From Lentibacter algarum (lineage in GTDB: Bacteria; Pseudomonadota; Alphaproteobacteria; Rhodobacterales; Rhodobacteraceae), in NCBI RefSeq assembly GCF_040580765.1, contig NZ_CP158687.1:2914001-2978000 (forward strand): a stretch of DNA of 64,000 nt. The letters run 5' to 3'. The notes under the pieces were generated by a model. It saw only the letters and a program-made list of their open reading frames with translations. It searched no databases and had not been told where the DNA came from. The translations under genes and the position numbers were made by a program. Positions 1-64,000 of the stretch are shown here, piece after piece (position 1 is the stretch's first letter; the number at the start of each line of letters is the position of its first letter).

Positions 1-997
<997 letters not shown>

Positions 998-1040
998 TCA
1001 TACACGGTGCGTTTTGCACTCATTGGTTGAGGCCTAAGAT

Positions 1041-1079
1041 GAGTCATTGACGATTCGCGGTCAATTTCTTTTTTGAATC
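1041..1079 (-). promoter_or_regulatory. Cluster of three GANTC sites upstream of ccrM
   Basis: GAGTC at 1041, GATTC at 1052 and GAATC at 1075 lie within 39 bp of the rnhB-ccrM gap, the last touching the rnhB stop codon. GANTC is the CcrM target, and the Caulobacter ccrM promoter is known to be sensitive to methylation at GANTC sites in its leader. The cluster is seen directly; a role in autoregulation is inferred. Confidence 0.6.
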
Positions 1080-1710
1080 AGTCACTTACATTTTTTTGTT
1101 GATACAAGATATTGTGCACTGGTTTGAACGAACGTCTATGGTGTGGGGTCACACCAAGATTTTGCAGCGCCAGTCTGTGACTTTTTGATGGATATCCGGC
1201 GTTTGTTTCCCAGCCGTAGCCCGGATACTGTTGCGCCAGTGCCGACATGACATAGTCTCGCCTGATTTTGGCCACAATCGAAGCAGCAGAAATGCTCACT
1301 GATTTGCTATCCCCCTTCACAATCGCCTCTGCCGAGACGGTGAGGCCCTTTGGAATGAGGTTTCCATCAATCAAACAATGGTCAGGCGGTGTCAAAAGGC
1401 CCGCGACGGCACGCTCCATCGCAAGATGCGAAGCACGCAAAATGTTGAGCTGGTCAATTTCTTCCACGCTCGCACTCGCCACGCTCACCTCGGCACAAGA
1501 CAAAATCGCCTCCGCCAAACTTTCCCGCCGCTTGGCGCTCAGTTTCTTACTGTCGTTGAGCCCTTCGGGGATACGCGACATATCAAGCACAACTGCACAG
1601 GCTGTCACTGGACCCGCCAGTGGTCCACGGCCCACCTCGTCAACACCCGCAATACGGGCAAATCCACGGGCCATTGCCGCGCGCTCATAAGAAAAATCTG
1701 GGCCTGTCAT
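1078..1710 (-). CDS. rnhB: Ribonuclease HII
   Basis: Cuts RNA in RNA:DNA hybrids, including single misincorporated ribonucleotides. The 210-residue length is normal. The signature GVDEVGRGPLAG supplies the Asp24-Glu25 pair, and the third catalytic Asp is in CLIDGN (Asp115). The start at 1710 keeps the N-terminal PDFSYERAAMARGF typical of alphaproteobacterial RNase HII, although no Shine-Dalgarno sequence precedes it; a shorter start at Met13 is possible. The first codons lie inside the 3' arm of a terminator-like hairpin (1696-1742), so expression may depend on read-through or refolding. It ends 90 bp before the ccrM start on the same strand. Confidence 0.95.
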   Translation of the reverse strand: MTGPDFSYERAAMARGFARIAGVDEVGRGPLAGPVTACAVVLDMSRIPEGLNDSKKLSAKRRESLAEAILSCAEVSVASASVEEIDQLNILRASHLAMERAVAGLLTPPDHCLIDGNLIPKGLTVSAEAIVKGDSKSVSISAASIVAKIRRDYVMSALAQQYPGYGWETNAGYPSKSHRLALQNLGVTPHHRRSFKPVHNILYQQKNVSD

Positions 1711-1742
1711 TCTGCCAGATGACAGAGAGAGCAGGCCCAGAT
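1696..1742 (-). terminator. Terminator-like hairpin overlapping the rnhB start codon
   Basis: Perfect 11-bp inverted repeat ATCTGGGCCTG (1696-1706) / CAGGCCCAGAT (1732-1742), with a further inner TCAT/ATGA pairing. Read on the minus strand, the 3' arm is followed at once by TTTTTC, as in an intrinsic terminator for the upstream gene at 1753-2229. The rnhB ATG (1708-1710) lies within the paired 3' portion. Confidence 0.65.
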
Positions 1743-1752
1743 CAAGCAGGTA

Positions 1753-2229
1753 TTATCCGTTCAGGCGGTATCCGTTCCGCTTCAGGCAGCCCGCCTGATA
1801 GCCCGTGCGCACACCACGTGGCCCCTTCACTCTGATCTCACAAGCGCGTGGAAGGCTCTCGGACCAGCGATAATTGTTCTGCAAACAACGCCCGTTCATA
1901 TAGCGCAGCGTGTCACGGCGCGTCTGAACCGTGGTCAGACACCGCTGCGGCAAAGTCATTTTGCGAACACGCTGGGGCAAAGGCTTCGGATCTACTTGGA
2001 CATGCCGACGCACACCATGACCATGTTGGTTCTGTGGTTTGGCATGATAACTGTGTTGATCACGGCGGTCGTCATTGCGATCACTGATCGCCTTCCCAAG
2101 CAACACAAGCGCCGCAATCCCAGCAATAGCGCGTGCAGTATCCCGATCGTCTGCACGGGCGGGTGCCGCGCTCAATGAAGCAGCAACAAGCGCACTCAAC
2201 GCAATCGAAGCAATAAATTTACGTGACAT
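1753..2229 (-). CDS. Secreted basic protein of unknown function
   Basis: Not recognised as a named family. From the ATG at 2229 (preceded by AAGGAGA eight bases upstream) it encodes 158 residues. A Sec signal peptide (MSRKFIASIALSALVAASLSA, cleavage near APARA) leads into a second short hydrophobic stretch (AIAGIAALVLLGKAI), then an Arg/His/Gln-rich middle, and a C-terminal half with four cysteines that may form two disulfides (LPQRCLTTV, GRCLQN, RACEIRV, AGCLKR). A longer in-frame ATG at 2277 lacks a ribosome site and would disrupt the signal peptide. Probably a periplasmic protein; several roseobacter genomes carry similar small Cys/Arg-rich proteins, but no function can be given. Confidence 0.7.
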   Translation of the reverse strand: MSRKFIASIALSALVAASLSAAPARADDRDTARAIAGIAALVLLGKAISDRNDDRRDQHSYHAKPQNQHGHGVRRHVQVDPKPLPQRVRKMTLPQRCLTTVQTRRDTLRYMNGRCLQNNYRWSESLPRACEIRVKGPRGVRTGYQAGCLKRNGYRLNG

Positions 2230-2405
2230 TAGAACATCTCCTTTCGGTTTCAGGGCGGCACGCACTCTCTTGTGCAAACCAGCGATGAAGCCAAAATCAG
2301 AAATCCCCCAAAGTCAGGCAATAACAGCCCACTGCTATCAGATAGCATCTGCCCCAAGGGCGCATGGATATTGAATATCAATCCCAAAACGCGCAGTCTG
2401 ATCGC

Positions 2406-2690
2406 ATGAAAAACATCATACTTATATCCGCTGCTCTCGCGCTCCTCTCCTCCCCGCTTCACGCGGCCGATTGCTATGCCGACTACAAGGCCAAGCAAGA
2501 CAACCCGCTTAAGCTTCACTATGGCGTCGCCCAAATCACAGGCGCCTGCACCGCAGCCTCCGCCCGTTCCCAGCTTACGCCACGCCTTGCCAAAGGCGGA
2601 TGGGTGTTGCTCAATGTTGTTTCGGTGTTTGACGCCAGCGGCCTTAATGAGAGGAAAGAGAGTGCAGGACCCTTCTATCTCCGCTTCTGA
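2406..2690 (+). CDS. Small exported protein of unknown function
   Basis: Encodes 94 residues from the ATG at 2406. A clear signal peptide (MKNIILISAALALLSSPLHAA) is followed by a 74-residue mature domain with two cysteines (ADCYADYK and ITGACTAA) that could form one disulfide. The end, GPFYLRF, with its terminal aromatic residue could indicate envelope association but the protein is too short for a beta-barrel. An upstream in-frame ATG at 2364 is less likely because it would bury the signal peptide. It is followed after 4 bp by a membrane winged-helix protein, so the two may be cotranscribed. Function unknown. Confidence 0.65.
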   Translation: MKNIILISAALALLSSPLHAADCYADYKAKQDNPLKLHYGVAQITGACTAASARSQLTPRLAKGGWVLLNVVSVFDASGLNERKESAGPFYLRF

Positions 2691-2694
2691 GCGT

Positions 2695-3366
2695 ATGAGT
2701 AATCCAAACCGCACCGTCTTTATCGGGATCGCGGCAATCGTCGCAATCTTGCTCATCGCCGCCGTCGTGCTGTTCTTCACGCTCCCCGATGCTGGCGCTT
2801 TCAACGCGCGAGTTGAGCAGCTCTTTGTCGAAAATGACAACTTGAGCACGCAAGCAGAAATCAAATTGCTCGAAATTCTGGCCCAGTCCGGTACAGCCTT
2901 CTCAGACACGCTCTCAAGCTACCGAATGGTGATTTTTGTGTTGCTTGTTTTCGCCGCCGCAATGCTTATCGCCGCGTTCGTCTTTCTCATGATGCTCGCC
3001 GCCTTCAGCCGCCGCATGGCCACCATTGAGCGCTCAGGGATTCAGGTTAATTCACTCCTCATCAGTCGTGAAGAAAACACCGTCTATCTGAACAACATGG
3101 GGTTCAAGCTCACAGGCGCCGCTATGGAAACCCTAAGTGTCCTCGCCGAAGCCCGTATGGATGACGATGTGCTCAACGGCGCTGAAATAGAGGCCGTCAT
3201 CTCAGGTCGCCTCGCCTCAGATTGCGACGAAGCGGCAGGCGCCACTCGTATCAAGCGTTTGCGCGACACATTGGGCAATCAGCTTGTCTCAGAACTGCTG
3301 ATCAAAAACATTGCCCGTCGTGGCTATATCCTCAGCATAGACAAAAGCGTGATCCAAGTGCTCTAG
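2695..3366 (+). CDS. Membrane-anchored winged-helix protein, putative regulator
   Basis: Encodes 223 residues from the ATG at 2695. The first membrane helix (about residues 8-30, TVFIGIAAIVAILLIAAVV) is followed by a periplasmic segment of roughly 45 residues, and a second helix (about 78-105, MVIFVLLVFAAAMLIAAFV). The C-terminal cytoplasmic half ends in IKRLRDTLGNQL...IKNIARRGYILSI, which resembles the recognition helix and wing of OmpR/ToxR-type DNA-binding domains. No receiver domain is present. This gives a one-component, membrane-tethered layout (inference); the DNA-binding domain is C-terminal, unlike ToxR. An alternative start at 2476 would extend through the preceding gene and is rejected. 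It ends in a two-hairpin repeat shared with two other convergent sites in the window. Confidence 0.65.
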   Translation: MSNPNRTVFIGIAAIVAILLIAAVVLFFTLPDAGAFNARVEQLFVENDNLSTQAEIKLLEILAQSGTAFSDTLSSYRMVIFVLLVFAAAMLIAAFVFLMMLAAFSRRMATIERSGIQVNSLLISREENTVYLNNMGFKLTGAAMETLSVLAEARMDDDVLNGAEIEAVISGRLASDCDEAAGATRIKRLRDTLGNQLVSELLIKNIARRGYILSIDKSVIQVL

Positions 3367-3390
3367 CCCCCGAAAGAGCTGTTTTCTTTT

Positions 3391-3470
3391 TCTTTCCAAA
3401 AGTATCCCAGGGGGTGCGGGGGACTGGTCCCCCGCTTCAATCGGGTTTTCGCAACGCGAAAATCCGAAAT
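3391..3470. repeat. Two-hairpin dispersed repeat, copy A
   Basis: Contains the hairpin GCGGGGGAC/GTCCCCCGC (3416-3435) and the hairpin TTTTCGC-aac-GCGAAAA (3445-3461), preceded by TATCCCAGG. The same layout recurs at 14672-14746 (inverted) and 23525-23604. It lies between two convergent genes and probably terminates both. Confidence 0.75.
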
Positions 3471-4006
3471 CAAATCGCCGCGCGTAGATTTGCCATGAGC
3501 GCAGTCAAGTTCTTCACATAAAGCTCGCCCTGCAAACGTCCTTCAGCATCAAACTCATTGTAGCTTGCCGCAACTGTCACTTCGGGACCGGCAACAATTT
3601 TGGGCTGAAAGGGTGTCATGCAGCTGTGCAACATAACAAGCCCACGGTCGCCACCAGAGCGCCCCGCTGCTGATGACATCAGCGCAACAGGCTTGCCCGC
3701 CCATGCGCTGCCCTCCACACGGCTCACCCAATCCAGCGCATTCTTCAAAACGCCAGAAAGGCCACGGTTATACTCCGGTGTCGAAATCACGACAGCATCC
3801 GCCTCAGAAATCTGTGCCGCAAGCTTTTGCACAGCAGCAGGCACGCCTTCAGCCGCTTCCAGATCGCCGTCATAAAGTGGCAGATTGAGGTCAGCGAGTG
3901 TAAGCTTTGCATCGCCCATAAGCCGCGCCGCTTCTTGCAGCAGCAAGGTGTTGGTTGAGCCTTTGCGCAGAGCGCCAGAAAGTCCGAGAAGTTTTACATG
4001 AGCCAT
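3470..4006 (-). CDS. NADPH-dependent FMN reductase / NAD(P)H:quinone oxidoreductase family
   Basis: Flavodoxin-fold reductase of 178 residues that probably uses NAD(P)H to reduce FMN, quinones or azo compounds in the cytoplasm. The N-terminal phosphate-binding loop is LSGALRKGSTNTLLL, and the flavin-contacting loop is STPEYNRGLSGVLKNALDW, both typical of the ArsH/YieF-like FMN_red family. The start at 4006 is chosen because GGAGG lies five bases upstream; the longer ATG at 4018 would place this ribosome site inside the gene. Stands alone, convergent with the winged-helix gene. Confidence 0.85.
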   Translation of the reverse strand: MAHVKLLGLSGALRKGSTNTLLLQEAARLMGDAKLTLADLNLPLYDGDLEAAEGVPAAVQKLAAQISEADAVVISTPEYNRGLSGVLKNALDWVSRVEGSAWAGKPVALMSSAAGRSGGDRGLVMLHSCMTPFQPKIVAGPEVTVAASYNEFDAEGRLQGELYVKNLTALMANLRAAI

Positions 4007-4088
4007 TGTGGCCTCCATTTATGAAGTCCCCTCGCTCCTAAACTGACGGCGCTCCCACAGCAATTCTCACAAGCGCACAGCCCCTGTG

Positions 4089-4124
4089 CAAAAAAGAAAA
4101 GGCCCCACCGTTTCTGGCAGGGCC
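4089..4124 (-). terminator. Rho-independent terminator upstream of FMN reductase gene
   Basis: On the minus strand GGCCCTG...TGGGGCC forms a stem (4101-4124) followed by TTTTCTTTTTT. It lies 24 bp after the stop of the OmpA-family lipoprotein gene and should end that transcript. Confidence 0.8.
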
Positions 4125-4147
4125 GGTTCATGTCGATGTCACGAAAG

Positions 4148-4807
4148 TTATACGCTTGGCGTAATCACAATCTCCACACGACGGTTCAGTTGACGGCCTT
4201 CTGGCGTCAAGTTCGTCGCCAAAGGCATGTCTTCGCCGCGGCCCACGGCCTGCATGCGGAAGCTGTTCACACCTTCACTCGCCAAGATAGCCGTAACCGC
4301 CTGTGCGCGGCGTAAGCTAAGGCTCTGATTATAGCCTGCGTCGCCCGTGTTATCGGTATGCCCAACCACTTGCACAGTTGACTCGCCATAGGTGTTGAGG
4401 CTGCTCGCCACAGCGCGAATATCGCTTGTAAGGTCAGGGCGCAGGCTCGCACTGTCTGTCGCAAACAAAATATCCTGCGGCATCGTCACAATCAGGCGCT
4501 CGCCCGTATTCACAATCTTCGCATCATTGCCAAGCTTGGCCCGCAAATCCCGCTCTTGCTGATCGAGCGCTGCACCCGTCAGCCCGCCAAGACCTGCTCC
4601 GACAATTGCGCCACGAAAGGCGCCTTTCTTGCCGTCACTTTGGGTCAGTCCGCCAATAAGCGCCCCTGCGGCCGCCCCGATCAGCGCACCTTCCTTGGCT
4701 TTGCGGTTCGGATCATCAGGATTTACAAGTCCCGGGTCAGTACACCCTGCAAGCAATACCATCGCGCTCACAGCGCTCACGCTAATAAATTTTGAAATTA
4801 TCTTCAT
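4148..4807 (-). CDS. OmpA-family lipoprotein with glycine-zipper segment
   Basis: Encodes 219 residues. The signal peptide ends in the lipobox LLAGC (Cys about residue 22), so the protein should be lipid-anchored. Residues about 40-85 are rich in glycine and alanine (GALIGAAAGALIGG, GAIVGAGLGGLTGAALD), a glycine-zipper segment that may insert in or lie on a membrane. The C-terminal half is an OmpA-like peptidoglycan-binding domain with HTDNTGDAGYNQSLSLRRA and the conserved NRRVEI near the end. It resembles E. coli YiaD and would tether the outer membrane to peptidoglycan. The start at 4807 is chosen over 4834 because the signal peptide begins there, with GAGG upstream. Confidence 0.88.
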   Translation of the reverse strand: MKIISKFISVSAVSAMVLLAGCTDPGLVNPDDPNRKAKEGALIGAAAGALIGGLTQSDGKKGAFRGAIVGAGLGGLTGAALDQQERDLRAKLGNDAKIVNTGERLIVTMPQDILFATDSASLRPDLTSDIRAVASSLNTYGESTVQVVGHTDNTGDAGYNQSLSLRRAQAVTAILASEGVNSFRMQAVGRGEDMPLATNLTPEGRQLNRRVEIVITPSV

Positions 4808-4920
4808 ATCTGCCTCGTCTTTTTTGCCACACACTCTGTGGCTTGTGTGCTATATATACGCCTTGCCACCGCCCACAAAGAAGCAACACTCGCGTGATCG
4901 GCAGCAATTCGCCCATCCGC

Positions 4921-5763
4921 TCACGCCTCTTCGCGCGCAGACTCCCAAGCAAGCAGTGCACGTTTCACAGGCAAGCCCCAGTGATAGCCTCCCAGCGCCC
5001 CTGATTTTCGAAGCGCACGGTGACACGGGATCAACCAGCTCACAGGGTTGCGTCCCACAGCCGTACCAACCGCCCGCACAGCCCTAGGATGTCCAATCGC
5101 CCCAGCAATCTCGCTGTATGTGGTCACATGGCCCGAAGGGACTTGCAACAAAGCCTCCCATACCTTGATCTGAAAGGGCGCCCCGATAAGGTGCAGTGCC
5201 GTTTCGCCGCTTTGCTCCTGTCCCGCCTTAACCCAGCCATGAAGCGCAGCTGGTTTCTCTACAAATCCCGCCTTTGGCCAGCGCTGCGCCAAGTCCTCAA
5301 AGCAAGCCTCACGGCCCATCTCTTCGGCAAATCCCATGCCGCAAATTCCGCGCTTTGTGCCCATCACAAGCGTTTCGCCAAAGGGTGTATCAAACCAGCC
5401 ATAGTTCACAGTCAGTCCCGCCCCCTTCTTGGCAAACTCCCCGGGGCTCATTGCTTCCCAACGCAGAAAAAGGTCGTGCAGCCGGCCGCCGCCTGACAGT
5501 CCAACAGATTGCGCTGTTTCAAGCGTGGTAAACCGCTCGTTCAACATCCGCTTCGCCTGCCCAAGCTGCAAATACTGCTGATAGCGCTTGGGAGAGACAC
5601 CCACCCATGCGGAAAAGACCCTTTGAAAATGTGCCGTACTCATCTGCATCTCACCCGCCAGAGCCTCAAGCGAAAGCGGCACCTCAGACGCGTCAATCGC
5701 CTCCAAAGCACGGCGCATAAGTTGGTAATGATAGCGCCCTTCGGGCTGATCCATCTTCATCAT
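4921..5763 (-). CDS. ada: Ada-like O6-methylguanine-DNA methyltransferase with AraC-type domain
   Basis: Suicide DNA-repair protein that transfers the methyl group of O6-methylguanine to its own cysteine. The first 100 residues form an AraC-type helix-turn-helix domain (LEALAGEMQMSTAHFQRVF...GVSPKRYQQYLQLGQAKRML). The C-terminal half has the MGMT active-site motif PCHRALRKSGALGGYHWG, with the acceptor Cys in IPCHR. The N-terminal Zn/Cys phosphotriester-repair domain of E. coli Ada (about 90 residues) is absent, so this is the short AraC-MGMT form common in alphaproteobacteria. It may still regulate transcription, but methyl-phosphotriester sensing is lost. Length 280 residues; it is divergent from nth, another base-repair gene, across 106 bp. 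Confidence 0.9.
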   Translation of the reverse strand: MMKMDQPEGRYHYQLMRRALEAIDASEVPLSLEALAGEMQMSTAHFQRVFSAWVGVSPKRYQQYLQLGQAKRMLNERFTTLETAQSVGLSGGGRLHDLFLRWEAMSPGEFAKKGAGLTVNYGWFDTPFGETLVMGTKRGICGMGFAEEMGREACFEDLAQRWPKAGFVEKPAALHGWVKAGQEQSGETALHLIGAPFQIKVWEALLQVPSGHVTTYSEIAGAIGHPRAVRAVGTAVGRNPVSWLIPCHRALRKSGALGGYHWGLPVKRALLAWESAREEA

Positions 5764-5869
5764 ATGTCTCCTTAGCTGATACCCTAGCCTCCAGAACGCC
5801 CCCCCGCGACCCGTTTCCTGCGCAAATCAATATCTTGCCTGTCGCCCCTCTCGCGGGCATACCTTCCCC

Positions 5870-6514
5870 ATGGCCAAGCAACTCAATTATCAAACGCTCC
5901 GAGAGATTTTCACCCGCTTTCACGCAGCAGATCCCGCCCCCGTGGGCGAGCTCGATCATGTGAATGTCTATACCCTTGTCGTCGCCGTGGCGCTCTCCGC
6001 CCAAGCCACAGATGTAGGCGTGAACAAAGCCACAAAAGAACTGTTCAAAATTGCCGATACACCTGAAAAAATGCTGGCTCTGGGCGAAGAGGGTCTGATT
6101 GAGCACATCAAGACAATCGGCCTCTTCCGTAACAAAGCCAAAAACGTCATCAAGCTCAGCCGTATCTTGGTTGAGGACTATGGCGGCGAAGTCCCCAATT
6201 CCCGCGCAGCGCTTGTCTCGCTCCCAGGCGTGGGCCGCAAGACAGCCAATGTCGTGCTGAATATGTGGTGGCGTATGCCTGCGCAGGCCGTTGATACGCA
6301 TATCTTCCGTGTCGGCAACCGCTCGGGGATTTGCCCTGGCAAAGATGTCGACGCAGTCGAGCGCGCAATCGAAGACAATATACCCGCGGACTTTCAGCTC
6401 CACGCACATCACTGGCTTATCCTGCATGGCCGCTACCATTGCAAAGCGCGCAAGCCGCTTTGCGCCACCTGTATCATCCGCGATCTCTGTGAATTTGAGG
6501 AAAAGAACCTATGA
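5870..6514 (+). CDS. nth: Endonuclease III
   Basis: Base-excision repair glycosylase and AP lyase acting on oxidised pyrimidines. The 214 residues include the helix-hairpin-helix LPGVGRKTANVVL, containing the catalytic Lys, followed by the catalytic Asp in AVDTHIFRV. The [4Fe-4S] cluster cysteines are at the C-terminus in the usual spacing C-x6-C-x2-C-x5-C (CKARKPLCATCIIRDLC). Its stop overlaps the next start as ATGA, so it is translationally coupled to the downstream PfkB kinase. Confidence 0.96.
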   Translation: MAKQLNYQTLREIFTRFHAADPAPVGELDHVNVYTLVVAVALSAQATDVGVNKATKELFKIADTPEKMLALGEEGLIEHIKTIGLFRNKAKNVIKLSRILVEDYGGEVPNSRAALVSLPGVGRKTANVVLNMWWRMPAQAVDTHIFRVGNRSGICPGKDVDAVERAIEDNIPADFQLHAHHWLILHGRYHCKARKPLCATCIIRDLCEFEEKNL

Positions 6515-7500
6515 AAAAGTATCAAGTCGTCGGCATCGGCAACGCAGTCGTTGATGTGATCACCCAATCAACCGACACTTTCCTTGCAGAGATGGGGATC
6601 GCAAAAGGCATCATGCAGCTGGTCGAGACTCAGCGCTCAGAAGAGCTCTTTTCTGCAATGGACGAGCGCGTCCAGACTCCGGGCGGCTCGGTTGCCAATA
6701 CAATCGCAGGCATCGGCAGTCTTGGCCTCGCCACCGGCTTCATAGGCCGCGTGCGCGACGATGAGCTAGGCCACTTCTACGCTGACGCGATGACACGCGA
6801 AGGCATCGACTTCGTAAATGCTCCCGTCGCAGGGGGCGAGCTGCCCACCTCACGCTCAATGATTTTTGTTTCCCCCGATGGCGAACGCTCGATGAACACC
6901 TATCTCGGTATTTCAGCCGAGCTTGGCCCCGATGACGTTGATGAAAGCGTTGCCGCTGGCGCTGAGGTTGTGTTCCTTGAGGGCTATCTCTTTGACAAAG
7001 ACAAAGGCAAAGACGCCTTCATCCGTACAGCCCGCGCCTGCCGTGCCGCTGGCGGCAAAGCAGGTATCGCAATTTCCGATCCCTTCTGCGTCGAGCGCCA
7101 CCGCGCCGATTTCGTCAGCCTCATCGAGAACGAAATGGACTTCGTCATCGGCAACGAAGCCGAAATTCGCTCGCTCTATCAGGACAATGATCTCGAGGCC
7201 GATCTCGCCCGCGTCGCCGCCGCATGTCCGCTTGTCGTCTGCACCCGTTCGGGCGATGGCGTCAGCATCATGCATGAAGGCAAGCGCACCGATATCCCCG
7301 TTACAAAGATCGTCCCCGTTGATGCCACAGGCGCAGGCGACCAGTTTGCCGCTGGCTTCCTCTTCGGCCTCGTTTCGGGCCGCGATATGGAAACATGTGG
7401 CCGTATGGGCAATGTCTGCGCCGCCGAGGTGATCAGCCACATCGGCCCGCGTCCCGAAGTCGACATGAAGGCGCTGTTCGCCGAGCACGGCCTGCTCTAA
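6511..7500 (+). CDS. PfkB-family kinase, probable adenosine kinase
   Basis: Ribokinase-fold sugar/nucleoside kinase of 329 residues. The N-terminal half has the glycine pair GGSVANTIAGIGSLG, and the C-terminal PfkB signature DATGAGDQFAAGFLFGL carries the catalytic Asp and anion hole. Alphaproteobacterial proteins with this N-terminus (GIGNAVVDVI) are usually annotated adenosine kinase, which would recycle the adenosine released by AhcY (gene at 43194). The substrate cannot be proven from sequence. Translationally coupled to nth (4-base overlap) and convergent, with only 4 bp between, with the MmgE/PrpD gene. Confidence 0.88.
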   Translation: MKKYQVVGIGNAVVDVITQSTDTFLAEMGIAKGIMQLVETQRSEELFSAMDERVQTPGGSVANTIAGIGSLGLATGFIGRVRDDELGHFYADAMTREGIDFVNAPVAGGELPTSRSMIFVSPDGERSMNTYLGISAELGPDDVDESVAAGAEVVFLEGYLFDKDKGKDAFIRTARACRAAGGKAGIAISDPFCVERHRADFVSLIENEMDFVIGNEAEIRSLYQDNDLEADLARVAAACPLVVCTRSGDGVSIMHEGKRTDIPVTKIVPVDATGAGDQFAAGFLFGLVSGRDMETCGRMGNVCAAEVISHIGPRPEVDMKALFAEHGLL

Positions 7501-7504
7501 AGCC

Positions 7505-8857
7505 TCACGGGGCTGCAAGCACCAAATCAAGCAGCCCCGCAAACTCTTTGCTGTCCAAAGCATCAAACCGAAGACATAGCGCCCTGATTTTCTCAGCGCG
7601 CGCACGGCCCAAAACGGGGTCAGCAAACATATGGAATTTGTCGCGCATCTCGTCTTCACTCAAAGGCGCGTCCACATCGCCCCTCGCCGAGCGCGGCTCC
7701 GCCTCATACCGTGCGCCGTCTTTGGTAATAATCGTCACAGCCGCCCAGCGCTTCTCCACCGAACGCGCCGTCATCTCCGCATCGTCAATAAGTTCTGTCG
7801 CTTCACTCACGCGGATGATGTCTTGGTCTGCAAGAACAGCCGCGTCCATCTCACGCGCGCCAAACCCGCCACGCACAATCATCGTCGCAACAGGAAAGGC
7901 AATCGAATATGCGAGCTCGTCAATGCTCGCGGGCCTATGTCCCGCCAGCCGCGTGGCATAGTGAAACGTGCGAATTTCAACCCGCTCCACATCGGCGTGG
8001 TGCAGCCCGTTTTCCTCCATCAAAGCCTGCGCCGCATCCATTGAAGGGTGCGCCCAGCGGCAACACGGAAACTTCTTGTAATGCGTGTCCGCGAGTGTCA
8101 TCCACTCAGAGCCTAAGCCAGCCCAAAATGCTGCCGCCTCCTCACTTTCACAAGTCAGCGCAGGTGCGCCCGTGAAGCCGTCCATCGCTAAATATCCAGC
8201 CGTCACACCACTGGGCGCGCCCCAGCCCACACCGTCGCGCAGCATGGTTGGAAAGTCGATACAGCGCATCATCTGGCTTCTTGGCCCGTGATATTCACCG
8301 ATCCCAGCCGCGTGCCGCACACGTTCGTCATCAAGCCCAAGCATCCGTGCCACAGCCACAGCCACGCCCACGGCGGTCCAACTTCCCGAGGTGTGATAAT
8401 CAGGGCAAGTGGCGTGCTGTGCCTTGCCCGCGCGCGTGCTCACCTCATATCCAATCGCCAGCCAGAGCAGAAAGTCTGCCCCTGTCACGGCACGCCCCTC
8501 AGCCCGCATAGCATCAGCAACCGCCAGCAAAGCAGGGAAAACCGCGCTGCCCACATGGCCCTTGTTCGGCGTCGTCCCGTCATGCGCATCGACACTATCA
8601 ACGGTAAATCCACCAGCCATAGCCGCGCCCACCGGGCTCACAACTCGCCCATCCATCAGCATGCGTGCAGCACCCGCACTGCCAGCGCCAAAGAGACGAA
8701 CAGTGCTCTTGCGGGCCGCCTCAGCCATATCAGTTGTCGCACCAATCGCGGCCACACCCATCGTGTCGGCAAAGCTCACCCTGAGCAAAGCGCGCATCGC
8801 CTCGGGCACATCTTCATATGTCAGCCCCGTGGCAAACTCATGCATCGCTTTTGTCAT
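7505..8857 (-). CDS. MmgE/PrpD family protein
   Basis: Encodes 450 residues of the MmgE/PrpD family, whose characterised members include 2-methylcitrate dehydratase and cis-aconitate decarboxylase. Family features include an all-alpha N-terminal region (YEDVPEAMRALLRVSFADTMGVAAIG), the conserved VDSVDAHDGT, and AHDGTTPNKGHVGSAVFPALLA. No other methylcitrate-cycle gene (prpB, prpC) is adjacent, so the physiological substrate is uncertain. It is monocistronic by position: convergent with the PfkB kinase and followed downstream by nothing on its own strand. Confidence 0.85.
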   Translation of the reverse strand: MTKAMHEFATGLTYEDVPEAMRALLRVSFADTMGVAAIGATTDMAEAARKSTVRLFGAGSAGAARMLMDGRVVSPVGAAMAGGFTVDSVDAHDGTTPNKGHVGSAVFPALLAVADAMRAEGRAVTGADFLLWLAIGYEVSTRAGKAQHATCPDYHTSGSWTAVGVAVAVARMLGLDDERVRHAAGIGEYHGPRSQMMRCIDFPTMLRDGVGWGAPSGVTAGYLAMDGFTGAPALTCESEEAAAFWAGLGSEWMTLADTHYKKFPCCRWAHPSMDAAQALMEENGLHHADVERVEIRTFHYATRLAGHRPASIDELAYSIAFPVATMIVRGGFGAREMDAAVLADQDIIRVSEATELIDDAEMTARSVEKRWAAVTIITKDGARYEAEPRSARGDVDAPLSEDEMRDKFHMFADPVLGRARAEKIRALCLRFDALDSKEFAGLLDLVLAAP

Positions 8858-8927
8858 GAAAAACTCCCCCGCCTTTCAGCGAGAGAGTGACAGAGCTAGC
8901 ACGTTTGAGAAGCCCTAAAATGTGGCG

Positions 8928-9746
8928 TCAGTCACCAAGCTTGGCATGAACCTCATCAAGATCAATCTCGCCAATCGGCATCTTGTTGGACGGGTCGTTG
9001 AAATCATACTTAAACAGCTCAAAGTCGCGTTTGAAAATCTCGTAGACCAGATGCATCGACATATCGTCAAAATAGTCTTCAACATTGTGCAGCCGCTTCG
9101 GCCCATGGCCTTCACTCTCGTTGAAGCGCGGGATTTTCTTAAGACTGACCTTATGAGGCGTCTCTATGGCGTCGAGTACTTTTTGCATCCCGTCGTTGAA
9201 CTGTTCGGTCCAAAAAATGTTGTCATAACGCCCGCCATTGGCCACAAATGTGCCCACATGTCCCGACATCGCACTCCAGTGAATGTCCGGGTCCATCGGG
9301 CGCCGCCATCTGATGGTATCCCGTGCAAAGAGCAAAAAGCGCCGGAAGCTCTTAATCTGGTCAAACTCTTCCTTACCATCGTCGCCACCCACTTCGATCC
9401 CGTATTTCTGGATCAGAAGGGGCACAAGGTTGCCCCGATAGCGGCGGCCATTGCGCTGAATCCCACAAATTTTGTCAAAAAAGCTAGAAAGAATGCGCGT
9501 GTAAGGGTTTCGCACACAAGTAAACGCATATGAATTATGAGTTTTCACATTGGCGTTGATCAGCCCCTGGCTTTCTTCGCGCGCCCATTTGTGCAAACCG
9601 TCTGTTGCATCATGGATATCACCATCAAAAAACGCGCCGTGGTCAGAATAATACATGATCTGGCCGATGGTCGAGCACGCACACTTTGGTACCACGCGGT
9701 ACACTACGCTCTCACTTTCGGTCATCCACGTTCCGGGAAAGCCCAT
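8928..9746 (-). CDS. Sulfotransferase family 2-type protein
   Basis: Probable PAPS-dependent sulfotransferase acting on a carbohydrate or lipid. The 5'-phosphosulfate-binding loop is RVVPKCACSTIGQIM near the N-terminus, and the 3'-phosphate-binding motif is CVRNPYTRILSSFFDK; both match the Sulfotransfer_2 (HNK-1/chondroitin sulfotransferase-like) family. The start at 9746 (272 residues) is chosen because AGGAGG lies eight bases upstream; a longer frame begins at 9833 without such a site. No transmembrane anchor is seen, unlike eukaryotic relatives. It is divergent from the broken Core-2-type glycosyltransferase gene, suggesting that both once decorated the same surface glycan. Confidence 0.82.
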   Translation of the reverse strand: MGFPGTWMTESESVVYRVVPKCACSTIGQIMYYSDHGAFFDGDIHDATDGLHKWAREESQGLINANVKTHNSYAFTCVRNPYTRILSSFFDKICGIQRNGRRYRGNLVPLLIQKYGIEVGGDDGKEEFDQIKSFRRFLLFARDTIRWRRPMDPDIHWSAMSGHVGTFVANGGRYDNIFWTEQFNDGMQKVLDAIETPHKVSLKKIPRFNESEGHGPKRLHNVEDYFDDMSMHLVYEIFKRDFELFKYDFNDPSNKMPIGEIDLDEVHAKLGD

Positions 9747-9885
9747 ATTTCGCCTCCTAAAGCTGCGTTGCGCAGCGGTACTCGTTATTTTTAATCGCAA
9801 AAAAGCAAATATTTCGTGTTTATTCAACTGCACTTCATCTTTATCAAGTAAACAGTGTGTCTAACTAGGGGTAAATGTTTCGAAA

Positions 9886-11463
9886 ATGGCAAAAATAGCT
9901 TTCATCCTTCTTTGCCATAAAGACCCAGAGGCCATCATCAAGCAGGCCGAGCGCCTCACGGCTGTGGGCGACTATATGTCGATCCACTTTGATGCGCGCG
10001 CCAACCCAGACCATTTCGAAATGATAAAATCCGCGCTTGAGGGCAATCCAAACGTAGCCTTCGCCAAAAAGCGGATCAAATGCGGTTGGGGCGAATGGTC
10101 CTTGGTCCAAGCCACGCTCTACGCCGTCGAAGCCGCTGTTGACGCTTTCCCACGCGCCACGCATTTCTAAATGCTCTCTGGCGATTGCATGGCCATCAAA
10201 TCTGCCGAATACGCCCATGAGTTCCTTGATCGTGCCGATGTCGACTATGTCGAGAGCTTTGACTATTTTGACAGTGACTGGATCAAAACTGGCATGAAAG
10301 AAGAGCGGCTCATCTATCGCCACTTCTTCAACGAGCGGACCCAAAAGCGCCGCTTTTACGCCGCCTTCAATTTTCAGCGCAAACTCGGCCTCACCCGCAA
10401 AATCCCAGAAGATCTCCAGATCCAAATCGGCAGCCAGTGGTGGTGTCTGCGCCGCCGTACTGTCGAATGGATCCTTGATTTCACAAAAAAGCGCCGCGAC
10501 GTCATGCGCTTTTTCAAGACCACGTGGATTCCCGACGAGACATTTTTCCAGACGCTGGTCCGCCACCTCGTCCCCGAAGACGAAATCCAGACCCGCACGC
10601 TCACCTTCCTTATGTTCACCGACTATGGCCTGCCAGTCACGTTTTACAACGATCACTACGATCTTCTGCTCAGTCAGGACTATATCTTCGCCCGCAAGAT
10701 CAGCCCCGAGGCCAAAGAGCTCAAGCGCCGCCTCGGCCTGCTTTACGCAACCCGCGGATGGGATTTCAAAATCTCGAATGAAGGCGCATCTCTCTTCAAG
10801 TTCCTGACAGGACGGGGCCGTATTGGCCGCCGCTTCGGTCTGCGCTTTTGGGAGAACGAAGGCTCCCTTGGCCGCGAGCGCGAAATGCTGATCGTCGTCT
10901 GCAAAAAATGGCACGTCGCCAAACGGCTTGTGGAGCGTATCCGAAAGATGACCAATGTGCCTTGCATCGAGTATCTCTTCAACGAAGAAGGAACGGCCCT
11001 TCCAGACCTTGGCGGCATCCAGTCCACAATGGGCAAGCGTCACCGCCACCGCCGCGCGCTGGTGCGTATGTTGTTTGACTACTACGAAACCGACCAGCTT
11101 GTCGTTTGCATTGATCCGAGCAATCTCGACCTCTTGCAAGACTTCTGCGCCGACCGCTCCAAAACGCGCCTTCTCGAAATCGAGTGCCGCTTCTCTGACG
11201 AATACCTAACAGGTCACGCAAAGCGCGTTGGCCTTGCTGGCGAGAAAACCCCTAAGGAAACGCTAGAGCGCCTGCTTCCCACAATCCGAGCAGATATGGT
11301 TCACGAAAGCGACGAGCTGCGCGACGCCAATTTCGATGGTCACTTCCGTATCCGCGAAACCGAGAGCATCGAGGCCAATGCCGCAGCCCTCGCCCAATTC
11401 CTCGCGGCCACGCCCGAGAAAGCTTATGAAATTGCCAATATTGACTATCTCTTTGCCGATTGA
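9886..11463 (+). pseudogene. Core-2/I-branching-type glycosyltransferase interrupted by an in-frame stop
   Basis: Two adjacent reading frames, 9886-10170 (94 residues) and 10171-11463 (430 residues), lie in the same frame and are separated only by TAA at 10168-10170. Joined, they read ...THF-stop-MLSGDCMAIKS, which matches the Core-2/I-branching beta-1,6-N-acetylglucosaminyltransferase motif HFYMLSGDC, so the TAA replaces a Tyr codon (TAC or TAT). The N-terminus (KIAFILLCHKDPE) starts the GT-A-like fold. The region after about residue 290 is an additional domain found in roseobacter homologues. The gene is probably inactive, unless this is a sequencing error or the stop is read through. Reinitiation at the ATG right after the stop would lack the nucleotide-binding N-terminus. 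Confidence 0.8.
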
Positions 11464-11523
11464 TCAGGCCGCGCGCTCGCCTTATAGTATCGCCAACATC
11501 ACGCGCGGTAAGGACAAAGCAAC

Positions 11524-11697
11524 ATGACAACCCAAGCACCAGAAACCAAGCTCGTTGACAGCTACCGCGTGGCCTGTGACGGCGGCGAAGGCGGCCACCC
11601 CCGCGTATGGCTCCAAATTCCGGGTGAGCACGGCTGGGTCGAATGCCCCTATTGCGACTGCCGCTATGTCCACAAAGACTTTGAAGGCAAAGTCTAA
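11524..11697 (+). CDS. Small zinc-finger protein (NDUFS6/zf-CHCC-like)
   Basis: A 57-residue protein. It carries the CHCC zinc-binding pattern: Cys in [16 protein letters not shown], His in the same segment, then [10 protein letters not shown]. In mitochondria the homologous domain forms NDUFS6 of complex I; alphaproteobacteria carry it as a stand-alone protein. Zinc binding is a family inference. A strong rho-independent terminator follows 26 bp downstream. No complex I genes are nearby. Confidence 0.8.
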
Positions 11698-11722
11698 ACA
11701 ACAACACATTCCGCAAGAAACG

Positions 11723-11745
11723 GGTCGCCCACGGGCGGCCTTTTT
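11723..11745 (+). terminator. Rho-independent terminator after the zinc-finger gene
   Basis: GGTCGCCC (11723-11730) pairs with GGGCGGCC (11733-11740), with one wobble pair, and is followed by TTTTTG. It ends the transcript of the small zinc-finger gene before polA. Confidence 0.85.
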
Positions 11746-11872
11746 GTTTGTGCGTTCCAAAGAGAGGCGCGCATGATCAATTTTTGCAGATTGCCCCTAG
11801 CCGAAGACTTCGCCCTTTAAGCGCAGCCCGCTTCGTGGCAAACCTATGGGGCATCCAAGGGGAGACACGCGC

Positions 11873-14668
11873 ATGACATTCGGCAAAGGCTGCCACCTTC
11901 ATCTGATCGACGGCTCCGCCTTCATCTTCCGCGCCTATCACGCGCTACCCCCGCTCACGCGCAAGTCCGATGGCCTGCCCATCGGCGCGGTCGCGGGCTT
12001 TTGCAACATGCTCCACCGCTATGTTGAGGGCAACACAGGCCCAGATGCGCCCACACATGTCGCCGTGATCTTTGACAAAGGCTCCCATACCTTCCGCAAC
12101 GATATGTATGACCTCTACAAAGCCAACCGCGAGGCCATGCCCGAAGACTTGCGCCCGCAAATGCCGCTCACCCGCCGCGCAACCGAAGCGTTCAACATCG
12201 CCTGCAAAGAGCTAGAGGGCTATGAAGCGGACGACATGATTGCCACGCTGTCTGTACAAGCCCGCGAAGCTGGCGGCCGTGTGACCATTATCTCCTCTGA
12301 CAAAGATCTGATGCAGCTGGTCGGCGGCGGCGTCGAAATGCTAGACGCAATGAAAAACCGCCGCATCGACCGCGAGGGCGTGCATGAGAAGTTTGGGGTT
12401 TATCCCGAGCGCGTTGTCGATGTTCAGGCTCTCGCAGGCGATTCTGTTGATAACGTTCCCGGCGCGCCCGGCATCGGTATCAAGACCGCCGCGCTCCTGA
12501 TAAATGAATACGGAACCCTCGAAGAGCTCCTCGACCGCGCTGGCGAAATCAAACAGCCCAAACGCCGCGAAACCCTGATCGAGCACCGCGCCCAGATTGA
12601 GCTTTCCAAACGCCTCGTGCAGCTTGATTGCGAAACACCGCTCGACTTTGGCCTTGATGATCTTGAAGTCAAAGACCCTAACTCAGACACGCTCCTGAGC
12701 TTTCTCGCCGAAATGGAGTTTCGCACGCTGTCCAAGCGCATCGCCGACCAGCTCGGCGCCGAAGCACCAGAGATCGTTGAGCCTGACGCGCCTAGCGCCC
12801 CCGCAGGCACACCCGAGGCGCCCGATTTTGGCGAAGCAACCTATGAGAAGGTCAGCACAGCAGAAGAACTGGAGCGCTGGATCGCCCTCGCCCGCGCGCG
12901 CGGCTACGTCGCCGTGGATACCGAAACCACAGGCTTAGACGAAATGCGCGCCGATCTTGTTGGGGTCTCTCTCTGCGTTGAGGCAGGTCGCGCCTGCTAT
13001 ATTCCACTGGCCCACAAAGAGGGCGAAGAAGGTCAGCTCTTTGGCTCTGACGAATTGACAGAAGGCCAAATTGGGCTGGAACAGTGCCTATCCCTGATCA
13101 AGCCATTGCTCGAAGATCCGTCCGTAATGAAAATCGGGCAGAACATGAAATACGACGCCAAGATGCTCAAGCGCTACGGCATCGATATCGCACCGATTGA
13201 TGACACCATGCTCATGTCCTACGCCCTGCACGCAGGCGAACACAATCACGGCATGGACGCTCTCTCAGAGCGCTACTTGGGCCACAACCCCATCCCCATC
13301 AAATCACTCCTCGGCGGCGGCAAATCCGCGATCACATTTGACCGTGTCGGGATCGACGACGCCGTGAAATACGCATCCGAAGACGCTGACATCACGCTGC
13401 GCCTCTGGCAAATCTTCAAGCCACAGCTTCATGCGCAGAAAGTCACGTCTGTCTACGAACGTCTCGAGCGCCCGCTTGTGCCTGTGCTGGCGCAAATGGA
13501 AATGCACGGCATCAAGGTCGACCGCGACACGCTCAGCCGCATGTCCAACGCCTTCGCACAGAAAATGGCGGGACTTGAGGCAGAGATTCACGAGCTCGCA
13601 GGGCGCAGCTTCAATGTCGGCAGCCCAAAGCAGCTTGGTGAAGTCCTGTTTGACGAAATGGGCATCGAAGGCGGCAAGAAGGGCAAGACAGGCGCCTACG
13701 CCACGGGCGCAGATATCCTAGAGGAGCTTGCAACAGAACACGAGCTTCCTGCACGCGTTCTCGATTGGCGCCAGCTCTCCAAGCTAAAAAGCACCTACAC
13801 AGACGCGCTACAAGACCATATCAACCCCGAAACAGGCCGCGTCCACACCTCCTATCTGCAGACAGGAGCCACCACAGGCCGCCTCGCCTCCTCCGATCCA
13901 AACCTACAGAATATTCCCATTCGCAGCGAGGAAGGCCGCCGCATCCGCGAGGCCTTTGTGGCCGAAGAAGGCAAAACGCTCATCGCGCTCGACTATTCAC
14001 AAATCGAGCTGCGCATCCTCGCGCATATCGCAGGAATCGACACTCTGAAGCAGGCCTTTAAAGACGGCCACGATATTCACGCGATGACCGCCTCGGAAAT
14101 CTTTGATGTACCGCTTGAAGACATGACCCCCGATATCCGCCGACGCGCCAAAGCGATCAACTTCGGTGTGATCTATGGCATCTCGGGCTTCGGCCTCGCG
14201 CGCAACCTACGTATCCCGCGCGGCGAAGCGCAGGGCTTCATCGACCGTTACTTCGAACGCTTCCCAGGTATCCGCGCCTATATGGATGAAACGACCGAGT
14301 TTGCAAAAAGTCACGGTTATGTAGAGACGCTTTTTGGCCGCAAAATCCACACACCCGAGATTGCTGCCAAAGGCCCCCGCGCAGGCTTTGCCAAGCGTGC
14401 CGCCATCAACGCGCCCATTCAAGGCACAGCCGCCGACATCATCCGCCGCGCCATGATCCGTATGCCAGAGGCGATTGCTGGCTTGCCTGCGAAGATGCTT
14501 TTGCAGGTTCATGACGAACTATTGTTTGAAGTTGAAAATGAGGCCGTTGAGCAAACGATTGCAGTGGCCCGTGAGATTATGGAGGGCGCGGCAGAGCCTG
14601 CTGTGAAAATTGACGTGAAGCTGATTGTCGATGCTGGTCAGGGCGCGAACTGGGCCGAGGCGCATTAA
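11873..14668 (+). CDS. polA: DNA polymerase I
   Basis: Processes Okazaki fragments and fills repair gaps. The 931 residues hold three domains: the 5'-3' exonuclease (residues 1-300, with DGSAFIFRAYHALPP and the acidic EGYEADDMIATL), the 3'-5' proofreading exonuclease (from about 330; motif DTETTGLDE near 349 is intact), and the polymerase. Polymerase motif A is DYSQIELRILAHIAG (near 707), the O-helix is RRRAKAINFGVIYGISGFG, and motif C is QVHDELLFEV (near 878). The start at 11873 is preceded by AAGGGGAG; the upstream in-frame ATG at 11846 is less likely. The gene ends directly in repeat copy C. Confidence 0.97.
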   Translation: MTFGKGCHLHLIDGSAFIFRAYHALPPLTRKSDGLPIGAVAGFCNMLHRYVEGNTGPDAPTHVAVIFDKGSHTFRNDMYDLYKANREAMPEDLRPQMPLTRRATEAFNIACKELEGYEADDMIATLSVQAREAGGRVTIISSDKDLMQLVGGGVEMLDAMKNRRIDREGVHEKFGVYPERVVDVQALAGDSVDNVPGAPGIGIKTAALLINEYGTLEELLDRAGEIKQPKRRETLIEHRAQIELSKRLVQLDCETPLDFGLDDLEVKDPNSDTLLSFLAEMEFRTLSKRIADQLGAEAPEIVEPDAPSAPAGTPEAPDFGEATYEKVSTAEELERWIALARARGYVAVDTETTGLDEMRADLVGVSLCVEAGRACYIPLAHKEGEEGQLFGSDELTEGQIGLEQCLSLIKPLLEDPSVMKIGQNMKYDAKMLKRYGIDIAPIDDTMLMSYALHAGEHNHGMDALSERYLGHNPIPIKSLLGGGKSAITFDRVGIDDAVKYASEDADITLRLWQIFKPQLHAQKVTSVYERLERPLVPVLAQMEMHGIKVDRDTLSRMSNAFAQKMAGLEAEIHELAGRSFNVGSPKQLGEVLFDEMGIEGGKKGKTGAYATGADILEELATEHELPARVLDWRQLSKLKSTYTDALQDHINPETGRVHTSYLQTGATTGRLASSDPNLQNIPIRSEEGRRIREAFVAEEGKTLIALDYSQIELRILAHIAGIDTLKQAFKDGHDIHAMTASEIFDVPLEDMTPDIRRRAKAINFGVIYGISGFGLARNLRIPRGEAQGFIDRYFERFPGIRAYMDETTEFAKSHGYVETLFGRKIHTPEIAAKGPRAGFAKRAAINAPIQGTAADIIRRAMIRMPEAIAGLPAKMLLQVHDELLFEVENEAVEQTIAVAREIMEGAAEPAVKIDVKLIVDAGQGANWAEAH

Positions 14669-14671
14669 TCT

Positions 14672-14746
14672 GTTTCGAATTGTGCTTCGCACAATCCGAC
14701 CAGCTGGGGGCTTTGCCCCCAGACTCCCAGGATAGTTTTAGAAAGA
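14672..14746. repeat. Two-hairpin dispersed repeat, copy C (inverted)
   Basis: Contains ATTGTGC-ttc-GCACAAT (14679-14695) and CTGGGGGC-ttt-GCCCCCAG (14704-14722), followed by CTCCCAGGATAG. It is the reverse complement of the layout in copies A and B. It lies between the convergent polA and flavoprotein genes. Confidence 0.75.
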
Positions 14747-14753
14747 GGCAGGA

Positions 14754-15884
14754 CTAGGCGCGCTTGGCTGCGTGCTGGCCCGCCCATCTTCCTGTGGCGA
14801 GGCACGCTGTGATCAGATAACCGCCTGTGGGCGCTTCCCAGTCAAGCATTTCTCCTGCGGCAAAGACATTGGGCTGGGATTTGAGCATAAGGCCCGCATC
14901 CAGCACATCAAAGCGCAGGCCACCTGCAGTCGAGATGGCTTCATCAATCGGCCGTGGGCCCGCGTGAATGAGCGGTAAATTTTTTAGCGTTCTAGCAACA
15001 GAAACGTCTCTGTCTTTGCCAAACTCGAAGAAAAGAGCGCGCTTCACCGGATCAAGCTTGAGGCGTTTGAGAACATTCGGCAGGCTCTGTTTGCCTGCTT
15101 TGGCAAGCCGCGCCTCGACTTCGGCCAAAGATACATCTGGCATCAGGTCAAGCCATAGCGCTGCGCCTTCGCGCATGGCTTTGGAAAGTACATATATGCC
15201 ACCGCCCTCCAAGCCGCGCTTTGAGACAACAAACTCGCCACGGTGTTTTATGCCGCCTGCCCGCAACTCTACCTGCTTCACAGGAGCTCCGAACAGAGGC
15301 GCCATATGTGCTGACCAGTTCACAGCAAAGCCCATGTTGGCTGGCTGAAACGGCGCAACAAGATCGGGCATGTCTTGTGCCCACGCGCCATCAGAGCCAA
15401 GCCGCGCCCAGCTCGCGCCGCCCATCGCCAAAACAGTCACATCAGGCGTAAGACTGACGCGCCCCTCTGGTGTTTCAAACTTGGCTTCACCGATCCAGCG
15501 CCAGCGCGTCTTGAGCTCAACGCCTAGCGCATCGAGCCGCCTAAGCCATGCGCGCAAAAGGGGTGAGGCCTTCATCGCCTTGGGAAAAACCCGTCCCGAT
15601 GAGCCAGTGAAGACGTCTTGCTCAAGTGCCTCCGCCCAACGCTTCACATCCTCTGGTCCAAAGGCCTCAAGCATTGGCCGAAGCGCCGGAGAGTCATAGG
15701 CCGCAACAAAATCCTCGAACGCCTCGTCTTTCGTCAGGTTCAGCCCAGACTTTCCCGCCATGAGAAACTTGCGCGCAGGTGAGGGCTTGGCCTCCGCCAC
15801 AACAACTTTCAGACCCGCCAGCGCAAGCTCTTCGGCCGCCATCAGCCCCGCAGGCCCCGCTCCTATCACCAAGGCTGTTTTCAT
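14754..15884 (-). CDS. FAD-dependent oxidoreductase of the HI0933/TIGR03862 type
   Basis: A 376-residue flavoprotein of unknown substrate. The N-terminal dinucleotide-binding fold is ALVIGAGPAGLMAAEELA, followed by the BaiN/HI0933-family segment KFLMAGKSGLNLTKDE. The C-terminal FAD-contacting motif is LMLKSQPNVFAAGEMLDWEAPTGGY. Family members are conserved, but their physiological role is unclear. Its start overlaps the stop of the mechanosensitive channel gene as ATGA, so the two are translationally coupled. Confidence 0.88.
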   Translation of the reverse strand: MKTALVIGAGPAGLMAAEELALAGLKVVVAEAKPSPARKFLMAGKSGLNLTKDEAFEDFVAAYDSPALRPMLEAFGPEDVKRWAEALEQDVFTGSSGRVFPKAMKASPLLRAWLRRLDALGVELKTRWRWIGEAKFETPEGRVSLTPDVTVLAMGGASWARLGSDGAWAQDMPDLVAPFQPANMGFAVNWSAHMAPLFGAPVKQVELRAGGIKHRGEFVVSKRGLEGGGIYVLSKAMREGAALWLDLMPDVSLAEVEARLAKAGKQSLPNVLKRLKLDPVKRALFFEFGKDRDVSVARTLKNLPLIHAGPRPIDEAISTAGGLRFDVLDAGLMLKSQPNVFAAGEMLDWEAPTGGYLITACLATGRWAGQHAAKRA

Positions 15885-17194
15885 GATGCACGCTTGTCAT
15901 GAAGTTCCACAACGCGGTGGGGATAAGGGATTGTGATGTTGTTGTCTTTCAGCGCTTTCCAAATGAGGAAGAGCACATCTGAGGTAAATTTGTTCTCGCC
16001 GTCATCCAGCCCATTGACCCAAAACTCAACCGCGAAATCAACGCCAGAGTCGCCAAAGCCGCGCAACTCGCAGTCAGGCGGATAGGGCAACGCAAGTACT
16101 TTCGGATGCTTGGCCACTGCCGCTTCAACAATCGCAGGCACAAGATTGATATCGGTGTCATAGCTCACAGAGAAAGGCGCCTCATATCGGTTGGCGCTGC
16201 CCGCATCCGAGTAATTGACCACCCGAGTGGTGATAAAATCTTCGTTGGGTACAACAATCCACCGGCCATCAAACGTCTCTAATATGGCCGCACGCGCCGT
16301 CATCTTGACAATCTTGCCCGCCTCTCCGCCGTCAAGTTCGACAAAGTCGCCCACAGTGGCTTGGCCTTCCAACAGAAGGATCACACCCGAGATAAAATTT
16401 GATGCGATCTTCTGAAGCCCAAAGCCAAGCCCCACGCCAATCGCGCCACCAATCACAGCAAGCGAAGTAAGTGAGATGCCCATGATGTTCATCAGCAGCA
16501 GGAAGGCGACACCAAAAATCATCAGCTCCGCTGTTTTCGCCGCTAAAGTGCGCGTCGCTGCAGGCATTTCTTTTTGCTTTTCGATAAAAGCGTTGGACTG
16601 ATCATTTGACCAGCGCCCAAACCAAAACAGAAGCGAGCCAGCAATCAGACCCCGCACAACCGACATGAGCGAGAAGCTGATGTTGCCAAGGCTGATCACT
16701 GTTGCGCTCAACTTGGCACTCACGACATCAAGCAGCCCGACGGCATAAATCGCCATGACGGGGATCAAAACATAGCGCCCCAACAACTTCAGGAAGGGAT
16801 CGCGCAGAGCCTCATTCACAAATGTGCGCGCTGCAAGAAACAGAAACACCCGCTTGCCAAAGGCAATCACAGCACCCGAGTCAAAGAGTGAGCGGACCAC
16901 GCTTTCGCCAACCGCTGTAAAAACATAGGCCAGAAGTGGCAGGATCAGTGGCACAAAAACCAGAAGCCAGCGCCGTCCGCTGGCCAGCATGTTTTGCTGC
17001 GCCGCATCGGGCGTCAGTAGCTGCGAAATCTTAGGACGCAGCCGCTTTGTCACGATCACAGCCAGCACATAGGCCAAAATCAACAGACCAAACTGAGACC
17101 AAGCCGCTGGGCTCAAGAGCCAGCTCTGCGCTAAAACCCAGCCTTGCTCCGCATAAGTTAACGCGGTTTTGATGATCTCCGGCTGCCCGTCCAT
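15881..17194 (-). CDS. MscS-family mechanosensitive ion channel
   Basis: Inner-membrane channel that releases solutes on hypo-osmotic shock. From the ATG at 17194 it has 437 residues. Several hydrophobic helices fill the first 250 residues. They are followed by the pore-lining TM3 and MscS signature (LAVIGGAIGVGLGFGLQKIASN, in its first part AVIGGAIGVGLGFG), and the beta domain (LLEGQATVGDFVELDGG...RAAILETFDGRWIVVPNEDF). The C-terminal alpha/beta vestibule ends in IPYPHRVVELHD. It is longer than E. coli MscS (286 residues), in the range of the medium-size YbdG/YnaI types. The frame extends to an ATG at 17347, but that would overlap the divergent HNH gene. Coupled to the downstream flavoprotein. 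Confidence 0.9.
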   Translation of the reverse strand: MDGQPEIIKTALTYAEQGWVLAQSWLLSPAAWSQFGLLILAYVLAVIVTKRLRPKISQLLTPDAAQQNMLASGRRWLLVFVPLILPLLAYVFTAVGESVVRSLFDSGAVIAFGKRVFLFLAARTFVNEALRDPFLKLLGRYVLIPVMAIYAVGLLDVVSAKLSATVISLGNISFSLMSVVRGLIAGSLLFWFGRWSNDQSNAFIEKQKEMPAATRTLAAKTAELMIFGVAFLLLMNIMGISLTSLAVIGGAIGVGLGFGLQKIASNFISGVILLLEGQATVGDFVELDGGEAGKIVKMTARAAILETFDGRWIVVPNEDFITTRVVNYSDAGSANRYEAPFSVSYDTDINLVPAIVEAAVAKHPKVLALPYPPDCELRGFGDSGVDFAVEFWVNGLDDGENKFTSDVLFLIWKALKDNNITIPYPHRVVELHDKRAS

Positions 17195-17272
17195 CTCTAC
17201 ATCCCTTACCAACTGGGTTACGACTTCGTCTAATGCCCCGTTCGGCCCCACTTTACAACTGAGCAACTCACT

Positions 17273-17572
17273 ATGGATGACATCGCCCCGATCTGTCCGC
17301 TCTGCCTCCGCCCGATTCCTGCGGGCGTGCCACAGAGCCGGCATCACCTTATCCCGCGTCTACGTGGTGGCAAAGGCGGCGAAACGGTGCTGCTTCACCA
17401 GATTTGCCACAATGAAATCCATGTCAGCTTGAGCGAAACAGAACTCGCACGCAGCTATAACACGCCAGAAGCCCTGCGTGCACATCCACGGCTGGAAAAG
17501 TTCATCCGCTGGGTCGCTAAGCGCCCGCCCGATTTCAAATCAAAGACTCCGGGCAAACGCCGCGCGCGCTAA
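17273..17572 (+). CDS. HNH endonuclease-domain protein
   Basis: A 99-residue protein that is essentially one HNH domain. A CPLC zinc knuckle (residues 8-11) precedes the HHLIPRLRGGKGGETVLLHQ...CHNEIH core, with paired His, Asn and His metal-site residues. Stand-alone HNH proteins of this size occur in many proteobacteria, and no methyltransferase, phage or homing-element neighbour is present, so the role is unknown. It is divergent from mscS across 78 bp. Its 3' end overlaps the 3' end of the convergent enoyl-CoA hydratase gene by 4 bases, with no terminator between. Confidence 0.8.
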   Translation: MDDIAPICPLCLRPIPAGVPQSRHHLIPRLRGGKGGETVLLHQICHNEIHVSLSETELARSYNTPEALRAHPRLEKFIRWVAKRPPDFKSKTPGKRRAR

Positions 17573-18174
17573 ATCATCGCCTTGATGCCTGAAATGATCT
17601 CAGGTTTGGCTGCCAGCACATGGTCAGAAATTTCGCGCGCCTGATCCATAAGCGCGTCTGGCGCAACAATGCGATCAATCAGCCCAAAGGCCAGCGCCTC
17701 CTCTGCCATGATTTTCTGTCCGCCCATCAAAACAAGCTTGGTCCGCGCAGGGCCAATCAGCGCGCTCATCCGTGCAGGGTCCGACGGCTGCGGCAAAAAG
17801 CCAAGCTTCATCACAGGGTAGAAAAACTTTGCGCTCGGCACAGCAAGCCTAATGTCACACGCCAGCGCCATGCCCATAGCACCGCCAGCCAGCGTGCCGT
17901 TGAGCGCGGCAATGCTAAGGCCTTCAAAAGCCGCGACAGCGCCAGACAGCCGCTCCCACAAAGGAGATGTTGCAAGTCCTGCGCGCGCCTCATCAAGGTC
18001 CGCCCCAGCTGAGAAAACTTTCCCCTCGCCAGTCAGCACAAGCACCCGTGCCTCACCCGCGCCCTCGATGATCTCACAGAGTTCTTCAAGCATAGCTGCT
18101 GTCAGAGAATTTGCCTTTTCAGGGCGGTTTAGAGACACAATCCAAAACGTATCGTCTTTTGTAAGCGTAATCAT
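17569..18174 (-). CDS. Enoyl-CoA hydratase/isomerase family protein
   Basis: Crotonase-fold protein of 201 residues, shorter than the usual 255-260. The oxyanion-hole segments are KVFSAGADLDEA and ALNGTLAGGAMGMALACDIRLA. The glutamate pair of true hydratases is not obvious (the segment reads PVMKLGFLPQPSDPARMSALIG), so it may act as an isomerase or hydrolase rather than a hydratase. The start at 18174 overlaps the stop of the upstream SDR gene as ATGA, giving a coupled two-gene operon likely to act on the same acyl substrate. Confidence 0.82.
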   Translation of the reverse strand: MITLTKDDTFWIVSLNRPEKANSLTAAMLEELCEIIEGAGEARVLVLTGEGKVFSAGADLDEARAGLATSPLWERLSGAVAAFEGLSIAALNGTLAGGAMGMALACDIRLAVPSAKFFYPVMKLGFLPQPSDPARMSALIGPARTKLVLMGGQKIMAEEALAFGLIDRIVAPDALMDQAREISDHVLAAKPEIISGIKAMI

Positions 18175-18923
18175 ATCAAGCCCACCGTTTTGCGAAGCCC
18201 CTCGTCGCGCAAGGCCAATTCCTGCCCAAGAAACGGGTCCGCTGCGGCGCTGCACATCCAGAGCAGTGTGCGCGCGGGCCATTCCGCAGGAATATGGTCT
18301 TCCCAGTTCATTTCACTCACGGGGTTTACGCCGCTCGCCTTGATCTCGCGTTGCATCTGCGTCGCCACGGTTCCGGGCGAAAGGCCCATCACGCGCAGCC
18401 CTTTCGCTGCGCCTTCCACATGGGCCGCTTTGGTCATCATCGCCGCACCCGCCTTGGAGGCGCAATAGTGGCTCCAGCCTTCGAGCGCATTATGCGCGGC
18501 ACCAGAGCTGATGGTGATAATTGTGCCACGACCTTGCTTCAGCATATGAGGCATCGCCGCGCGCATCCCATGATAAACCCCCTTGAGGTTGATATCGATT
18601 GCGTCGCCCCAAGCCTCTGGGTCACTCTCCGCCAGCATCGCCACAGGCTCAATCACGCCCGCGTTGCCGATCAGGATATCAAGGCTGCCAAACCGCCCAA
18701 TGGCGTGCTCCACAGCGTCGCGCATATCGCCATATTTAGAGACATCACACGCGATGGACATGGCGTTTTCGCCAATATCGAGCGCGATCTCGTCAATCAC
18801 CGCCTCACTGCGCGCGGTCAAAACCACATTCGCCCCCTCACGCGCAAAAAGCCGCGCCGTGGCTTCGCCAATCCCGCGGCTCGCGCCCGTGATAAGCACA
18901 GTCTTGCCCGTTACATCACTCAT
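18171..18923 (-). CDS. Short-chain dehydrogenase/reductase
   Basis: NAD(P)-dependent oxidoreductase of 250 residues. The cofactor motif is TGASRGIGEATARLF near residue 13, the structural NAG is in ILIGNAGVIEP, and the catalytic Ser and Tyr-x3-Lys are in ISSGAAH and HYCASKAGAAM. The C-terminal region AEWPARTLLWMCSAAADPFLGQEL is typical of classical SDRs. An AGGAGG ribosome site precedes the start. It is followed by a coupled enoyl-CoA hydratase-like gene, suggesting fatty-acid or related acyl metabolism. Confidence 0.9.
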   Translation of the reverse strand: MSDVTGKTVLITGASRGIGEATARLFAREGANVVLTARSEAVIDEIALDIGENAMSIACDVSKYGDMRDAVEHAIGRFGSLDILIGNAGVIEPVAMLAESDPEAWGDAIDINLKGVYHGMRAAMPHMLKQGRGTIITISSGAAHNALEGWSHYCASKAGAAMMTKAAHVEGAAKGLRVMGLSPGTVATQMQREIKASGVNPVSEMNWEDHIPAEWPARTLLWMCSAAADPFLGQELALRDEGLRKTVGLI

Positions 18924-19046
18924 GTCATCCTCCTGTTTTCAATTATTGGTAATCTGCTGATATGCTAAGGTCCAGCAGGATCACCTCTTGACCCCGCTCC
19001 ATGCGCAACGACATTAAGACCAACACATTCCCCGAAAGGTTTTTCC

Positions 19047-20576
19047 ATGTTTACCCGTTCCTTGCTTCTCGGAAGCACCGCTCTCGTCTTCACAGCCACA
19101 TCCTCTCTCGCTGACCTAAATGCGCAAGATGTCTGGATGGATTGGAAAGACTACATTCAAGGGTTCGGCTATACTGTCCAAGGATCAGAAGCCACATCAG
19201 GCGATACGCTCACAATATCGGGCCTGAAGCTTTCTATGCCAATCCCTGAACAAAGCGGCAGCGTTGATCTTGGCATGGGCGAAATGTCTTTCTCAAACCT
19301 CTCGGACGGCACAGTCGAAATCAGCCTGCCCGACACGTTTCCTATCACCTTCGATGTGGTCTCAGGTGGCGAAACGGAGGTCGCGGGCACACTCAATTAT
19401 GACACAACGGATCTGTCCATCATCGTCTCGGGCAGTCCCGACGACATGAACTACATTACCACAGCATCGACGCTTGATATGAGCCTTGCCGACCTTATGG
19501 TTGAAGGGAAGCCACTCGACATCGGCACAGTGGCCTTCAACATGACGGGCCTCGCAGGCGCTTCCAATATGAAGCTCGGCAATATCCGCAATATCATGCA
19601 GTCCTTTTCTGTCGATAAACTGAGCTACACGCTAGATATCAATAGCCCCGAAGAAGCTGACGGGCTTGAGGCTTTCAAAATGATCGGCGCGCTCAATGCC
19701 TTGTCTTTCAATGGCACAGGCGCATACCCGAGCGCTGGCGGTTTTGACGCGCAGGACGTCTCGGCCATGCTGAAAGCTGGCTTCGCGTTTGACGGCGGCT
19801 TTGCCTATGCTGACGGTAGCACCACTTTCGAAATCGCAGAAAGCGGCGGGCAAACAGTTGGCGTCTCGTCCTCCGAGACAGGCCTTCTCAAGGTAGCAAT
19901 GAGCGAAGCAGGCCTGCACTACGGCGCCGAGGCTACAGGGCTCAAATCCAACATGACAGGCACCCAAGTCCCATTTCCCATTGAGTTGACCGCTGAAAAA
20001 AGCGCCCTCTCTCTGACCATACCCATCAGTGCATCGGAAAACGCACAGGACTTTGGCCTCACGGTCCAGCTCGCCAATTTCACCACTTCCGAAATGCTCT
20101 GGGCCATGGTTGACCCGACAGGCCAGCTCCCGCGCGATCCAGCCACGCTTCATCTGGACCTCTCTGGAAAAGCGACACTCTTGTTCGATATGATGGACCC
20201 TGAGAGCATAACAGGCGTTGAAACAGGAGCGCAAAATCCAGGCGAAGTGAACTCTATCGATATCAACGCACTTGAGCTCACCGCAGCAGGCGCATCACTG
20301 ACTGGCAGAGGCGCGTTTCAGATAGACAACTCTGACACCCAGACATTTTCAGGCATGCCAAAGCCCGTGGGAGCGGTTGATCTGAAGCTCGTCGGCGGCA
20401 ACGGCCTCATAGACAAGCTCGTCGCCATGGGCCTGCTCCCCGAAGACCAAGCCATGGGCGCACGCATGATGATGGGCCTCTTTACCATCCCAAGTGGGAC
20501 ACCCGATACCCTGACCTCAAAGATCGAGGTGAATGATCAAGGCCACGTCCTCGCAAACGGCCAGCGCCTGCGCTGA
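19047..20576 (+). CDS. DUF2125 domain-containing exported protein
   Basis: A 509-residue protein starting with a signal peptide (FTRSLLLGSTALVFTATSSLA, cleavage after SLA). It continues as a long repetitive beta-rich region with many short alternating hydrophobic strands (GDTLTISGLKLSMPIP, GTVEISLPDTFPITFDV), the appearance of the alphaproteobacterial DUF2125 family. The fold resembles AsmA-like or lipid-carrier beta structures, but no function is established. The ribosome site AAAGG is 8 bases before the ATG. The gene stands alone between a divergent SDR operon and an unknown gene on the same strand. Confidence 0.82.
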   Translation: MFTRSLLLGSTALVFTATSSLADLNAQDVWMDWKDYIQGFGYTVQGSEATSGDTLTISGLKLSMPIPEQSGSVDLGMGEMSFSNLSDGTVEISLPDTFPITFDVVSGGETEVAGTLNYDTTDLSIIVSGSPDDMNYITTASTLDMSLADLMVEGKPLDIGTVAFNMTGLAGASNMKLGNIRNIMQSFSVDKLSYTLDINSPEEADGLEAFKMIGALNALSFNGTGAYPSAGGFDAQDVSAMLKAGFAFDGGFAYADGSTTFEIAESGGQTVGVSSSETGLLKVAMSEAGLHYGAEATGLKSNMTGTQVPFPIELTAEKSALSLTIPISASENAQDFGLTVQLANFTTSEMLWAMVDPTGQLPRDPATLHLDLSGKATLLFDMMDPESITGVETGAQNPGEVNSIDINALELTAAGASLTGRGAFQIDNSDTQTFSGMPKPVGAVDLKLVGGNGLIDKLVAMGLLPEDQAMGARMMMGLFTIPSGTPDTLTSKIEVNDQGHVLANGQRLR

Positions 20577-20648
20577 CGCACGCTAAAATTGATCCTAACA
20601 AGGCTCGCCCCTGTATAGCTTGCAAGAGCAACTGATAGGGGCAAGCAA

Positions 20649-21356
20649 ATGCCTGACAAACCCGTCCTCATTATGGGCAGTGCCCCAAATGTTACCGCCT
20701 GCGCCGCTTGGCCAAGCTCGCGCTTTTCAGCCATCGTAGCGATCAACAATGCATGGCAAGTCCGCCCCGATTGGACTCACCATATCGCCCCTGACGATTT
20801 TCCTGATGAGCGCGCGCCCAAAGCGCTTGAAGCAGGCCAGATGCGGGTGACGTCCTCCACATATGTACCTGCCAACAACCGCTACGGCGGCATCCTCTAT
20901 GCGGGCGGAACAATGGCCTTCACGGCGGGCTATTGGGCCCTTGCCGCTCTGAAGCCATCGGCCATGGTCTTTGTCGGCTGTGATATGATCTACCCACAAG
21001 ACAAGCGCACACACTTCTACGGCACGGGCACGGCCGATCCACTGCGGGATGATATTTCACTGCGCAATCTTGAGGCAAAATCAGCCCGCCTCATGCTCCA
21101 CGCCGCCGCCCAAGGCTGCGCCTGCCTGCGCGCCGACACGCTCGAAAGCCGCCTGCTTTTTCCAACTGCAACACCCGCCGCCCTCGAAGAAACGGCCTCT
21201 CTGCCAGATGCCAAAGCTTTCAACTCCGTGAAAGCCCAAGAAAAAGAACTCGCCTATCATGTTGCTTCAGGCCGCTACTGGGAAAGTGAAACAGCTTTCT
21301 CCCCCGCAAAGCTCGATGCCATCGATGATCTCTGGCTCGCCGCCCTCGCAGCCTGA
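20649..21356 (+). CDS. Protein of unknown function, possible glycosyltransferase-like/DUF115-like fold
   Basis: Encodes 235 residues with no sure family. The N-terminus VLIMGSAPNVTACAAWPSS followed by AIVAINNAWQVRPDWTHHI looks like a nucleotide-binding loop followed by a donor site. It is similar in style to DUF115-type and sialyltransferase-like proteins, which begin with a glycine-rich loop and an ...INNAW segment. A second motif is FVGCDMIYPQDKRTHFYGTG. No signal peptide or membrane segment is visible. It precedes pmbA on the same strand at 33 bp and may be cotranscribed. The assignment is tentative. Confidence 0.6.
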   Translation: MPDKPVLIMGSAPNVTACAAWPSSRFSAIVAINNAWQVRPDWTHHIAPDDFPDERAPKALEAGQMRVTSSTYVPANNRYGGILYAGGTMAFTAGYWALAALKPSAMVFVGCDMIYPQDKRTHFYGTGTADPLRDDISLRNLEAKSARLMLHAAAQGCACLRADTLESRLLFPTATPAALEETASLPDAKAFNSVKAQEKELAYHVASGRYWESETAFSPAKLDAIDDLWLAALAA

Positions 21357-21389
21357 GAAACGCAGTCGTGACTTGAACGCACCCTGCTT

Positions 21390-22754
21390 ATGGCCCACAA
21401 CAGTCTCATGAAAAACACGCTTGAAGCTCTCGCCCAATCCGCTCTCGCCGCCGCGCTCAAAGCTGGCGCAGACAGCGCCGATGTGATCACCCTAGAGGGC
21501 CGCTCTGTCTCTCTCGATATTCGCCAAGGCAAGCTGGAACAAGCCGAGCGCGCCGAAGGCACAGACCTTGGCCTGCGCGTCATGGTCGGACAACGTCAGG
21601 CGATGGTCTCCTCTTCTGACACACGGCCCGAGGCGATCGCCCAAGTCGCCGAGCGCGCCGTCGCCATGGCGCATGAAGCGCCCGAAGATCCCTACATCGG
21701 CCTTGCCCCGCGCGAAGAGCTGGCCACATCATGGGACATCTCCGCATTCGAACTTTATGACAACACACCCGAGCCAAGCCCCGAAACGCTCCAAGAAGAC
21801 GCGCGTCGCGCCGAAGCGGCCGCCCTCGCCAACCCAGGTGTTTCTCAGGTTCAATCTGCCAGCGCGAGCTATTCCCAAACCACAGTCCAGCTCGCCACAA
21901 GCACGGGCTTCTCTGGTGGCTACCAACGCTCTTCTCGCTCGCTCTCTTGCGTGGCAATCGCTGGCACAGGTCTTGGCATGGAGCGCGATTATGATGGCGA
22001 CGGCCGCATCTTTCAGGCTGATCTGCGCTCCGCTGATGAGATCGGAGCACTCGCTGCCGCCCGTGCCGTCGAGCGGCTCAATCCCAAAAAGCCCAAGACA
22101 GGCAGCTACCCGATCCTCTTTGACGAGCGCATCTCAAGCACGCTCGTGGGCCACCTGCTCGCCGCCGTCAACGGCGCTATGGTTGCGCGCGGCTCCTCGT
22201 GGCTGCGGGACGCTCTGGGCGAAGAAGTCCTCCCCAAACATCTTTCAATCGTAGAAGACCCGCACCGCCCCCGCACCTCTGCGTCGCGCCCGTTTGATGC
22301 CGAAGGTCTGCCCACAGCGCCTCGCCACATCGTCCGCAACGGCGTGCTTGAGGGCTGGACACTTGACCTCGCCAACGCGCGTAAGCTCGGGATGAAAAGC
22401 ACAGCCAATGCCGCACGAGGCACAGGCAGCGCGCCCTCGCCAAGCGTCTGGAACATTGCTCTCACCCAAGGCACGCAAACACACGCCGAGCTTCTGCGCG
22501 ACATGGGCAAAGGCTTCCTCGTAACCTCGCTGATCGGCTCCACAATCAACCCGAACACAGGCGACTATTCCCGGGGCGCATCGGGCTTCTGGGTCGAAAA
22601 CGGCGAAATCACCCATGCCGTCAACGAAGTCACCATCGCAGGTAATCTGCGCGATATGCTGCGCACCATCGTCCCCGCCAATGATGCCCGCACACATCTC
22701 TCGCGCGTTGTGCCCTCCCTGCTCCTCGAAGGCCTGACTCTTGCAGGATCCTGA
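21390..22754 (+). CDS. pmbA: TldD/PmbA (TldE) family metalloprotease-like protein
   Basis: A 454-residue PmbA/TldE-type protein. In E. coli the TldD-TldE heterodimer degrades unfolded peptides and matures microcins and CcdA. The N-terminal half has the beta-rich fold (VSLDIRQGKLEQAERAEGTDLGLRVMVG). The C-terminal segments RHIVRNGVLEGWTLDLANARKLG and DYSRGASGFWVENGEITHAVNEVTIAG are family hallmarks. The zinc HExxxH motif belongs to TldD and is absent here, as expected for TldE. No tldD is in the window. The start could alternatively be at 21408. The last 14 bases overlap the next gene, so they are coupled. Confidence 0.88.
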   Translation: MAHNSLMKNTLEALAQSALAAALKAGADSADVITLEGRSVSLDIRQGKLEQAERAEGTDLGLRVMVGQRQAMVSSSDTRPEAIAQVAERAVAMAHEAPEDPYIGLAPREELATSWDISAFELYDNTPEPSPETLQEDARRAEAAALANPGVSQVQSASASYSQTTVQLATSTGFSGGYQRSSRSLSCVAIAGTGLGMERDYDGDGRIFQADLRSADEIGALAAARAVERLNPKKPKTGSYPILFDERISSTLVGHLLAAVNGAMVARGSSWLRDALGEEVLPKHLSIVEDPHRPRTSASRPFDAEGLPTAPRHIVRNGVLEGWTLDLANARKLGMKSTANAARGTGSAPSPSVWNIALTQGTQTHAELLRDMGKGFLVTSLIGSTINPNTGDYSRGASGFWVENGEITHAVNEVTIAGNLRDMLRTIVPANDARTHLSRVVPSLLLEGLTLAGS

Positions 22755-23514
22755 CCTAGAGCTGCTCATAAAAGCCGCGCAAAGCTCAGGCGAAATCGCC
22801 ACAGGCTTTGCCATGGACCGCCTCAAAAAGTGGGACAAAGACGAAGGCGCAGGCCCCGTCACAGAAGCAGACCTCGCCGTCAACGCCTACCTAGAAGATA
22901 CACTCCAGGCCGCACGCCCAGACTATGGCTGGCTGTCTGAAGAAACCGAGGACTCAGAGGCGCGCCTCAAAAAATCGCGCGCTTTCGTAATTGATCCCAT
23001 AGACGGAACCCGCAGCTTCATTGAGGGCTCTACAACATGGGCGCATTCCATCGCCGTGGTGGAAGACGGCCGGCCCGTCGCCGCCGTGGTCTATTTGCCC
23101 TTGCGTCAAAAACTCTATTCTGCCGCCCTTGGCCAAGGCGCAACGCTCAATGGTAAACCCATCATGGCGTCTCGGCGCAGCAAACTTGAAGGGTCCGAGC
23201 TTCTGGCCGCCCGCCCCGCCTTTGAGCCACATCACTGGAAAAGCGGCCCCCCCGATCTCAAGCGCGCTTACCGCCCATCACTGGCCTACCGCCTCGCACT
23301 GGTTGCTGAAGGCCGCTATGATGGGATGCTCACCCTGCGCCGCTCTTGGGAATGGGATATCGCAGCTGGCGCCCTCCTCATCACAGAAGCTGGCGCTCAA
23401 GTCACCGACCGAAAAGGCGCAGACCTGCGCTTTAATAAAAGTGATCCCGCTTCAAACGGAGTTGTCGCCTCAAGCGCAAATATTCACGCCGAGTTGATCA
23501 AGGCTCTAGCCTGA
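22741..23514 (+). CDS. Inositol monophosphatase-family protein, CysQ-like
   Basis: Mg-dependent phosphatase of 257 residues starting at TTG inside the pmbA end. Metal-site motifs are WLSEETEDS, the signature VIDPIDGTRSFIEG, and the C-terminal WDIAAGALLITEAGA. It could hydrolyse 3'-phosphoadenosine-5'-phosphate (CysQ) or inositol phosphates; the sequence does not separate the two. A PAP phosphatase would complement the sulfotransferase at 8928, which would release PAP. Followed by repeat copy B. Confidence 0.87.
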   Translation: MQDPDLELLIKAAQSSGEIATGFAMDRLKKWDKDEGAGPVTEADLAVNAYLEDTLQAARPDYGWLSEETEDSEARLKKSRAFVIDPIDGTRSFIEGSTTWAHSIAVVEDGRPVAAVVYLPLRQKLYSAALGQGATLNGKPIMASRRSKLEGSELLAARPAFEPHHWKSGPPDLKRAYRPSLAYRLALVAEGRYDGMLTLRRSWEWDIAAGALLITEAGAQVTDRKGADLRFNKSDPASNGVVASSANIHAELIKALA

Positions 23515-23524
23515 CCCGTCCTTC

Positions 23525-23604
23525 TTCTTTTCAAAAATATCCCGGGGAGTGCGAGGGGCTGGCCCCTCGCACTGGTCGGATTTTCGCACAGCGAAAATTC
23601 GAGC
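23525..23604. repeat. Two-hairpin dispersed repeat, copy B
   Basis: Contains a perfect 12-bp stem AGTGCGAGGGGC/GCCCCTCGCACT (23548-23573) and ATTTTCGC-aca-GCGAAAAT (23580-23598), preceded by ATATCCCGGG. It is colinear with copy A at 3391. It separates the convergent phosphatase and aminotransferase genes. Confidence 0.78.
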
Positions 23605-24789
23605 CTAAATACCCGCCTCGACAATTGCTTTCGCCAACAAAGGCACAGTCTCTTTGTTCAAACCGGCAATATTCATACGGCTGTCAGGGATCATATAAAT
23701 GCCGTTCTTCTCACGCATGAGTTCAACCATATCTGGCCCTGTTCCAAGCAGAGAAAACATCCCGCGATGTTCACGCAAAAAGTTGAAACGGTCCGAGTTG
23801 GTGAGCCGTGCCAGTTCGCCCGCAAGCTGCTCGCGCAGACCGAGCATTCCAAGGCGTACCTCTTCCAGCTCACTCATCCACTCCGCTTTCAGCGCATCAT
23901 CGTTCAGGATCATGCTGACAAGCCGCGCGCCGTGATCAGGCGGAAAGCTGTAGTTCTGACGGTTGAGAAAGGCGAGGTTCTCCTGCGTCAACGGCGTTTT
24001 GGCAGCGTCTTGAGAGACACACATCAAAAGCCCAGTGCGTTCGCGGTAGATCCCGAAATTCTTGGAGCAGCTTGCAGCAATCAAACACTCGGGCACGCTC
24101 GACGCAACAAGCCGTGTCGCCGCCGCATCTTCTTCCAGCCCGTCGCCAAAGCCTTGGTACGCAATATCCACCATCGGGATCGCGCCCTTGGCATTCATCA
24201 CCTCAATAACGGCTCCGAACTGTTCCAAAGTCAGGTTTGCACCCGTCGGGTTGTGGCAGCAACCGTGCAACAGCACGATATCGCCTGCGCGCAGCCCGTC
24301 CAAATCCGCCATCATACCGCCAAAGTCCACAGAGCGTGTCTCTGCGTCAAAGTAGCGATACTGCACACATTCCAGCCCGACATAGTCCAGAATACTGATG
24401 TGGTTCGGCCATGTCGGATTGCTCACAAAGACTCGCGCCTCAGGTGTCGCCATCTTGATCATTTCAAACGCCTGCCGCACAGCTCCAGTGCCACCCGGTG
24501 TCGCTGCTGCACCAATATTTTCGCGCGCCACTGCATCGCCCAAGACCAGCTTGATCATCGCATCACTATACGCAGGATCACCCACCAGACCGACATAGGC
24601 CTTGGTTTCTTGCTCCTCCCAGAGCTTATGCTCCGCCTGCTTGATCGCACGCATCACAGGCGTAACGCCGAGCGCGTTTTTGTAAACACCAACACCAAGA
24701 TCAATCTTGTTGGGCCGTGGATCAGCCCTAAATTTGGCCATCACTTGCATGATCTTATCAACAGGTTGGTTTTTTAGGTTCGAAAACAT
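23605..24789 (-). CDS. Aromatic amino acid / aspartate aminotransferase (class I)
   Basis: PLP-dependent aminotransferase of 394 residues in the AspC/TyrB subfamily, interconverting aromatic or acidic amino acids and their keto acids. The Schiff-base Lys lies in ASCSKNFGIYRERTGLL. The substrate-carboxylate Arg is probably in the C-terminal SRMNIAGL. The N-terminus FSNLKNQPVDKIMQVMAKFRADPRP matches TyrB. The start at 24789 shares its A with the preceding TGA (TGATG), so translation is coupled to the sulfurtransferase gene upstream; a longer frame to 24843 would lie within that gene. Confidence 0.92.
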   Translation of the reverse strand: MFSNLKNQPVDKIMQVMAKFRADPRPNKIDLGVGVYKNALGVTPVMRAIKQAEHKLWEEQETKAYVGLVGDPAYSDAMIKLVLGDAVARENIGAAATPGGTGAVRQAFEMIKMATPEARVFVSNPTWPNHISILDYVGLECVQYRYFDAETRSVDFGGMMADLDGLRAGDIVLLHGCCHNPTGANLTLEQFGAVIEVMNAKGAIPMVDIAYQGFGDGLEEDAAATRLVASSVPECLIAASCSKNFGIYRERTGLLMCVSQDAAKTPLTQENLAFLNRQNYSFPPDHGARLVSMILNDDALKAEWMSELEEVRLGMLGLREQLAGELARLTNSDRFNFLREHRGMFSLLGTGPDMVELMREKNGIYMIPDSRMNIAGLNKETVPLLAKAIVEAGI

Positions 24790-25646
24790 CAGGCTTCTCC
24801 CGTTTTCACTGGCAGCGTTCCAAACGCGCCCCACTCGGCCCATGAGCCATCATATACTGCGTGGTCTGTCTTGCCGATCCGCTCGAGCGCGAGTGAGAGG
24901 ATCGCCGCTGTGATCCCCGATCCGCAAGAGGTGATCACAGGCTTGCTGAGGTCGACGCCTGCCGCTTCAAAAACACTGCGCAGCTCGTCTGGTGACTTCA
25001 AAGTTTTCTGCTCTGTCAAAAGCTCGCCAAACGGAACGTTCTTTGAATTCGGAATATGCCCGCCGCGTAGCCCCGCGCGTGGCTCTGGCTCTGTCCCCGC
25101 AAAGCGTCCGCGCGAGCGCGCGTCAACGATCTCGTAATCGCCAAGTTTGCTCGCCGAAGAGACCTGCGTCACATCTTTCACCAGATGATTTTGAACGCGC
25201 ACTGTCATATGCCTGTCGCGCACCATCGGCGGAAGGTCTTCGGTATTGCGGCCTTCAGCCACCCACTTGGGCAAGCCACCATCCAGCACAGCGACATTCT
25301 CCTGCCCCATAAGCTTAAAAAGCCACCAAACCCGCGGCGCCGAACTCACGCCCACTTGGTCATAAACAACAACCTGATGCCCGTCGCCGACACCCATGGC
25401 ACGCATCCGGCTCATAAACTTCTCAACCGGAGGAACCATATGCGGCAGCTCGCTACGATGATCGCTGATTTCATCAATATCAAAGAACCGTGCACCTGGA
25501 ATATGCGCCGCATTATAGCCCGCCACAGCATCAAGCTCGACATGTGGCAAAACCCAGGTTGCATCCAGAATCCTTAGATCAGGATTTTTCAAATGTGCGG
25601 CCAGCCACTCTGTGCTCACCAACGTCTTGGGATCATCTTGCGCCAT
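24789..25646 (-). CDS. sseA: 3-mercaptopyruvate / thiosulfate sulfurtransferase
   Basis: Two tandem rhodanese domains in 285 residues. The catalytic loop SCGSGITAAI near the C-terminus has the CGSG[IV]T form typical of 3-mercaptopyruvate sulfurtransferases, with the active Cys at about residue 234. The first domain lacks a catalytic Cys, as usual. It would move sulfur from 3-mercaptopyruvate, a transamination product of cysteine, to thiol acceptors. The coupled aminotransferase downstream could supply 3-mercaptopyruvate (inference). The start at 25646 has GAGGGTGAAG upstream; an alternative ATG is at 25658. Confidence 0.9.
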   Translation of the reverse strand: MAQDDPKTLVSTEWLAAHLKNPDLRILDATWVLPHVELDAVAGYNAAHIPGARFFDIDEISDHRSELPHMVPPVEKFMSRMRAMGVGDGHQVVVYDQVGVSSAPRVWWLFKLMGQENVAVLDGGLPKWVAEGRNTEDLPPMVRDRHMTVRVQNHLVKDVTQVSSASKLGDYEIVDARSRGRFAGTEPEPRAGLRGGHIPNSKNVPFGELLTEQKTLKSPDELRSVFEAAGVDLSKPVITSCGSGITAAILSLALERIGKTDHAVYDGSWAEWGAFGTLPVKTGEA

Positions 25647-25702
25647 CTTCACCCTCATCTTTCATCTCCCAAATCTCTAGCGCGCAAGGTCAAAAGGAGC
25701 AA

Positions 25703-25730
25703 GGCCGAGCACAGTTTCCTGTACCCGGCC
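25703..25730 (-). terminator. Strong hairpin with GAAA tetraloop
   Basis: On the minus strand GGCCGGGTACAG-GAAA-CTGTGCTCGGCC gives a 12-bp stem with two wobble pairs, followed by TTGCTCCTTTTG. It lies 26 bp after the stop of the small glycine-rich gene at 25757-26047 and separates it from sseA. Confidence 0.75.
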
Positions 25731-25756
25731 CTCGTTTTGTTTCTCTGAAAAGAGAC

Positions 25757-26047
25757 TTATTTGTTCATCATGTTGCGCACGACACCAACAATCGCCAGCA
25801 CAGCGCCACCACCAACGCCGCCTCCAGCAACTTGGCCAATGATCGCGCCAATATCGAGGCCTGCCGCTTCGCCAGCAACACCCGCCATGTCAGGCGCGCC
25901 CAACATACCAAGGATGGAGCCGCCAAGCCCGCCGCCCACAACGCCCGCCAGCGAGTTGATCAGCGTACCTTGGTTGAGGTTTTTCAAAACGCCGCCGGCG
26001 ACGTTGCCGCCCACAGCACCTGAAATCAAACCGATAATAAGTTCCAT
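25757..26047 (-). CDS. Small glycine-rich hydrophobic protein of unknown function
   Basis: A 96-residue protein. It is almost wholly Gly/Ala/Val/Leu/Ile, with repeated GxxxG and GGGxGG patterns (ISGAVGGNVAGGVL, GGGLGGSILGML, GQVAGGGVGGGAV), which is typical of membrane-interacting glycine-zipper proteins. The last helix (LAIVGVVRNMMNK) ends in a basic residue. There is no cleavable signal. The ribosome site AAGGAC is 7 bases before the ATG, and a strong hairpin follows. It is seen as a conserved stand-alone gene in roseobacters; function unknown. Confidence 0.7.
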   Translation of the reverse strand: MELIIGLISGAVGGNVAGGVLKNLNQGTLINSLAGVVGGGLGGSILGMLGAPDMAGVAGEAAGLDIGAIIGQVAGGGVGGGAVLAIVGVVRNMMNK

Positions 26048-26172
26048 ACGAAAGTCCTTCCCTACCCTTTAAAATCCAAGCAATTCACTCTGCTTTGGTG
26101 GGGGCAGACTAGCGCAAAGACTGAAAATGTCAGAATGGGAAATACCACATCGCTTTCCCATGTTAGGGCAGC

Positions 26173-26655
26173 TCAGTCGCCGTGGCGCAAGAGGCGTTGT
26201 TTCTGGCGGCCCCAATCGCGCTTGGCGTCAGAGGCGCGCTTGTCATGGTTTTTCTTACCCTTGGCGATCCCGATCTTGAGCTTCACCATGCCCCGATGAT
26301 TGAAATACATCACCAGCGGAACAAGCGTCATACCCTTGCGGTTGGTCGCGCTCCAGAGGTTGGCAAGCTCCTTACGGCTGACCAGAAGCTTACGGCGGCG
26401 GCGTTCTTCGTGCTTGAACTGTCGTGCCTGTTTGTAGGGCGCAATATAGCCGTTCACGAGCCAGAGTTCGCCGTCTTCCACAGTCGCGTAGCTTTCGGCA
26501 ATATTCGAGCCCCCCTCGCGGAGCGACTTCACTTCCGATCCCTCAAGCATGATCCCGCATTCGAGATCATCCTCGATCGCGTAATCATAGCGCGCGCGCC
26601 GATTCTCGGCGATCACCTTGTAGTTCGGATCAGATTTTCCATTGCCTTGTGCCAT
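26173..26655 (-). CDS. smpB: SsrA-binding protein SmpB
   Basis: Binds tmRNA and delivers it to stalled ribosomes for trans-translation. Length 160 residues is standard. Family motifs are [14 protein letters not shown] at the start, [21 protein letters not shown] in the OB-fold, and the positively charged tail [20 protein letters not shown] that reaches into the decoding centre. The tmRNA gene itself (ssrA) was not found in the window. Confidence 0.96.
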
Positions 26656-26809
26656 GATCGCCAGATAATCACCTGCGCCGCAAAAGTCGAGAGCGCTTGA
26701 TGCTCGCTCACAGGATGCGCCTTTACAACGCGCTTGTCCTGCCGATGTCTGAACGCTTTGTTAAAAAAATATTTTAAAGGTTAACGCCGCCAAAATTCCA
26801 TTTTGCCGG

Positions 26810-26836
26810 TGCACGGGTTGTGCACGCAGTGTGCAC
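26810..26836. promoter_or_regulatory. Three phased GTGCAC palindromes
   Basis: GTGCAC occurs at 26810, 26820 and 26831, that is at 10- and 11-bp spacing on one helical face, in the gap between the ends of hemY and the start of smpB. The two outer copies are followed by GGGTT or GGGTTT. The regular spacing looks like a binding site or operator array; the factor is unknown. Confidence 0.45.
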
Positions 26837-26854
26837 GGGTTTCACCCCCCCAAA

Positions 26855-28318
26855 TCAAGAATTAACCTGACCGTCCGCTGCGTTCATATCTACGATTTCT
26901 GCATCGTCGATTTCGGCAACCGCCTCATCCGATTTATCCTCAATCGCACCCACAATCAGCGGCAGCATCGCAGCACTCGAAAGAGCCTGCACTTCGCTCT
27001 GTGGCGGGCGCTTCCAAGACAGCGTATCAAGTGCCCCGCAATTATCACAAGTCGGCGTCCACTCTGCATGAATATGCTGACAGTTATCACAGACCCACTG
27101 AGGCCCGCGCGGTGCGCTCAAAGCTCTGGCAAGCCAGCCTTTGACCACAGTGTCAGACGCTCCCTCACCCCGCTCGACAGCCGCCATGATGGTCAGCGCA
27201 CGAGCGTCAGCCTGTGTCTCCACAAGATCGCCCAGAGCGCGCCGCGCATCAGGGAAGTTTTCAGCCGCAATGTTCAGCTCGGCGAGCAGCATTTTTGTCT
27301 CAGGATCGTTCGGATTGGTCTTTGTCAAAGCACGGAAGCGCTTGATACGTTTGTCTGGTGTTTCGTCAGGAACAATTCCAGCAAATGCGCCCGCAAGGTC
27401 AGGGTGTGGACGTGCGGCCCAAGCCTTAGAAATAACGCGCGCCGCGTATTTTGGCTTGCCCTGCTCAATATAACTTTTCGCAGCCATAACAGCCGCAGGA
27501 ATTAAGTCTGGCGAAAGCTTATTGGCCTCAATCGCGCGCTCTTGCCCGTCAATGCCACTGTCCTCAGACAGCACGCCTTTCGCCTCACTCAACGCCAATA
27601 CAGCATCACGGCGCTTATGGACATCACGCGGCAAAGAGCCGTGCTTGAGCTTAGCTTTCAGTGTTTCGCGCGCACCCTTCCAATCAGCCCCTTGAGCCTG
27701 AAGTCTAAGGAGCACATCCTGTGTTTCTTCATGTGCGGGCTTAAGGGCAAACGCAGTCTTCGCCAGCGCAAGCGCTTTGTCTGTGTCGCCCGCAGCAAGG
27801 CGTTGTTTCATGATACCACGAACGCCAACAAACCGAGTACGATCCTCCGTGAGAAGCCGCTTATAAGCCTCCTCGGCCTTGCCTTTGTCTCCCGCCATTT
27901 CCGCAGCTTGCGCTGTCAAAAGATCAGTAAGATCAGGTCGGTCGAGATACTTGTTTGCCCTCGCTGCCTTGGCCATCGCCAGACGCCCTTCACCAGAGGC
28001 AAGCGCCAACATTCCATCCGCCAAAGCCTGAAAGCCCTTGCGCTCTCGGTTGCGATCAAAATACCGCGAAATTGCAGTTTCATCCCCATTGAGAAAACGG
28101 AATGTCGCCAGCAAAAGGCCCATCAGCTTGAGGAAAAGCCAAACCGCAATGACAAGCAAAACCAAGGCGATCACAGCTTGCAATGGCGTCAGGCTATATT
28201 CCTGCCCCGCTATAGCAATGCGGATACCACCCTCCAAGGCAAGCAATTCAAGTGCGCCAAAACTGGCCCCCGCAATAAGGGCAAAAAACAGAAAAATCTT
28301 TATCAATGACCAAAGCAT
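26855..28318 (-). CDS. hemY: HemY-like membrane protein with TPR region and C-terminal zinc ribbon
   Basis: Encodes 487 residues: two membrane helices in the first 70 residues (KIFLFFALIAGASFGALELL; LQAVIALVLLVIAVWLFLKL), the HemY_N region FRFLNGDETAISRYFDRNRERKG, and a long TPR-like superhelix. At the C-terminus a rubredoxin/zinc-ribbon module has four cysteines (WVCDNCQHIHAEWTPTCDNC), as seen in LapB. HemY of this kind is linked to haem biosynthesis, but the enzymatic role is disputed. It ends the hemD - COG4223 - hemY operon, 10 bp after the previous gene. Confidence 0.88.
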   Translation of the reverse strand: MLWSLIKIFLFFALIAGASFGALELLALEGGIRIAIAGQEYSLTPLQAVIALVLLVIAVWLFLKLMGLLLATFRFLNGDETAISRYFDRNRERKGFQALADGMLALASGEGRLAMAKAARANKYLDRPDLTDLLTAQAAEMAGDKGKAEEAYKRLLTEDRTRFVGVRGIMKQRLAAGDTDKALALAKTAFALKPAHEETQDVLLRLQAQGADWKGARETLKAKLKHGSLPRDVHKRRDAVLALSEAKGVLSEDSGIDGQERAIEANKLSPDLIPAAVMAAKSYIEQGKPKYAARVISKAWAARPHPDLAGAFAGIVPDETPDKRIKRFRALTKTNPNDPETKMLLAELNIAAENFPDARRALGDLVETQADARALTIMAAVERGEGASDTVVKGWLARALSAPRGPQWVCDNCQHIHAEWTPTCDNCGALDTLSWKRPPQSEVQALSSAAMLPLIVGAIEDKSDEAVAEIDDAEIVDMNAADGQVNS

Positions 28319-28328
28319 GTCTTTACCC

Positions 28329-29510
28329 TCAATTCGTATTCATCGTCTGGTTCAGCGCCTCAGCAGCCTCTGTTGCAGCTTGCCGCGCTTTCGCCGAATC
28401 TAGCCAGTCTTGAAGCGGCGCTTTGGCTTCTTCAGGCAGGCCTTCTGCCTCAGCCATAACATCTCCCAAGCGGCCTTCACGCGCCGCAGCTTCCATCCGT
28501 GAGAGCACAGCGTCAGGGTCGGTGCCCTCACGTGGCTCAAGCGAACGCGCACCCAGTTGTGACTTCAAGAAAGCGCCAAAACCGCTGCTCTCGCTGCCCT
28601 CTGCGGTTCTTGCTGCTGCCAACGCCTCTCGCGCAGCCTCTGGAAAGTCCGCGCTCAGCCCCGCAACCGTCGGCACACCCGCTGCTTGCGCGACAAGAGC
28701 TTCAGGCACATTCACACCCGTCGCACTCAGGCTCTCAATAGCCTCCGCAAAGCCGGAGCCCGTCTCAAGTGATGTCAAAATTTGGCTCATCGCAGAGCGC
28801 CGCAAAGCCTCTTGCGCAGTCATCTCTGCGGAGGCCCGCTTGGCTTCCGCTTCAGCCGTCATCGCGCCAATCTCCGCGCGCAACTCATCCATCTCACGCT
28901 GATACGCCTCGACCGCGACGGGCGACGCATTGGCGACTGGTGCTTTTTCCAAAGCATCAAGGCGCACACCAAGCTCGGCAATCGCCTCAACAGGTGCTTT
29001 CAACGCCGCGATCTCGCCTGCAAGCCCAGAGACCTGCCCACTCACATCGGCAACACGCGCTTCGAGCGCCTCATTCGCCCCTGCATCGGCCAGCTCGGCT
29101 TTCATGGCGGCAATCTCTTGGCTCTGCGCTTCAAGCTTTTGCGCCAATGCTTCCATGGGGTTTTCGCCCTGCGAGGGCAGCCAAGCGGCTGGCAAATTAG
29201 GCAATAAGTACAGCGCAGATCCAAATCCGATCCCAGCAGCGACCACGCCACCAAGAACCATCGGAACAAACCCTCCCTTGCGCACAACGGTGGTCTGCGG
29301 CGTAAAAGTTTGCGTTTCTTCTAAAGTTGCATCTGGCTCAATCGCCTCTACGATTTCTTCAGACGGCTCTTCCGGAGTCTCAGGCGCGGGCTCTATCGCC
29401 TCGACCTCCTCTGCAGGTGTCTCAACGTCTGCCGCCTCGATCACTGCGTCTTCAGTCTCGGGTTTGGCCTCTAAGGTTGGTTTTTTGGTTTTAGTTGTCT
29501 TGCGTGCCAC
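28329..29510 (-). CDS. COG4223 membrane protein, mitofilin/Mic60-like
   Basis: Encodes 393 residues. The acidic, proline-rich N-terminus (residues 1-75, many Glu/Pro) precedes a single membrane helix around 82-103 (FVPMVLGGVVAAGIGFGSAL). This leads into a long Ala/Glu-rich coiled coil and a conserved C-terminal domain (GRLGDVMAEAEGLPEEAKAPLQDWL). This matches the alphaproteobacterial Mic60/mitofilin-like proteins, which sit next to hemD-hemY in many species and shape inner-membrane structures in some of them. Located between hemD and hemY in one operon. Confidence 0.85.
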   Translation of the reverse strand: MARKTTKTKKPTLEAKPETEDAVIEAADVETPAEEVEAIEPAPETPEEPSEEIVEAIEPDATLEETQTFTPQTTVVRKGGFVPMVLGGVVAAGIGFGSALYLLPNLPAAWLPSQGENPMEALAQKLEAQSQEIAAMKAELADAGANEALEARVADVSGQVSGLAGEIAALKAPVEAIAELGVRLDALEKAPVANASPVAVEAYQREMDELRAEIGAMTAEAEAKRASAEMTAQEALRRSAMSQILTSLETGSGFAEAIESLSATGVNVPEALVAQAAGVPTVAGLSADFPEAAREALAAARTAEGSESSGFGAFLKSQLGARSLEPREGTDPDAVLSRMEAAAREGRLGDVMAEAEGLPEEAKAPLQDWLDSAKARQAATEAAEALNQTMNTN

Positions 29511-29589
29511 GGCGCACGGCCCTCCCGAATCTCACCAAATTTACTATACCAAACTGAGCTTAGACGCCCCTTGCAAGAGCCTCAAGCAA

Positions 29590-30273
29590 TCAAACCTTAT
29601 CAATAAGCTTCAAGGTCGCGACAACCATACCCTGCGCATCGGGCGTTTCGGCCGTTTCTGCCGCTATAGAAGGCAGTTCCCACGCCGCTTTCGCCGCCTC
29701 GCTGATATATGCGGCATATAGCCCATCAAGCCGAAGTGCCTCGGCGGCAAAGGCTCGCACACTGCGCGGCGAAAAGAGCGGCACAACCACAGACCGACTG
29801 CTTGCCAGTGCACCTTTTGCAGCCGCACTCAGCCCAACGCTCGGCTGATCATAAACAATTACGCTCTTCACATGGCCAAACTCCGCCACAAGATCCGCTG
29901 TCGCATGGACACCGCGAACCTGCAAAAGGCTACGTTCTTCCTGCCCCAAAACAGGCTTCAAACGCTCAAGATCGGGCGCAATCTGCAAAACATCAAACCC
30001 AGCGGTATGAGCACACTCACCTGTCGCAACACCGACACAATATGCCTGCGCGGGTGCGCCACCCGCCGCAATGTAGCCCTTTACCCCGTGCACAGAGCTA
30101 AAAATAAGCACTTCTGCCTGCGGCAAGACCTCGGGCTTGAGATACACAATCTCCATAATCGGGCTTATCATTATCTCAAGATCAGGCCGCTCAGCCCAAA
30201 GCATCGCCGCAAAGCGCTCCGCCGCCGCACGCGGGCGTGTCAGAAGAACGAGAGGCAAACTTGTTTTAACCAT
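29590..30273 (-). CDS. hemD: Uroporphyrinogen-III synthase
   Basis: Cyclises hydroxymethylbilane to uroporphyrinogen III, the branch point of haem, sirohaem and cobalamin. From the ATG at 30273 it has 227 residues, the usual size. The family is poorly conserved; supportive segments are [16 protein letters not shown] at the start, [14 protein letters not shown] (the FTSxxGV region), [16 protein letters not shown], and [17 protein letters not shown]. The frame continues upstream to 30567, but that would run antisense into tsaD and is rejected. First gene of the hemD - COG4223 - hemY operon. Confidence 0.86.
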
Positions 30274-30320
30274 GGCTAAGGTGTTACCTGCAGCAAAGCA
30301 CCCATGCAATGAAAAGACCG

Positions 30321-31415
30321 ATGCAAAAGACACTGACCCTTCTCGGTATAGAAAGCAGCTGTGACGACACGGCCGCAGCCGTAGTGCGCGGCACATCGGG
30401 CGCAGCGTCAGTGCTGTCTTCGGTGGTCGAAGGCCAGACAAGTCTGCATGCCGACTTCGGCGGCGTCGTGCCCGAGATCGCCGCACGCGCGCATGCCGAA
30501 AGGCTCGATGGCTGCATAGCTCAAGCGCTGTCTCATGCGGGTCTGACACTCGCCGATATTGACGCAATCGCCGTTACAGCTGGCCCTGGCCTCATCGGCG
30601 GCGTTATGTCTGGTGTAGCGCTTGCCAAGGGCCTCTCCGCTGGCTCAGGAAAGCCCTTGATCGGCGTCAATCACCTTGCTGGCCATGCACTCACACCACG
30701 CCTCACAGACTCGCCAAGTTACCCTTACCTCATGCTGCTGGTTTCAGGCGGACATTGCCAATTTCTCATCGTGCGCAGCCCCCAAGATTTCACCCGTCTC
30801 GGCGGCACAATTGATGACGCCCCAGGCGAAGCATTTGACAAAACCGCGCGTCTCCTTGGCTTGCCCCAGCCCGGCGGACCCATTGTCGAAACCGAAGCGT
30901 TGAGAGGCGACCCAAAGCGCTTCCGCCTGCCCCGCCCTCTGCTTGACCGCGCAGGATGTGATATGTCTTTTTCTGGACTCAAAACAGCACTTCTGCGCGC
31001 ACGTGATGCTCTCGTTGCCGAGAAAGACGGGATCACGCGCCAAGACCGCGCTGATCTTTGCGCTGGCTTTCAGGCTGCAGTTAGCGATGTCATGGCGGAA
31101 AAGGCTCGTCGCGCCATGGCGCTCTACATTGAGCTGGGCCCTATCCAGCCTGTACTCACCGTCGCAGGCGGTGTTGCCGCCAACAAGAGCATCCGCGCCG
31201 CGCTAGAAACTGTTGCCGCAGAATTTGGCGCCCAGTTTCTCAGCCCGCCCCTTGCGCTCTGCACAGACAATGCCGCAATGATCGCCTACGCGGGGCTTGA
31301 GCTTTTTGAAATGGGCCAGCAAGATGACCTAACACTTGCCGCGCGCCCGCGCTGGCCGCTTGATACAAGTAGCCCTTCAATGCTCGGCTCAGGCAAGAAA
31401 GGAGCCAAAGCATGA
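30321..31415 (+). CDS. tsaD: tRNA N6-adenosine threonylcarbamoyltransferase TsaD
   Basis: Completes t6A at position 37 of tRNAs reading ANN codons, using threonylcarbamoyl-AMP. The 364 residues show the N-terminal ASKHA motif [15 protein letters not shown], the metal-binding HxxxH in [10 protein letters not shown], and VSGGHCQFL. The glycine-rich [14 protein letters not shown] and the C-terminal metal Asp in [10 protein letters not shown] follow. An in-frame ATG at 30309 is an alternative start. Divergent from hemD and coupled by an ATGA overlap to gpsA. Confidence 0.96.
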
Positions 31416-32368
31416 TCACCATTCTAGGCGCAGGCGCTTTTGGCACATCCTTGGCGATCTCGCTCGCGCGCACAGGCCAGCCTGTGACCCTCTGGGCGCG
31501 CAACGGCGGGGCCGATATGCAAGCAAGCCGCCAGAATGCACGCCGACTGCCAAAAGCCCCTTTCCCAGAGAGCCTCACTGTCATTGAAGCGCTGTCAGAC
31601 ATTTCTCATGACGGGCCTGTCATTCTCGCCGTGCCAATGCAGCAGCTGCGGGACTTTTTGACCGAAAACGCAGAGCCCTTAGCAGACCGCACGTTGATTG
31701 CTGCCTGCAAAGGCCTTGATCTTAAGACACACTTTGGTCCTGTCGAGACAATCCGCGCATGCCTTCCTCATGCCAACGCAGCTCTTCTTACAGGACCAAG
31801 CTTTGCGGCCGATATTGCGCGCGGCCTGCCAACCGCGCTCACCCTTGCTTGCGAAACCACACAAATTGGCAAAACATTGCAACTGGCCCTCACGACGCCC
31901 AATTTACGGATCTATCGCACCACCGATACAACAGGCGCAGAGCTTGGTGGGGCTTTAAAAAACGTGATCGCTATCGCCTGCGGAGCCTGCATCGGAAAGG
32001 GTATGGGCGACAGCGCCCGCGCCGCCTTGATGACTCGTGGCTTCGCCGAAATGCAGCGCTTGGCCCTTCGCCGTGGCGCGCAACCCGACACGCTCACAGG
32101 CCTCTCAGGCTTCGGTGATCTCGCTCTCACCTGCACATCTGAGCTCTCGCGCAACTATCGTTTCGGCCTTGCTCTCGGCCGCGAAGAGCCTTTCGATACA
32201 TCTGTCACAGTCGAAGGCGTGCCCACAGCCAACGCCGTTGTTGCATGGGCCGAAGAACTTCAAATCGACATGCCTATTTGTACAGCCGTTGCAGCCCTCA
32301 GCAACGGTGACTATAGCGTTTCCGAAGCTCTACAAACGCTCCTTTCACGCCCACTCAAGGAAGAATAA
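31412..32368 (+). CDS. gpsA: Glycerol-3-phosphate dehydrogenase [NAD(P)+]
   Basis: Reduces dihydroxyacetone phosphate to sn-glycerol 3-phosphate for phospholipid synthesis. It has 318 residues. The N-terminal Rossmann motif is [13 protein letters not shown], the [15 protein letters not shown] segment and the catalytic Lys region [14 protein letters not shown] are typical, and the C-terminal substrate domain ends with VPICTAV-like sequence. It overlaps tsaD by 4 bases and is followed after 1 bp by the YciI-like gene, so the four genes 30321-33061 form one operon. Confidence 0.95.
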
Positions 32369-32369
32369 C

Positions 32370-32642
32370 ATGCTCATCGCCCTTATCTGCACCGACAAAA
32401 AAGGCGGTCTCGATACCCGCAAAGCCAACCGCGACGCTCACCTCGCCTACATTGCCGAGACAGGCGTTGTCGCCATGGCTGGGCCCCTTCTTGACGAGGC
32501 TGGCGAAATGGCCGGTTCCCTCGTGATCCTAGATGTGGCTGATGCCTCCGCCGCACAAAGCTGGGCTGACAATGATCCGTACGCCAAAGCAGGCCTCTTC
32601 TCTGATGTGCGCATCCAGCCTTGGAAAAAAGTAATCGGATAA
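32370..32642 (+). CDS. YciI-like protein
   Basis: A 90-residue ferredoxin-like-fold protein of the YciI family, whose members are small, often dimeric proteins with a conserved His-Asp pair. Here the pair fits RDAHLAYIAETG with the Asp in the following helices. The family motif VVAMAGPLLDEAGEMAGSL is evident. Its role is unclear, although some relatives act as dehydrohalogenases or enzyme-associated domains. It starts 1 bp after gpsA, and its stop shares an A with the start of the EVE gene (TAATG). Confidence 0.85.
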   Translation: MLIALICTDKKGGLDTRKANRDAHLAYIAETGVVAMAGPLLDEAGEMAGSLVILDVADASAAQSWADNDPYAKAGLFSDVRIQPWKKVIG

Positions 32643-33061
32643 TGCGCTATTGGCTCTTCAAATCAGAGCCCGACACATGGGGCTGGCCTGCCCAAGTCGC
32701 CAAGGGCGACGCAGGCGAGGAATGGGACGGTGTGCGCAACTACCAAGCGCGCAACTTCATGCGAGAAATGCGCCTGGGCGATCGTGGTTTCTTCTATCAT
32801 TCTCAGTCTGACAAAGCTGTTGTCGGGATTGTTGAAGTGATCAAAGAAGCGCACCCGGATAGCAGCACAGACGACCTCCGGTGGGAGTGTGTCGATATCA
32901 AAGCGCTGCGCCCCTTTTCGCAACCCGTCACACTCGCAATGATCAAATCTGATCCGCGTCTTGCTGAGATGCCGCTTGTCAAAAGTCCGCGTCTTTCGGT
33001 GCAGCCCGTTGCCAAAGATGAGTGGGACATCATCTGCGCGATGGGTAAAACGAAAAGCTAA
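32642..33061 (+). CDS. EVE domain protein (THYN1-like)
   Basis: A 139-residue protein. It is almost entirely an EVE domain: RYWLFKSEPDTWGW at the N-terminus, DGVRNYQARNFMREMRLGD, and FFYHSQSDKAVVGIVEV. EVE folds belong to the PUA/ASCH group and probably read modified bases in RNA or DNA, as in human THYN1. The longer frame starting at 32621 is unlikely because the stop of the YciI gene overlaps the chosen ATG. It is followed by a strong terminator, ending the tsaD-gpsA-yciI-EVE operon. Confidence 0.9.
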   Translation: MRYWLFKSEPDTWGWPAQVAKGDAGEEWDGVRNYQARNFMREMRLGDRGFFYHSQSDKAVVGIVEVIKEAHPDSSTDDLRWECVDIKALRPFSQPVTLAMIKSDPRLAEMPLVKSPRLSVQPVAKDEWDIICAMGKTKS

Positions 33062-33065
33062 AATG

Positions 33066-33110
33066 AAAAGAGGGTTCAAGCCGGACAAACTCTGGCTGAA
33101 CCCTCTTTCT
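33066..33110 (+). terminator. Rho-independent terminator of the tsaD operon
   Basis: AGAGGGTTCA...GCC pairs with GGC...TGAACCCTCT (about 33068-33107), followed by TTTCT. The stem exceeds 12 bp with one bulged A. Lies 5-10 bp after the EVE stop. Confidence 0.88.
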
Positions 33111-33239
33111 CCCCACGTGCTCCCTAACCACCACACGCGAATATCAATCTGGGTTCGGCCGTACTGACTCGAACAAGTCATGCCTATCGCAAGTTTGGCG
33201 CAGACCCAAACTCCAACTGTCTAAAACATAACTCAAATA

Positions 33240-33270
33240 GATAACGCCCGCCAAATTGGCAGGCGTTATC
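33240..33270 (-). terminator. Hairpin after the truncated DUF2853-type gene
   Basis: GATAACGCC-c-GCC / GGC-a-GGCGTTATC forms a 12-bp stem with a single mismatch. On the minus strand it follows the stop of the DUF2853 fragment at 33288 and is succeeded by TATTT, so it would end that transcript. Confidence 0.75.
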
Positions 33271-33287
33271 TTCTCAGGCATATCTGT

Positions 33288-33413
33288 TTATTTGTAGACA
33301 GACTCTTTGCCAAAATGCTTGGTCAGCATGTAATACACCACAGCGCGATACTTGTTGCGCTCTGACTTTCCATAGGTCTCCAAGACAGAGTCGATGCCTT
33401 CCATAAGCTTGGG
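33288..33413 (-). pseudogene. C-terminal fragment of a DUF2853-type protein, cut by IS6 element
   Basis: The minus-strand frame from the stop at 33288 reads back as ...ETYGKSERNKYRAVVYYMLT, then KHFGKESVYK, the end of DUF2853-family proteins. Only about 42 codons remain; upstream the frame runs directly into the left end of the IS6 element at 33414. The missing N-terminal part is not found beyond the right end of the element. An internal ATG at 33404 could yield a 38-residue peptide, but it is unlikely to work. The family's function is unknown. Confidence 0.75.
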
Positions 33414-34224
33414 GGGTATTGCCAAGTTGTTGGCCGGGTTTGATCAAGCTATGTCGGTCCCATGAACATTCCGACCCATATGCTGCGCCTGAAAGGCTTC
33501 CGCTACCCCCGCGAGATCATTGCTTACGCGGTTTGGGCGTACCATCGCTTTGCACTGAGCACGGCGGATGTCGAGGACCTGTTGGCAGCGCGGGGCGTGG
33601 TTGTCAGCCGTGAGGCGATCCGGCTATGGGTCAATCGCTTTGGGCAACATTTCGTAAACTGCATCCGCCGGGATCGACCGCAACCGAACGACAAATGGCA
33701 TCTTGACGAAGTCGTTATTACAATCCGTGGCAAGAAACATTGGTTGTGGCGCGCGATCGACGCAAATGGCGACGTGCTCGATATTCTCGTGCAAACACGC
33801 CGAAACGCAAAGGCCGCAAAGCGGTTCTTCCAAAGATTGATCACCCTGTTCGGCGAACCACGGGTCGTGATCACCGACAAGTTGCGCAGTTACATCCAGC
33901 CCATCAGTAAACTGGCACCGGGCGCGGATCATCGCGCCCACAAGGGTTTGAACAATGCGATCGAAGTGTCGCACAGGCCGACGCGTAAACGAGAGAAAAT
34001 ATTTGGCCGATTCAAATCCCACCGGCAGGCTCAAAGGTTTCTGTCAGCACATGACCAGATCAACCTGATCTTCCGACCGCGCCGCTATCAACTGAACGCA
34101 ACCTCATACCGCCACGCCCGCACTGATGCGTTCAACCTCTGGTCCGATTACACCGCCGAAATGGCGGCATGATCCAACGGTTGCCAATGTTTCACAATGG
34201 GCCAGCAACAACTTGGCAATACCC
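33414..34224 (+). mobile_element. IS6-family insertion sequence
   Basis: The 811-bp element is bounded by perfect 19-bp terminal inverted repeats GGGTATTGCCAAGTTGTTG (33414 onward, and complementary ending at 34224). It holds a single intact transposase gene. The flanking 8-mers differ (AGCTTGGG left, TTGCAACA right), so there is no target-site duplication. That suggests a deletion or recombination next to the element, in keeping with the replicative mode of IS6 transposition. Confidence 0.9.
33462..34172 (+). CDS. IS6-family transposase
   Basis: A 236-residue DDE transposase with an N-terminal helix-turn-helix (STADVEDLLAARGVVVSREA) and the complete catalytic triad: Asp in WHLDEVVITIRG, Asp in VVITDKLRSY, and Glu in NNAIEVSHRPTRKREK. 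The length is typical of IS6 (230-240). No frameshift or stop is seen, so the element is probably still active. The gene lies 48 bp inside the left repeat. Confidence 0.93.
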   Translation: MNIPTHMLRLKGFRYPREIIAYAVWAYHRFALSTADVEDLLAARGVVVSREAIRLWVNRFGQHFVNCIRRDRPQPNDKWHLDEVVITIRGKKHWLWRAIDANGDVLDILVQTRRNAKAAKRFFQRLITLFGEPRVVITDKLRSYIQPISKLAPGADHRAHKGLNNAIEVSHRPTRKREKIFGRFKSHRQAQRFLSAHDQINLIFRPRRYQLNATSYRHARTDAFNLWSDYTAEMAA

Positions 34225-34513
34225 TTGCAACAGGTGCGCCAGGGCGTGGCCGGTAGCGAGGGTGACTGCGAGAGGTCTGCGAGCATCTTCTTGGGCAAGA
34301 TCAGCTCCTACTGCTCTGCCTGCGGCACACAAAGGGTTAGAACGATGGGGAGATAACTGCCCGGACCTCCAAAATAGATATGTCTTCATTGATTGGCGTG
34401 ACTATCAGGGTCTTATGGGTTCGAGCAGATCAACCACTGGCAGGTGCTCCTCGTTACTCCGAGGGCTCCCACAATAGTTATTTTGAATCACAGGGGACGG
34501 AATGGTGTTTGAG
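34225..34513. other. Unassigned sequence between IS6 and IS66 remnant
   Basis: 289 bp with short frames on both strands, none recognised. It should be the former right neighbour of the deletion at the IS6 element. The last 8 bp (TGTTTGAG) are the left copy of the IS66 target duplication. Confidence 0.5.
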
Positions 34514-34565
34514 GTCACCGCTCGGTTGGTACCGCCTGTCTGAGTTTGTTTTGAGATCTTAAGCT

Positions 34566-34945
34566 ATGTCGTTATTGGCGTCGTATGAGACAGGGCGGTA
34601 TCTGCGACAGGAAGTTATCATTGGCGTTGAGCGTCGGCGCCGATGGCGTGATGAGGAAAAGTAAGCAATCTTGAGCAAGGTTGGCGTCAATGGTGCCAGC
34701 GATGCGGACGTTGCCCGCGCGCACGATATTACGCGGCAACATATTTATCAGTGGCGCCAGGAGCTGAAGAGGAAGGCTGCACTGGAGCGCACAAATTCGG
34801 CTGGCGTGACATTCTTCCCTCTTGCTCCTCCGGCGGTGGAAACGGACGCTATTGATGTATCACTCAATGCTGAAGTTCAGTTTGCAAACGGGCGGCGCTT
34901 TAGTTTCCCTGTTGATATCTGCCCCGTGTCTGACGTCAGCACCTA
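34566..34945 (+). pseudogene. IS66-family OrfA, interrupted by stop codon and truncated
   Basis: The frame reads ...VIIGVERRRRWRDEEK, then TAA (34662-34664), then AILSKVGVNGASDADVARAH. A further ITRQHIYQWRQEL follows, the helix-turn-helix of IS66 OrfA (TnpA). The stop replaces the usual Leu or similar residue after DEEK. The protein is cut off after VDICPVSDVSTY, where the IS3-like terminal repeat begins at 34946. A downstream segment (34671-34958) could be translated from an internal start, but would lack its partners. Confidence 0.75.
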
Positions 34946-35200
34946 TGGGCCCAAATAGGGCGATTTGCTAAGAGAGGGTTTGTTGCTCATCGTAACCACC
35001 AAGGAGTGGACAATGAGAAAGACAACGAAAAGCCCCGGATCGAAGATTGTCAAAGACATCAAGCGCGCGACGCGCAAGCACTATTCATCTGAAGAGAAGA
35101 TTAGGATCGTGTTGGATGGCCTGCGTGGCGAAGACAGCCGCATAATCAAACCAACCAGATGAGCCAGATTCTCTCTTAGTTTAGGCCCCCTTTGGTCCCA
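34946..35200 (+). mobile_element. Gutted IS3-like element nested in the IS66 remnant
   Basis: The left end TGGGCCCAAATAGGGC... and the inverted right end TGGGACCAAAGGGGGCC... match imperfectly and continue in matching CTAAGAGAG. The 255-bp unit keeps only the beginning of OrfA; most of the transposase region is deleted, as in MITE-like derivatives. No flanking 3-4 bp duplication is seen. It lies inside the IS66 remnant. Confidence 0.6.
35013..35162 (+). pseudogene. N-terminal fragment of an IS3-type transposase OrfA
   Basis: From the ATG at 35013 (preceded by AAGGAG) it reads MRKTTKSP...RATRKHYSSEEKIRIVLDGLRGEDS, the known start of IS3-family OrfA proteins. After GEDS the match stops and the frame terminates at 35162. 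About 45 of some 90-130 residues are present; the helix-turn-helix is incomplete, so the fragment is inactive. Confidence 0.75.
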
Positions 35201-35252
35201 AAAACCCTGACGACGGACACCGCCTAGGCCGCGGTAACAATCGAGCGGTTAC

Positions 35253-35471
35253 TGTTTGAGTCAAACACACTGCCGAATAATGACTTCGTTTTTCTGAAGG
35301 GACCAAGACCTTCATTTTGACCCAAGAGCAGATCCGATAATTCTTGCGCATTGCCACTCCCCGAATACGCTTAGCAGCCTTAAAACAACGTTGCCAATAT
35401 TTGGCTGTAAGATAGCCAAAAAAACTAGGAACAGTTTAAATTTTGTAGAACTGTATTTAGACAAAGTTCTT
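35253..35471. other. Intergenic sequence right of the IS66 remnant
   Basis: Starts with the right copy of the target duplication, then TCAAACAC. Joined with the left flank it rebuilds the palindrome GTGTTTGAGTCAAACAC, so the IS66 inserted in a hairpin. The rest (about 200 bp) has no recognised gene and is AT-rich. Confidence 0.5.
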
Positions 35472-35741
35472 TCATATGTCCATAACGCTCATTGGCCCTG
35501 ACAAAGCCTCCATGCCGTCTCTTGCGACAATTTCAAGGAAGTGGTTCCAGGCGTCCAACTCTGTTTGGAACGTTTCGCTCCAGATAACGGGTTTGTTTTC
35601 TCCGTCATAGGTTGATAATTTCCAGCCTTTTTTCAAATCATAAAAGATCTGGACATCAACGCAAAGCCCTTCTTTTATAAAAGGACCAGAGTATTTTGAA
35701 CTGTTCTTAACCATCGCATTAACTTTACTTTTAAGTGGCAT
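35472..35741 (-). CDS. Small protein of unknown function
   Basis: An 89-residue protein of no recognised family. It lacks a signal peptide or membrane segment. The middle is polar and aromatic (VQIFYDLKKGWKLSTYDGENKPVIWSETF), and the C-terminal part DAWNHFLEIVARDGMEALSGP looks helical. GGAAA precedes the ATG. It lies between mobile-element remnants, so it may be an orphaned accessory gene. Composition and codon use look like a true gene, but confidence is limited. Confidence 0.45.
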   Translation of the reverse strand: MPLKSKVNAMVKNSSKYSGPFIKEGLCVDVQIFYDLKKGWKLSTYDGENKPVIWSETFQTELDAWNHFLEIVARDGMEALSGPMSVMDI

Positions 35742-36490
35742 AGAGTTTCCGGTAAAAAGACATCTTAAAATTACTCTTACAAGGAATACTTGTCAAATCT
35801 GGCGTGTGAGGTTTGGGGCATGAGCCAATCTTGTCCGCGGGTGTGGGGTTAATCCTGTCCTGGAATGTGTCGCCCGCGGTGGCTTTTGGCAGATCTCCTT
35901 GGTCACGGCCTGACAAATGTTATGGTTCGACGCTTTGGCCAGTGCTTGGTTTAAAGCGGCCCGCCTTTAATTTGAGACATACCCAGCCGCACAAAAGAAG
36001 TTCCAGTATGCGTCCAATGCGCATCAACATCCTTCTGACTGCGGTTGACGGGCTTTCTGCTCAACACTTGGGTGCTCTTCTTTATCATAGCGCTCGCATT
36101 GCGCGTTTTGTGGTTGAACAGCTCTGTCAAAATAGAAGGGCGCAAAATTTGCCCGCCACGGATGATGGCGCCCAGTCAATTGAGATGTTCGTCAAAGCGC
36201 AGCAATAGCCCCACTACCGTGCCAGCTGGCGCCACTGCGGCGCGGCAAAGCTAAATCGTTCTGGCATCAACAAAACGGTCTCTTGAGCCAAGCCGCATGA
36301 GCCGACTGAAAGAAAGCCTTTTGCGGACCTAATTGTTGGAAAGGTTAAAAAGTGTGCTCACGATCTGCTCCAGACGATTTGAAAGGATCATCTTCACCAG
36401 CATGGCGTCTCGCTGTCAGCTTATCACCTCACGACACCGCAGCGAACAGCCAAGAGCTATCTTAAGAGGTGTCGCTTGGTAAAAGCCGCC
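35742..36490. other. Gene-poor accessory stretch
   Basis: About 750 bp with only short unconvincing frames on both strands. The GC-richer part between 35,800 and 36,200 (with the motif CCGCGGGTGTGG) looks like a remnant of coding sequence, but no family was recognised. No terminal repeats were found. Confidence 0.4.
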
Positions 36491-36802
36491 TTAGAGGGCG
36501 AAGTTTTCGATAGAAGCACCATTCTCAAGAGCGGCTGCCAGCCATTTAGGCTTGCGACCACGACCCGACCATGTGTTGTCGGGGTTGGCAGGGTCCGCGT
36601 ATTTGGCCGCAACAGGTGTTTTTTTCTTATTGGCTTTGCCGTTATCCAGCAGCTCCTCCAAAGAAAACCCTTTAGATTGTGCCAAGGCTTTTAACTCTAC
36701 TAGAGTTTCGGCTTTTTTGCGCCTTTCAAAATCAAATATCGCAATGGCAACTTTGTCTTGGAGGTCTTTGAGTTCTTTCAGGGAAAGGGTATTGAGGTCC
36801 AT
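36491..36802 (-). CDS. H-NS-family nucleoid-associated protein
   Basis: A 103-residue protein. The N-terminal half is a charged coiled coil for oligomerisation (LKELKDLQDKVAIAIFDFER). The C-terminus carries the H-NS DNA-binding loop TWSGRGRKPKW (residues about 78-88), which reads AT-rich minor grooves. Alphaproteobacterial relatives include HvrA. AGGA lies 8 bases before the start. Sitting at the border of an AT-rich polysaccharide island, it could silence those genes, but targets cannot be told from sequence. Confidence 0.85.
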   Translation of the reverse strand: MDLNTLSLKELKDLQDKVAIAIFDFERRKKAETLVELKALAQSKGFSLEELLDNGKANKKKTPVAAKYADPANPDNTWSGRGRKPKWLAAALENGASIENFAL

Positions 36803-37672
36803 TTTTAGATCCTATTGGGAAAAACTATTTGTCGATTAGGCTATTATTCATAAAATAGAAACTAGAGTATGAACAGAGCAATAATCCAAGTTTATGAAGG
36901 GGCTTTTAAATTTTGACATAAATGTACCTAAAAAAGTATTTTATTGAAACTTCATTTATTCCAATTGGTTTAAAAAGTGTTTTTTATTGCGGTCTCTTAA
37001 GCCAATGTCTTGACGAACGCCTCTTTGGAGAGTTTGCCCTCTTTAAAAGTGGGGGAGCACGGGCATGGAGATTTTTTCAAATCTGGTCGCCATCACATAT
37101 CAGCTCAATTTTGATAGGTCTGGCCAGCTCAAGCAGAGTGGCAGTGGCAGCTCTAGGTAAAGTAAAGACTTCTCGTTTGCAGATGTTTTGATCGCTGCAG
37201 CAGGTGTAGCTGATGTGAGCCCCTTATCCACTATGGTCATATTTTAGAGCGGCGCGTTTTTGATGCGCCCTGTGTCGCGCGACACCTGCTGCTTGCAACT
37301 TGAATGCAGCTCTCCGTTCATAAAAGGCAAAGCTTGTCGTAAAACGATACGGTACCCCTGTGCTGCTATCTGTTTTCTGCTTAGTGCATTGTTGCTGCTC
37401 GAATTCGGTCTAGAGATTTCAAACCCTCTTGGGGCGCTTCCTGAAGATTAGCTGTTTTGGGAGAGCGGAAGTTCTCATATCGTCGCGATATGACAAAGCG
37501 TGTGTCTTTAAAAATCGCTGCGCGTGAGCGGCGCAATGAGATACGCCTCGACAGGGGCAATCCCCAATTTGACGCGATAACTCTTGAGAATTGATCACAA
37601 CTTAACTAGTGAGTGTCATAATGATATGATAAACAGCCTATTAATTAGTCGATAATATTAAGTGACTTGCCC
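36803..37672. other. AT-rich gene-poor region upstream of the sugar-phosphate transferase
   Basis: 870 bp without a convincing gene. Frames at 36922-37191 and 37260-37451 show no recognisable family. The 17-bp palindrome CATATCG-tcg-CGATATG lies at 37476-37492, and a 34-codon highly charged frame begins at its right end (37490-37594). The promoter for the following gene is expected within the last 100 bp. Confidence 0.45.
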
Positions 37673-38842
37673 ATGCCGAATCTACCAATAGAATTGATGT
37701 CTATAAGTTTTGGCCTCTCAGCCATCCTTTGTGTGTTGATCTTTGTCTGGTTTGAAAGAGCTTCGACGGCTTCACGAAAGCGCACTGATACATCCGCAGT
37801 ACAAGCTTCGCACTCAAAGCCAACGGCTCGCATTGGCGGACTTGGGATTGTTGTCGCCCTAGGCACGGTGGTTGGGTTGTCTCAGAACGCGATGAGTTGG
37901 CATATTTCAACAATCGCATTCGTGAGTGCCTTGCCTGTGTTTGGTGTCGGCTTGGCTGAAGACCTTGGCTACCTTGCCAGTCCGCGCAAAAGGCTGCTTG
38001 CTGCAGCCGTTTCAGGAGCAGTCTTTATATCCTTGATGGGGCAATGGGTGCCGCATACTGGCATTCCTGGACTGGACATCGCCCTCCAGTGGTCACCTTT
38101 TGCCATGATGTTCTCTTTGTTTTTGGCCGTTGGTATAAGTCATGCCTTCAACCTTATTGATGGTCTCAACGGCCTCGCAGGGTCCACTGCACTTGCTGCC
38201 GCTCTTGCACTTGCCGCAATTGCTCATCAAGCGGGCCTCGCGGAGCACCACGACCTTCTCCTAATGCTTGCAGCTACCATTTTGGGCTTTTTGGTGTTTA
38301 ACTTTCCATTTGGAAAAATATTCCTGGGGGATGCTGGAGCATATGTGGTTGGACATCTTCTCGTCTGGATATCGGTGTCGATTTTGTGGAATGCGTCAAA
38401 TGTGACGCCACTCGCAATGCTGCTCATATTTTTTTGGCCTGTGGCAGACACCCTGCTCGCCATTAGCAGACGCTTGTCGTTGGGCAAACCAATAGCACAA
38501 CCCGACAGATTGCATTTCCACCAGCTGGTGATGCGTGGCGTTGAAATTATTCTTCTCGGCAGACGGAAACGACGGATCGCAAATCCGCTGGCAAGCCTTT
38601 TGACCATGCCTTTTATTTTTGCGCCAATGGTGGCAGGTGTTTTGCTTTCAGATGATCATAGCAATGCAGCGATCGCTTGTGTCGCGTTTGCGGTGATTTT
38701 TACTACAACATATAAAACAGGGATCTGGATCGCTCCAAAACTTCGCCGTTCCGCCTGTCCAAAACCTGCGGATACATCAAACACCGAGCAGCGCCTAAAG
38801 GACCATCGGGCGCTGATGCCTTTGAGAGATCCCATAAAATGA
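37673..38842 (+). CDS. Undecaprenyl-phosphate sugar-1-phosphate transferase, WecA/MraY type
   Basis: Initiates a polysaccharide by moving a sugar-1-phosphate (often GlcNAc-1-P) from a UDP-sugar to undecaprenyl phosphate. It has 389 residues, with about ten membrane helices. Conserved cytoplasmic motifs are PTARIGGLG, GLAEDLGYLASP, the catalytic NLIDGLNGLAG, FPFGKIFLGDAGAY, and RLHFHQLVMRG. The first 60 residues hold the usual periplasmic N-terminus and helix 1. A TTG two codons upstream (37667) is an alternative start. The C-terminal tail after about 350 is polar. It overlaps the Wzi-like gene by 4 bases (ATGA). Confidence 0.9.
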   Translation: MPNLPIELMSISFGLSAILCVLIFVWFERASTASRKRTDTSAVQASHSKPTARIGGLGIVVALGTVVGLSQNAMSWHISTIAFVSALPVFGVGLAEDLGYLASPRKRLLAAAVSGAVFISLMGQWVPHTGIPGLDIALQWSPFAMMFSLFLAVGISHAFNLIDGLNGLAGSTALAAALALAAIAHQAGLAEHHDLLLMLAATILGFLVFNFPFGKIFLGDAGAYVVGHLLVWISVSILWNASNVTPLAMLLIFFWPVADTLLAISRRLSLGKPIAQPDRLHFHQLVMRGVEIILLGRRKRRIANPLASLLTMPFIFAPMVAGVLLSDDHSNAAIACVAFAVIFTTTYKTGIWIAPKLRRSACPKPADTSNTEQRLKDHRALMPLRDPIK

Positions 38843-40077
38843 TCACAGGATTCGCACGCAGCACGCTGCCCCCAACAAAAAAGATACCTCTCATGAACAG
38901 CCTCATCAAAAAAACTTTGACCCAGGTGGTGTCGATTGTCAGCATTGCTCTGATGTGCACGCCAACGGCCAAGGCGGATGGCACAACAGTTCAGCTGTCG
39001 CTTGGGGGAGGTGATGTGCTCAACAGTCGGCAAATATATGGAACCAGCAGTAACGCCTCGATCCGCGGCAGCTATGTAAAGACGTTTGGTCGGCTTGACG
39101 TTGGGCTCAGCCTTGCGGCAGAGGACAATACGCAGACATTTAATGCGGACGGCTCTTACGTCAATCTCAACTTTGGCGACTGGGTGTTTGGGGCCGGCGC
39201 TGTGGACCGGAATTGGTCCTATTCGCCCAACACGTCTCTTATTTTGTCTACAAATGCGCGGCCGATGCCCACGGGCTACATTCGGAAAAACTTGAGCCAG
39301 TCTACGTCGCGGCTGTTTTCCTGGATTGGGCCATGGGGCGGCGAGTTTTTCTTGGGCGAAGACAATGACAAGAACTTAATGGGTGCGCGATTGGAGTTAG
39401 AGCCGGTCAGCGGCCTGAAGGTAGAATTGCTACAAACTGCCCAATTCACGGGGGGCTTGGGCTCCCTTGGGACGGCCTTGATTGGAAATACAAATGAAGG
39501 CTCTGGTGCCTCTATTAATAAAATGGCGGGCTTTGGGATTTCCTATGAACGCAAAGCGAACAGGCTCTACATGCAAGCGATTGGGGAGGACGAAGCGGGC
39601 GGCCTGCCCTCATGCTGGATGCACCTTATAGGCTTTGAGCGCAGCATGGATGTCGGCGGCAAACCTTTTAGCCTGAACTTAGAGCTCGTCGACACACGCA
39701 TCGACCACACGGAGAATGGTTTCTGCGGACCAAACACAGCTTATAATAACGGCACGCACCCCTACACAAACGACGGCGCCGTCATGGGCGCACCGATTGA
39801 CAGCGAGAGCCGGTCTATCACATTGGAGGTCAAGCACGACTTGGGGGAGTATGACCTTGAGTGGGGGCTCGGCCACTATATTATCAACGACCAATCCTCA
39901 GCCGTGCACAGGCTTTCAACGAGCCGTGCAAGTGGGATGTCATATCACGTGGGGATGAGCAGGCCGATCGGCAAACTGATGGTATCAGGGCGCATTACCT
40001 ACCAAGACTTTAACCTCGACAAGGGCGACATTGGCCGGGGCCTCGCAATTGGCCTCGTGAGCGAAATAACTTTCTAG
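38839..40077 (+). CDS. Wzi-like capsule assembly outer-membrane protein
   Basis: A 412-residue beta-barrel protein. From the coupled ATG at 38839 it starts with an unusual N-terminal extension; the internal ATG at 38893 begins a normal signal peptide (SLIKKTLTQVVSIVSIALMC, cleaved near AKA). Many alternating strands follow, and the family stretch RLYMQAIGEDEAGGLPSCW is evident, matching the Wzi pattern of a lectin-like capsule anchor. The C-terminal residue is Phe, as required for BamA-dependent insertion. It is coupled to the sugar-phosphate transferase and would bind polysaccharide at the cell surface. Confidence 0.82.
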   Translation: MITGFARSTLPPTKKIPLMNSLIKKTLTQVVSIVSIALMCTPTAKADGTTVQLSLGGGDVLNSRQIYGTSSNASIRGSYVKTFGRLDVGLSLAAEDNTQTFNADGSYVNLNFGDWVFGAGAVDRNWSYSPNTSLILSTNARPMPTGYIRKNLSQSTSRLFSWIGPWGGEFFLGEDNDKNLMGARLELEPVSGLKVELLQTAQFTGGLGSLGTALIGNTNEGSGASINKMAGFGISYERKANRLYMQAIGEDEAGGLPSCWMHLIGFERSMDVGGKPFSLNLELVDTRIDHTENGFCGPNTAYNNGTHPYTNDGAVMGAPIDSESRSITLEVKHDLGEYDLEWGLGHYIINDQSSAVHRLSTSRASGMSYHVGMSRPIGKLMVSGRITYQDFNLDKGDIGRGLAIGLVSEITF

Positions 40078-40090
40078 GGCCTATAGCTAA

Positions 40091-40446
40091 TTATCTTGAG
40101 GCGATGATTTTTGCTGCGTCGTCCCAGCACGTTTTGTAGCTGCAATCAGTTTTTGTCAGAGCTTGTGGTTCTCCCTCAGAACTCTTCGATTCCTTCGAAG
40201 TCATTCTCCACCAGATGTAGCCGCTTGAAGAGCTAGACGTTATTATAGGGCGGGATTTTGCGGTTGGCTTTGGCGGGATTGCGGGGGTTGCACTGCGCTG
40301 GTTGAGGTCCTGGGACAGCCAGTCCGCCTTAAGTGCCTTGTCCGCGAGTAGCGCATCAAAAGAAACGCCCTTGATCAATGGTGCGACACACTTACTATCA
40401 TGCGCTTCCCCCGGCAGCAGCAGGGTCCGGACCTGACTTGGGCGAT
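40091..40446 (-). pseudogene. IS5-family transposase fragment, frameshifted
   Basis: The minus strand begins at about 40446 with VRTLLLPGEAHDSKCVAPLI and continues KGVSFDALLADKALKADWL, an IS5-type RNase-H fold segment; the typical ADKA catalytic Asp is retained. Beyond PPKPTAKSRPI the match degenerates through a frameshift, and it resumes as ...TKTDCSYKTCWDDAAKIIAS. Neither the start nor a complete triad is present. It lies between the Wzi-like gene and the antiterminator. Confidence 0.7.
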
Positions 40447-40491
40447 GGAACAGATCTCAAAAAATTGACCCCACAGGGCTTCAGTCGCGCT

Positions 40492-40989
40492 CTATTTTGA
40501 AACTTGTACTTGATCGGCTGCGACATGCACCCGCGTGCTTTGCCCCATGAATTCCATCAAGAGCCAGACGCGCTGCTCTGCATCGATCTCCTCAACGGTT
40601 GCGACAAAAGTAGCAAATGGCCCCGACAGCACATCCACAAGATCGCCAGCGTTCAAAGTCTTTGGCGGTAAGAGCTTGCCCGCCTCATCACAGCGCTGCA
40701 TGAGGCTCGCCATCAGCTCCTGTGGCATGGGTTTTGGCGTACCGTCAAAGCTGACCAAACGCGACACCCCAAGCGTGCTGTTTATGGCTCGCCAGGGCGC
40801 CGCATCACGATCGGCACTCACGAACATGTATCCTGCAAACAGTGGCCTGAGATCGGACACAAAGCGGGCGGCTTTTCTGCGAGTGACGTCCTGCATGGGC
40901 AGAAACACCTCAAAACCTTGACGTGTTAAATTACGCTCGGCCAAACGATGTGAGTTTGGCTTGAATTGGATGAGGTACCACTGCTTCAC
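40492..40989 (-). CDS. NusG-like specialised antiterminator (RfaH type)
   Basis: A 165-residue NusG paralogue. The N-terminal NGN domain shows KQWYLIQFKPNSHRLAERNL, then FEVFLPMQDVTRRK and PLFAGYMFV; the C-terminal KOW domain shows LNAGDLVDVLSGPFATFVATVEE. Length and poor match to housekeeping NusG (which sits beside rplK elsewhere) point to an RfaH- or LoaP-like factor that keeps RNA polymerase moving through long polysaccharide operons. It is divergent from the EPS regulator, whose leader carries an ops-like element. Typical of capsule loci in Rhodobacterales. Confidence 0.88.
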   Translation of the reverse strand: MKQWYLIQFKPNSHRLAERNLTRQGFEVFLPMQDVTRRKAARFVSDLRPLFAGYMFVSADRDAAPWRAINSTLGVSRLVSFDGTPKPMPQELMASLMQRCDEAGKLLPPKTLNAGDLVDVLSGPFATFVATVEEIDAEQRVWLLMEFMGQSTRVHVAADQVQVSK

Positions 40990-41325
40990 GTTCTGACACT
41001 ACCTCGCACGCTCATATTTGAACACTAATCATTACACGTTTCTCTCATGTTACCAGAACATTCTAATCCCAAGTCTCAAATTTAGAAGGGTCTTCCGTTA
41101 AGAACGTTGATATTATTAAAGATTATTGACGCTAAAAGTCATACTTTCTCACAAAATCTTCAGAGGAAGTATTATAGAGACACTTCTTTTCTTGCCAGAG
41201 GAAATATTTAGAGATATCTCAAAACTGAACAGTCATGATTAATTCTGGCCTCAAATTTAAAATAATTACCCTCGGGCCTCGCGGAGAAGTGAGGCTCGGT
41301 GCGGTAGCCGTTTTGAGAGCCCATT
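40990..41325. other. Divergent promoter and leader of the polysaccharide operon
   Basis: 336 bp of AT-rich sequence with no gene. It must hold the divergent promoters of the antiterminator and EPS-regulator genes. The last 40 bp contain the ops-like element at 41301-41310. Confidence 0.6.
41301..41310 (+). promoter_or_regulatory. ops-like element GCGGTAGC in the EPS operon leader
   Basis: GCGGTAGCCGT (41301-41311) matches the enterobacterial ops consensus GGCGGTAGCGT in its core GCGGTAGC, with one inserted C. It lies 18 bp upstream of the regulator start and downstream of any likely promoter. The flanks GGCT (41293-41296) and AGCC (41306-41309) can pair, so a small hairpin can display the core, as in ops. 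Pause and recruitment by the neighbouring RfaH-like protein is an inference. Confidence 0.5.
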
Positions 41326-41706
41326 TTGGCTAGTCGCCGCGAAGAACAGCAGGCCGAAGTGCGATTGAGGGTCATGCGATTGATCTCGCAAAACCCTGAA
41401 GTGTCGACGCGTCAAGTGGCTGAAGATGTCGGCATATCGAATGGATCGGCTTATTATGTGCTGACAGCCCTCGTAGAAAAGGGTCTCGTTAAGCTGGGAA
41501 ACTTCAAAAACAATCCACGCAAGGGCCAGTATGCCTATCTTTTGACGCCCAGGGGTATTCGAGAAAAATCTCTGCTCACGCACAGCTTCATTGAGCGCAA
41601 GCGCAAAGAGTTTGAGGCTTTGAAGGCAGAAATCACAGCCCTTGAAGAAGAGGCGGGCCTTGCGGGTGAAGCCATCCCCTCGCCGCGAAGAGACAAATCC
41701 ATATGA
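41326..41706 (+). CDS. EPS-associated MarR-family transcriptional regulator
   Basis: A 126-residue winged-helix regulator. The helix-turn-helix STRQVAEDVGISNGSAYYVLTAL is followed by GLVKLGNFKNNPRKGQYAYLLTPRGI, the pattern of the EPS-associated MarR subfamily found at the head of polysaccharide loci. The C-terminus is a short coiled coil (RKEFEALKAEITALEEEAG). The start is TTG at 41326, which restores the family's N-terminus; no ATG occurs in the same place. Overlaps phosphomannomutase by 4 bases. Confidence 0.87.
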   Translation: MASRREEQQAEVRLRVMRLISQNPEVSTRQVAEDVGISNGSAYYVLTALVEKGLVKLGNFKNNPRKGQYAYLLTPRGIREKSLLTHSFIERKRKEFEALKAEITALEEEAGLAGEAIPSPRRDKSI

Positions 41707-43082
41707 CTGACCTGACCTGCTTCAAAGCCTACGACATTCGCGGCGAAATTGACGTGAACATTGACGAGGGCATTGCCTACCGCATTGGCCGCGCTGCGGC
41801 GCAGCACTTATGTGCAAAATCGGTTGTGATTGGCTGTGATGCGCGGGCGACGAGCCCGGCCTTTGCTGCGGCGGCCTCAAAGGGCGCGCGTGATGCGGGT
41901 GCTGATGTCGTTCATATTGGCATGGCTGGCACTGAGGAAATGTATTGGGCGGTGACGGAATTTGGCGCCTGCGCCGGCATTGAAGTGACCGCGTCACATA
42001 ATCCGATCCATTATAACGGCATGAAGATTGTCAAATCCCAGTCTCAGCCCCTTGAGGATGTGGGCGACTTTCAAGCCATCAAGGCGCTTGCAAGCTCTCA
42101 GGCGTGGTCTGATGTGACGGACGTTGGTCGAGAGCTTGAGCGCTCAGAGGCTGCGCGGCAGGCTTACGTGGAGCGTGTGTTAAGGTTTGTTAACCTCCCT
42201 GCCCTGCGGCCACTCAAAATTGTTGTCAATTCGGGCAATGGGGCCGCGGGCCCTAGCTTTGATGCCATTGCGGAGCGCCTGGGAGGCGGCGGCGCACCGC
42301 TTGAGTTTGTGCGCGTGCACCACACACCGGATGCCACATTCCCCAATGGCATTCCAAACCCGCTTCTGCCTGAGAACCATGCTGCCACCGCTGATGTGGT
42401 ACTGTCTGAGGGGGCAGACTTTGGCGTGGCTTTTGATGGTGATTTTGATCGTTGCTTTTTCTTTGATGAGGCCGGCCAGTTTGTGCCGGGTGAATATGTG
42501 GTAGGCCTCTTGGGATCCATTTTCTTAGAGAAAGAAGTGGGTGCGAAGATTGTTCATGACCCTAGAGTGATTTGGAATACCCAAGACATCGTAGCCGGCA
42601 AGGGTGGCGTCGCGGTCCAATCCAAAACGGGCCACGCCTTTATTAAGCAGACCATGCGCGCCCGCGAGGCGGTCTACGGCGGCGAGATGTCAGCCCACCA
42701 CTACTTCCGCGATTTTGCTTATTGTGACAGCGGCATGATCCCATGGCTTTTGGTTGCAGAACTTGTCTCCCGCTCGGGCCGCTCGCTTGGGGATTGGGTG
42801 AAAGATCGATATGCGGCCTACCCGAGTTCGGGTGAAATTAACTTTACGGTAGAGGATGCGCCTCAAGCGCTTGAGGCTGTGCTGTCAGCCTACCGGGCGG
42901 ATGCGCTCTCCCTGGATGAGACTGACGGGGTGAGCTTGGCGTTTGCGGATTGGCGCTTCAACCTGCGCTGCTCAAACACGGAGCCGCTCGTGCGGTTGAA
43001 TGTTGAGGGCAAGGGCAATGCGGACGCGCTTGGGGCACATGTGAGTGCGATTGCGGACTTGCTTGGTGGGACGCGTGCTTAG
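41703..43082 (+). CDS. manB: Phosphomannomutase/phosphoglucomutase
   Basis: Interconverts mannose-6-P and mannose-1-P (or the glucose analogues). With manC it would feed GDP-mannose to gmd and fcl downstream. The 459 residues are of standard length. The phosphoserine loop is TASHNPIHYNGMK, the Mg loop is AFDGDFDRCFFFDEAG, the sugar loop is GGEMSAHHYFRDF, and the phosphate-binding loop is RCSNTEPLVRLNVEG. Coupled to the EPS regulator by ATGA overlap, so it belongs to the polysaccharide operon. Confidence 0.94.
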   Translation: MTDLTCFKAYDIRGEIDVNIDEGIAYRIGRAAAQHLCAKSVVIGCDARATSPAFAAAASKGARDAGADVVHIGMAGTEEMYWAVTEFGACAGIEVTASHNPIHYNGMKIVKSQSQPLEDVGDFQAIKALASSQAWSDVTDVGRELERSEAARQAYVERVLRFVNLPALRPLKIVVNSGNGAAGPSFDAIAERLGGGGAPLEFVRVHHTPDATFPNGIPNPLLPENHAATADVVLSEGADFGVAFDGDFDRCFFFDEAGQFVPGEYVVGLLGSIFLEKEVGAKIVHDPRVIWNTQDIVAGKGGVAVQSKTGHAFIKQTMRAREAVYGGEMSAHHYFRDFAYCDSGMIPWLLVAELVSRSGRSLGDWVKDRYAAYPSSGEINFTVEDAPQALEAVLSAYRADALSLDETDGVSLAFADWRFNLRCSNTEPLVRLNVEGKGNADALGAHVSAIADLLGGTRA

Positions 43083-43193
43083 GGCGTCCGATAATGGGGC
43101 GTTATGGGAAGCCATCTCCAAGCATCTAATACAATTAAATGGGCGCACTTCGCGCCAAAAGAATTCAGATAAAATCTAAAGGCAGCCGATACT

Positions 43194-44579
43194 ATGAGCG
43201 ACTATATTGTAAAAGACATCGCGCTTGCGGACTTCGGCCGCAAAGAGCTCAATATTGCAGAAACTGAGATGCCGGGGCTTATGGCTCTGCGCAAGGAGTA
43301 TGGCGAAGACAAGCCGCTCAAGGGCGCGCGTATTGTTGGCTCACTTCATATGACAATTCAAACCGCGGTTTTGATTGAAACGCTGGTCGAGCTTGGCGCG
43401 GATGTCCGTTGGGCATCATGTAATATTTTCTCAACACAAGACCATGCGGCAGCCGCTATTGCACAATCTGGTGTGCCTGTGTTTGCGATCAAGGGTCAGT
43501 CACTTGAGGAGCATTGGGACTATCTTGACCGCTCGTTCATGTTCCCCGAGGGCGCGAATATGATCCTCGATGATGGCGGCGACGCGACACTTTATGTGCT
43601 GCTCGGCGCACGTATGGAAGCGGGCGAAGATGTGCTTGCGGTTCCAACGTCTGAAGAAGAAGAAGTGATCAAGGCGCAAATCAAGAAGCGCATGGCCGAA
43701 ACACCCGGCTGGTTTGCCAAAACACGTGATGCGATTAAAGGCGTTTCAGAAGAGACAACAACCGGCGTTCACCGCCTCTATGATCTGCACAAAAAAGGCC
43801 AGCTGCCTTTCCCTGCGATCAACGTGAACGACTCTGTGACCAAGTCAAAGTTTGATAACAAATACGGCTGTAAAGAGAGCCTTGTTGACGGTATCCGCCG
43901 CGCGACCGACACGATGATGGCGGGTAAAGTAGCGGTTGTTATGGGCTATGGCGACGTTGGCAAAGGCTCTGCGGCAAGCCTGAGCGGCGCTGGTGCGCGT
44001 GTGATTGTGACGGAAGTTGATCCGATCTGTGCGCTTCAAGCTGCCATGGACGGCTATCAGGTGACGACATTGGAAGATGTTGTGGCGACTGCTGATATCT
44101 TTGTGACAACAACAGGCAACAAAGACGTGATCCGCATCGAGCATATGCGCGAAATGAAGGACATGGCGATTGTCGGGAACATCGGTCACTTCGATAACGA
44201 GATTCAAGTCGCTAGCCTGAAGAACCACAAGTGGACCAATATCAAAGAGCAGGTCGATATGATCGAAATGCCCAATGGTAACCGCTTGATCCTCCTGTCT
44301 GAGGGCCGCCTTTTGAATCTTGGCAATGCGACGGGACATCCTTCGTTTGTGATGTCTGCTTCGTTCACAAACCAAGTTTTGGCGCAAATGGAACTTTGGC
44401 TGAAAGGCGAAGAGTATCAGCCCGGTGTCTACATTTTGCCCAAGCATCTGGACGAAAAGGTTGCGCGTCTGCACCTCGATCGTATCGGCGTGAAGCTTTC
44501 AAAACTCGACAAAGAGCAAGCTGATTATATTGGTGTGAGCACAGAAGGGCCGTTCAAGCCCGAGCACTACCGCTACTAA
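43194..44579 (+). CDS. ahcY: Adenosylhomocysteinase
   Basis: Hydrolyses S-adenosylhomocysteine to adenosine and homocysteine. The 461 residues are standard. The substrate-binding segment is [15 protein letters not shown], the catalytic Lys/Asp region is [24 protein letters not shown], and the NAD fold is [19 protein letters not shown]. The C-terminus ends HYRY, as in this family. A 5-bp stem GGCGC/GCGCC lies in the leader, but no SAH riboswitch is recognised. Placed between EPS genes and metK, so that SAM regeneration and use sit together; metK downstream has its own riboswitch. Confidence 0.97.
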
Positions 44580-44621
44580 ATTAGAGATTACGAACAAACA
44601 CTATTTAAAACCACCATACCC

Positions 44622-44671
44622 CTGCCCCACCAACGGCTTCCTGACGGTATCGGCAGACTTTAACTGGAGCA
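44622..44671 (+). promoter_or_regulatory. SAM/SAH riboswitch upstream of metK
   Basis: The leader contains ACC-AACGGCTTCCTGAC-GGT, then after a short linker AACTGGAGCA, 7 bp before the metK ATG. AACGGCTTCCTG and TGGAGCA are the conserved parts of the SAM/SAH riboswitch, a class restricted to Rhodobacterales and found upstream of metK. The stem is CTGCC..ACC / GGT..GGCAG, and TGGAGCA pairs as a pseudoknot and includes the Shine-Dalgarno GGAG. Binding would block translation of metK. Confidence 0.9.
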
Positions 44672-44677
44672 CGTTTC

Positions 44678-45859
44678 ATGACGCGACCTAACTATACATT
44701 TACCTCGGAATCGGTTTCTGAGGGTCACCCGGATAAAGTCTGCGACCGGATTTCTGATGCAGTACTTGATGCCTTTTTAGCCGAGGAGCCTGAGGCGCGT
44801 GTCGCAGCAGAAACATTCGCCACAACAAATCGTGTCATAATTGGCGGCGAAGTCGGGTTATCTGATCCAGATAAGATGAAAGATTACATGGGCCGCATCG
44901 AAGAGATTGCGCGCGCCTGTATCAAAGACATCGGCTACGAGCAGGAAAAATTCCACCACGACACAGTTGAGATCACCAACCTGTTGCACGAGCAGTCGGC
45001 GCATATTGCCCAAGGCGTTGATGCCTCTGCAGACAAAGATGAAGGGGCGGGCGACCAAGGCATTATGTTTGGTTTCGCCACCCGCGAAACAGACGCGTTG
45101 ATGCCTGCACCCATCCAGTATTCGCATGCAATTTTGCGCCGCTTGGCCGAAGTGCGCAAAGACGGCACAGAGCCCGCATTGGGGCCTGATGCTAAGTCAC
45201 AGCTGTCTGTTGAATACCGCGATGGCGTGCCCGTTGGTGTGTCCTCGATCGTGTTGTCGACCCAGCACCTTGATGCCTCAATGAGCAGTGCCGACGTTCG
45301 TGCAGTCGTTGAGCCCTACATTCGCGAAGTGCTGCCCGAGGGGTGGATCTCTGCGGATACCGCTTGGCACGTGAACCCCACTGGCAAGTTTGTGATTGGC
45401 GGGCCTGATGGGGATGCGGGTCTGACAGGCCGCAAGATCATCGTCGACACCTACGGTGGGGCAGCCCCCCATGGTGGGGGTGCGTTTTCGGGGAAAGACC
45501 CTACCAAAGTAGACCGCTCGGCGGCCTACGCAGCGCGTTATCTCGCCAAGAATGTTGTGGCTTCTGGTATGGCTGCGAAATGCGCTATTCAGTTGAGCTA
45601 TGCGATTGGCGTGGCTGAACCACTTTCGATCTATGCTGATACATTTGGCACCGGCGAAGTGGATGATGCGGCGATAGAAAAGGCGATCCGTGCAACGATG
45701 AGCCTGACACCGCGCGGTATTCGCGGACATCTGGGCCTAAACCGTCCGATCTATCAGCGCACAGCGGCCTATGGTCACTTCGGCCGTAGCCCCGAAGCGG
45801 ACGGTGGATTTAGCTGGGAGCGCACGGATCTGGTGGATGCGCTGAAAGCAGCGGTTTGA
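44678..45859 (+). CDS. metK: S-adenosylmethionine synthetase
   Basis: Makes SAM from methionine and ATP. Its 393 residues match the family. The N-terminus [25 protein letters not shown], the ATP-loop [12 protein letters not shown], and [21 protein letters not shown] are characteristic. The P-loop [19 protein letters not shown] follows, with catalytic His and Lys in place. Controlled by the SAM/SAH riboswitch, whose 3' arm covers the ribosome site. In many relatives trmB follows, but here an AT-rich sugar cassette begins instead. Confidence 0.98.
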
Positions 45860-46085
45860 GTATCGGAGATGATCGAATTGTGTCATAAGCTTAAACGTTC
45901 CGTGTTTAGGTTATGGGGAGCTTAAAAAAGCCAAAATGCTTTTGATTGGAACACTATTCGAAAACTTCTGAACGGACTTTATCATAGGTCGATTAGGGTA
46001 GATACACAATCCGAAGTAGTCGTTTATGTTGCACGGCAATTCAGCGAAGCAATAATAGAAAAAATAGAATATAGGAAAGACCGAG

Positions 46086-47111
46086 ATGCTAGATGTAAAT
46101 TTTTCAAATTATAAAGACTTATTTGAGGATAAAAATGTTCTTATAACAGGTGGCACTGGTTCTTTTGGGAAACAATTTTCTAAAATTATCCTTGAGAACT
46201 TTAAAGTTAAAAAGTTAATAATCTTATCTCGCGATGAAATGAAACAATGGGAAATGAAAGAAACGTTCTCGGAGCACGCCGAAAAGCTCAGATTTTTCAT
46301 TGGTGACGTCCGGGACTTGCAACGTTTGAAGCGAGCTTTCGATGGAGTAGATATCGTAATTCATGCCGCAGCAACTAAAATTGTCCCTACAGCAGAATAT
46401 AATCCTTTTGAATGCATCAAAACGAACATTAACGGCGCCATGAATGTTATCGACGCTTCTATTGATTGTAATGTAAAATCAGTTGTAGCACTCTCAACAG
46501 ACAAAGCTTCCTCGCCCGTTAACTTATACGGCGCAACAAAATTAGCATCCGACAAGTTGTTTGTTGCTGGAAATAATTACTCACAAGTTAATTCAACAAA
46601 ATTTTCTGTAGTGCGGTATGGTAACGTGATGGGTTCAAGAGGTTCAGTAATACCATATTATTTATCTATTAGAAATCAGCGTGCGCTGCCGGTCACACAT
46701 CCAGATATGACACGCTTTATGATTACTTTGGACCAAGGTGTGGAGCTTGTGTTTACAGCACTACAAACAATGGTCGGTGGGGAGATTTATGTGAAAAAAA
46801 TCCCTTCTATGAGAATCAAGGATATTGCGACGCTAATTGGAGGGCCAAATTTCAAATGTGTCGGCATACGTCCAGGAGAAAAAATGCATGAACAGATGAT
46901 CGGTATCGAAGATGCAATTTTTACCTATGAATATAGTACTTATTATAAGATACTACCCCAAATAAATGACTATTACTTAGACGAAAACCGTATCTTATCA
47001 GGAACGAGAGTTTCCGACAATTTTTCGTATTCATCTGACGAAAATAAACATTGGATGGAAGTAGAAGTACTTAAGTCTTGGATCGAAAATAATTATGGAA
47101 TAATTTTATAA
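46086..47111 (+). CDS. PseB-like UDP-GlcNAc 4,6-dehydratase
   Basis: A 341-residue extended SDR. The cofactor motif is ITGGTGSFGKQFSKIIL (about residues 20-36), and the catalytic stretch is STDKASSPVNLYGATKLASD, with the Lys and Tyr-x3-Lys of PseB/FlaA1. In pseudaminate synthesis this enzyme makes UDP-4-keto-6-deoxy-AltNAc by dehydration and C5 inversion. Codon use is AT-rich, unlike metK, which points to transfer. First gene of the AT-rich cassette; AGGAAAG precedes the start, and it overlaps the next gene by 1 base. Confidence 0.87.
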   Translation: MLDVNFSNYKDLFEDKNVLITGGTGSFGKQFSKIILENFKVKKLIILSRDEMKQWEMKETFSEHAEKLRFFIGDVRDLQRLKRAFDGVDIVIHAAATKIVPTAEYNPFECIKTNINGAMNVIDASIDCNVKSVVALSTDKASSPVNLYGATKLASDKLFVAGNNYSQVNSTKFSVVRYGNVMGSRGSVIPYYLSIRNQRALPVTHPDMTRFMITLDQGVELVFTALQTMVGGEIYVKKIPSMRIKDIATLIGGPNFKCVGIRPGEKMHEQMIGIEDAIFTYEYSTYYKILPQINDYYLDENRILSGTRVSDNFSYSSDENKHWMEVEVLKSWIENNYGIIL

Positions 47112-47977
47112 TGTCCGAAAAATGGCTCATTTTCGGTGGTACTGGTATGCTAGGCTCCGCATTAGTACGTGAATTAAATCGCTTTGGTCTGACAGTGATC
47201 ACTGCAGCACGATCAAATGCTGACTACCTTATTGACATGACCGATTATAAATTAATCAGAAGTTGTCTAGAAGAAATAAAACCTAACCGTGTAATTAATT
47301 GTGCTGCCATTACGAATGAAAGGGACTGTTGCAAAAATCCTGGCTTTGCACGCCAGCTTAACTCTTTATCCTTGGAGATACTTTCTACAACATGCGCGCG
47401 TATTGATGCCAAATTAATACAAATTTCAACTGACGCATTTTATCATCGTCATTATATCGAGAATACAGAAGCTAATAATGATTTAAAGTTCCCTACTATT
47501 TACTCTAGCACAAAATACGAAGCAGAACAATTTTGTTCAAATAAGGACTTAATAATTCGAACGACTTTCATCGGACGCAATGATCGAAAAAGCTCACTAT
47601 TAGATTTTTTTGTACGTAGTTTAGTGTCCGGAACAGATATATCCGTGTACAGCGACGCTATCACAAGTTCACTAGATGTCCGGACTTGTGCTAGTCTCAT
47701 TGTTTCGATGGGACAAAGTGAAGCAGCCGGTATCTATAACTTAGGGACGGCATTTCCTTATTCGAAAGCCGAACTTTATTACGAACTAATGCGGCTGTCT
47801 AATAAAGGCAAAATTCCAAAAGAACTTAGATGCGCCCAAGCGCAAGAATATAAAGCAAATCCAAGCCAAGGGATGAATTGTAAAAAAATTACAGATTATC
47901 TTGGTTGTGAACTACCTAGCTTAAAATCAGTAATAACCTTGTTGAAAACTTCAGGAGATTTGGATGATTTACTCTAA
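47111..47977 (+). CDS. RmlD-like sugar-nucleotide reductase (SDR)
   Basis: A 288-residue extended SDR. N-terminus WLIFGGTGMLGSALVREL binds NAD(P), the RmlD-like INCAAITNERDCC and STDAFYH follow, and the YSSTKYEAEQF motif supplies the catalytic Tyr and Lys. RmlD-type enzymes reduce a 4-keto sugar. In this cassette it replaces the aminotransferase PseC at that step, so the product could be a hydroxy rather than amino sugar (inference). It overlaps the upstream PseB gene by 1 base (TAATG) and the downstream synthase by 14 bases. Confidence 0.8.
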   Translation: MSEKWLIFGGTGMLGSALVRELNRFGLTVITAARSNADYLIDMTDYKLIRSCLEEIKPNRVINCAAITNERDCCKNPGFARQLNSLSLEILSTTCARIDAKLIQISTDAFYHRHYIENTEANNDLKFPTIYSSTKYEAEQFCSNKDLIIRTTFIGRNDRKSSLLDFFVRSLVSGTDISVYSDAITSSLDVRTCASLIVSMGQSEAAGIYNLGTAFPYSKAELYYELMRLSNKGKIPKELRCAQAQEYKANPSQGMNCKKITDYLGCELPSLKSVITLLKTSGDLDDLL

Positions 47978-49040
47978 AGAACTAAAAATAAACGGCAGAG
48001 CCATTTCGCAGACTGAACCAACATATTTCATTGCCGATATTGCAGCCAATCATGATGGCGATCTTAATCGTGCGCTAGACCTAATTTCAAGAGCGAAAGA
48101 AGCAGGGGCAAATTGTGCAAAGTTTCAGCATTTTAATTCAGAAACAATTGTAAGTCCATTTGGTTTCTCGAAAAAAGAAAACATGTTGTCGCACCAAAAA
48201 AATTGGGAAAAAAGCGTAACGGACGTCTATGATCAGTATCATACCAAAAAAGAATGGGACCAGGCGTTAGTTCAGCAATGCAAAGCAGTTGAAATTGATT
48301 TTATGACGACGCCATATAATGTGGATGCAATTCAGAGATTGGACCGTTTTCTACCAGCCTACAAAATTGGATCTGGTGACATAACGAATTACTCAATTTT
48401 GCAGGCGGTAGCAAAAAAAGGGAAGCCAGTTTTGCTCGCAGCAGGCGCATCAACATTTTCAGATGTTCGTGATGCGATCGAAGTGCTTTTAGTTGATAAT
48501 GAAGATATCTGTCTCATGCAGTGCAATACAAATTACACTGCGGACCTCGAAAATTTTAAACACATTAACCTGAATGTCCTGAAATCTTTTGCCACCATGT
48601 TTCCTGGTATGCCACTTGGCCTCTCAGATCACACACCTGGCCATACAACCGTTATTGGCGCTGTAGCTCTTGGTGCTCGCGTAATCGAGAAGCACTTCAC
48701 AGATGACTGCAGCAGGATCGGCCCAGATCATAAATTCGCGATGGATCCTGTGACTTGGCGAAACATGGTCCAAGCAACTAGGGAGCTGGAGTTCGCATTA
48801 GGAGATGGTATTAAAAAGATAGAACATAACGAATTGGAAACTGTTTTGATTCAACGTCGTGCTTGTAGACTTCGAAGAACAAAAGAGCTTGGCTCAATCT
48901 TGACTGTAGAAGACTTGGAATTCCTCCGGCCATGCGAGAAAGACGCTTTGAGCCCAATGGATTTTATGAAGTCAAAGGCGAGAAAACTTACTAAATCGAT
49001 CTTGGCGGGTGAATCAATACGGTGGGGCGACCTTGAATAA
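47964..49040 (+). CDS. NeuB/PseI-like nonulosonic acid synthase
   Basis: Condenses a hexosamine derivative with phosphoenolpyruvate to a nine-carbon nonulosonic acid. It has 358 residues. The N-terminal TIM barrel shows FIADIAANHDGDLNRALDL and GANCAKFQHF; the metal-binding and catalytic loop is GLSDHTPGHTTVIGAVALGA. A C-terminal SAF (antifreeze-like) domain (RRACRLRRTKELGSILTVED) covers the last 70 residues. Substrate specificity (Neu, Leg, Pse) cannot be read directly. The gene overlaps the preceding SDR by 14 bases and the next GT2 by a few bases, a tightly coupled cassette. Confidence 0.88.
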   Translation: MIYSKELKINGRAISQTEPTYFIADIAANHDGDLNRALDLISRAKEAGANCAKFQHFNSETIVSPFGFSKKENMLSHQKNWEKSVTDVYDQYHTKKEWDQALVQQCKAVEIDFMTTPYNVDAIQRLDRFLPAYKIGSGDITNYSILQAVAKKGKPVLLAAGASTFSDVRDAIEVLLVDNEDICLMQCNTNYTADLENFKHINLNVLKSFATMFPGMPLGLSDHTPGHTTVIGAVALGARVIEKHFTDDCSRIGPDHKFAMDPVTWRNMVQATRELEFALGDGIKKIEHNELETVLIQRRACRLRRTKELGSILTVEDLEFLRPCEKDALSPMDFMKSKARKLTKSILAGESIRWGDLE

Positions 49041-49698
49041 AATTCTTATTGCTGTGATCTGTTATAATGAAATAAAGACTATTGGGGAATTACTTGACAA
49101 GATAAAATTGTTGCCTTCATTACACAAATTTGATGTCGTTATTTTCGACGACTGCAGCGACGATGGTTCAGTCGAAGTTGTTCAAAAATGTGGATTTAAT
49201 TTCATCACAAACAAAGCTACTCGTGGCTATTCATCCAACGTGATGAATAGTTTCTCGTATTTTATGAATAATGAAGTTTATAATTCTATTATTTTAATGG
49301 ATGCGGATCTCGAACACGATCCGGATTATATTGAATTGTTTATAAATAAATATCCAAACGCTGATCTAGTAATAGGCAATAGAAGTCATAAAAATAGATG
49401 GGCTGAAAATATTTCGGGTGTTTTTTTCAGTCTGATAGGATCTAGAATCGACCCCTTTTGCGGTATGAGGAAAATTTCACGCAGTTTTTTGCAGGAATTC
49501 CTCCAGCATAATAATAGTTACTACGACGGCGTATCCCTGCCGGTATTTTGGGCGAAAACGGCCGCTCATTTTCAACTTCAAAGCTTGCCTATAAAAGTTG
49601 GAGTTAGGCAAGATCTCCCGAGATTTGGAAAAGGTTTAAAGTCTAACCTGAAACTACTATCCGGCTTTGCTAGGGCGCTCAGATATGTCAAATCTTGA
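49033..49698 (+). CDS. Family 2 glycosyltransferase
   Basis: A 221-residue GT-A glycosyltransferase. The N-terminus ILIAVICYNEIKTIGELLDKI and the motif VVIFDDCSDDGSVEVVQKC bind the donor nucleotide. DxD-like acidic positions are in ILMDADLEHDPDY. There is no membrane helix. It could link the cassette's sugar to a lipid or acceptor. The start is TTG at 49033 (GGTGGGG upstream) rather than GTG at 49009. Overlaps its neighbours on both sides. Confidence 0.82.
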   Translation: MNKILIAVICYNEIKTIGELLDKIKLLPSLHKFDVVIFDDCSDDGSVEVVQKCGFNFITNKATRGYSSNVMNSFSYFMNNEVYNSIILMDADLEHDPDYIELFINKYPNADLVIGNRSHKNRWAENISGVFFSLIGSRIDPFCGMRKISRSFLQEFLQHNNSYYDGVSLPVFWAKTAAHFQLQSLPIKVGVRQDLPRFGKGLKSNLKLLSGFARALRYVKS

Positions 49699-50581
49699 TA
49701 GAATTGTTATTGGCACCGCATCTTGGCGGCAGTCTTACGGAACCATAATTCCTGACACAGGTCTCTCCAAAAAAAATATATATAATATATTAGATCGCTT
49801 ATTGGAATTGGGTATAAATAAACTTGATACTGCTGATAGTTATGGAGATGTATTAGAAGTACTCGCCTCATATGAAAATTTAGATAGATTTCATATTGTT
49901 ACGAAGTTCCACTATGATCAATATAATTATCTCAATAGCCGTGATAGCGTACTGAAACAGTACGAGCATCTAGAAAATTCAGCCACTACTTCATTTATGA
50001 TTCACAATCCAAACTGTTGTTATATTAACATGAACGAATTTGTAGAAGAGGTGACGAAGCAGTTCTCATCGAAGCCAACTCACACCAAGTTTGGCGTGTC
50101 GATATACACTCCCGACGAACTTGATGACTGCATGTCTTCTGTCTTTGATCCTCAAATGATCCAGTTACCATTCTGCTTTGGTGACGATCGTTGGAGCCAG
50201 TCATTAGGTCAAGAGAAAACGAGATATGGACACAAACTGGATAATTTAGATTTTTATGCTCGGTCTATTTTTTTGCAGGGAACGCTACTTGAGCGAAAGC
50301 TGACTAATGTCACTGACAATTTGAAGTTGCGAAAAACATTAAAAAATTGGTGGGCTTTTATTGATAAGGAGAGCATTGATCCGTACCAATTGTGTTTAGC
50401 TGCTGTAGTTAAAGCAGATTTTTTGAATTACATAATAGTGGGCTGCAAATCTATCGATGAAATAAATACCCTTGCGAAAATTATTCTATCTGTTGAGCTC
50501 GATGAATATATCAATATTCTTCAAAGCTCATTTACATTTGAAAGAGATATTTTGGACATTCGAACTTGGAATTTGAATTAA
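49685..50581 (+). CDS. Aldo/keto reductase-like protein
   Basis: A 298-residue TIM-barrel protein. Segments recalling the AKR family are the N-terminal VIGTASWRQSYG, NKLDTADSYGDVLEVL (catalytic Asp-x4-Tyr), HIVTKFHYDQY (catalytic Lys), and MIHNPNC (catalytic His). A C-terminal CKSIDEINTL segment resembles the cofactor loop. It would use NAD(P)H for a keto-sugar reduction in the cassette. The start ATG at 49685 lies inside the GT2 gene end; an in-frame start is at 49667. Substrate is unknown. Confidence 0.78.
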   Translation: MSNLDRIVIGTASWRQSYGTIIPDTGLSKKNIYNILDRLLELGINKLDTADSYGDVLEVLASYENLDRFHIVTKFHYDQYNYLNSRDSVLKQYEHLENSATTSFMIHNPNCCYINMNEFVEEVTKQFSSKPTHTKFGVSIYTPDELDDCMSSVFDPQMIQLPFCFGDDRWSQSLGQEKTRYGHKLDNLDFYARSIFLQGTLLERKLTNVTDNLKLRKTLKNWWAFIDKESIDPYQLCLAAVVKADFLNYIIVGCKSIDEINTLAKIILSVELDEYINILQSSFTFERDILDIRTWNLN

Positions 50582-50582
50582 G

Positions 50583-52616
50583 ATGTCAGTGATCCCAATC
50601 ATACAAGCGCGTCTGGGCTCAACACGATTACCAGGTAAGGTTTTGTTACCTATTTTTGATGGGCAGAATGCTATAGATCTTGTGGTCAATCGATTATGGA
50701 GATCGAAGTATGTTACAAGCATTATTTTAGCAACTACGGATGGTCAAGCTGACGATCAGTTAGTGTCTTATGTCCGCTCCAAACATCCTAACGTACAGGT
50801 AATAAGAGGCGACGAAGACGATGTCCTGGGTCGTTTTTATAAAGCCGCAAAAAACTTGACCTCAGATACAGTATTATCGCGTATAACCGCGGATTGCCCG
50901 TTGGTGGACCCAAGATTGTTTGACGAGATGTATGAGCGATTCAATTCTGTCAGCGTCGATTATCTATCAAACACCATTGTTCCAAGTTATCCTGATGGGT
51001 ATGATATCGAATTTTTTCGGGTATGCACACTCGTAAAGGCACATCACGAAGCAACAAGTAGCTATGACAGAGAGCATGTGACACCGTACATGAAGGCTTA
51101 TTTGAGATGTGAGAACTTCGAAAGGCAAGCAGGCAATACAGCCGAATATCGTGCTACACTGGACGAGGCTGATGATTTGCGTTTCTTTATAGAGCTGGCC
51201 TCTGTTGTCGATATTACAACAATTGGATGTGATGAGTTTTGTGAACACATCAGTAGCCGCAAGTCAGAATATTCAAATCAGAAAATATCGAGAAATATGG
51301 GGTCATCAATGTCGAATACAGAAAAACGTTTCAAACGAGCACAAAACGTGATCCTCGGTGGAACAAGTCTATTTTCAAAAAACCCCAATCTTCATCATCC
51401 TAAACGTTGGCCGGGTTATTTCAAATCTGCCAAAGGTATCGAAATTACAGACTTGGCCAACAACTCATGGCGCGATGTATCGTTTATGGGTATTGGTACA
51501 AATATTTTAGGTTATGGCGATGATGATGTTGACGCAGCAGTTCTAGAGGCAGTTTCAAACGGTAACATGTCAACTCTGAACTGCTACGAAGAAGTGGAAC
51601 TGGCGGAGCGGTTACTAGAATTGTTAAATATGGACGGTTTGGTCAAGTTTACACGTAGTGGTGGCGAAGCAAATACTGTTGCACTTCGCATTGCGCGTTC
51701 CGCCACTGGCAAATCAGGAATTGCATTTTGCGGTTATCATGGTTGGCATGATTGGTATCTATCTTCTAATTTAGGAGACAGTGATGCCCTTCAAAAACAT
51801 CTATTAAGCGGGCTATCTACAACAGGAGTTCCTGAATATTTGAGGGGCAAAGTACACCCATTTACCTACAACTCCTGTGAAGAGTTTAACGTCGCTGTGT
51901 CAGGCAATAATGTGGGAACCGTCATTATGGAGCCGATGCGAAACATCAATCCCGCACCCGGGTTCCTAGAACATATTCGACAAGTTTGTACAGCAAAAGG
52001 TATCGTACTAATTTTTGATGAGTGTAGCTCAGGGTTTAGAGAAAATCTTGGCGGTTATTCACAAAATTTCTCGATACAGCCTGACATACAAGTTTTTGGC
52101 AAAACCATAGCCAACGGTTATGCGTTGAACGCCGTGGTAGGCGTACGAGATGTGATGTTAGCAGCCGAATCGTCGTTTATCAGCTCAACGTTTTGGTCAG
52201 AGAGAATTGGATATAGCGCGGCTTTAGCTACGATCAGCAAAATGTCCGCGACTAACTCTTTCAAAAAGGTTCCTAAAATTGGTAAGATAGTCAAACGCCA
52301 GTGGTCGGAGCTATTTAACGCTTATGGACTTGATTGGCGTATTCAAGGAACAGACGCGATACCTAACTTCGTTATCCCAAATGATGCTCAAAATATAATC
52401 AAAACTTATTTAGTTCAAGAAATGTTAGTGAGGGGATGGCTAGCATCGACAGCATTTTATGTGTGCGTCTTACATACCGAACACATTTTGGAGCAATATT
52501 TCTTGGATTTCGAAGCCTGCATTAAAAAAATGGTATCGCATAACCTAAAAGGTATAGACCTGATCACATTAATTGACGGCGATCCATCGATTAGTGGCTT
52601 TAAGCGATTAAATTAA
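50583..52616 (+). CDS. Fusion of SpsF-like cytidylyltransferase and class III aminotransferase
   Basis: A 677-residue two-domain protein. Residues 1-240 match SpsF/CMP-sugar nucleotidyltransferases: VIPIIQARLGSTRLPGKVL, then SRITADCPLVDP, and the PSYPDGYDIEFF and DREHVTPYM segments. Residues 255-677 resemble glutamate-1-semialdehyde aminomutase: FTRSGGEANTVALRIARSATG, CGYHGWHDWY, the PLP Asp in VLIFDECSSGF, and the Schiff-base Lys507 in FGKTIANGYALNAVVG. The hinge has an internal ATG (Met243), so the second domain might also be made alone. It would activate and aminate a sugar in the same cassette, but the reaction is unknown. Confidence 0.83.
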   Translation: MSVIPIIQARLGSTRLPGKVLLPIFDGQNAIDLVVNRLWRSKYVTSIILATTDGQADDQLVSYVRSKHPNVQVIRGDEDDVLGRFYKAAKNLTSDTVLSRITADCPLVDPRLFDEMYERFNSVSVDYLSNTIVPSYPDGYDIEFFRVCTLVKAHHEATSSYDREHVTPYMKAYLRCENFERQAGNTAEYRATLDEADDLRFFIELASVVDITTIGCDEFCEHISSRKSEYSNQKISRNMGSSMSNTEKRFKRAQNVILGGTSLFSKNPNLHHPKRWPGYFKSAKGIEITDLANNSWRDVSFMGIGTNILGYGDDDVDAAVLEAVSNGNMSTLNCYEEVELAERLLELLNMDGLVKFTRSGGEANTVALRIARSATGKSGIAFCGYHGWHDWYLSSNLGDSDALQKHLLSGLSTTGVPEYLRGKVHPFTYNSCEEFNVAVSGNNVGTVIMEPMRNINPAPGFLEHIRQVCTAKGIVLIFDECSSGFRENLGGYSQNFSIQPDIQVFGKTIANGYALNAVVGVRDVMLAAESSFISSTFWSERIGYSAALATISKMSATNSFKKVPKIGKIVKRQWSELFNAYGLDWRIQGTDAIPNFVIPNDAQNIIKTYLVQEMLVRGWLASTAFYVCVLHTEHILEQYFLDFEACIKKMVSHNLKGIDLITLIDGDPSISGFKRLN

Positions 52617-52617
52617 T

Positions 52618-52793
52618 ATGACAAAAAGATATTAATCATTGAGCCAACTGATGGGCTTATCACTGGCCAGTCAGTCGTAACTACTGAAGTATCTAAAAAT
52701 ATTGGAACGACAAACGCTAGGATGAATAATACGAATTTCGAAGGTAAGACACTTAAAGACTGTATAATATCAAGCACCTACCAAATTTTATAG
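52618..52793 (+). pseudogene. Remnant of the N-terminus of a group 1/4 glycosyltransferase
   Basis: The frame beginning at 52620 reads DKKILIIEPTDGLITGQSVV, then TTEVSKNIGTTNARMNNTNF up to a stop at 52791-52793. This aligns in the same positions with the start of the intact glycosyltransferase at 57612 (GILLVAPLEGPVTGQAEISL, NTNFES). The ATG at 52618 is out of frame by one base: ACAAAAAG probably lost one A from ACAAAAAAG. The rest of the protein is missing. Confidence 0.65.
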
Positions 52794-53193
52794 AAAATCA
52801 AGGCTATTATTGTTCAAATAGCTCACCAGCAACCTTTCCTGATGGTTTAGATGTCGAGGTTTTTAAATTAAAGCGCTAGAAAGTCCTTCAAAATTGACAC
52901 TCGAACGTCACGATCGTGAACGTGTCACACCCTACCTTAGGGAAACTGGTTAAGTTTTGGTTGAATCGCGTAAAAACAGTGATGATCTGTCGGCACTCCG
53001 ATGGACTGTTGACGACGCTCAAGACTTAGAGGTCATCCGTAATATTTTTAATCACTTTGCACCCGATATCTACCTCTCATGGCAAGATCTTTTACAATTA
53101 CAAAATACTCAACCTGAACTTTTTTCCGCAAATCTTGCACTAACTTTCAAACTGGACCACTCAAGTGGGACTGCTCAAGAGCTGTTCGAGTAA
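52794..53193 (+). pseudogene. Remnant of a second SpsF-like cytidylyltransferase domain
   Basis: Two frames resemble the intact domain at 50583. First is SPATFPDGLDVEVFKLK, matching PSYPDGYDIEFFRV; after a frameshift near 52878 comes LTLERHDRERVTPYLRETG, matching SSYDREHVTPYMKAYL. A stop follows, then WTVDDAQDLEVIRNIFNHFA, matching TLDEADDLRFFIELASVV. It retains only the second half of the domain and contains a frameshift and a nonsense codon. A short frame at 52957-53193 belongs to it. No catalytic N-terminus remains. Confidence 0.7.
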
Positions 53194-53269
53194 CCCTCGT
53201 GGGTCAAAGTAACAGCTGGCCGGTCTGTTCCAAGGTGAAACCATATTATTTCGAGCAGGAATACCGACC

Positions 53270-54907
53270 GTGATATTAAAGAATATGAAAAAACAAATAG
53301 ACATCCTATTTTTGTTGCCCCGGTGGCTGCTCGCGATCGTGTTCACGCTGCAGGCGTCAGCCGTTGCGCTCGAACTGGTTACCGCGATGTTTGTTGCCGG
53401 TCAGGTCAGTGGTAAGGCGTCTTTTCTCAGTGACATCATACTAAGATACATAGCATCCGATTTGCTGACGACCGTAGTCATCGGGACCATTGCTTTTGCT
53501 TTTTTTGTGCGGCTTATGGCGCTTCACCTGGAAAAGCAGACCGCCCAGAGCTATCGCGCGATACTCTCCAAGGAAACGATTGCTGGATATGGTCGCCAGG
53601 ATTTTAAATCCCTGCTGCTTCGGGACCATTCTGAAATGTCGAAGTCTTTAACCTCGGAAATGGATCTGATGGTCAGCTATTCGGTCGAGAGCATGATCTC
53701 GATCGGCGGCGCCATCCTTTCGCTAATCATCCTGATCATGGCGCTGTGCATCTACAATATGACAACGACGGTGATCACTTTTGGTGCGATCGCTCTGTAT
53801 TTCGTCACCGCCTCCTATATGACTCACCGGATACAGAAGCGGTTTGGAGACAGCGTTCAAAAGGCGTTCCAGCAGCGTCAGCGTAATGCTCAGGAACTGT
53901 TTTTTGACATACGTAAATTCAAGATTGCAGGAGAGCCGACCGAGATCGTTGAGGATTTTGCGCACACCAACCATACCATCACGCAAAGCATAACGCGTTC
54001 GAACACGCTGGGTCAATTCCCGCGAATGTCTCTAGAATCCGCGTTAGTGATTTTGGTTCTCTACGGAACGCAAAAGAATTCCGATGGCTTCGCTCAAATG
54101 TCGGGCGATCTGATTGTATTCGGTCTGGCCGCATTACGGATTTTGCCGATTGTACAGAAAATCTACTTTGCCATTTCCAATCTTGCTTTCAGTGAGAAGC
54201 TGACCATCCATTTTCACGACATCATCTTCGGAAGCGGCGCAAAAGAAGAGTCTACTACGAAGCTTAGCTTTTTCGAAACGCTCCGGATGCAGGATGTCGC
54301 CTATCTGACCTATGACGAAAAAAAACGGATTCAGGTGCCGGATTTTACGATTTCGCGGGGCGAGATCGTTGCCATTGTTGGCCCCTCTGGAACCGGCAAA
54401 ACCACATTCGTCGATGTTCTGGCCGGGCTGCACATCCCGCTCACCGGTAAGGCTTTCATTGATGACAGCCCGCTCGACCAAACCGCAAACAAATATCTGA
54501 ATTTCGGATATGTTACTCAGAAGGCCTCATTGCGTTCGGGGACGGTGGCCAATCTGCTGCGCCGGTCGGGCTATGACGATGCCGAAATGGCACGCGCTAT
54601 CAACATGTTCGAACTGCAAGAAATCTCGCTTGAAAATCCAATCGGCGAAAACGCCCGTAACCTGTCCGGGGGCCAGACCCAGCGTATGAACCTGCTTCAG
54701 AGCATTGGCGCATCGGATCACATTAAGATTTTTGACGAAAGCTTCAACGCAATTGACCCAAACCAGCGGATGCGGATTTTCGACGCCATGCGGGCCCTCG
54801 CGCCAGATCTGACGGGCATTGTCATCACCCATGATCCTGATATTTCAAAACGGTGCGACCGCGTATATCGGTTCAAAGGCAACCAGCTTGTGAGGGTGGA
54901 TAAATGA
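53270..54907 (+). CDS. ABC transporter, fused permease and ATPase (flippase-like)
   Basis: A 545-residue half-transporter. About six membrane helices fill residues 1-300. The ATPase has Walker A GPSGTGKTTF (near 370), signature LSGGQTQRMN (near 465), Walker B IKIFDES, and the H-loop VITHDPD. Its size and layout resemble PglK-type lipid-linked oligosaccharide flippases or glycan exporters. The start is GTG at 53270 with AGGA upstream; ATG at 53285 is an alternative. Its stop overlaps the next gene by 4 bases (ATGA). Base composition is less AT-rich than the preceding cassette. Confidence 0.85.
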   Translation: MILKNMKKQIDILFLLPRWLLAIVFTLQASAVALELVTAMFVAGQVSGKASFLSDIILRYIASDLLTTVVIGTIAFAFFVRLMALHLEKQTAQSYRAILSKETIAGYGRQDFKSLLLRDHSEMSKSLTSEMDLMVSYSVESMISIGGAILSLIILIMALCIYNMTTTVITFGAIALYFVTASYMTHRIQKRFGDSVQKAFQQRQRNAQELFFDIRKFKIAGEPTEIVEDFAHTNHTITQSITRSNTLGQFPRMSLESALVILVLYGTQKNSDGFAQMSGDLIVFGLAALRILPIVQKIYFAISNLAFSEKLTIHFHDIIFGSGAKEESTTKLSFFETLRMQDVAYLTYDEKKRIQVPDFTISRGEIVAIVGPSGTGKTTFVDVLAGLHIPLTGKAFIDDSPLDQTANKYLNFGYVTQKASLRSGTVANLLRRSGYDDAEMARAINMFELQEISLENPIGENARNLSGGQTQRMNLLQSIGASDHIKIFDESFNAIDPNQRMRIFDAMRALAPDLTGIVITHDPDISKRCDRVYRFKGNQLVRVDK

Positions 54908-56196
54908 TTTTAGGCCTTTCAGGCTTCGACGCCACGATCACGGCAGCCATAAAAGGCGCCTACGCGGGAGAGCTGCTGACCCTCGAGGATCTCGGGTTCG
55001 ATATGGCATCCTCCGACAAGGGCCTGGTGGATCTTAATACGGCTTACCCCATCGCCCCCGTTCACGATCTGACGGTTGATCAGCTGCGCCTGCTGAAGGC
55101 CGATTTTGACCACTATTCGACCCGCCGTCGGCTAATACTCAATCACGAAGAGCAGAATATGCTGTTTCTTCACATCTTGGCGCGCCTTGCGGACTATTTG
55201 GACCGCGTAAATGCGCTTCTGTTGAGCAACCTGCCCCATCAGGGCACCGATGCGATTTTATCACGACTGGCGCAGATTAGATCCGTACCGGTTTGGTATT
55301 TCACCCCTAGTATCTTTGATGGCTACGCCTATCTCTCCAAATCCTGCAACAAGTTTTATAAAGAGTTGGAAAAGAACGCTAATCCGCCGCAAATTTCGAT
55401 CGACAACACTGCCAAACAGTCGGTCACCTACATGGACCCCGTTTCGGGCGTGCCGCCGATAAAACGTCTGGGCTCAAAGCTCAATACGTTCCGTGAGTTT
55501 CGCCAGTACTCCAAAGACTATGCGGCTAGACTATTTCTGCGCCCGCTATTGTCACGACATTTCCATAGGGCTTATCGAAGGATGCCGTGGCAGAAAGATT
55601 TTCATCCCGATCACTCCGCTGATCATCTAAATATATACTTCCCGCTCCATCTTCAGCCAGAACTCACAACCTCGTTCATGGGTCAGGCCTATAGTGATCA
55701 GTGCCTCGCAATTTCGACTTTGGTGGCAGTCCTGAAATCCCAAGACCAGGCCTTCACGATCTACGTCAAGGAAAACCCGAAACAGTCTTTTGACCAGCGC
55801 CAATTTCTGCATCTGTTGCAGTCGGACGAGGTGATTATGATCGACCGAACCGTACCTTCCAACAGGCTGATCGAAGAGTGCGATATCGTCGCAACGATAA
55901 CCGGCACTGCCGGTTGGGAAGCGGTGAAAAGCGGTAAACCTGCGCTGATATTTGGCACGACCTGGTATGAAAATGCGCCCGGCGTCATCGTCTTTGATGA
56001 TCTGCTGACGCAGAAGGCCTTGATTTCGAAGGCTCCAGTAGACTCCGCCCTTGTCAACCAGTGGTTCAGTGCGCATCTGTCGGCTCTGCACGCCGGGCAG
56101 TTCGACCCCGATCAGAAATCCTTTGCCCCGTTCTTTGATCGCTCTGTTGACACGGTCGTCGGCATTCTTGACAAAATGAACGAAGGTAGGGCCTGA
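54904..56196 (+). CDS. Capsule polysaccharide biosynthesis-type protein (KpsS/Capsule_synth-like), copy 1
   Basis: A 430-residue protein with no membrane segment. The C-terminal half resembles the Capsule_synth family: YFPLHLQPELTTSFMGQAY, then IYVKENPKQSFDQRQFLHLL and TITGTAGWEAVKSGKPALIF, a GT-B-like nucleotide-binding pattern. KpsS and KpsC act as Kdo transferases in capsule initiation, but this subfamily differs and its reaction is not known. The gene overlaps the ABC transporter by 4 bases; a divergent relative follows 1 bp downstream. Confidence 0.72.
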   Translation: MILGLSGFDATITAAIKGAYAGELLTLEDLGFDMASSDKGLVDLNTAYPIAPVHDLTVDQLRLLKADFDHYSTRRRLILNHEEQNMLFLHILARLADYLDRVNALLLSNLPHQGTDAILSRLAQIRSVPVWYFTPSIFDGYAYLSKSCNKFYKELEKNANPPQISIDNTAKQSVTYMDPVSGVPPIKRLGSKLNTFREFRQYSKDYAARLFLRPLLSRHFHRAYRRMPWQKDFHPDHSADHLNIYFPLHLQPELTTSFMGQAYSDQCLAISTLVAVLKSQDQAFTIYVKENPKQSFDQRQFLHLLQSDEVIMIDRTVPSNRLIEECDIVATITGTAGWEAVKSGKPALIFGTTWYENAPGVIVFDDLLTQKALISKAPVDSALVNQWFSAHLSALHAGQFDPDQKSFAPFFDRSVDTVVGILDKMNEGRA

Positions 56197-56197
56197 A

Positions 56198-57625
56198 ATG
56201 ACCGACAAGAGCATTAAAAAAACTTTTCTGTTCCTGCTTTCGGACGCCCCGGGGTTTTGCGAGTTTTTCCCGATGGTAGGCGCTGAGCTGCAGCGTCAGG
56301 GCCACGATGTGATCTATGCCTCGGATTCAAACCACGTCACCTTTCTGGCCCGGCATTTTCACCCGACCCTGCGAATCTCCGAGCTGGGTGATTTCGCCAC
56401 ACGACGCAGCGAGACCCCTTTTATCATCAACCGAGGCGGTTTGGCCGACTGGGAACGCGTCATTCATTTCTTCAAGCCTGACGCGAAAGCCAAGGCCGCC
56501 TTTAAATTTAACATGCTTTATGCAAGCGCATTTCCAGCACAGCTATACGAGAAGGATGCATTTGACGTTGTGGTCTCGGAATCGCCAGCAGGGATCTATA
56601 CCGCGTCCTTTTTTGAATTCTGCAAACAAAAAGGCATCGCCTGGGTCGGGTTCGAGGCCTCGCGTATCAGCGGTTATTGGGAGTTCCCCGATAGCGATAT
56701 TGCGTTTGAAACCGATGACTCCGAGCTGATGAGTCAGGTGCGAGATTATGTGTATAGAACATCTGGGTCCAAGATCAGCGCGCCAAGCTACATGAATGAT
56801 AAGAGCCTGGTGAGCCTAACTAATGTCAGCCTGGCAGCTCGGCTGATGGGCATCAAAAAGCTGAAAGAATACAATCTTATATTGCACTCAACCTGGGCTG
56901 GTAACCGCACGTTTTTCGGCAATCGTCCAACCAAGAAATACCTTGAAAACTTCCGAAGGCTTCTGTTGCGCAAAGCCCGAATGTTGGTGGCAAAGGTGTT
57001 TAGAGCGGAACACGCCCCCTTGCCGGAGCAATCGGTCAAGACGATCTTTTACCCGCTGCATTTTCATCCCGAAGCCTCAACTTCAATGGCGGCGGCGCAA
57101 TTTCTAGACGAATATGATATGCTGTTCTTCCTTGCCACGCAAGTAGACGGCGATACCAGTATGTTTGTGAAGGAACATCCGTCTATGGCAGGGCTGCGAT
57201 CAGCGGCGCAAGCCCGTGCCCTTGCTGCACTGCCCACCGTCACCTTGGTGGAGCCTTCGGTCAAATCAGTAGAGTTAATCGACCGCTGCGATCTGATCTT
57301 GGCGCTGACCAGCACCGCGGCGCTGGAGGCGCTAATGCGCGGTAAGCCGGTGGTCGCTTTGGGAGACGTCTTTTTTAATTCGCACCGCAATTGCCGATTT
57401 GCGCGCAGCAAGTCCGAAGCGCTGGAAATGATTGCAGAGTATTTCAACGGCAGATGGGCCACCGAACTTGATGGCATTGAAGACTACAATACCACTTTTA
57501 TTAAATCGCACTTGCGGGGGGCCCTTCGGTTCGAGCTGGGATTCTACGATGCTGACGAGTTCCATGAGAAGGCCCCGTTGCTCGCCAAAGAGCTGGCGCG
57601 TGCGCGGTACGATGTCCATGGCTGA
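56198..57625 (+). CDS. Capsule polysaccharide biosynthesis-type protein, copy 2
   Basis: A 475-residue paralogue of the preceding gene. Corresponding segments are FYPLHFHPEASTSMAAAQFL, then MFVKEHPSMAG, and LALTSTAALEALMRGKPVVA. The N-terminus FLFLLSDAPGFCEFFPMVGAEL looks like a GT-B donor fold. Tandem copies probably transfer successive sugars or work as a pair, as KpsC/KpsS do. Overlaps the next glycosyltransferase by 14 bases. Confidence 0.72.
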   Translation: MTDKSIKKTFLFLLSDAPGFCEFFPMVGAELQRQGHDVIYASDSNHVTFLARHFHPTLRISELGDFATRRSETPFIINRGGLADWERVIHFFKPDAKAKAAFKFNMLYASAFPAQLYEKDAFDVVVSESPAGIYTASFFEFCKQKGIAWVGFEASRISGYWEFPDSDIAFETDDSELMSQVRDYVYRTSGSKISAPSYMNDKSLVSLTNVSLAARLMGIKKLKEYNLILHSTWAGNRTFFGNRPTKKYLENFRRLLLRKARMLVAKVFRAEHAPLPEQSVKTIFYPLHFHPEASTSMAAAQFLDEYDMLFFLATQVDGDTSMFVKEHPSMAGLRSAAQARALAALPTVTLVEPSVKSVELIDRCDLILALTSTAALEALMRGKPVVALGDVFFNSHRNCRFARSKSEALEMIAEYFNGRWATELDGIEDYNTTFIKSHLRGALRFELGFYDADEFHEKAPLLAKELARARYDVHG

Positions 57626-58712
57626 TGGGCTGAAACAGGGCATACTTCTTGTTGCGCCTCTAGAGGGGCCCGTTACCGGGCAGGCGGAAATCTCGCTTAC
57701 TGTTGCGCGCACGCTCGCACGGACTGACAAGGTATTCTTGATCAACACAAATTTTGAAAGCCTAGGCACTGTCGGGAAGGTTTGCGCACAGATCAAAGCT
57801 CTGGCGCAGATAATTTGCAAATATGGCCGTTATGACCGTGTTTACCTATCGTTCAAGCGCGGCAATGTGAGCGTGTTATTAGATTATATCTTTCTTCTTG
57901 TCATCCAGGTAATGCACCCGCACCTGGTTGTCGGGCATCTGCATGGCAACGAAATTTTTTGCTCTGAAAAACCAGCGTTTCTGCGTCGCATATTCGCCCG
58001 AAACCTGAAGATGTGCGATCAGCTGATTTGCTTGAATTCCTATCAGAAAGACCAGCTGGCAAGTGTTTTTCAGATAGAAAACTGTAGTGTCGTTCCAAAT
58101 TTTTCCAACCTTGGCTTGTCTCAGAGCAAACTGGAGACACGGCTGTCAGAGCTTCAGCCCCGAGACGGCCTCAATGTAATGTATTTTTCCAACCTTATGG
58201 TGGAAAAGGGCATTATGGACTTTCTTGACGTCGCGGCTATGACAGGCGATGGTATTCAGTACAGCGTTTTTGGCAAGCCGCTGAAGGAAGGTACGCCCGA
58301 TGCAATCACGATCCGCGAACGGCTGGACGTATTGCCCGCGAACACCCGCTATTTTGGCCCCGTATATGGAGATGATCGTTTGCCTGCGTGGAAGCCCATC
58401 GACGTGATCCTTTTCCCCTCCACCTACGCAACGGAGGCGCAGCCGTTGGTGATCATCGAGGCCATGAGCATGGGCATCATTCCGATTGTCTATGATCGCC
58501 CGTATGCGTCAGACCTCATTCCACCGCAGAGTGACGCGGGCGTTAGGGTGCAGTATCGGGCATTGAACGATGTTGTTGTACTCCTTCACCGCTTGCGAGA
58601 CGACCCCAAGCTGGTGACCAGGATGCGTCGTGCAGCCTGGACAAGCGCTCAGAACTTTTCGCGCGACAAGTTCGAAGAGACAATTGCAACTCTGATGAAA
58701 CCCTGCGAATGA
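57612..58712 (+). CDS. Group 1/4 glycosyltransferase
   Basis: A 366-residue GT-B glycosyltransferase. The N-terminal GILLVAPLEGPVTGQAEISL binds the acceptor side. The C-terminal motif with IDVILFPSTYATEAQPLVIIEAMSMG contains the E-x7-E nucleotide-binding glutamates. The start lies at 57612 (or 57618) within the end of the previous gene; the longer frame upstream overlaps it too far. A decayed relative of its N-terminus is found at 52618. It should extend the repeat unit on the lipid carrier. Confidence 0.87.
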   Translation: MSMADGLKQGILLVAPLEGPVTGQAEISLTVARTLARTDKVFLINTNFESLGTVGKVCAQIKALAQIICKYGRYDRVYLSFKRGNVSVLLDYIFLLVIQVMHPHLVVGHLHGNEIFCSEKPAFLRRIFARNLKMCDQLICLNSYQKDQLASVFQIENCSVVPNFSNLGLSQSKLETRLSELQPRDGLNVMYFSNLMVEKGIMDFLDVAAMTGDGIQYSVFGKPLKEGTPDAITIRERLDVLPANTRYFGPVYGDDRLPAWKPIDVILFPSTYATEAQPLVIIEAMSMGIIPIVYDRPYASDLIPPQSDAGVRVQYRALNDVVVLLHRLRDDPKLVTRMRRAAWTSAQNFSRDKFEETIATLMKPCE

Positions 58713-58806
58713 AAACCGCATTGATCTAATTTGAAAACTTTATCGTGGAAAAATTGGCTTTTAAGTCTTTTATTGATCTGCGGTATACTGAACTGGGAGA
58801 GAGTAT

Positions 58807-59604
58807 TTGCGCGCGAGGTATTACTTTAGGTATTTGTACTTTTTGGTCTGGAACCTGTTCACCGGGCAGCGCTTTATTCGGTTTTCTGTCAATGCTACGG
58901 GAAGAATCCACTTCTATGATCGTCTAAAAAAGCGCTTTTTTTACCTGCACTCACGAAATCTAATCGATTCCACCACGGCAGAACAGATATTCACTCGAAA
59001 CGACTATGACTTTTCGTTCATGCAACGTGCCGCTGAGTTGCGTTCGCGCTATGATCAATGTGTTGCGCAGGGCAAGACGGTTCTAATAATTGACTGCGGC
59101 GCCAATATTGGTCTATCCGCACGGTATTTTGCAGAAGAATTTGACAAAGCTCAAATTATTGCGATCGAGCTGAGTGCAGAGAATTGCGCCATGATAGATA
59201 AGAACTGTGCCCACTTAAAAAATGTCGCAATCATAAACAAGGCAATCGGATCGTCAGGGGGCTTTGTTTCCATCGCGGATGAAACTGCTGACGCCAACTC
59301 GTTTCAGGCCATACGTGGTACCGCCTCTAACAATATCCAGGTTGTAACCATTCCCGATATTCTTGCTTTGCACGAGGGCGCAGAGTTCTTTATCGCGAAG
59401 ATCGACATAGAGGGATTTGAACATGATCTGTTCAGTGAAAATACAGATTGGGTCGATCAGACAACAGTGCTGATCGTCGAAACTCACGACTGGATGTTGC
59501 CCAGTCAAGCCAATAGTACAAATTTCCTGAAGGCGATCAGCGGTAAGAATCGGGATTTCCTCATTAACGGAGAGAACGTCTTTTCCATTGCAAACGACCA
59601 CTGA
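58807..59604 (+). CDS. FkbM-family methyltransferase
   Basis: A 265-residue SAM-dependent methyltransferase. Motif I is VLIIDCGANIGLSARYFA, followed by IAIELSAENCAMIDKN and the FkbM segment AKIDIEGFEHDLFSE. FkbM proteins methylate hydroxyls on sugars and natural products, so it may O-methylate the polysaccharide. TTG start at 58807 preceded by GGGAGAGAG. Its demand for SAM may explain the proximity of metK and ahcY, though these are housekeeping genes. Overlaps the next gene by 17 bases. Confidence 0.85.
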   Translation: MRARYYFRYLYFLVWNLFTGQRFIRFSVNATGRIHFYDRLKKRFFYLHSRNLIDSTTAEQIFTRNDYDFSFMQRAAELRSRYDQCVAQGKTVLIIDCGANIGLSARYFAEEFDKAQIIAIELSAENCAMIDKNCAHLKNVAIINKAIGSSGGFVSIADETADANSFQAIRGTASNNIQVVTIPDILALHEGAEFFIAKIDIEGFEHDLFSENTDWVDQTTVLIVETHDWMLPSQANSTNFLKAISGKNRDFLINGENVFSIANDH

Positions 59605-60814
59605 CATTACGCCTCACGCGTCTCGCTTCAACAAGAGCTTTTCGCTGCGGAGAACGCCCTTTCGCTGGCTGTTCCTCTTAGCGGCGTTTTTCCCTTGGGT
59701 AAGCTTCAACACAAATTCGTTGGATATGCAGCCGTGGCCGCTGTTAGTTGCCCTCTGCCTTATTGCAATGGACGGAAAGATGATGCTTTCCAGAACACTG
59801 ATATATTCGATTGTCCTGGTTACCATTGGATATTTCGTGGCTATATTAACATCCAACAGTTTTAGCTTTCTCACTTTACGCGCGTTATACCAATTTATTT
59901 CATTCTTTATTTTTTTTGCCGCGACGAATTCGATCATTCAACGACGCTATGACATCCAACCTCTTGTCAAGATTTTCAACTTTATCTGGATCGTTGCAGG
60001 CGTAGTAGAACTTCGCTTCCCCATGTTTCTTGATATTTTCGGAAAAGTTCGGACTGGGACTGGGCGAGGCGTTACCTCATTTGCGCCCGAGCCAAGTTTC
60101 TTTGTAGCCTTTCTTATTTTTAGTTCCGCCCTCCTGCTAGTATTGGATGGCTACAGCTTCAAGAAGTCCAAGTGGGTTCACCTTCTCAACGTAATAGCGT
60201 TGCTTTTGCTAGCAAAATCGGCAATTGGCATGGCATATCTATCGGTTATAATTATCTGTTATTTTGGCTATTTGATATTGCGTTTGAGGCCCAAAAAACT
60301 AGGATTGTATATTATTTTTGGTGTAGCCGCATTGGCGGCTTTTATTCCGGTTCTGCTAACGATGTCCCAGACGGATACAAGAGCGCTGAATTTGATACTG
60401 AAGTTAGCAACTGAAGGCCCATTACTGCTCATCAAGATCGATGCCAGTATTAACGAGCGGGCTGCTCACGTGATTTTACCCATACATGCCGCGATACAAA
60501 ATTTCTTTCTTCCGCTTGGATTCGATACGTTTTCCGAAACCCGACTGGAAATTCAAAGTTTTTATAACGGCTTTTTCTGGCAAGATATGAATACCGACAA
60601 AATTATGTCATGGATGGGAGACTGGATCTATACGCTAGGGATTTTTGGTATTTTGGGATTGGTGCTTATCTTTGTTAACTTTCCTAAATTGCCAAGAGAG
60701 GGAAAGTGGACCCTAACAGCCGTTTCCATCATCCTGTTCTCCGCAATTCCCGTCAGCTTTCCACTCGTTGGAATATTATTTGCCTATATATCAAGCGGCC
60801 TAAATGAAAATTAA
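59588..60814 (+). CDS. Wzy-like polysaccharide polymerase / O-antigen ligase family
   Basis: A 408-residue multi-helix membrane protein with about ten hydrophobic segments (for example IYSIVLVTIGYFVAIL, ALYQFISFFIFFAATNSII, LLNVIALLLLAKSAIGMAYL). A large periplasmic loop (roughly residues 280-350) contains the RxxH-like stretch INERAAHVILPIHAAIQNF. Sequence identity of such polymerases is low, so the call rests on topology and position between glycosyltransferases. TTG start at 59588 within the previous gene. It would polymerise lipid-linked repeat units in the periplasm, a Wzx/Wzy-type step. Confidence 0.75.
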   Translation: MQTTTDITPHASRFNKSFSLRRTPFRWLFLLAAFFPWVSFNTNSLDMQPWPLLVALCLIAMDGKMMLSRTLIYSIVLVTIGYFVAILTSNSFSFLTLRALYQFISFFIFFAATNSIIQRRYDIQPLVKIFNFIWIVAGVVELRFPMFLDIFGKVRTGTGRGVTSFAPEPSFFVAFLIFSSALLLVLDGYSFKKSKWVHLLNVIALLLLAKSAIGMAYLSVIIICYFGYLILRLRPKKLGLYIIFGVAALAAFIPVLLTMSQTDTRALNLILKLATEGPLLLIKIDASINERAAHVILPIHAAIQNFFLPLGFDTFSETRLEIQSFYNGFFWQDMNTDKIMSWMGDWIYTLGIFGILGLVLIFVNFPKLPREGKWTLTAVSIILFSAIPVSFPLVGILFAYISSGLNEN

Positions 60815-61556
60815 ATTTTCCATCATCACCGCGGTTTACAACCGTTCCAGCACAATAGGGCAAGCAATCGAGAGCGTTGCAGCCCAGAGTTATGACAATA
60901 TCGAGCACCTGGTTATTGATGGTGCCTCGACTGACGAAACTCTGGTTGAAGTCCAAAAACATTCTCACGCGCGTATCCGCGTAGTTAGCGAACCCGACAA
61001 AGGGATTTACCATGCCTTGAACAAGGGCATGGCAATGTCAACTGGCGATGTTATAGGTCTGATGCATAGCGACGATTTTTTCGCTCATAAAGATGTGCTG
61101 TCCAATGTGGCCCGCGTTTTTGAAGCCGAGCAGGCCGACGCTGTTTACGGCGATCTTGATTACATTTCTGCAACAGATCCATCGAAGGTTCTCCGCCGTT
61201 GGAAGCCAGGCGACTTTTCACATGCCAAACTCAGCCGAGGGTGGATGCCGCCGCATCCGTCGCTTTATGTCCGGCGCAACGTGATTGAGCGTTTCGGCGG
61301 TTACAATACAAATTATAGCATTTCGGCAGACTACGAGGCTATTCTGCGGTGGTTTGGATCAGGCGGTATAAAATCAGTCTACCTACCCGAGATCATGGTC
61401 AAGATGCGTATCGGAGGCGAGAGCAATCGATCGCTAGAACGCGTCATCCAAAAAAGCTTTGAAGATTATCGCGCCCTACGAAGCACCAAAATGGGAGGTC
61501 TTGTGGCGCTTTCTTTGAAAAACCTGAGCAAAATCCCCCAATTTTTAGGGAAGTAA
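60804..61556 (+). CDS. Family 2 glycosyltransferase (WcaA/WcaE-like)
   Basis: A 250-residue GT-A enzyme with FSIITAVYNRSSTIGQAIES at the N-terminus, IEHLVIDGASTDETL, and the metal-binding HSDDFFAH. ...YGDLDYISATDPSKVLRRWK and GWMPPHPSLYVRR fit colanic-acid-type transferases. The start overlaps the end of the polymerase gene by 11 bases. Probably adds a residue of the repeat unit; donor unknown. Confidence 0.88.
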   Translation: MKIKFSIITAVYNRSSTIGQAIESVAAQSYDNIEHLVIDGASTDETLVEVQKHSHARIRVVSEPDKGIYHALNKGMAMSTGDVIGLMHSDDFFAHKDVLSNVARVFEAEQADAVYGDLDYISATDPSKVLRRWKPGDFSHAKLSRGWMPPHPSLYVRRNVIERFGGYNTNYSISADYEAILRWFGSGGIKSVYLPEIMVKMRIGGESNRSLERVIQKSFEDYRALRSTKMGGLVALSLKNLSKIPQFLGK

Positions 61557-61777
61557 AAAGGTTATATGATCTGAACGTACTCTCACCTATCGCCGCTAGA
61601 CGACCTAAACCACAAAAAAATTGGCGCTCTAAAAACCAAGTTGCCATGATCAGTCACAACGTGCCACATATTATCAATATTATACACGTAATGTTGCTCT
61701 ATTTTACGTTAAAAAACAGTTTCTGAAGTCATATATTTCAGAAAAACCTCACGCTATTTAGAGAGCTTAAAGAATTT
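61557..61777. other. Intergenic region before gmd
   Basis: 221 bp, AT-rich, with no recognised gene. It probably contains the promoter of the gmd-fcl-manC unit; no terminator hairpin of note was found. Confidence 0.4.
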
Positions 61778-62899
61778 ATGAAAAAAAAAGCACTAGTAAC
61801 AGGTATCACGGGTCAGGATGGCTCATACCTTGCTGAGTTCCTACTCAATGAGGGCTATGAGGTCCACGGTGTCAAACGGCGGGCTTCTTCCTTGAACACT
61901 CAGAGAATTGATCACCTATACGAGGATCCCCACGTATCTAACGCCAGCCTTAAGTTACACTACGGCGACTTGACCGATACATCGAACCTCACTCGGCTAA
62001 TCCGCGACATTGAGCCAGATGAGATCTATAACTTGGGTGCTCAATCGCACGTGGCAGTGTCTTTCGAGGCCGCTGAATATACAGCTGACGTTGACGCAAT
62101 TGGCACATTGCGCATTCTAGAAGCAGTCCGTTTCCTCGGCTTAGAGGAAAAAACCCGCTTTTATCAAGCGTCCACCTCAGAGCTGTTTGGCCTCGTTCAG
62201 GAGACCCCGCAGCGGGAAACGACACCCTTCTACCCGCGCTCGCCATACGCCGTCGCCAAAATGTACGCCTACTGGATCGCTGTAAACTACCGTGAAAGCT
62301 ATAATATGTATGCTTGCAACGGTATTTTGTTTAATCACGAGTCTCCACGACGTGGCGAAACTTTCGTGACACGTAAAATTACACGCGGGCTCTCTAATAT
62401 CGCTCTGGGTCTCGAAGACTGCCTCTACATGGGCAACATCGATAGCCTCCGTGATTGGGGTCACGCTAAGGACTACGTGCGTATGCAGTGGATGATGCTT
62501 CAGCAAGATACCCCAGAGGACTTTGTCATCGCGACTGGCGTTCAGTATTCCGTGCGCGAGTTCATTCAGTGGTCTGGCCGTGAGCTGGGTCTGACGATTG
62601 AGTTCAAGGGCAGCGGAACAGAAGAGATCGGCACTGTAGCTGCAATCAACGGCGATCTGGCCCCTGCCCTGTCGGTGGGCGATGTGGTTGTCAGGATTGA
62701 CCCGCGATACTTCCGCCCGGCAGAAGTCGAAACTTTACTTGGAGACCCCACCAAAGCAAAAACAAAGCTCGGCTGGGTACCTGAAATCACCGCCCAGGAG
62801 ATGTGCGCCGAGATGGTTGCGGAAGACCACAAGGCCGCGAGACGTTCAAAACTTCTTAGAGAGCACGGGCTGGAACTCCCCGTCTCGCTTGAGAACTGA
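61778..62899 (+). CDS. gmd: GDP-mannose 4,6-dehydratase
   Basis: Converts GDP-mannose to GDP-4-keto-6-deoxymannose. The 373 residues are standard. NADP motif [32 protein letters not shown], the catalytic Thr/Glu segment [17 protein letters not shown], and [12 protein letters not shown] are all present, followed by [19 protein letters not shown]. Codon use is closer to the backbone than that of the AT-rich cassette. Start of the GDP-fucose set gmd-fcl-manC. Confidence 0.97.
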
Positions 62900-62909
62900 G
62901 GTTTAACCC

Positions 62910-63869
62910 GTGACTAAATACTACATTGCAGGTCACCGTGGGATGGTGGGCGGCGCTATTGTCCGCCAGCTTGAGGCAGCGGGCGAGACTAATATCGTGA
63001 TGCGCACCCACGCGGAGCTAGATTTAACCGATCAGCTGGCTGTAAGAGATTTCATGCAGTTGGAACGACCTGATGTTGTGATCCTTGCGGCGGCCAAGGT
63101 TGGCGGCATTTATGCTAACAACAACTACCCGGCACAGTTCATTTACGAAAACCTGATGATTGAGTGTAACGTTATACACCAGGCCTTTGAGGCCGGCGTC
63201 ACGAAGCTTCTGCAATTGGGCTCCTCGTGTATTTACCCCAAGGCAGTGCCCCAACCAATGCGTGAAGACGCACTACTGACAGGCATACTGGAGCCGACAA
63301 ACGAACCATATGCAATTGCAAAAATTGCGGGCATAAAACTCTGCGAGAGTTACAACCGACAGCACGGCGTTGACTATCGATCTGTCATGCCGACAAATCT
63401 CTACGGGCCCGGCGATAACTTCCACCCAGACAATAGCCACGTTATGCCCGCCCTCATTCGTCGCTTCCACGAGGCTGTTCGAGATGGGTTGAGCGAAGTC
63501 GTTATTTGGGGAAGCGGCGCCCCGCGGCGGGAATTTTTGCATGTTGACGATATGGCTGCGGCGTCCCTATTCGTGCTTAATTTGTCAAAGGACATCTATG
63601 ACGAGCATTCTAAGCCAATGCTGAGCCACATCAACGTTGGCACTGGCACAGACGTCTCAATCCTCGAGCTTGCGCAACTGGTAGCCAAAATAACTGGGTA
63701 CAGTGGCAAGATTAGTACAGACCCGAGCAAGCCAGATGGGACGATGCGCAAGCTGATGGACGTGGGGCGTTTGGATAAAATGGGGTGGCGAGCCAGTATT
63801 GATTTGGAACAGGGGTTAATTGATACGTATGAGTGGTATTTAGGTAATATGCAGTCTGCGCGGACATAA
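62910..63869 (+). CDS. fcl: GDP-L-fucose synthase
   Basis: Epimerises and reduces GDP-4-keto-6-deoxymannose to GDP-L-fucose. It has 319 residues: N-terminal [19 protein letters not shown], then [12 protein letters not shown], catalytic Ser in LGSSCIYP, and Tyr-x3-Lys in [11 protein letters not shown]. The stretch [20 protein letters not shown] is conserved. GTG start at 62910 with GAGG upstream. Follows gmd by 10 bp and precedes manC by 13 bp, thus a single operon. Confidence 0.96.
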
Positions 63870-63882
63870 CGAAAGTTACGAC

Positions 63883-64000
63883 ATGAACGACATGATATAT
63901 CCCGTCTTGCTCTGCGGCGGCTCCGGCACGCGCCTCTGGCCCCTCTCCCGCAAGTCACACCCAAAGCAATTCGTAAAGCTCATGGGCGAGCAAAGCCTCT
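63883..64000 (+). CDS. manC: Mannose-1-phosphate guanylyltransferase (N-terminal fragment at window edge)
   Basis: Only the first 39 codons are in the window. They read [20 protein letters not shown], then [12 protein letters not shown], the GDP-mannose pyrophosphorylase signature with the catalytic [10 protein letters not shown]. The enzyme makes GDP-mannose from mannose-1-P and GTP. The alternative start at the second ATG (63892) fits most family members. It supplies gmd upstream; the phosphomannomutase at 41703 supplies mannose-1-P. Confidence 0.93.

Follow-up and report, generated by a model that had tools for sequence, protein, structure and literature searches.

A six-gene cassette of Lentibacter algarum as a candidate for a nonulosonic acid pathway outside the pseudaminic, legionaminic and neuraminic acid branches

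A cassette of six genes in the window (the whole 64,000-nucleotide stretch of Lentibacter algarum DNA that was analyzed) may produce a CMP-activated nonulosonic acid (NulO) by a branch other than those of pseudaminic (Pse), legionaminic (Leg) and neuraminic (Neu) acid, a reading to which we give close to an even chance when an amine at C8 is included. Judged from sequence, the predicted product is a CMP-activated 5-N-acyl, 7-hydroxy, 8-amino, 9-deoxy nonulosonic acid, and the free acid is predicted to be C11H20N2O7 (292.127 Da, a mass shared with mono-N-acetyl Pse) if N5 is acetylated; ahead of amination, the predicted 9-deoxy NulO would weigh 293.111 Da. The cassette and three downstream genes are as follows.

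46086..47111, + strand: PseB, UDP-GlcNAc 4,6-dehydratase (5-inverting); TIGR03589 490.9 bits, above the equivalog cut-off of 407.75; PF02719 317.9 bits
47111..47977, + strand: RmlD-like SDR, predicted C4-keto reductase; PF04321 (RmlD_sub_bind) 91.7 bits; rmlD TIGR01214 86.9, below the cut-off of 224.05
47964..49040, + strand: NeuB', NeuB-type nonulosonic acid synthase of a separate clade; NeuB 240.8 bits
49009..49698, + strand: short GT2 (GT-A fold); PF00535 (Glycos_transf_2) 66.2 bits
49667..50581, + strand: aldo/keto reductase, predicted C8 oxidoreductase; PF00248 (Aldo_ket_red) 61.7 bits
50583..52616, + strand: fusion of an SpsF-type cytidylyltransferase and a class-III aminotransferase in a single ORF; CTP_transf_3 78.7 bits, Aminotran_3 100.6 bits
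53270..54907, + strand: PglK/MsbA-like ABC transporter; PF00005 77.3 bits; NF050066 PglK 129.9, below the cut-off of 1000
54904..56196, + strand: Capsule_synth-family protein; PF05159 33.8 bits, cut-off 20
56198..57625, + strand: Capsule_synth-family protein; PF05159 39.5 bits, cut-off 20; NF046086 BFO_1060 43.7, below the cut-off of 200

All six cassette ORFs (46086-52616, + strand) were verified. Successive ORFs overlap by 1, 14, 32 and 32 bases, and a 1-base gap precedes the fusion; both 32-base overlaps may be smaller, as the GT2 and the reductase were each taken at their longest, with a GTG and a TTG start respectively. The preliminary description, of six families packed tightly on one strand of AT-rich DNA, agrees with the ORF coordinates and domain matches and with the GC contents (0.371, 0.394 and 0.412 across 46-52 kb, as compared to 0.549 and 0.527 across 42-46 kb). 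The cassette was probably acquired. The ABC transporter, a possible exporter of the glycan, has relatives near seven other loci that encode NeuB'. The two Capsule_synth-family proteins are candidate CMP-nonulosonate transferases, the first with relatives at the NeuB' loci L059 and L103 and the second with a relative at the NeuB' locus L112.

In the proposed pathway, PseB would convert UDP-GlcNAc to a 6-deoxy-4-keto sugar, a step well supported by its family assignment. The SDR would reduce the C4 keto group to a hydroxyl at the point where PseC would add nitrogen, as suggested by its family and by a near-exclusive gene pattern (see below). UDP would be removed before the NeuB' step. No known enzyme for this removal, and no UDP-sugar hydrolase, was found, and the GT2 is tentatively the best candidate. 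With phosphoenolpyruvate, NeuB' would give a 9-deoxy NulO carrying oxygen at C7. By analogy with the enzymes EpaA and EpaB, the aldo/keto reductase may oxidise C8 and the aminotransferase domain of the fusion may add an amine there, while the SpsF domain would add CMP. The downstream Capsule_synth-type proteins may then act as the transferases that incorporate it into a polysaccharide of the cell surface.

Residues S106, T107, Y131, K135, G9 and G12 of the SDR are invariant in 20 aligned members, as are D54, Y59, K80 and H113 of the aldo/keto reductase in 14 aligned members, and R15, K19 and K507 are among the residues of the fusion that are invariant in 22 aligned relatives. We take these residues to be catalytic, and the catalytic residues of all three proteins look intact in the alignments. 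The structure model of the GT2 (pLDDT 89.8) has ArnC, dolichyl-P-mannose synthase and glucosyl-3-phosphoglycerate synthase as its top structural matches; the protein is a tentative candidate for removal or transfer of the UDP-bound sugar.

The genome (one contig of 3,281,784 bases, 99.99% complete) was searched with profiles for the standard pathway genes. The highest PseC score, 144.6 bits (cut-off 423.5), belongs to a DegT protein encoded elsewhere in the genome, and the highest PseH score, 23.4 bits (cut-off 93.1), to a GNAT protein, also encoded elsewhere. PseG, the NeuC/LegG-type Epimerase_2 (PF02350) and the AGE-type GlcNAc_2-epim (PF07221) have no matches in the whole genome. The absence of PseC, PseH and PseG, which the preliminary description claimed for the cassette, is supported genome-wide, in that no copy above cut-off was found elsewhere.

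The cassette shares with the Pse pathway a PseB above cut-off, a NeuB-type synthase, a cytidylyltransferase and the operon layout. It differs in that PseC, PseG and PseH above cut-off are missing from the genome and an RmlD-like SDR and a GT2 are found instead, and in a synthase that lies outside the PseI clade and has Gly rather than Phe in its active site. This glycine is shared with the Leg and Neu pathways; however, the genome has no PF02350 or AGE match, and the synthase belongs to another clade. As in NulO pathways generally, a NeuB-family synthase with putative phosphoenolpyruvate and metal residues is encoded together with a nearby putative CMP-activation domain.

In a phylogeny with Neu, Leg and Pse synthases, the comparison to which the preliminary description pointed, NeuB' falls into one separate clade of 25 loci (25 rows, support 100/99). 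The tree separates this clade from the rows of Pse synthases (branch 100/100), from two Leg references (100/100) and from one Neu reference, these three references making up the entire Leg/Neu side of the tree. NeuB' scores 215.4 bits against the PseI profile (cut-off 340.25) and 263.5 bits against the NeuB_NnaB profile (cut-off 399.65). In the residue counts, for which two long-branch rows were removed and 9 of the remaining 83 rows were left without a group and uncounted, NeuB' has an active-site glycine of the Neu/Leg type at a position that is phenylalanine in all 42 Pse rows. Glycine at this site fits a Neu/Leg-like C2 orientation (PMC7371886), yet the genome has no match to a 2-epimerase family. 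In addition, two glutamates that are constant in 49 of 49 Pse/Leg/Neu rows are aspartates in NeuB' (25/25 and 24/25), so the substrates that it accepts may be less like those of the other synthases than supposed.

The core of the cassette was found again in distant microbes, with relatives in Maritalea and Pelagibacteraceae among others, a recurrence that the preliminary description had left to be looked for. At the 25 NeuB' loci the SDR is present in 21, the GT2 in 19, PseB in 18 and SpsF in 20, with PseC and PseG in none; at 41 Pse-synthase loci, PseC is present in 35 and PseG in 32, with the SDR and the GT2 in none (GT2 threshold over 160 bits at both kinds of loci). As the SDR and GT2 profiles were derived from NeuB' loci, their presence at these loci is partly by construction, and the fairer comparison is their absence from Pse-synthase loci. 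The Fisher p values for these counts take no account of kinship. The SDR lies immediately 5' of NeuB' (-46 to +34 bases) in 19 of the 20 measured loci, and PseC (>300 bits) and PseG (>60 bits) are absent from the available stretches around all 24 NeuB' loci other than that of the window. The earlier proposal that the SDR occupies the position of PseC is supported as a recurring gene pattern tied to the NeuB' clade. Its core, the SDR in place of PseC and oxygen in place of nitrogen at C7, has comparative support from this pattern.

The pattern has exceptions. PseB above 300 bits was not found at 7 of the 25 NeuB' loci (part of them short contigs), and the GT2 is lacking at six, at one of which the contig ends right after NeuB'. 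Other DegT aminotransferases (182-203 bits with the PseC profile) are located near six of the 25 loci, and PseH-like GNATs near four. A related SDR (237 bits) is carried by a locus with PseC and PseG (L034), and weaker ones (157-230 bits) by three Pse-synthase loci.

The loci without a recognized PseB would suit an arrangement with two products, in which PseB, the SDR and the GT2 make and use a UDP-6-deoxy-HexNAc, and NeuB', the reductase and the fusion make a NulO from another six-carbon precursor. Pairs of a dehydratase and an RmlD-like 4-reductase are known to make 6-deoxy-HexNAc, the modeled GT2 appears similar to UDP-sugar transferases, and the glycine of NeuB' is that of Neu/Leg synthases. 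However, the gene with which the SDR is linked is NeuB', which it abuts at nearly all measured loci, and the genome search gave no Epimerase_2 or AGE family member that could supply ManNAc. We consider two products unlikely.

In the fusion, PF02348 spans residues 6-172 and PF00202 spans residues 281-581, within a cytidylyltransferase region (about 1-230) and an aminotransferase region (about 240-677). The single ORF joining the two activities exists as first described, but it is neither rare nor part of a replacement of PseC. Its novelty was rejected, as 7945 of 7997 scored candidates are relatives at E<=1e-20 and the fusion was confirmed in at least 578 of 588 stretches. Among 80 fusion loci that were kept (the best-scoring rather than a random set, with several short contigs), a synthase class was assigned at 51, the other 29 being in neither class and left out; 41 have a Pse-type and 10 a NeuB'-type synthase. 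The aminotransferase domain was rejected as a substitute for PseC, since PseC is already present at 35 of the 41 Pse-type loci.

The aldo/keto reductase is found at 72 of the 80 fusion loci, and together with the fusion it looks like a separate tailoring module. Both are also present in Pse-type clusters, for example on the Pseudosulfitobacter plasmid pSMR1-1 (in the order pseB, pseC, aldo/keto reductase, GNAT, unknown, fusion, pseG, pseI). Counts of the reductase and aminotransferase at NeuB' loci are biased, because 10 of the 25 loci were chosen via the fusion; among the 14 chosen via NeuB' alone, the reductase is present at 3 and an aminotransferase at 1 (302 bits, L112), with none above 500 bits. 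A Vibrio B9-25K2 Pse cluster encodes an SpsF-aldo/keto reductase fusion after PseC; unlike the window, it has PseB, PseC and PseG, and a class-III aminotransferase is not mentioned in the available text of PMC7371886. Compared with solved structures, the aminotransferase scores nearly as high with sugar C-6' aminotransferases (104.6 bits) as with GSA aminomutases (110 bits).

EpaA, a CTP_transf_3-Aldo_ket_red fusion, and the SDR EpaB convert Pse to 8-epi-Pse, as established by NMR (PMC12053666). By domain make-up, the window also pairs Aldo_ket_red with CTP_transf_3, in separate proteins. In EpaA the cytidylyltransferase is fused to the reductase, whereas in the window it is fused to the aminotransferase and the reductase is unfused; moreover, EpaB is a classical SDR, and the SDR of the window is of the RmlD type (PF04321) rather than adh_short_C2. 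A Maritalea NeuB' locus has a CTP_transf_3-Aldo_ket_red fusion that also carries a BNR domain, and an adh_short_C2 SDR is encoded next to it. EpaA was sought in phage records, with no match to the Maritalea fusion and one, a Moritella cytidylyltransferase, to the query from locus L006; in plasmids, none of 20 listed records out of 79 covers 80% of the query.

Since C8 is the carbon that EpaA and EpaB change, we predict that the reductase and aminotransferase place an amine there. Some of the loci with this pair have a Pse-type synthase and others a NeuB'-type one, so its target should be common to both products, for example the C8 hydroxyl. An 8-amino NulO is reported to occur naturally in Flexibacter maritimus (PMC3210612); Tenacibaculum, sought as the reported 8-amino NulO producer, is not among the named matches in 120 listed proteins.

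The same NulO branch could instead have a reductase-aminotransferase pair that modifies a different carbon, epimerises C8 or forms an N-acyl group. The Legionella Sg6/Sg12 cluster has a similar pair by annotation (PMC3694923), and the NulO reported for non-1 serogroups is without an 8-amino group, according to a reference title and a review passage; together, these count against C8 amination. The product of EpaA/EpaB is an 8-epimer with no amine, and locus L006 encodes the reductase as a fusion with another cytidylyltransferase, the second at that locus. However, a site common to both synthase types is expected and the C8 hydroxyl fits, an aminotransferase replacing EpaB would yield an amine, and an 8-amino NulO appears to exist in nature. 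We regard a pair that does not install the C8 amine as improbable.

Ordinary Pse, made with unlinked or unrecognized PseC, PseH and PseG, could draw on the DegT and GNAT proteins elsewhere in the genome, but their scores are below cut-off, PseG is without any match in a one-contig genome, PseC and PseG are missing from the available stretches at the 24 other NeuB' loci (though four have PseH-like GNATs) and NeuB' is outside the Pse clade, which leaves this route very unlikely. Equally remote is a NeuB' that makes a different ulosonic acid (e.g. from a sugar that is phosphorylated or not acetylated) and merely resembles a NulO synthase: the two glutamate-to-aspartate changes and the many further positions unlike those of Pse synthases would suit it, but the residues that we take to bind phosphoenolpyruvate and metal are retained, NulO synthases are its closest matches among solved structures, and SpsF is found near 20 of the 25 loci.

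Under the preferred reading of a separate NulO branch, microbes that include some of SAR11 and SAR116 would carry an additional NulO type among their surface sugars, which gene-based prediction limited to Neu, Leg and Pse would misname. A short, testable gene set would be available for a new sugar, together with a possible new class of UDP-sugar hydrolase and a rule for bacterial tailoring of C8 in these sugars. It is doubtful that a further major family exists beside Neu, Leg and Pse (9-deoxy, 7-hydroxy, 8-amino), with a dedicated synthase clade, a GT-A-fold GT2 as a new UDP-sugar hydrolase, and a swappable C8 module in which reductase and aminotransferase give an amine, and reductase and SDR an epimer.

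No description of this gene set, or of a function for the SpsF-aminotransferase fusion, was found in the titles and abstract openings of the matches listed, subscription journals being mostly outside this search; PMC13317340 and PMC5109656 do not mention aldo, semialdehyde, SpsF, aminomutase or class III. Searches with the fusion returned 34 phage records, none covering 80%, and 939 plasmid records, two of which cover 80%. In the archaeon Halorussus, SpsF and the aminotransferase are encoded by adjacent genes.

The cassette is located in a polysaccharide locus that extends from roughly 37.6 kb to the end of the window (2914001-2978000 of a single-contig genome of 3,281,784 bases). Profile matches in this locus include Glycos_transf_4 (WecA-like), NusG-family and MarR-like proteins, transferases, a GDP-mannose dehydratase and a fucose-synthase-like gene. 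The cassette forms one block:

46086-52616, + strand, six overlapping ORFs inside the polysaccharide locus (AT-rich block)

Its GC content is 0.37-0.41, compared to 0.53-0.55 immediately to the left, so the block is AT-rich as originally described. The PseB of the cassette exceeds its equivalog cut-off, the synthase (NeuB′) falls below the cut-offs of the NeuB_NnaB and PseI models alike, and the last ORF joins CTP_transf_3 to Aminotran_3 in a domain search. The motifs of the cassette proteins appear intact, and their residues presumably have the corresponding catalytic roles. Among this genome and 99 relatives, the fusion is found at E ≤ 1e-60 in only 2 of 100 (this genome and one other), and in none of six congeners. 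Together with the low GC content, this distribution suggests that the block was acquired.

The genes for pseudaminic acid (Pse) synthesis reported missing from the cassette, PseC, PseH and PseG, are absent from the whole genome at the model cut-offs. The best matches are 144.6 bits for PseC (cut-off 423.5) and 23.4 bits for PseH (cut-off 93.1), and whole-genome searches for PseG, Epimerase_2 and an AGE-type epimerase give no match. In control genomes the same searches find PseC in 13 of 14, PseH in 13, PseG in 5, Epimerase_2 in 11 and AGE in 2, showing that they work.

A phylogeny against neuraminic (Neu), legionaminic (Leg) and Pse synthases, one of the checks named in the preliminary description, places 25 of 85 synthases, including that of the window, in a single clade (support 100/99). 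The Pse synthases form a different branch (100/100), and the references for Leg and Neu fall elsewhere in the tree. A search by synthase alone, independently of the fusion, finds NeuB′ in 9 genomes among 385 of the class and in 6 among 398 at phylum level (both counts include this genome), and also on a Maritalea plasmid. By profile scores, the 25 NeuB′ loci contain PseB (18), the RmlD-like SDR (21), GT2 (19), SpsF (20), the aldo/keto reductase (14) and the aminotransferase (11 above 500 bits, 12 above 200 bits), with PseC and PseG in none. The 41 Pse-synthase loci among the best 80 fusion loci contain PseB (33), PseC (35), PseG (32) and the reductase (40), with the SDR and GT2 in none. At the 14 loci chosen by synthase alone, the reductase is present in three and the aminotransferase in one. 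The core thus consists of PseB, SDR, NeuB′, GT2 and SpsF, with the reductase and aminotransferase as an addition. The exact six-gene order, another of the proposed checks, recurs at two Pelagibacteraceae loci (L050 and L060), and the SDR immediately adjoins NeuB′ in 19 of the 20 loci where their spacing was measured. The cassette is filed under nonulosonic acid (NulO) biosynthesis, as neither Pse, Leg nor Neu; we infer every reaction of its proposed pathway.

RmlD-like SDRs are known that act as 4-reductases. The proposal that the SDR stands where PseC would act agrees with this near-exclusive pattern, but there are exceptions. One locus in another genome (L034) has PseC and PseG plus a related SDR (237 bits), and three (L031, L057, L078) have weaker SDR matches (157-230 bits) beside Pse synthases. 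L059 and the Maritalea locus are without the profile SDR and have a different, Epimerase-type SDR nearby. Six NeuB′ loci (L015, L027, L099, L100, L102, L114) have further DegT genes nearby, which score 182-203 bits against the PseC profile, and a nitrogen at C7 may therefore be possible at some loci. GT2 is missing at L015, L021, L071, L081, L101 and L112. PseH-like GNATs are near NeuB′ at L015, L081, L101 and L112, and in the last three the GNAT follows NeuB′ where GT2 is missing.

In Bacteroides stercorirosoris (L084, 8982-13137), PseB, SpsF and an aminotransferase accompany a synthase (265 bits) branching just outside the NeuB′ clade, with SDR, GT2 and reductase all below threshold; this is possibly an intermediate type. 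A family of 208-221 residues recurs near NeuB′ at L096, L100, L102 and L113; in Pfam the L102 member matches a methyltransferase and the L096 member has no match.

The SpsF-aminotransferase fusion was considered as the novel feature of the cassette. This view is not retained, as the fusion is common (7945 of 7997 candidates scored in a protein search pass 1e-20) and 41 of the 51 fusion loci classable by synthase have a Pse-type synthase. Beyond the six closest relatives, the matches listed are full-length fused proteins with 43-47% identity, and a scan of named genomes confirms at least 578. The best 80 of these at least 578 relatives, taken as the locus sample, are from Prochlorococcus, Pelagibacteraceae, SAR86, SAR116, Bacteroidota, Bacillota, Cyanobacteriota and others. 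PseC (572 bits) and PseG (326 bits) are among the adjoining families, as is a GNAT that resembles PseH below the cut-off (45 bits vs 93). On the Pseudosulfitobacter plasmid pSMR1-1 the order is pseB, pseC, aldo/keto reductase, GNAT, unknown, fusion, pseG, pseI. SpsF and the aminotransferase are separate adjoining genes at some Bacteroidota, Bacillota and other loci. Among ocean bacteria, the set of reductase, SpsF and aminotransferase also lies beside Pse-type genes in Prochlorococcus (L033, L035) and at several Pelagibacteraceae loci.

As the reductase-aminotransferase module is found with both synthase types, it should act on a site common to both products. In Acinetobacter baumannii capsule, the conversion of Pse to 8-epi-Pse, shown by NMR, is carried out by EpaA, in which CTP_transf_3 is fused to Aldo_ket_red, together with the adh_short_C2 SDR EpaB (PMC12053666). 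An aminotransferase in the place of EpaB would convert an 8-keto intermediate to an 8-amine; an 8-amino NulO is reported from Flexibacter maritimus (PMC3210612). On the other hand, the annotation of the Legionella Sg6/Sg12 O-antigen cluster lists PseG, GSA aminomutase, cytidylyltransferase, aldo/keto reductase, DegT, CapD and NeuB (PMC3694923). The NulO of non-1 serogroups is reported to be a 5-acetamidino-7-acetamido sugar without an 8-amine, which counts against C8 amination by the module, although the strains may differ from those of the Sg6/Sg12 cluster.

The Maritalea myrionectae plasmid pHL2708Y3 (L118) has the two domains of EpaA, cytidylyltransferase and aldo/keto reductase, in one protein with a BNR (sialidase-like) repeat (3298-6045), an odd partner for a cytidylyltransferase. 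This protein is beside an adh_short_C2 SDR and about 3.4 kb from NeuB′, across the plasmid origin. In a SAR86 locus (L006), CTP_transf_3 is fused to an aldo/keto reductase (8421-10001) right before the SpsF-aminotransferase fusion, giving two cytidylyltransferases in one locus.

Residues N20, E21, D48, D98 and D100 of GT2 are invariant in an alignment of 14 members. The structure model (pLDDT 89.8) is nearest to ArnC bound to UDP (TM 0.78, 21% identity), followed by dolichyl-phosphate mannose synthase and glucosyl-3-phosphoglycerate synthases. As GT2 falls over 80 residues short of the length of ArnC, it may be without the membrane part of ArnC. Since these relatives include UDP-sugar users, and the PseB/SDR product is the only UDP-sugar expected from the core, GT2 is a candidate for removing UDP from this product, or for transferring the sugar; this is the weakest link of the pathway. 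Capsule_synth proteins include known ulosonate transferases.

Directly left of the cassette, within the polysaccharide locus, adenosylhomocysteinase-like and S-adenosylmethionine synthetase-like ORFs are located at 43194-45859 (+ strand; translations judged by eye). To the left of the locus, an IS240-type transposase (33462-34172, + strand; PF13610, 116.5 bits) adjoins a region without long ORFs (34.2-37.6 kb). A sulfotransferase-family protein is encoded at 8928-9833 (- strand; PF03567, 131.7 bits), distant from the locus.
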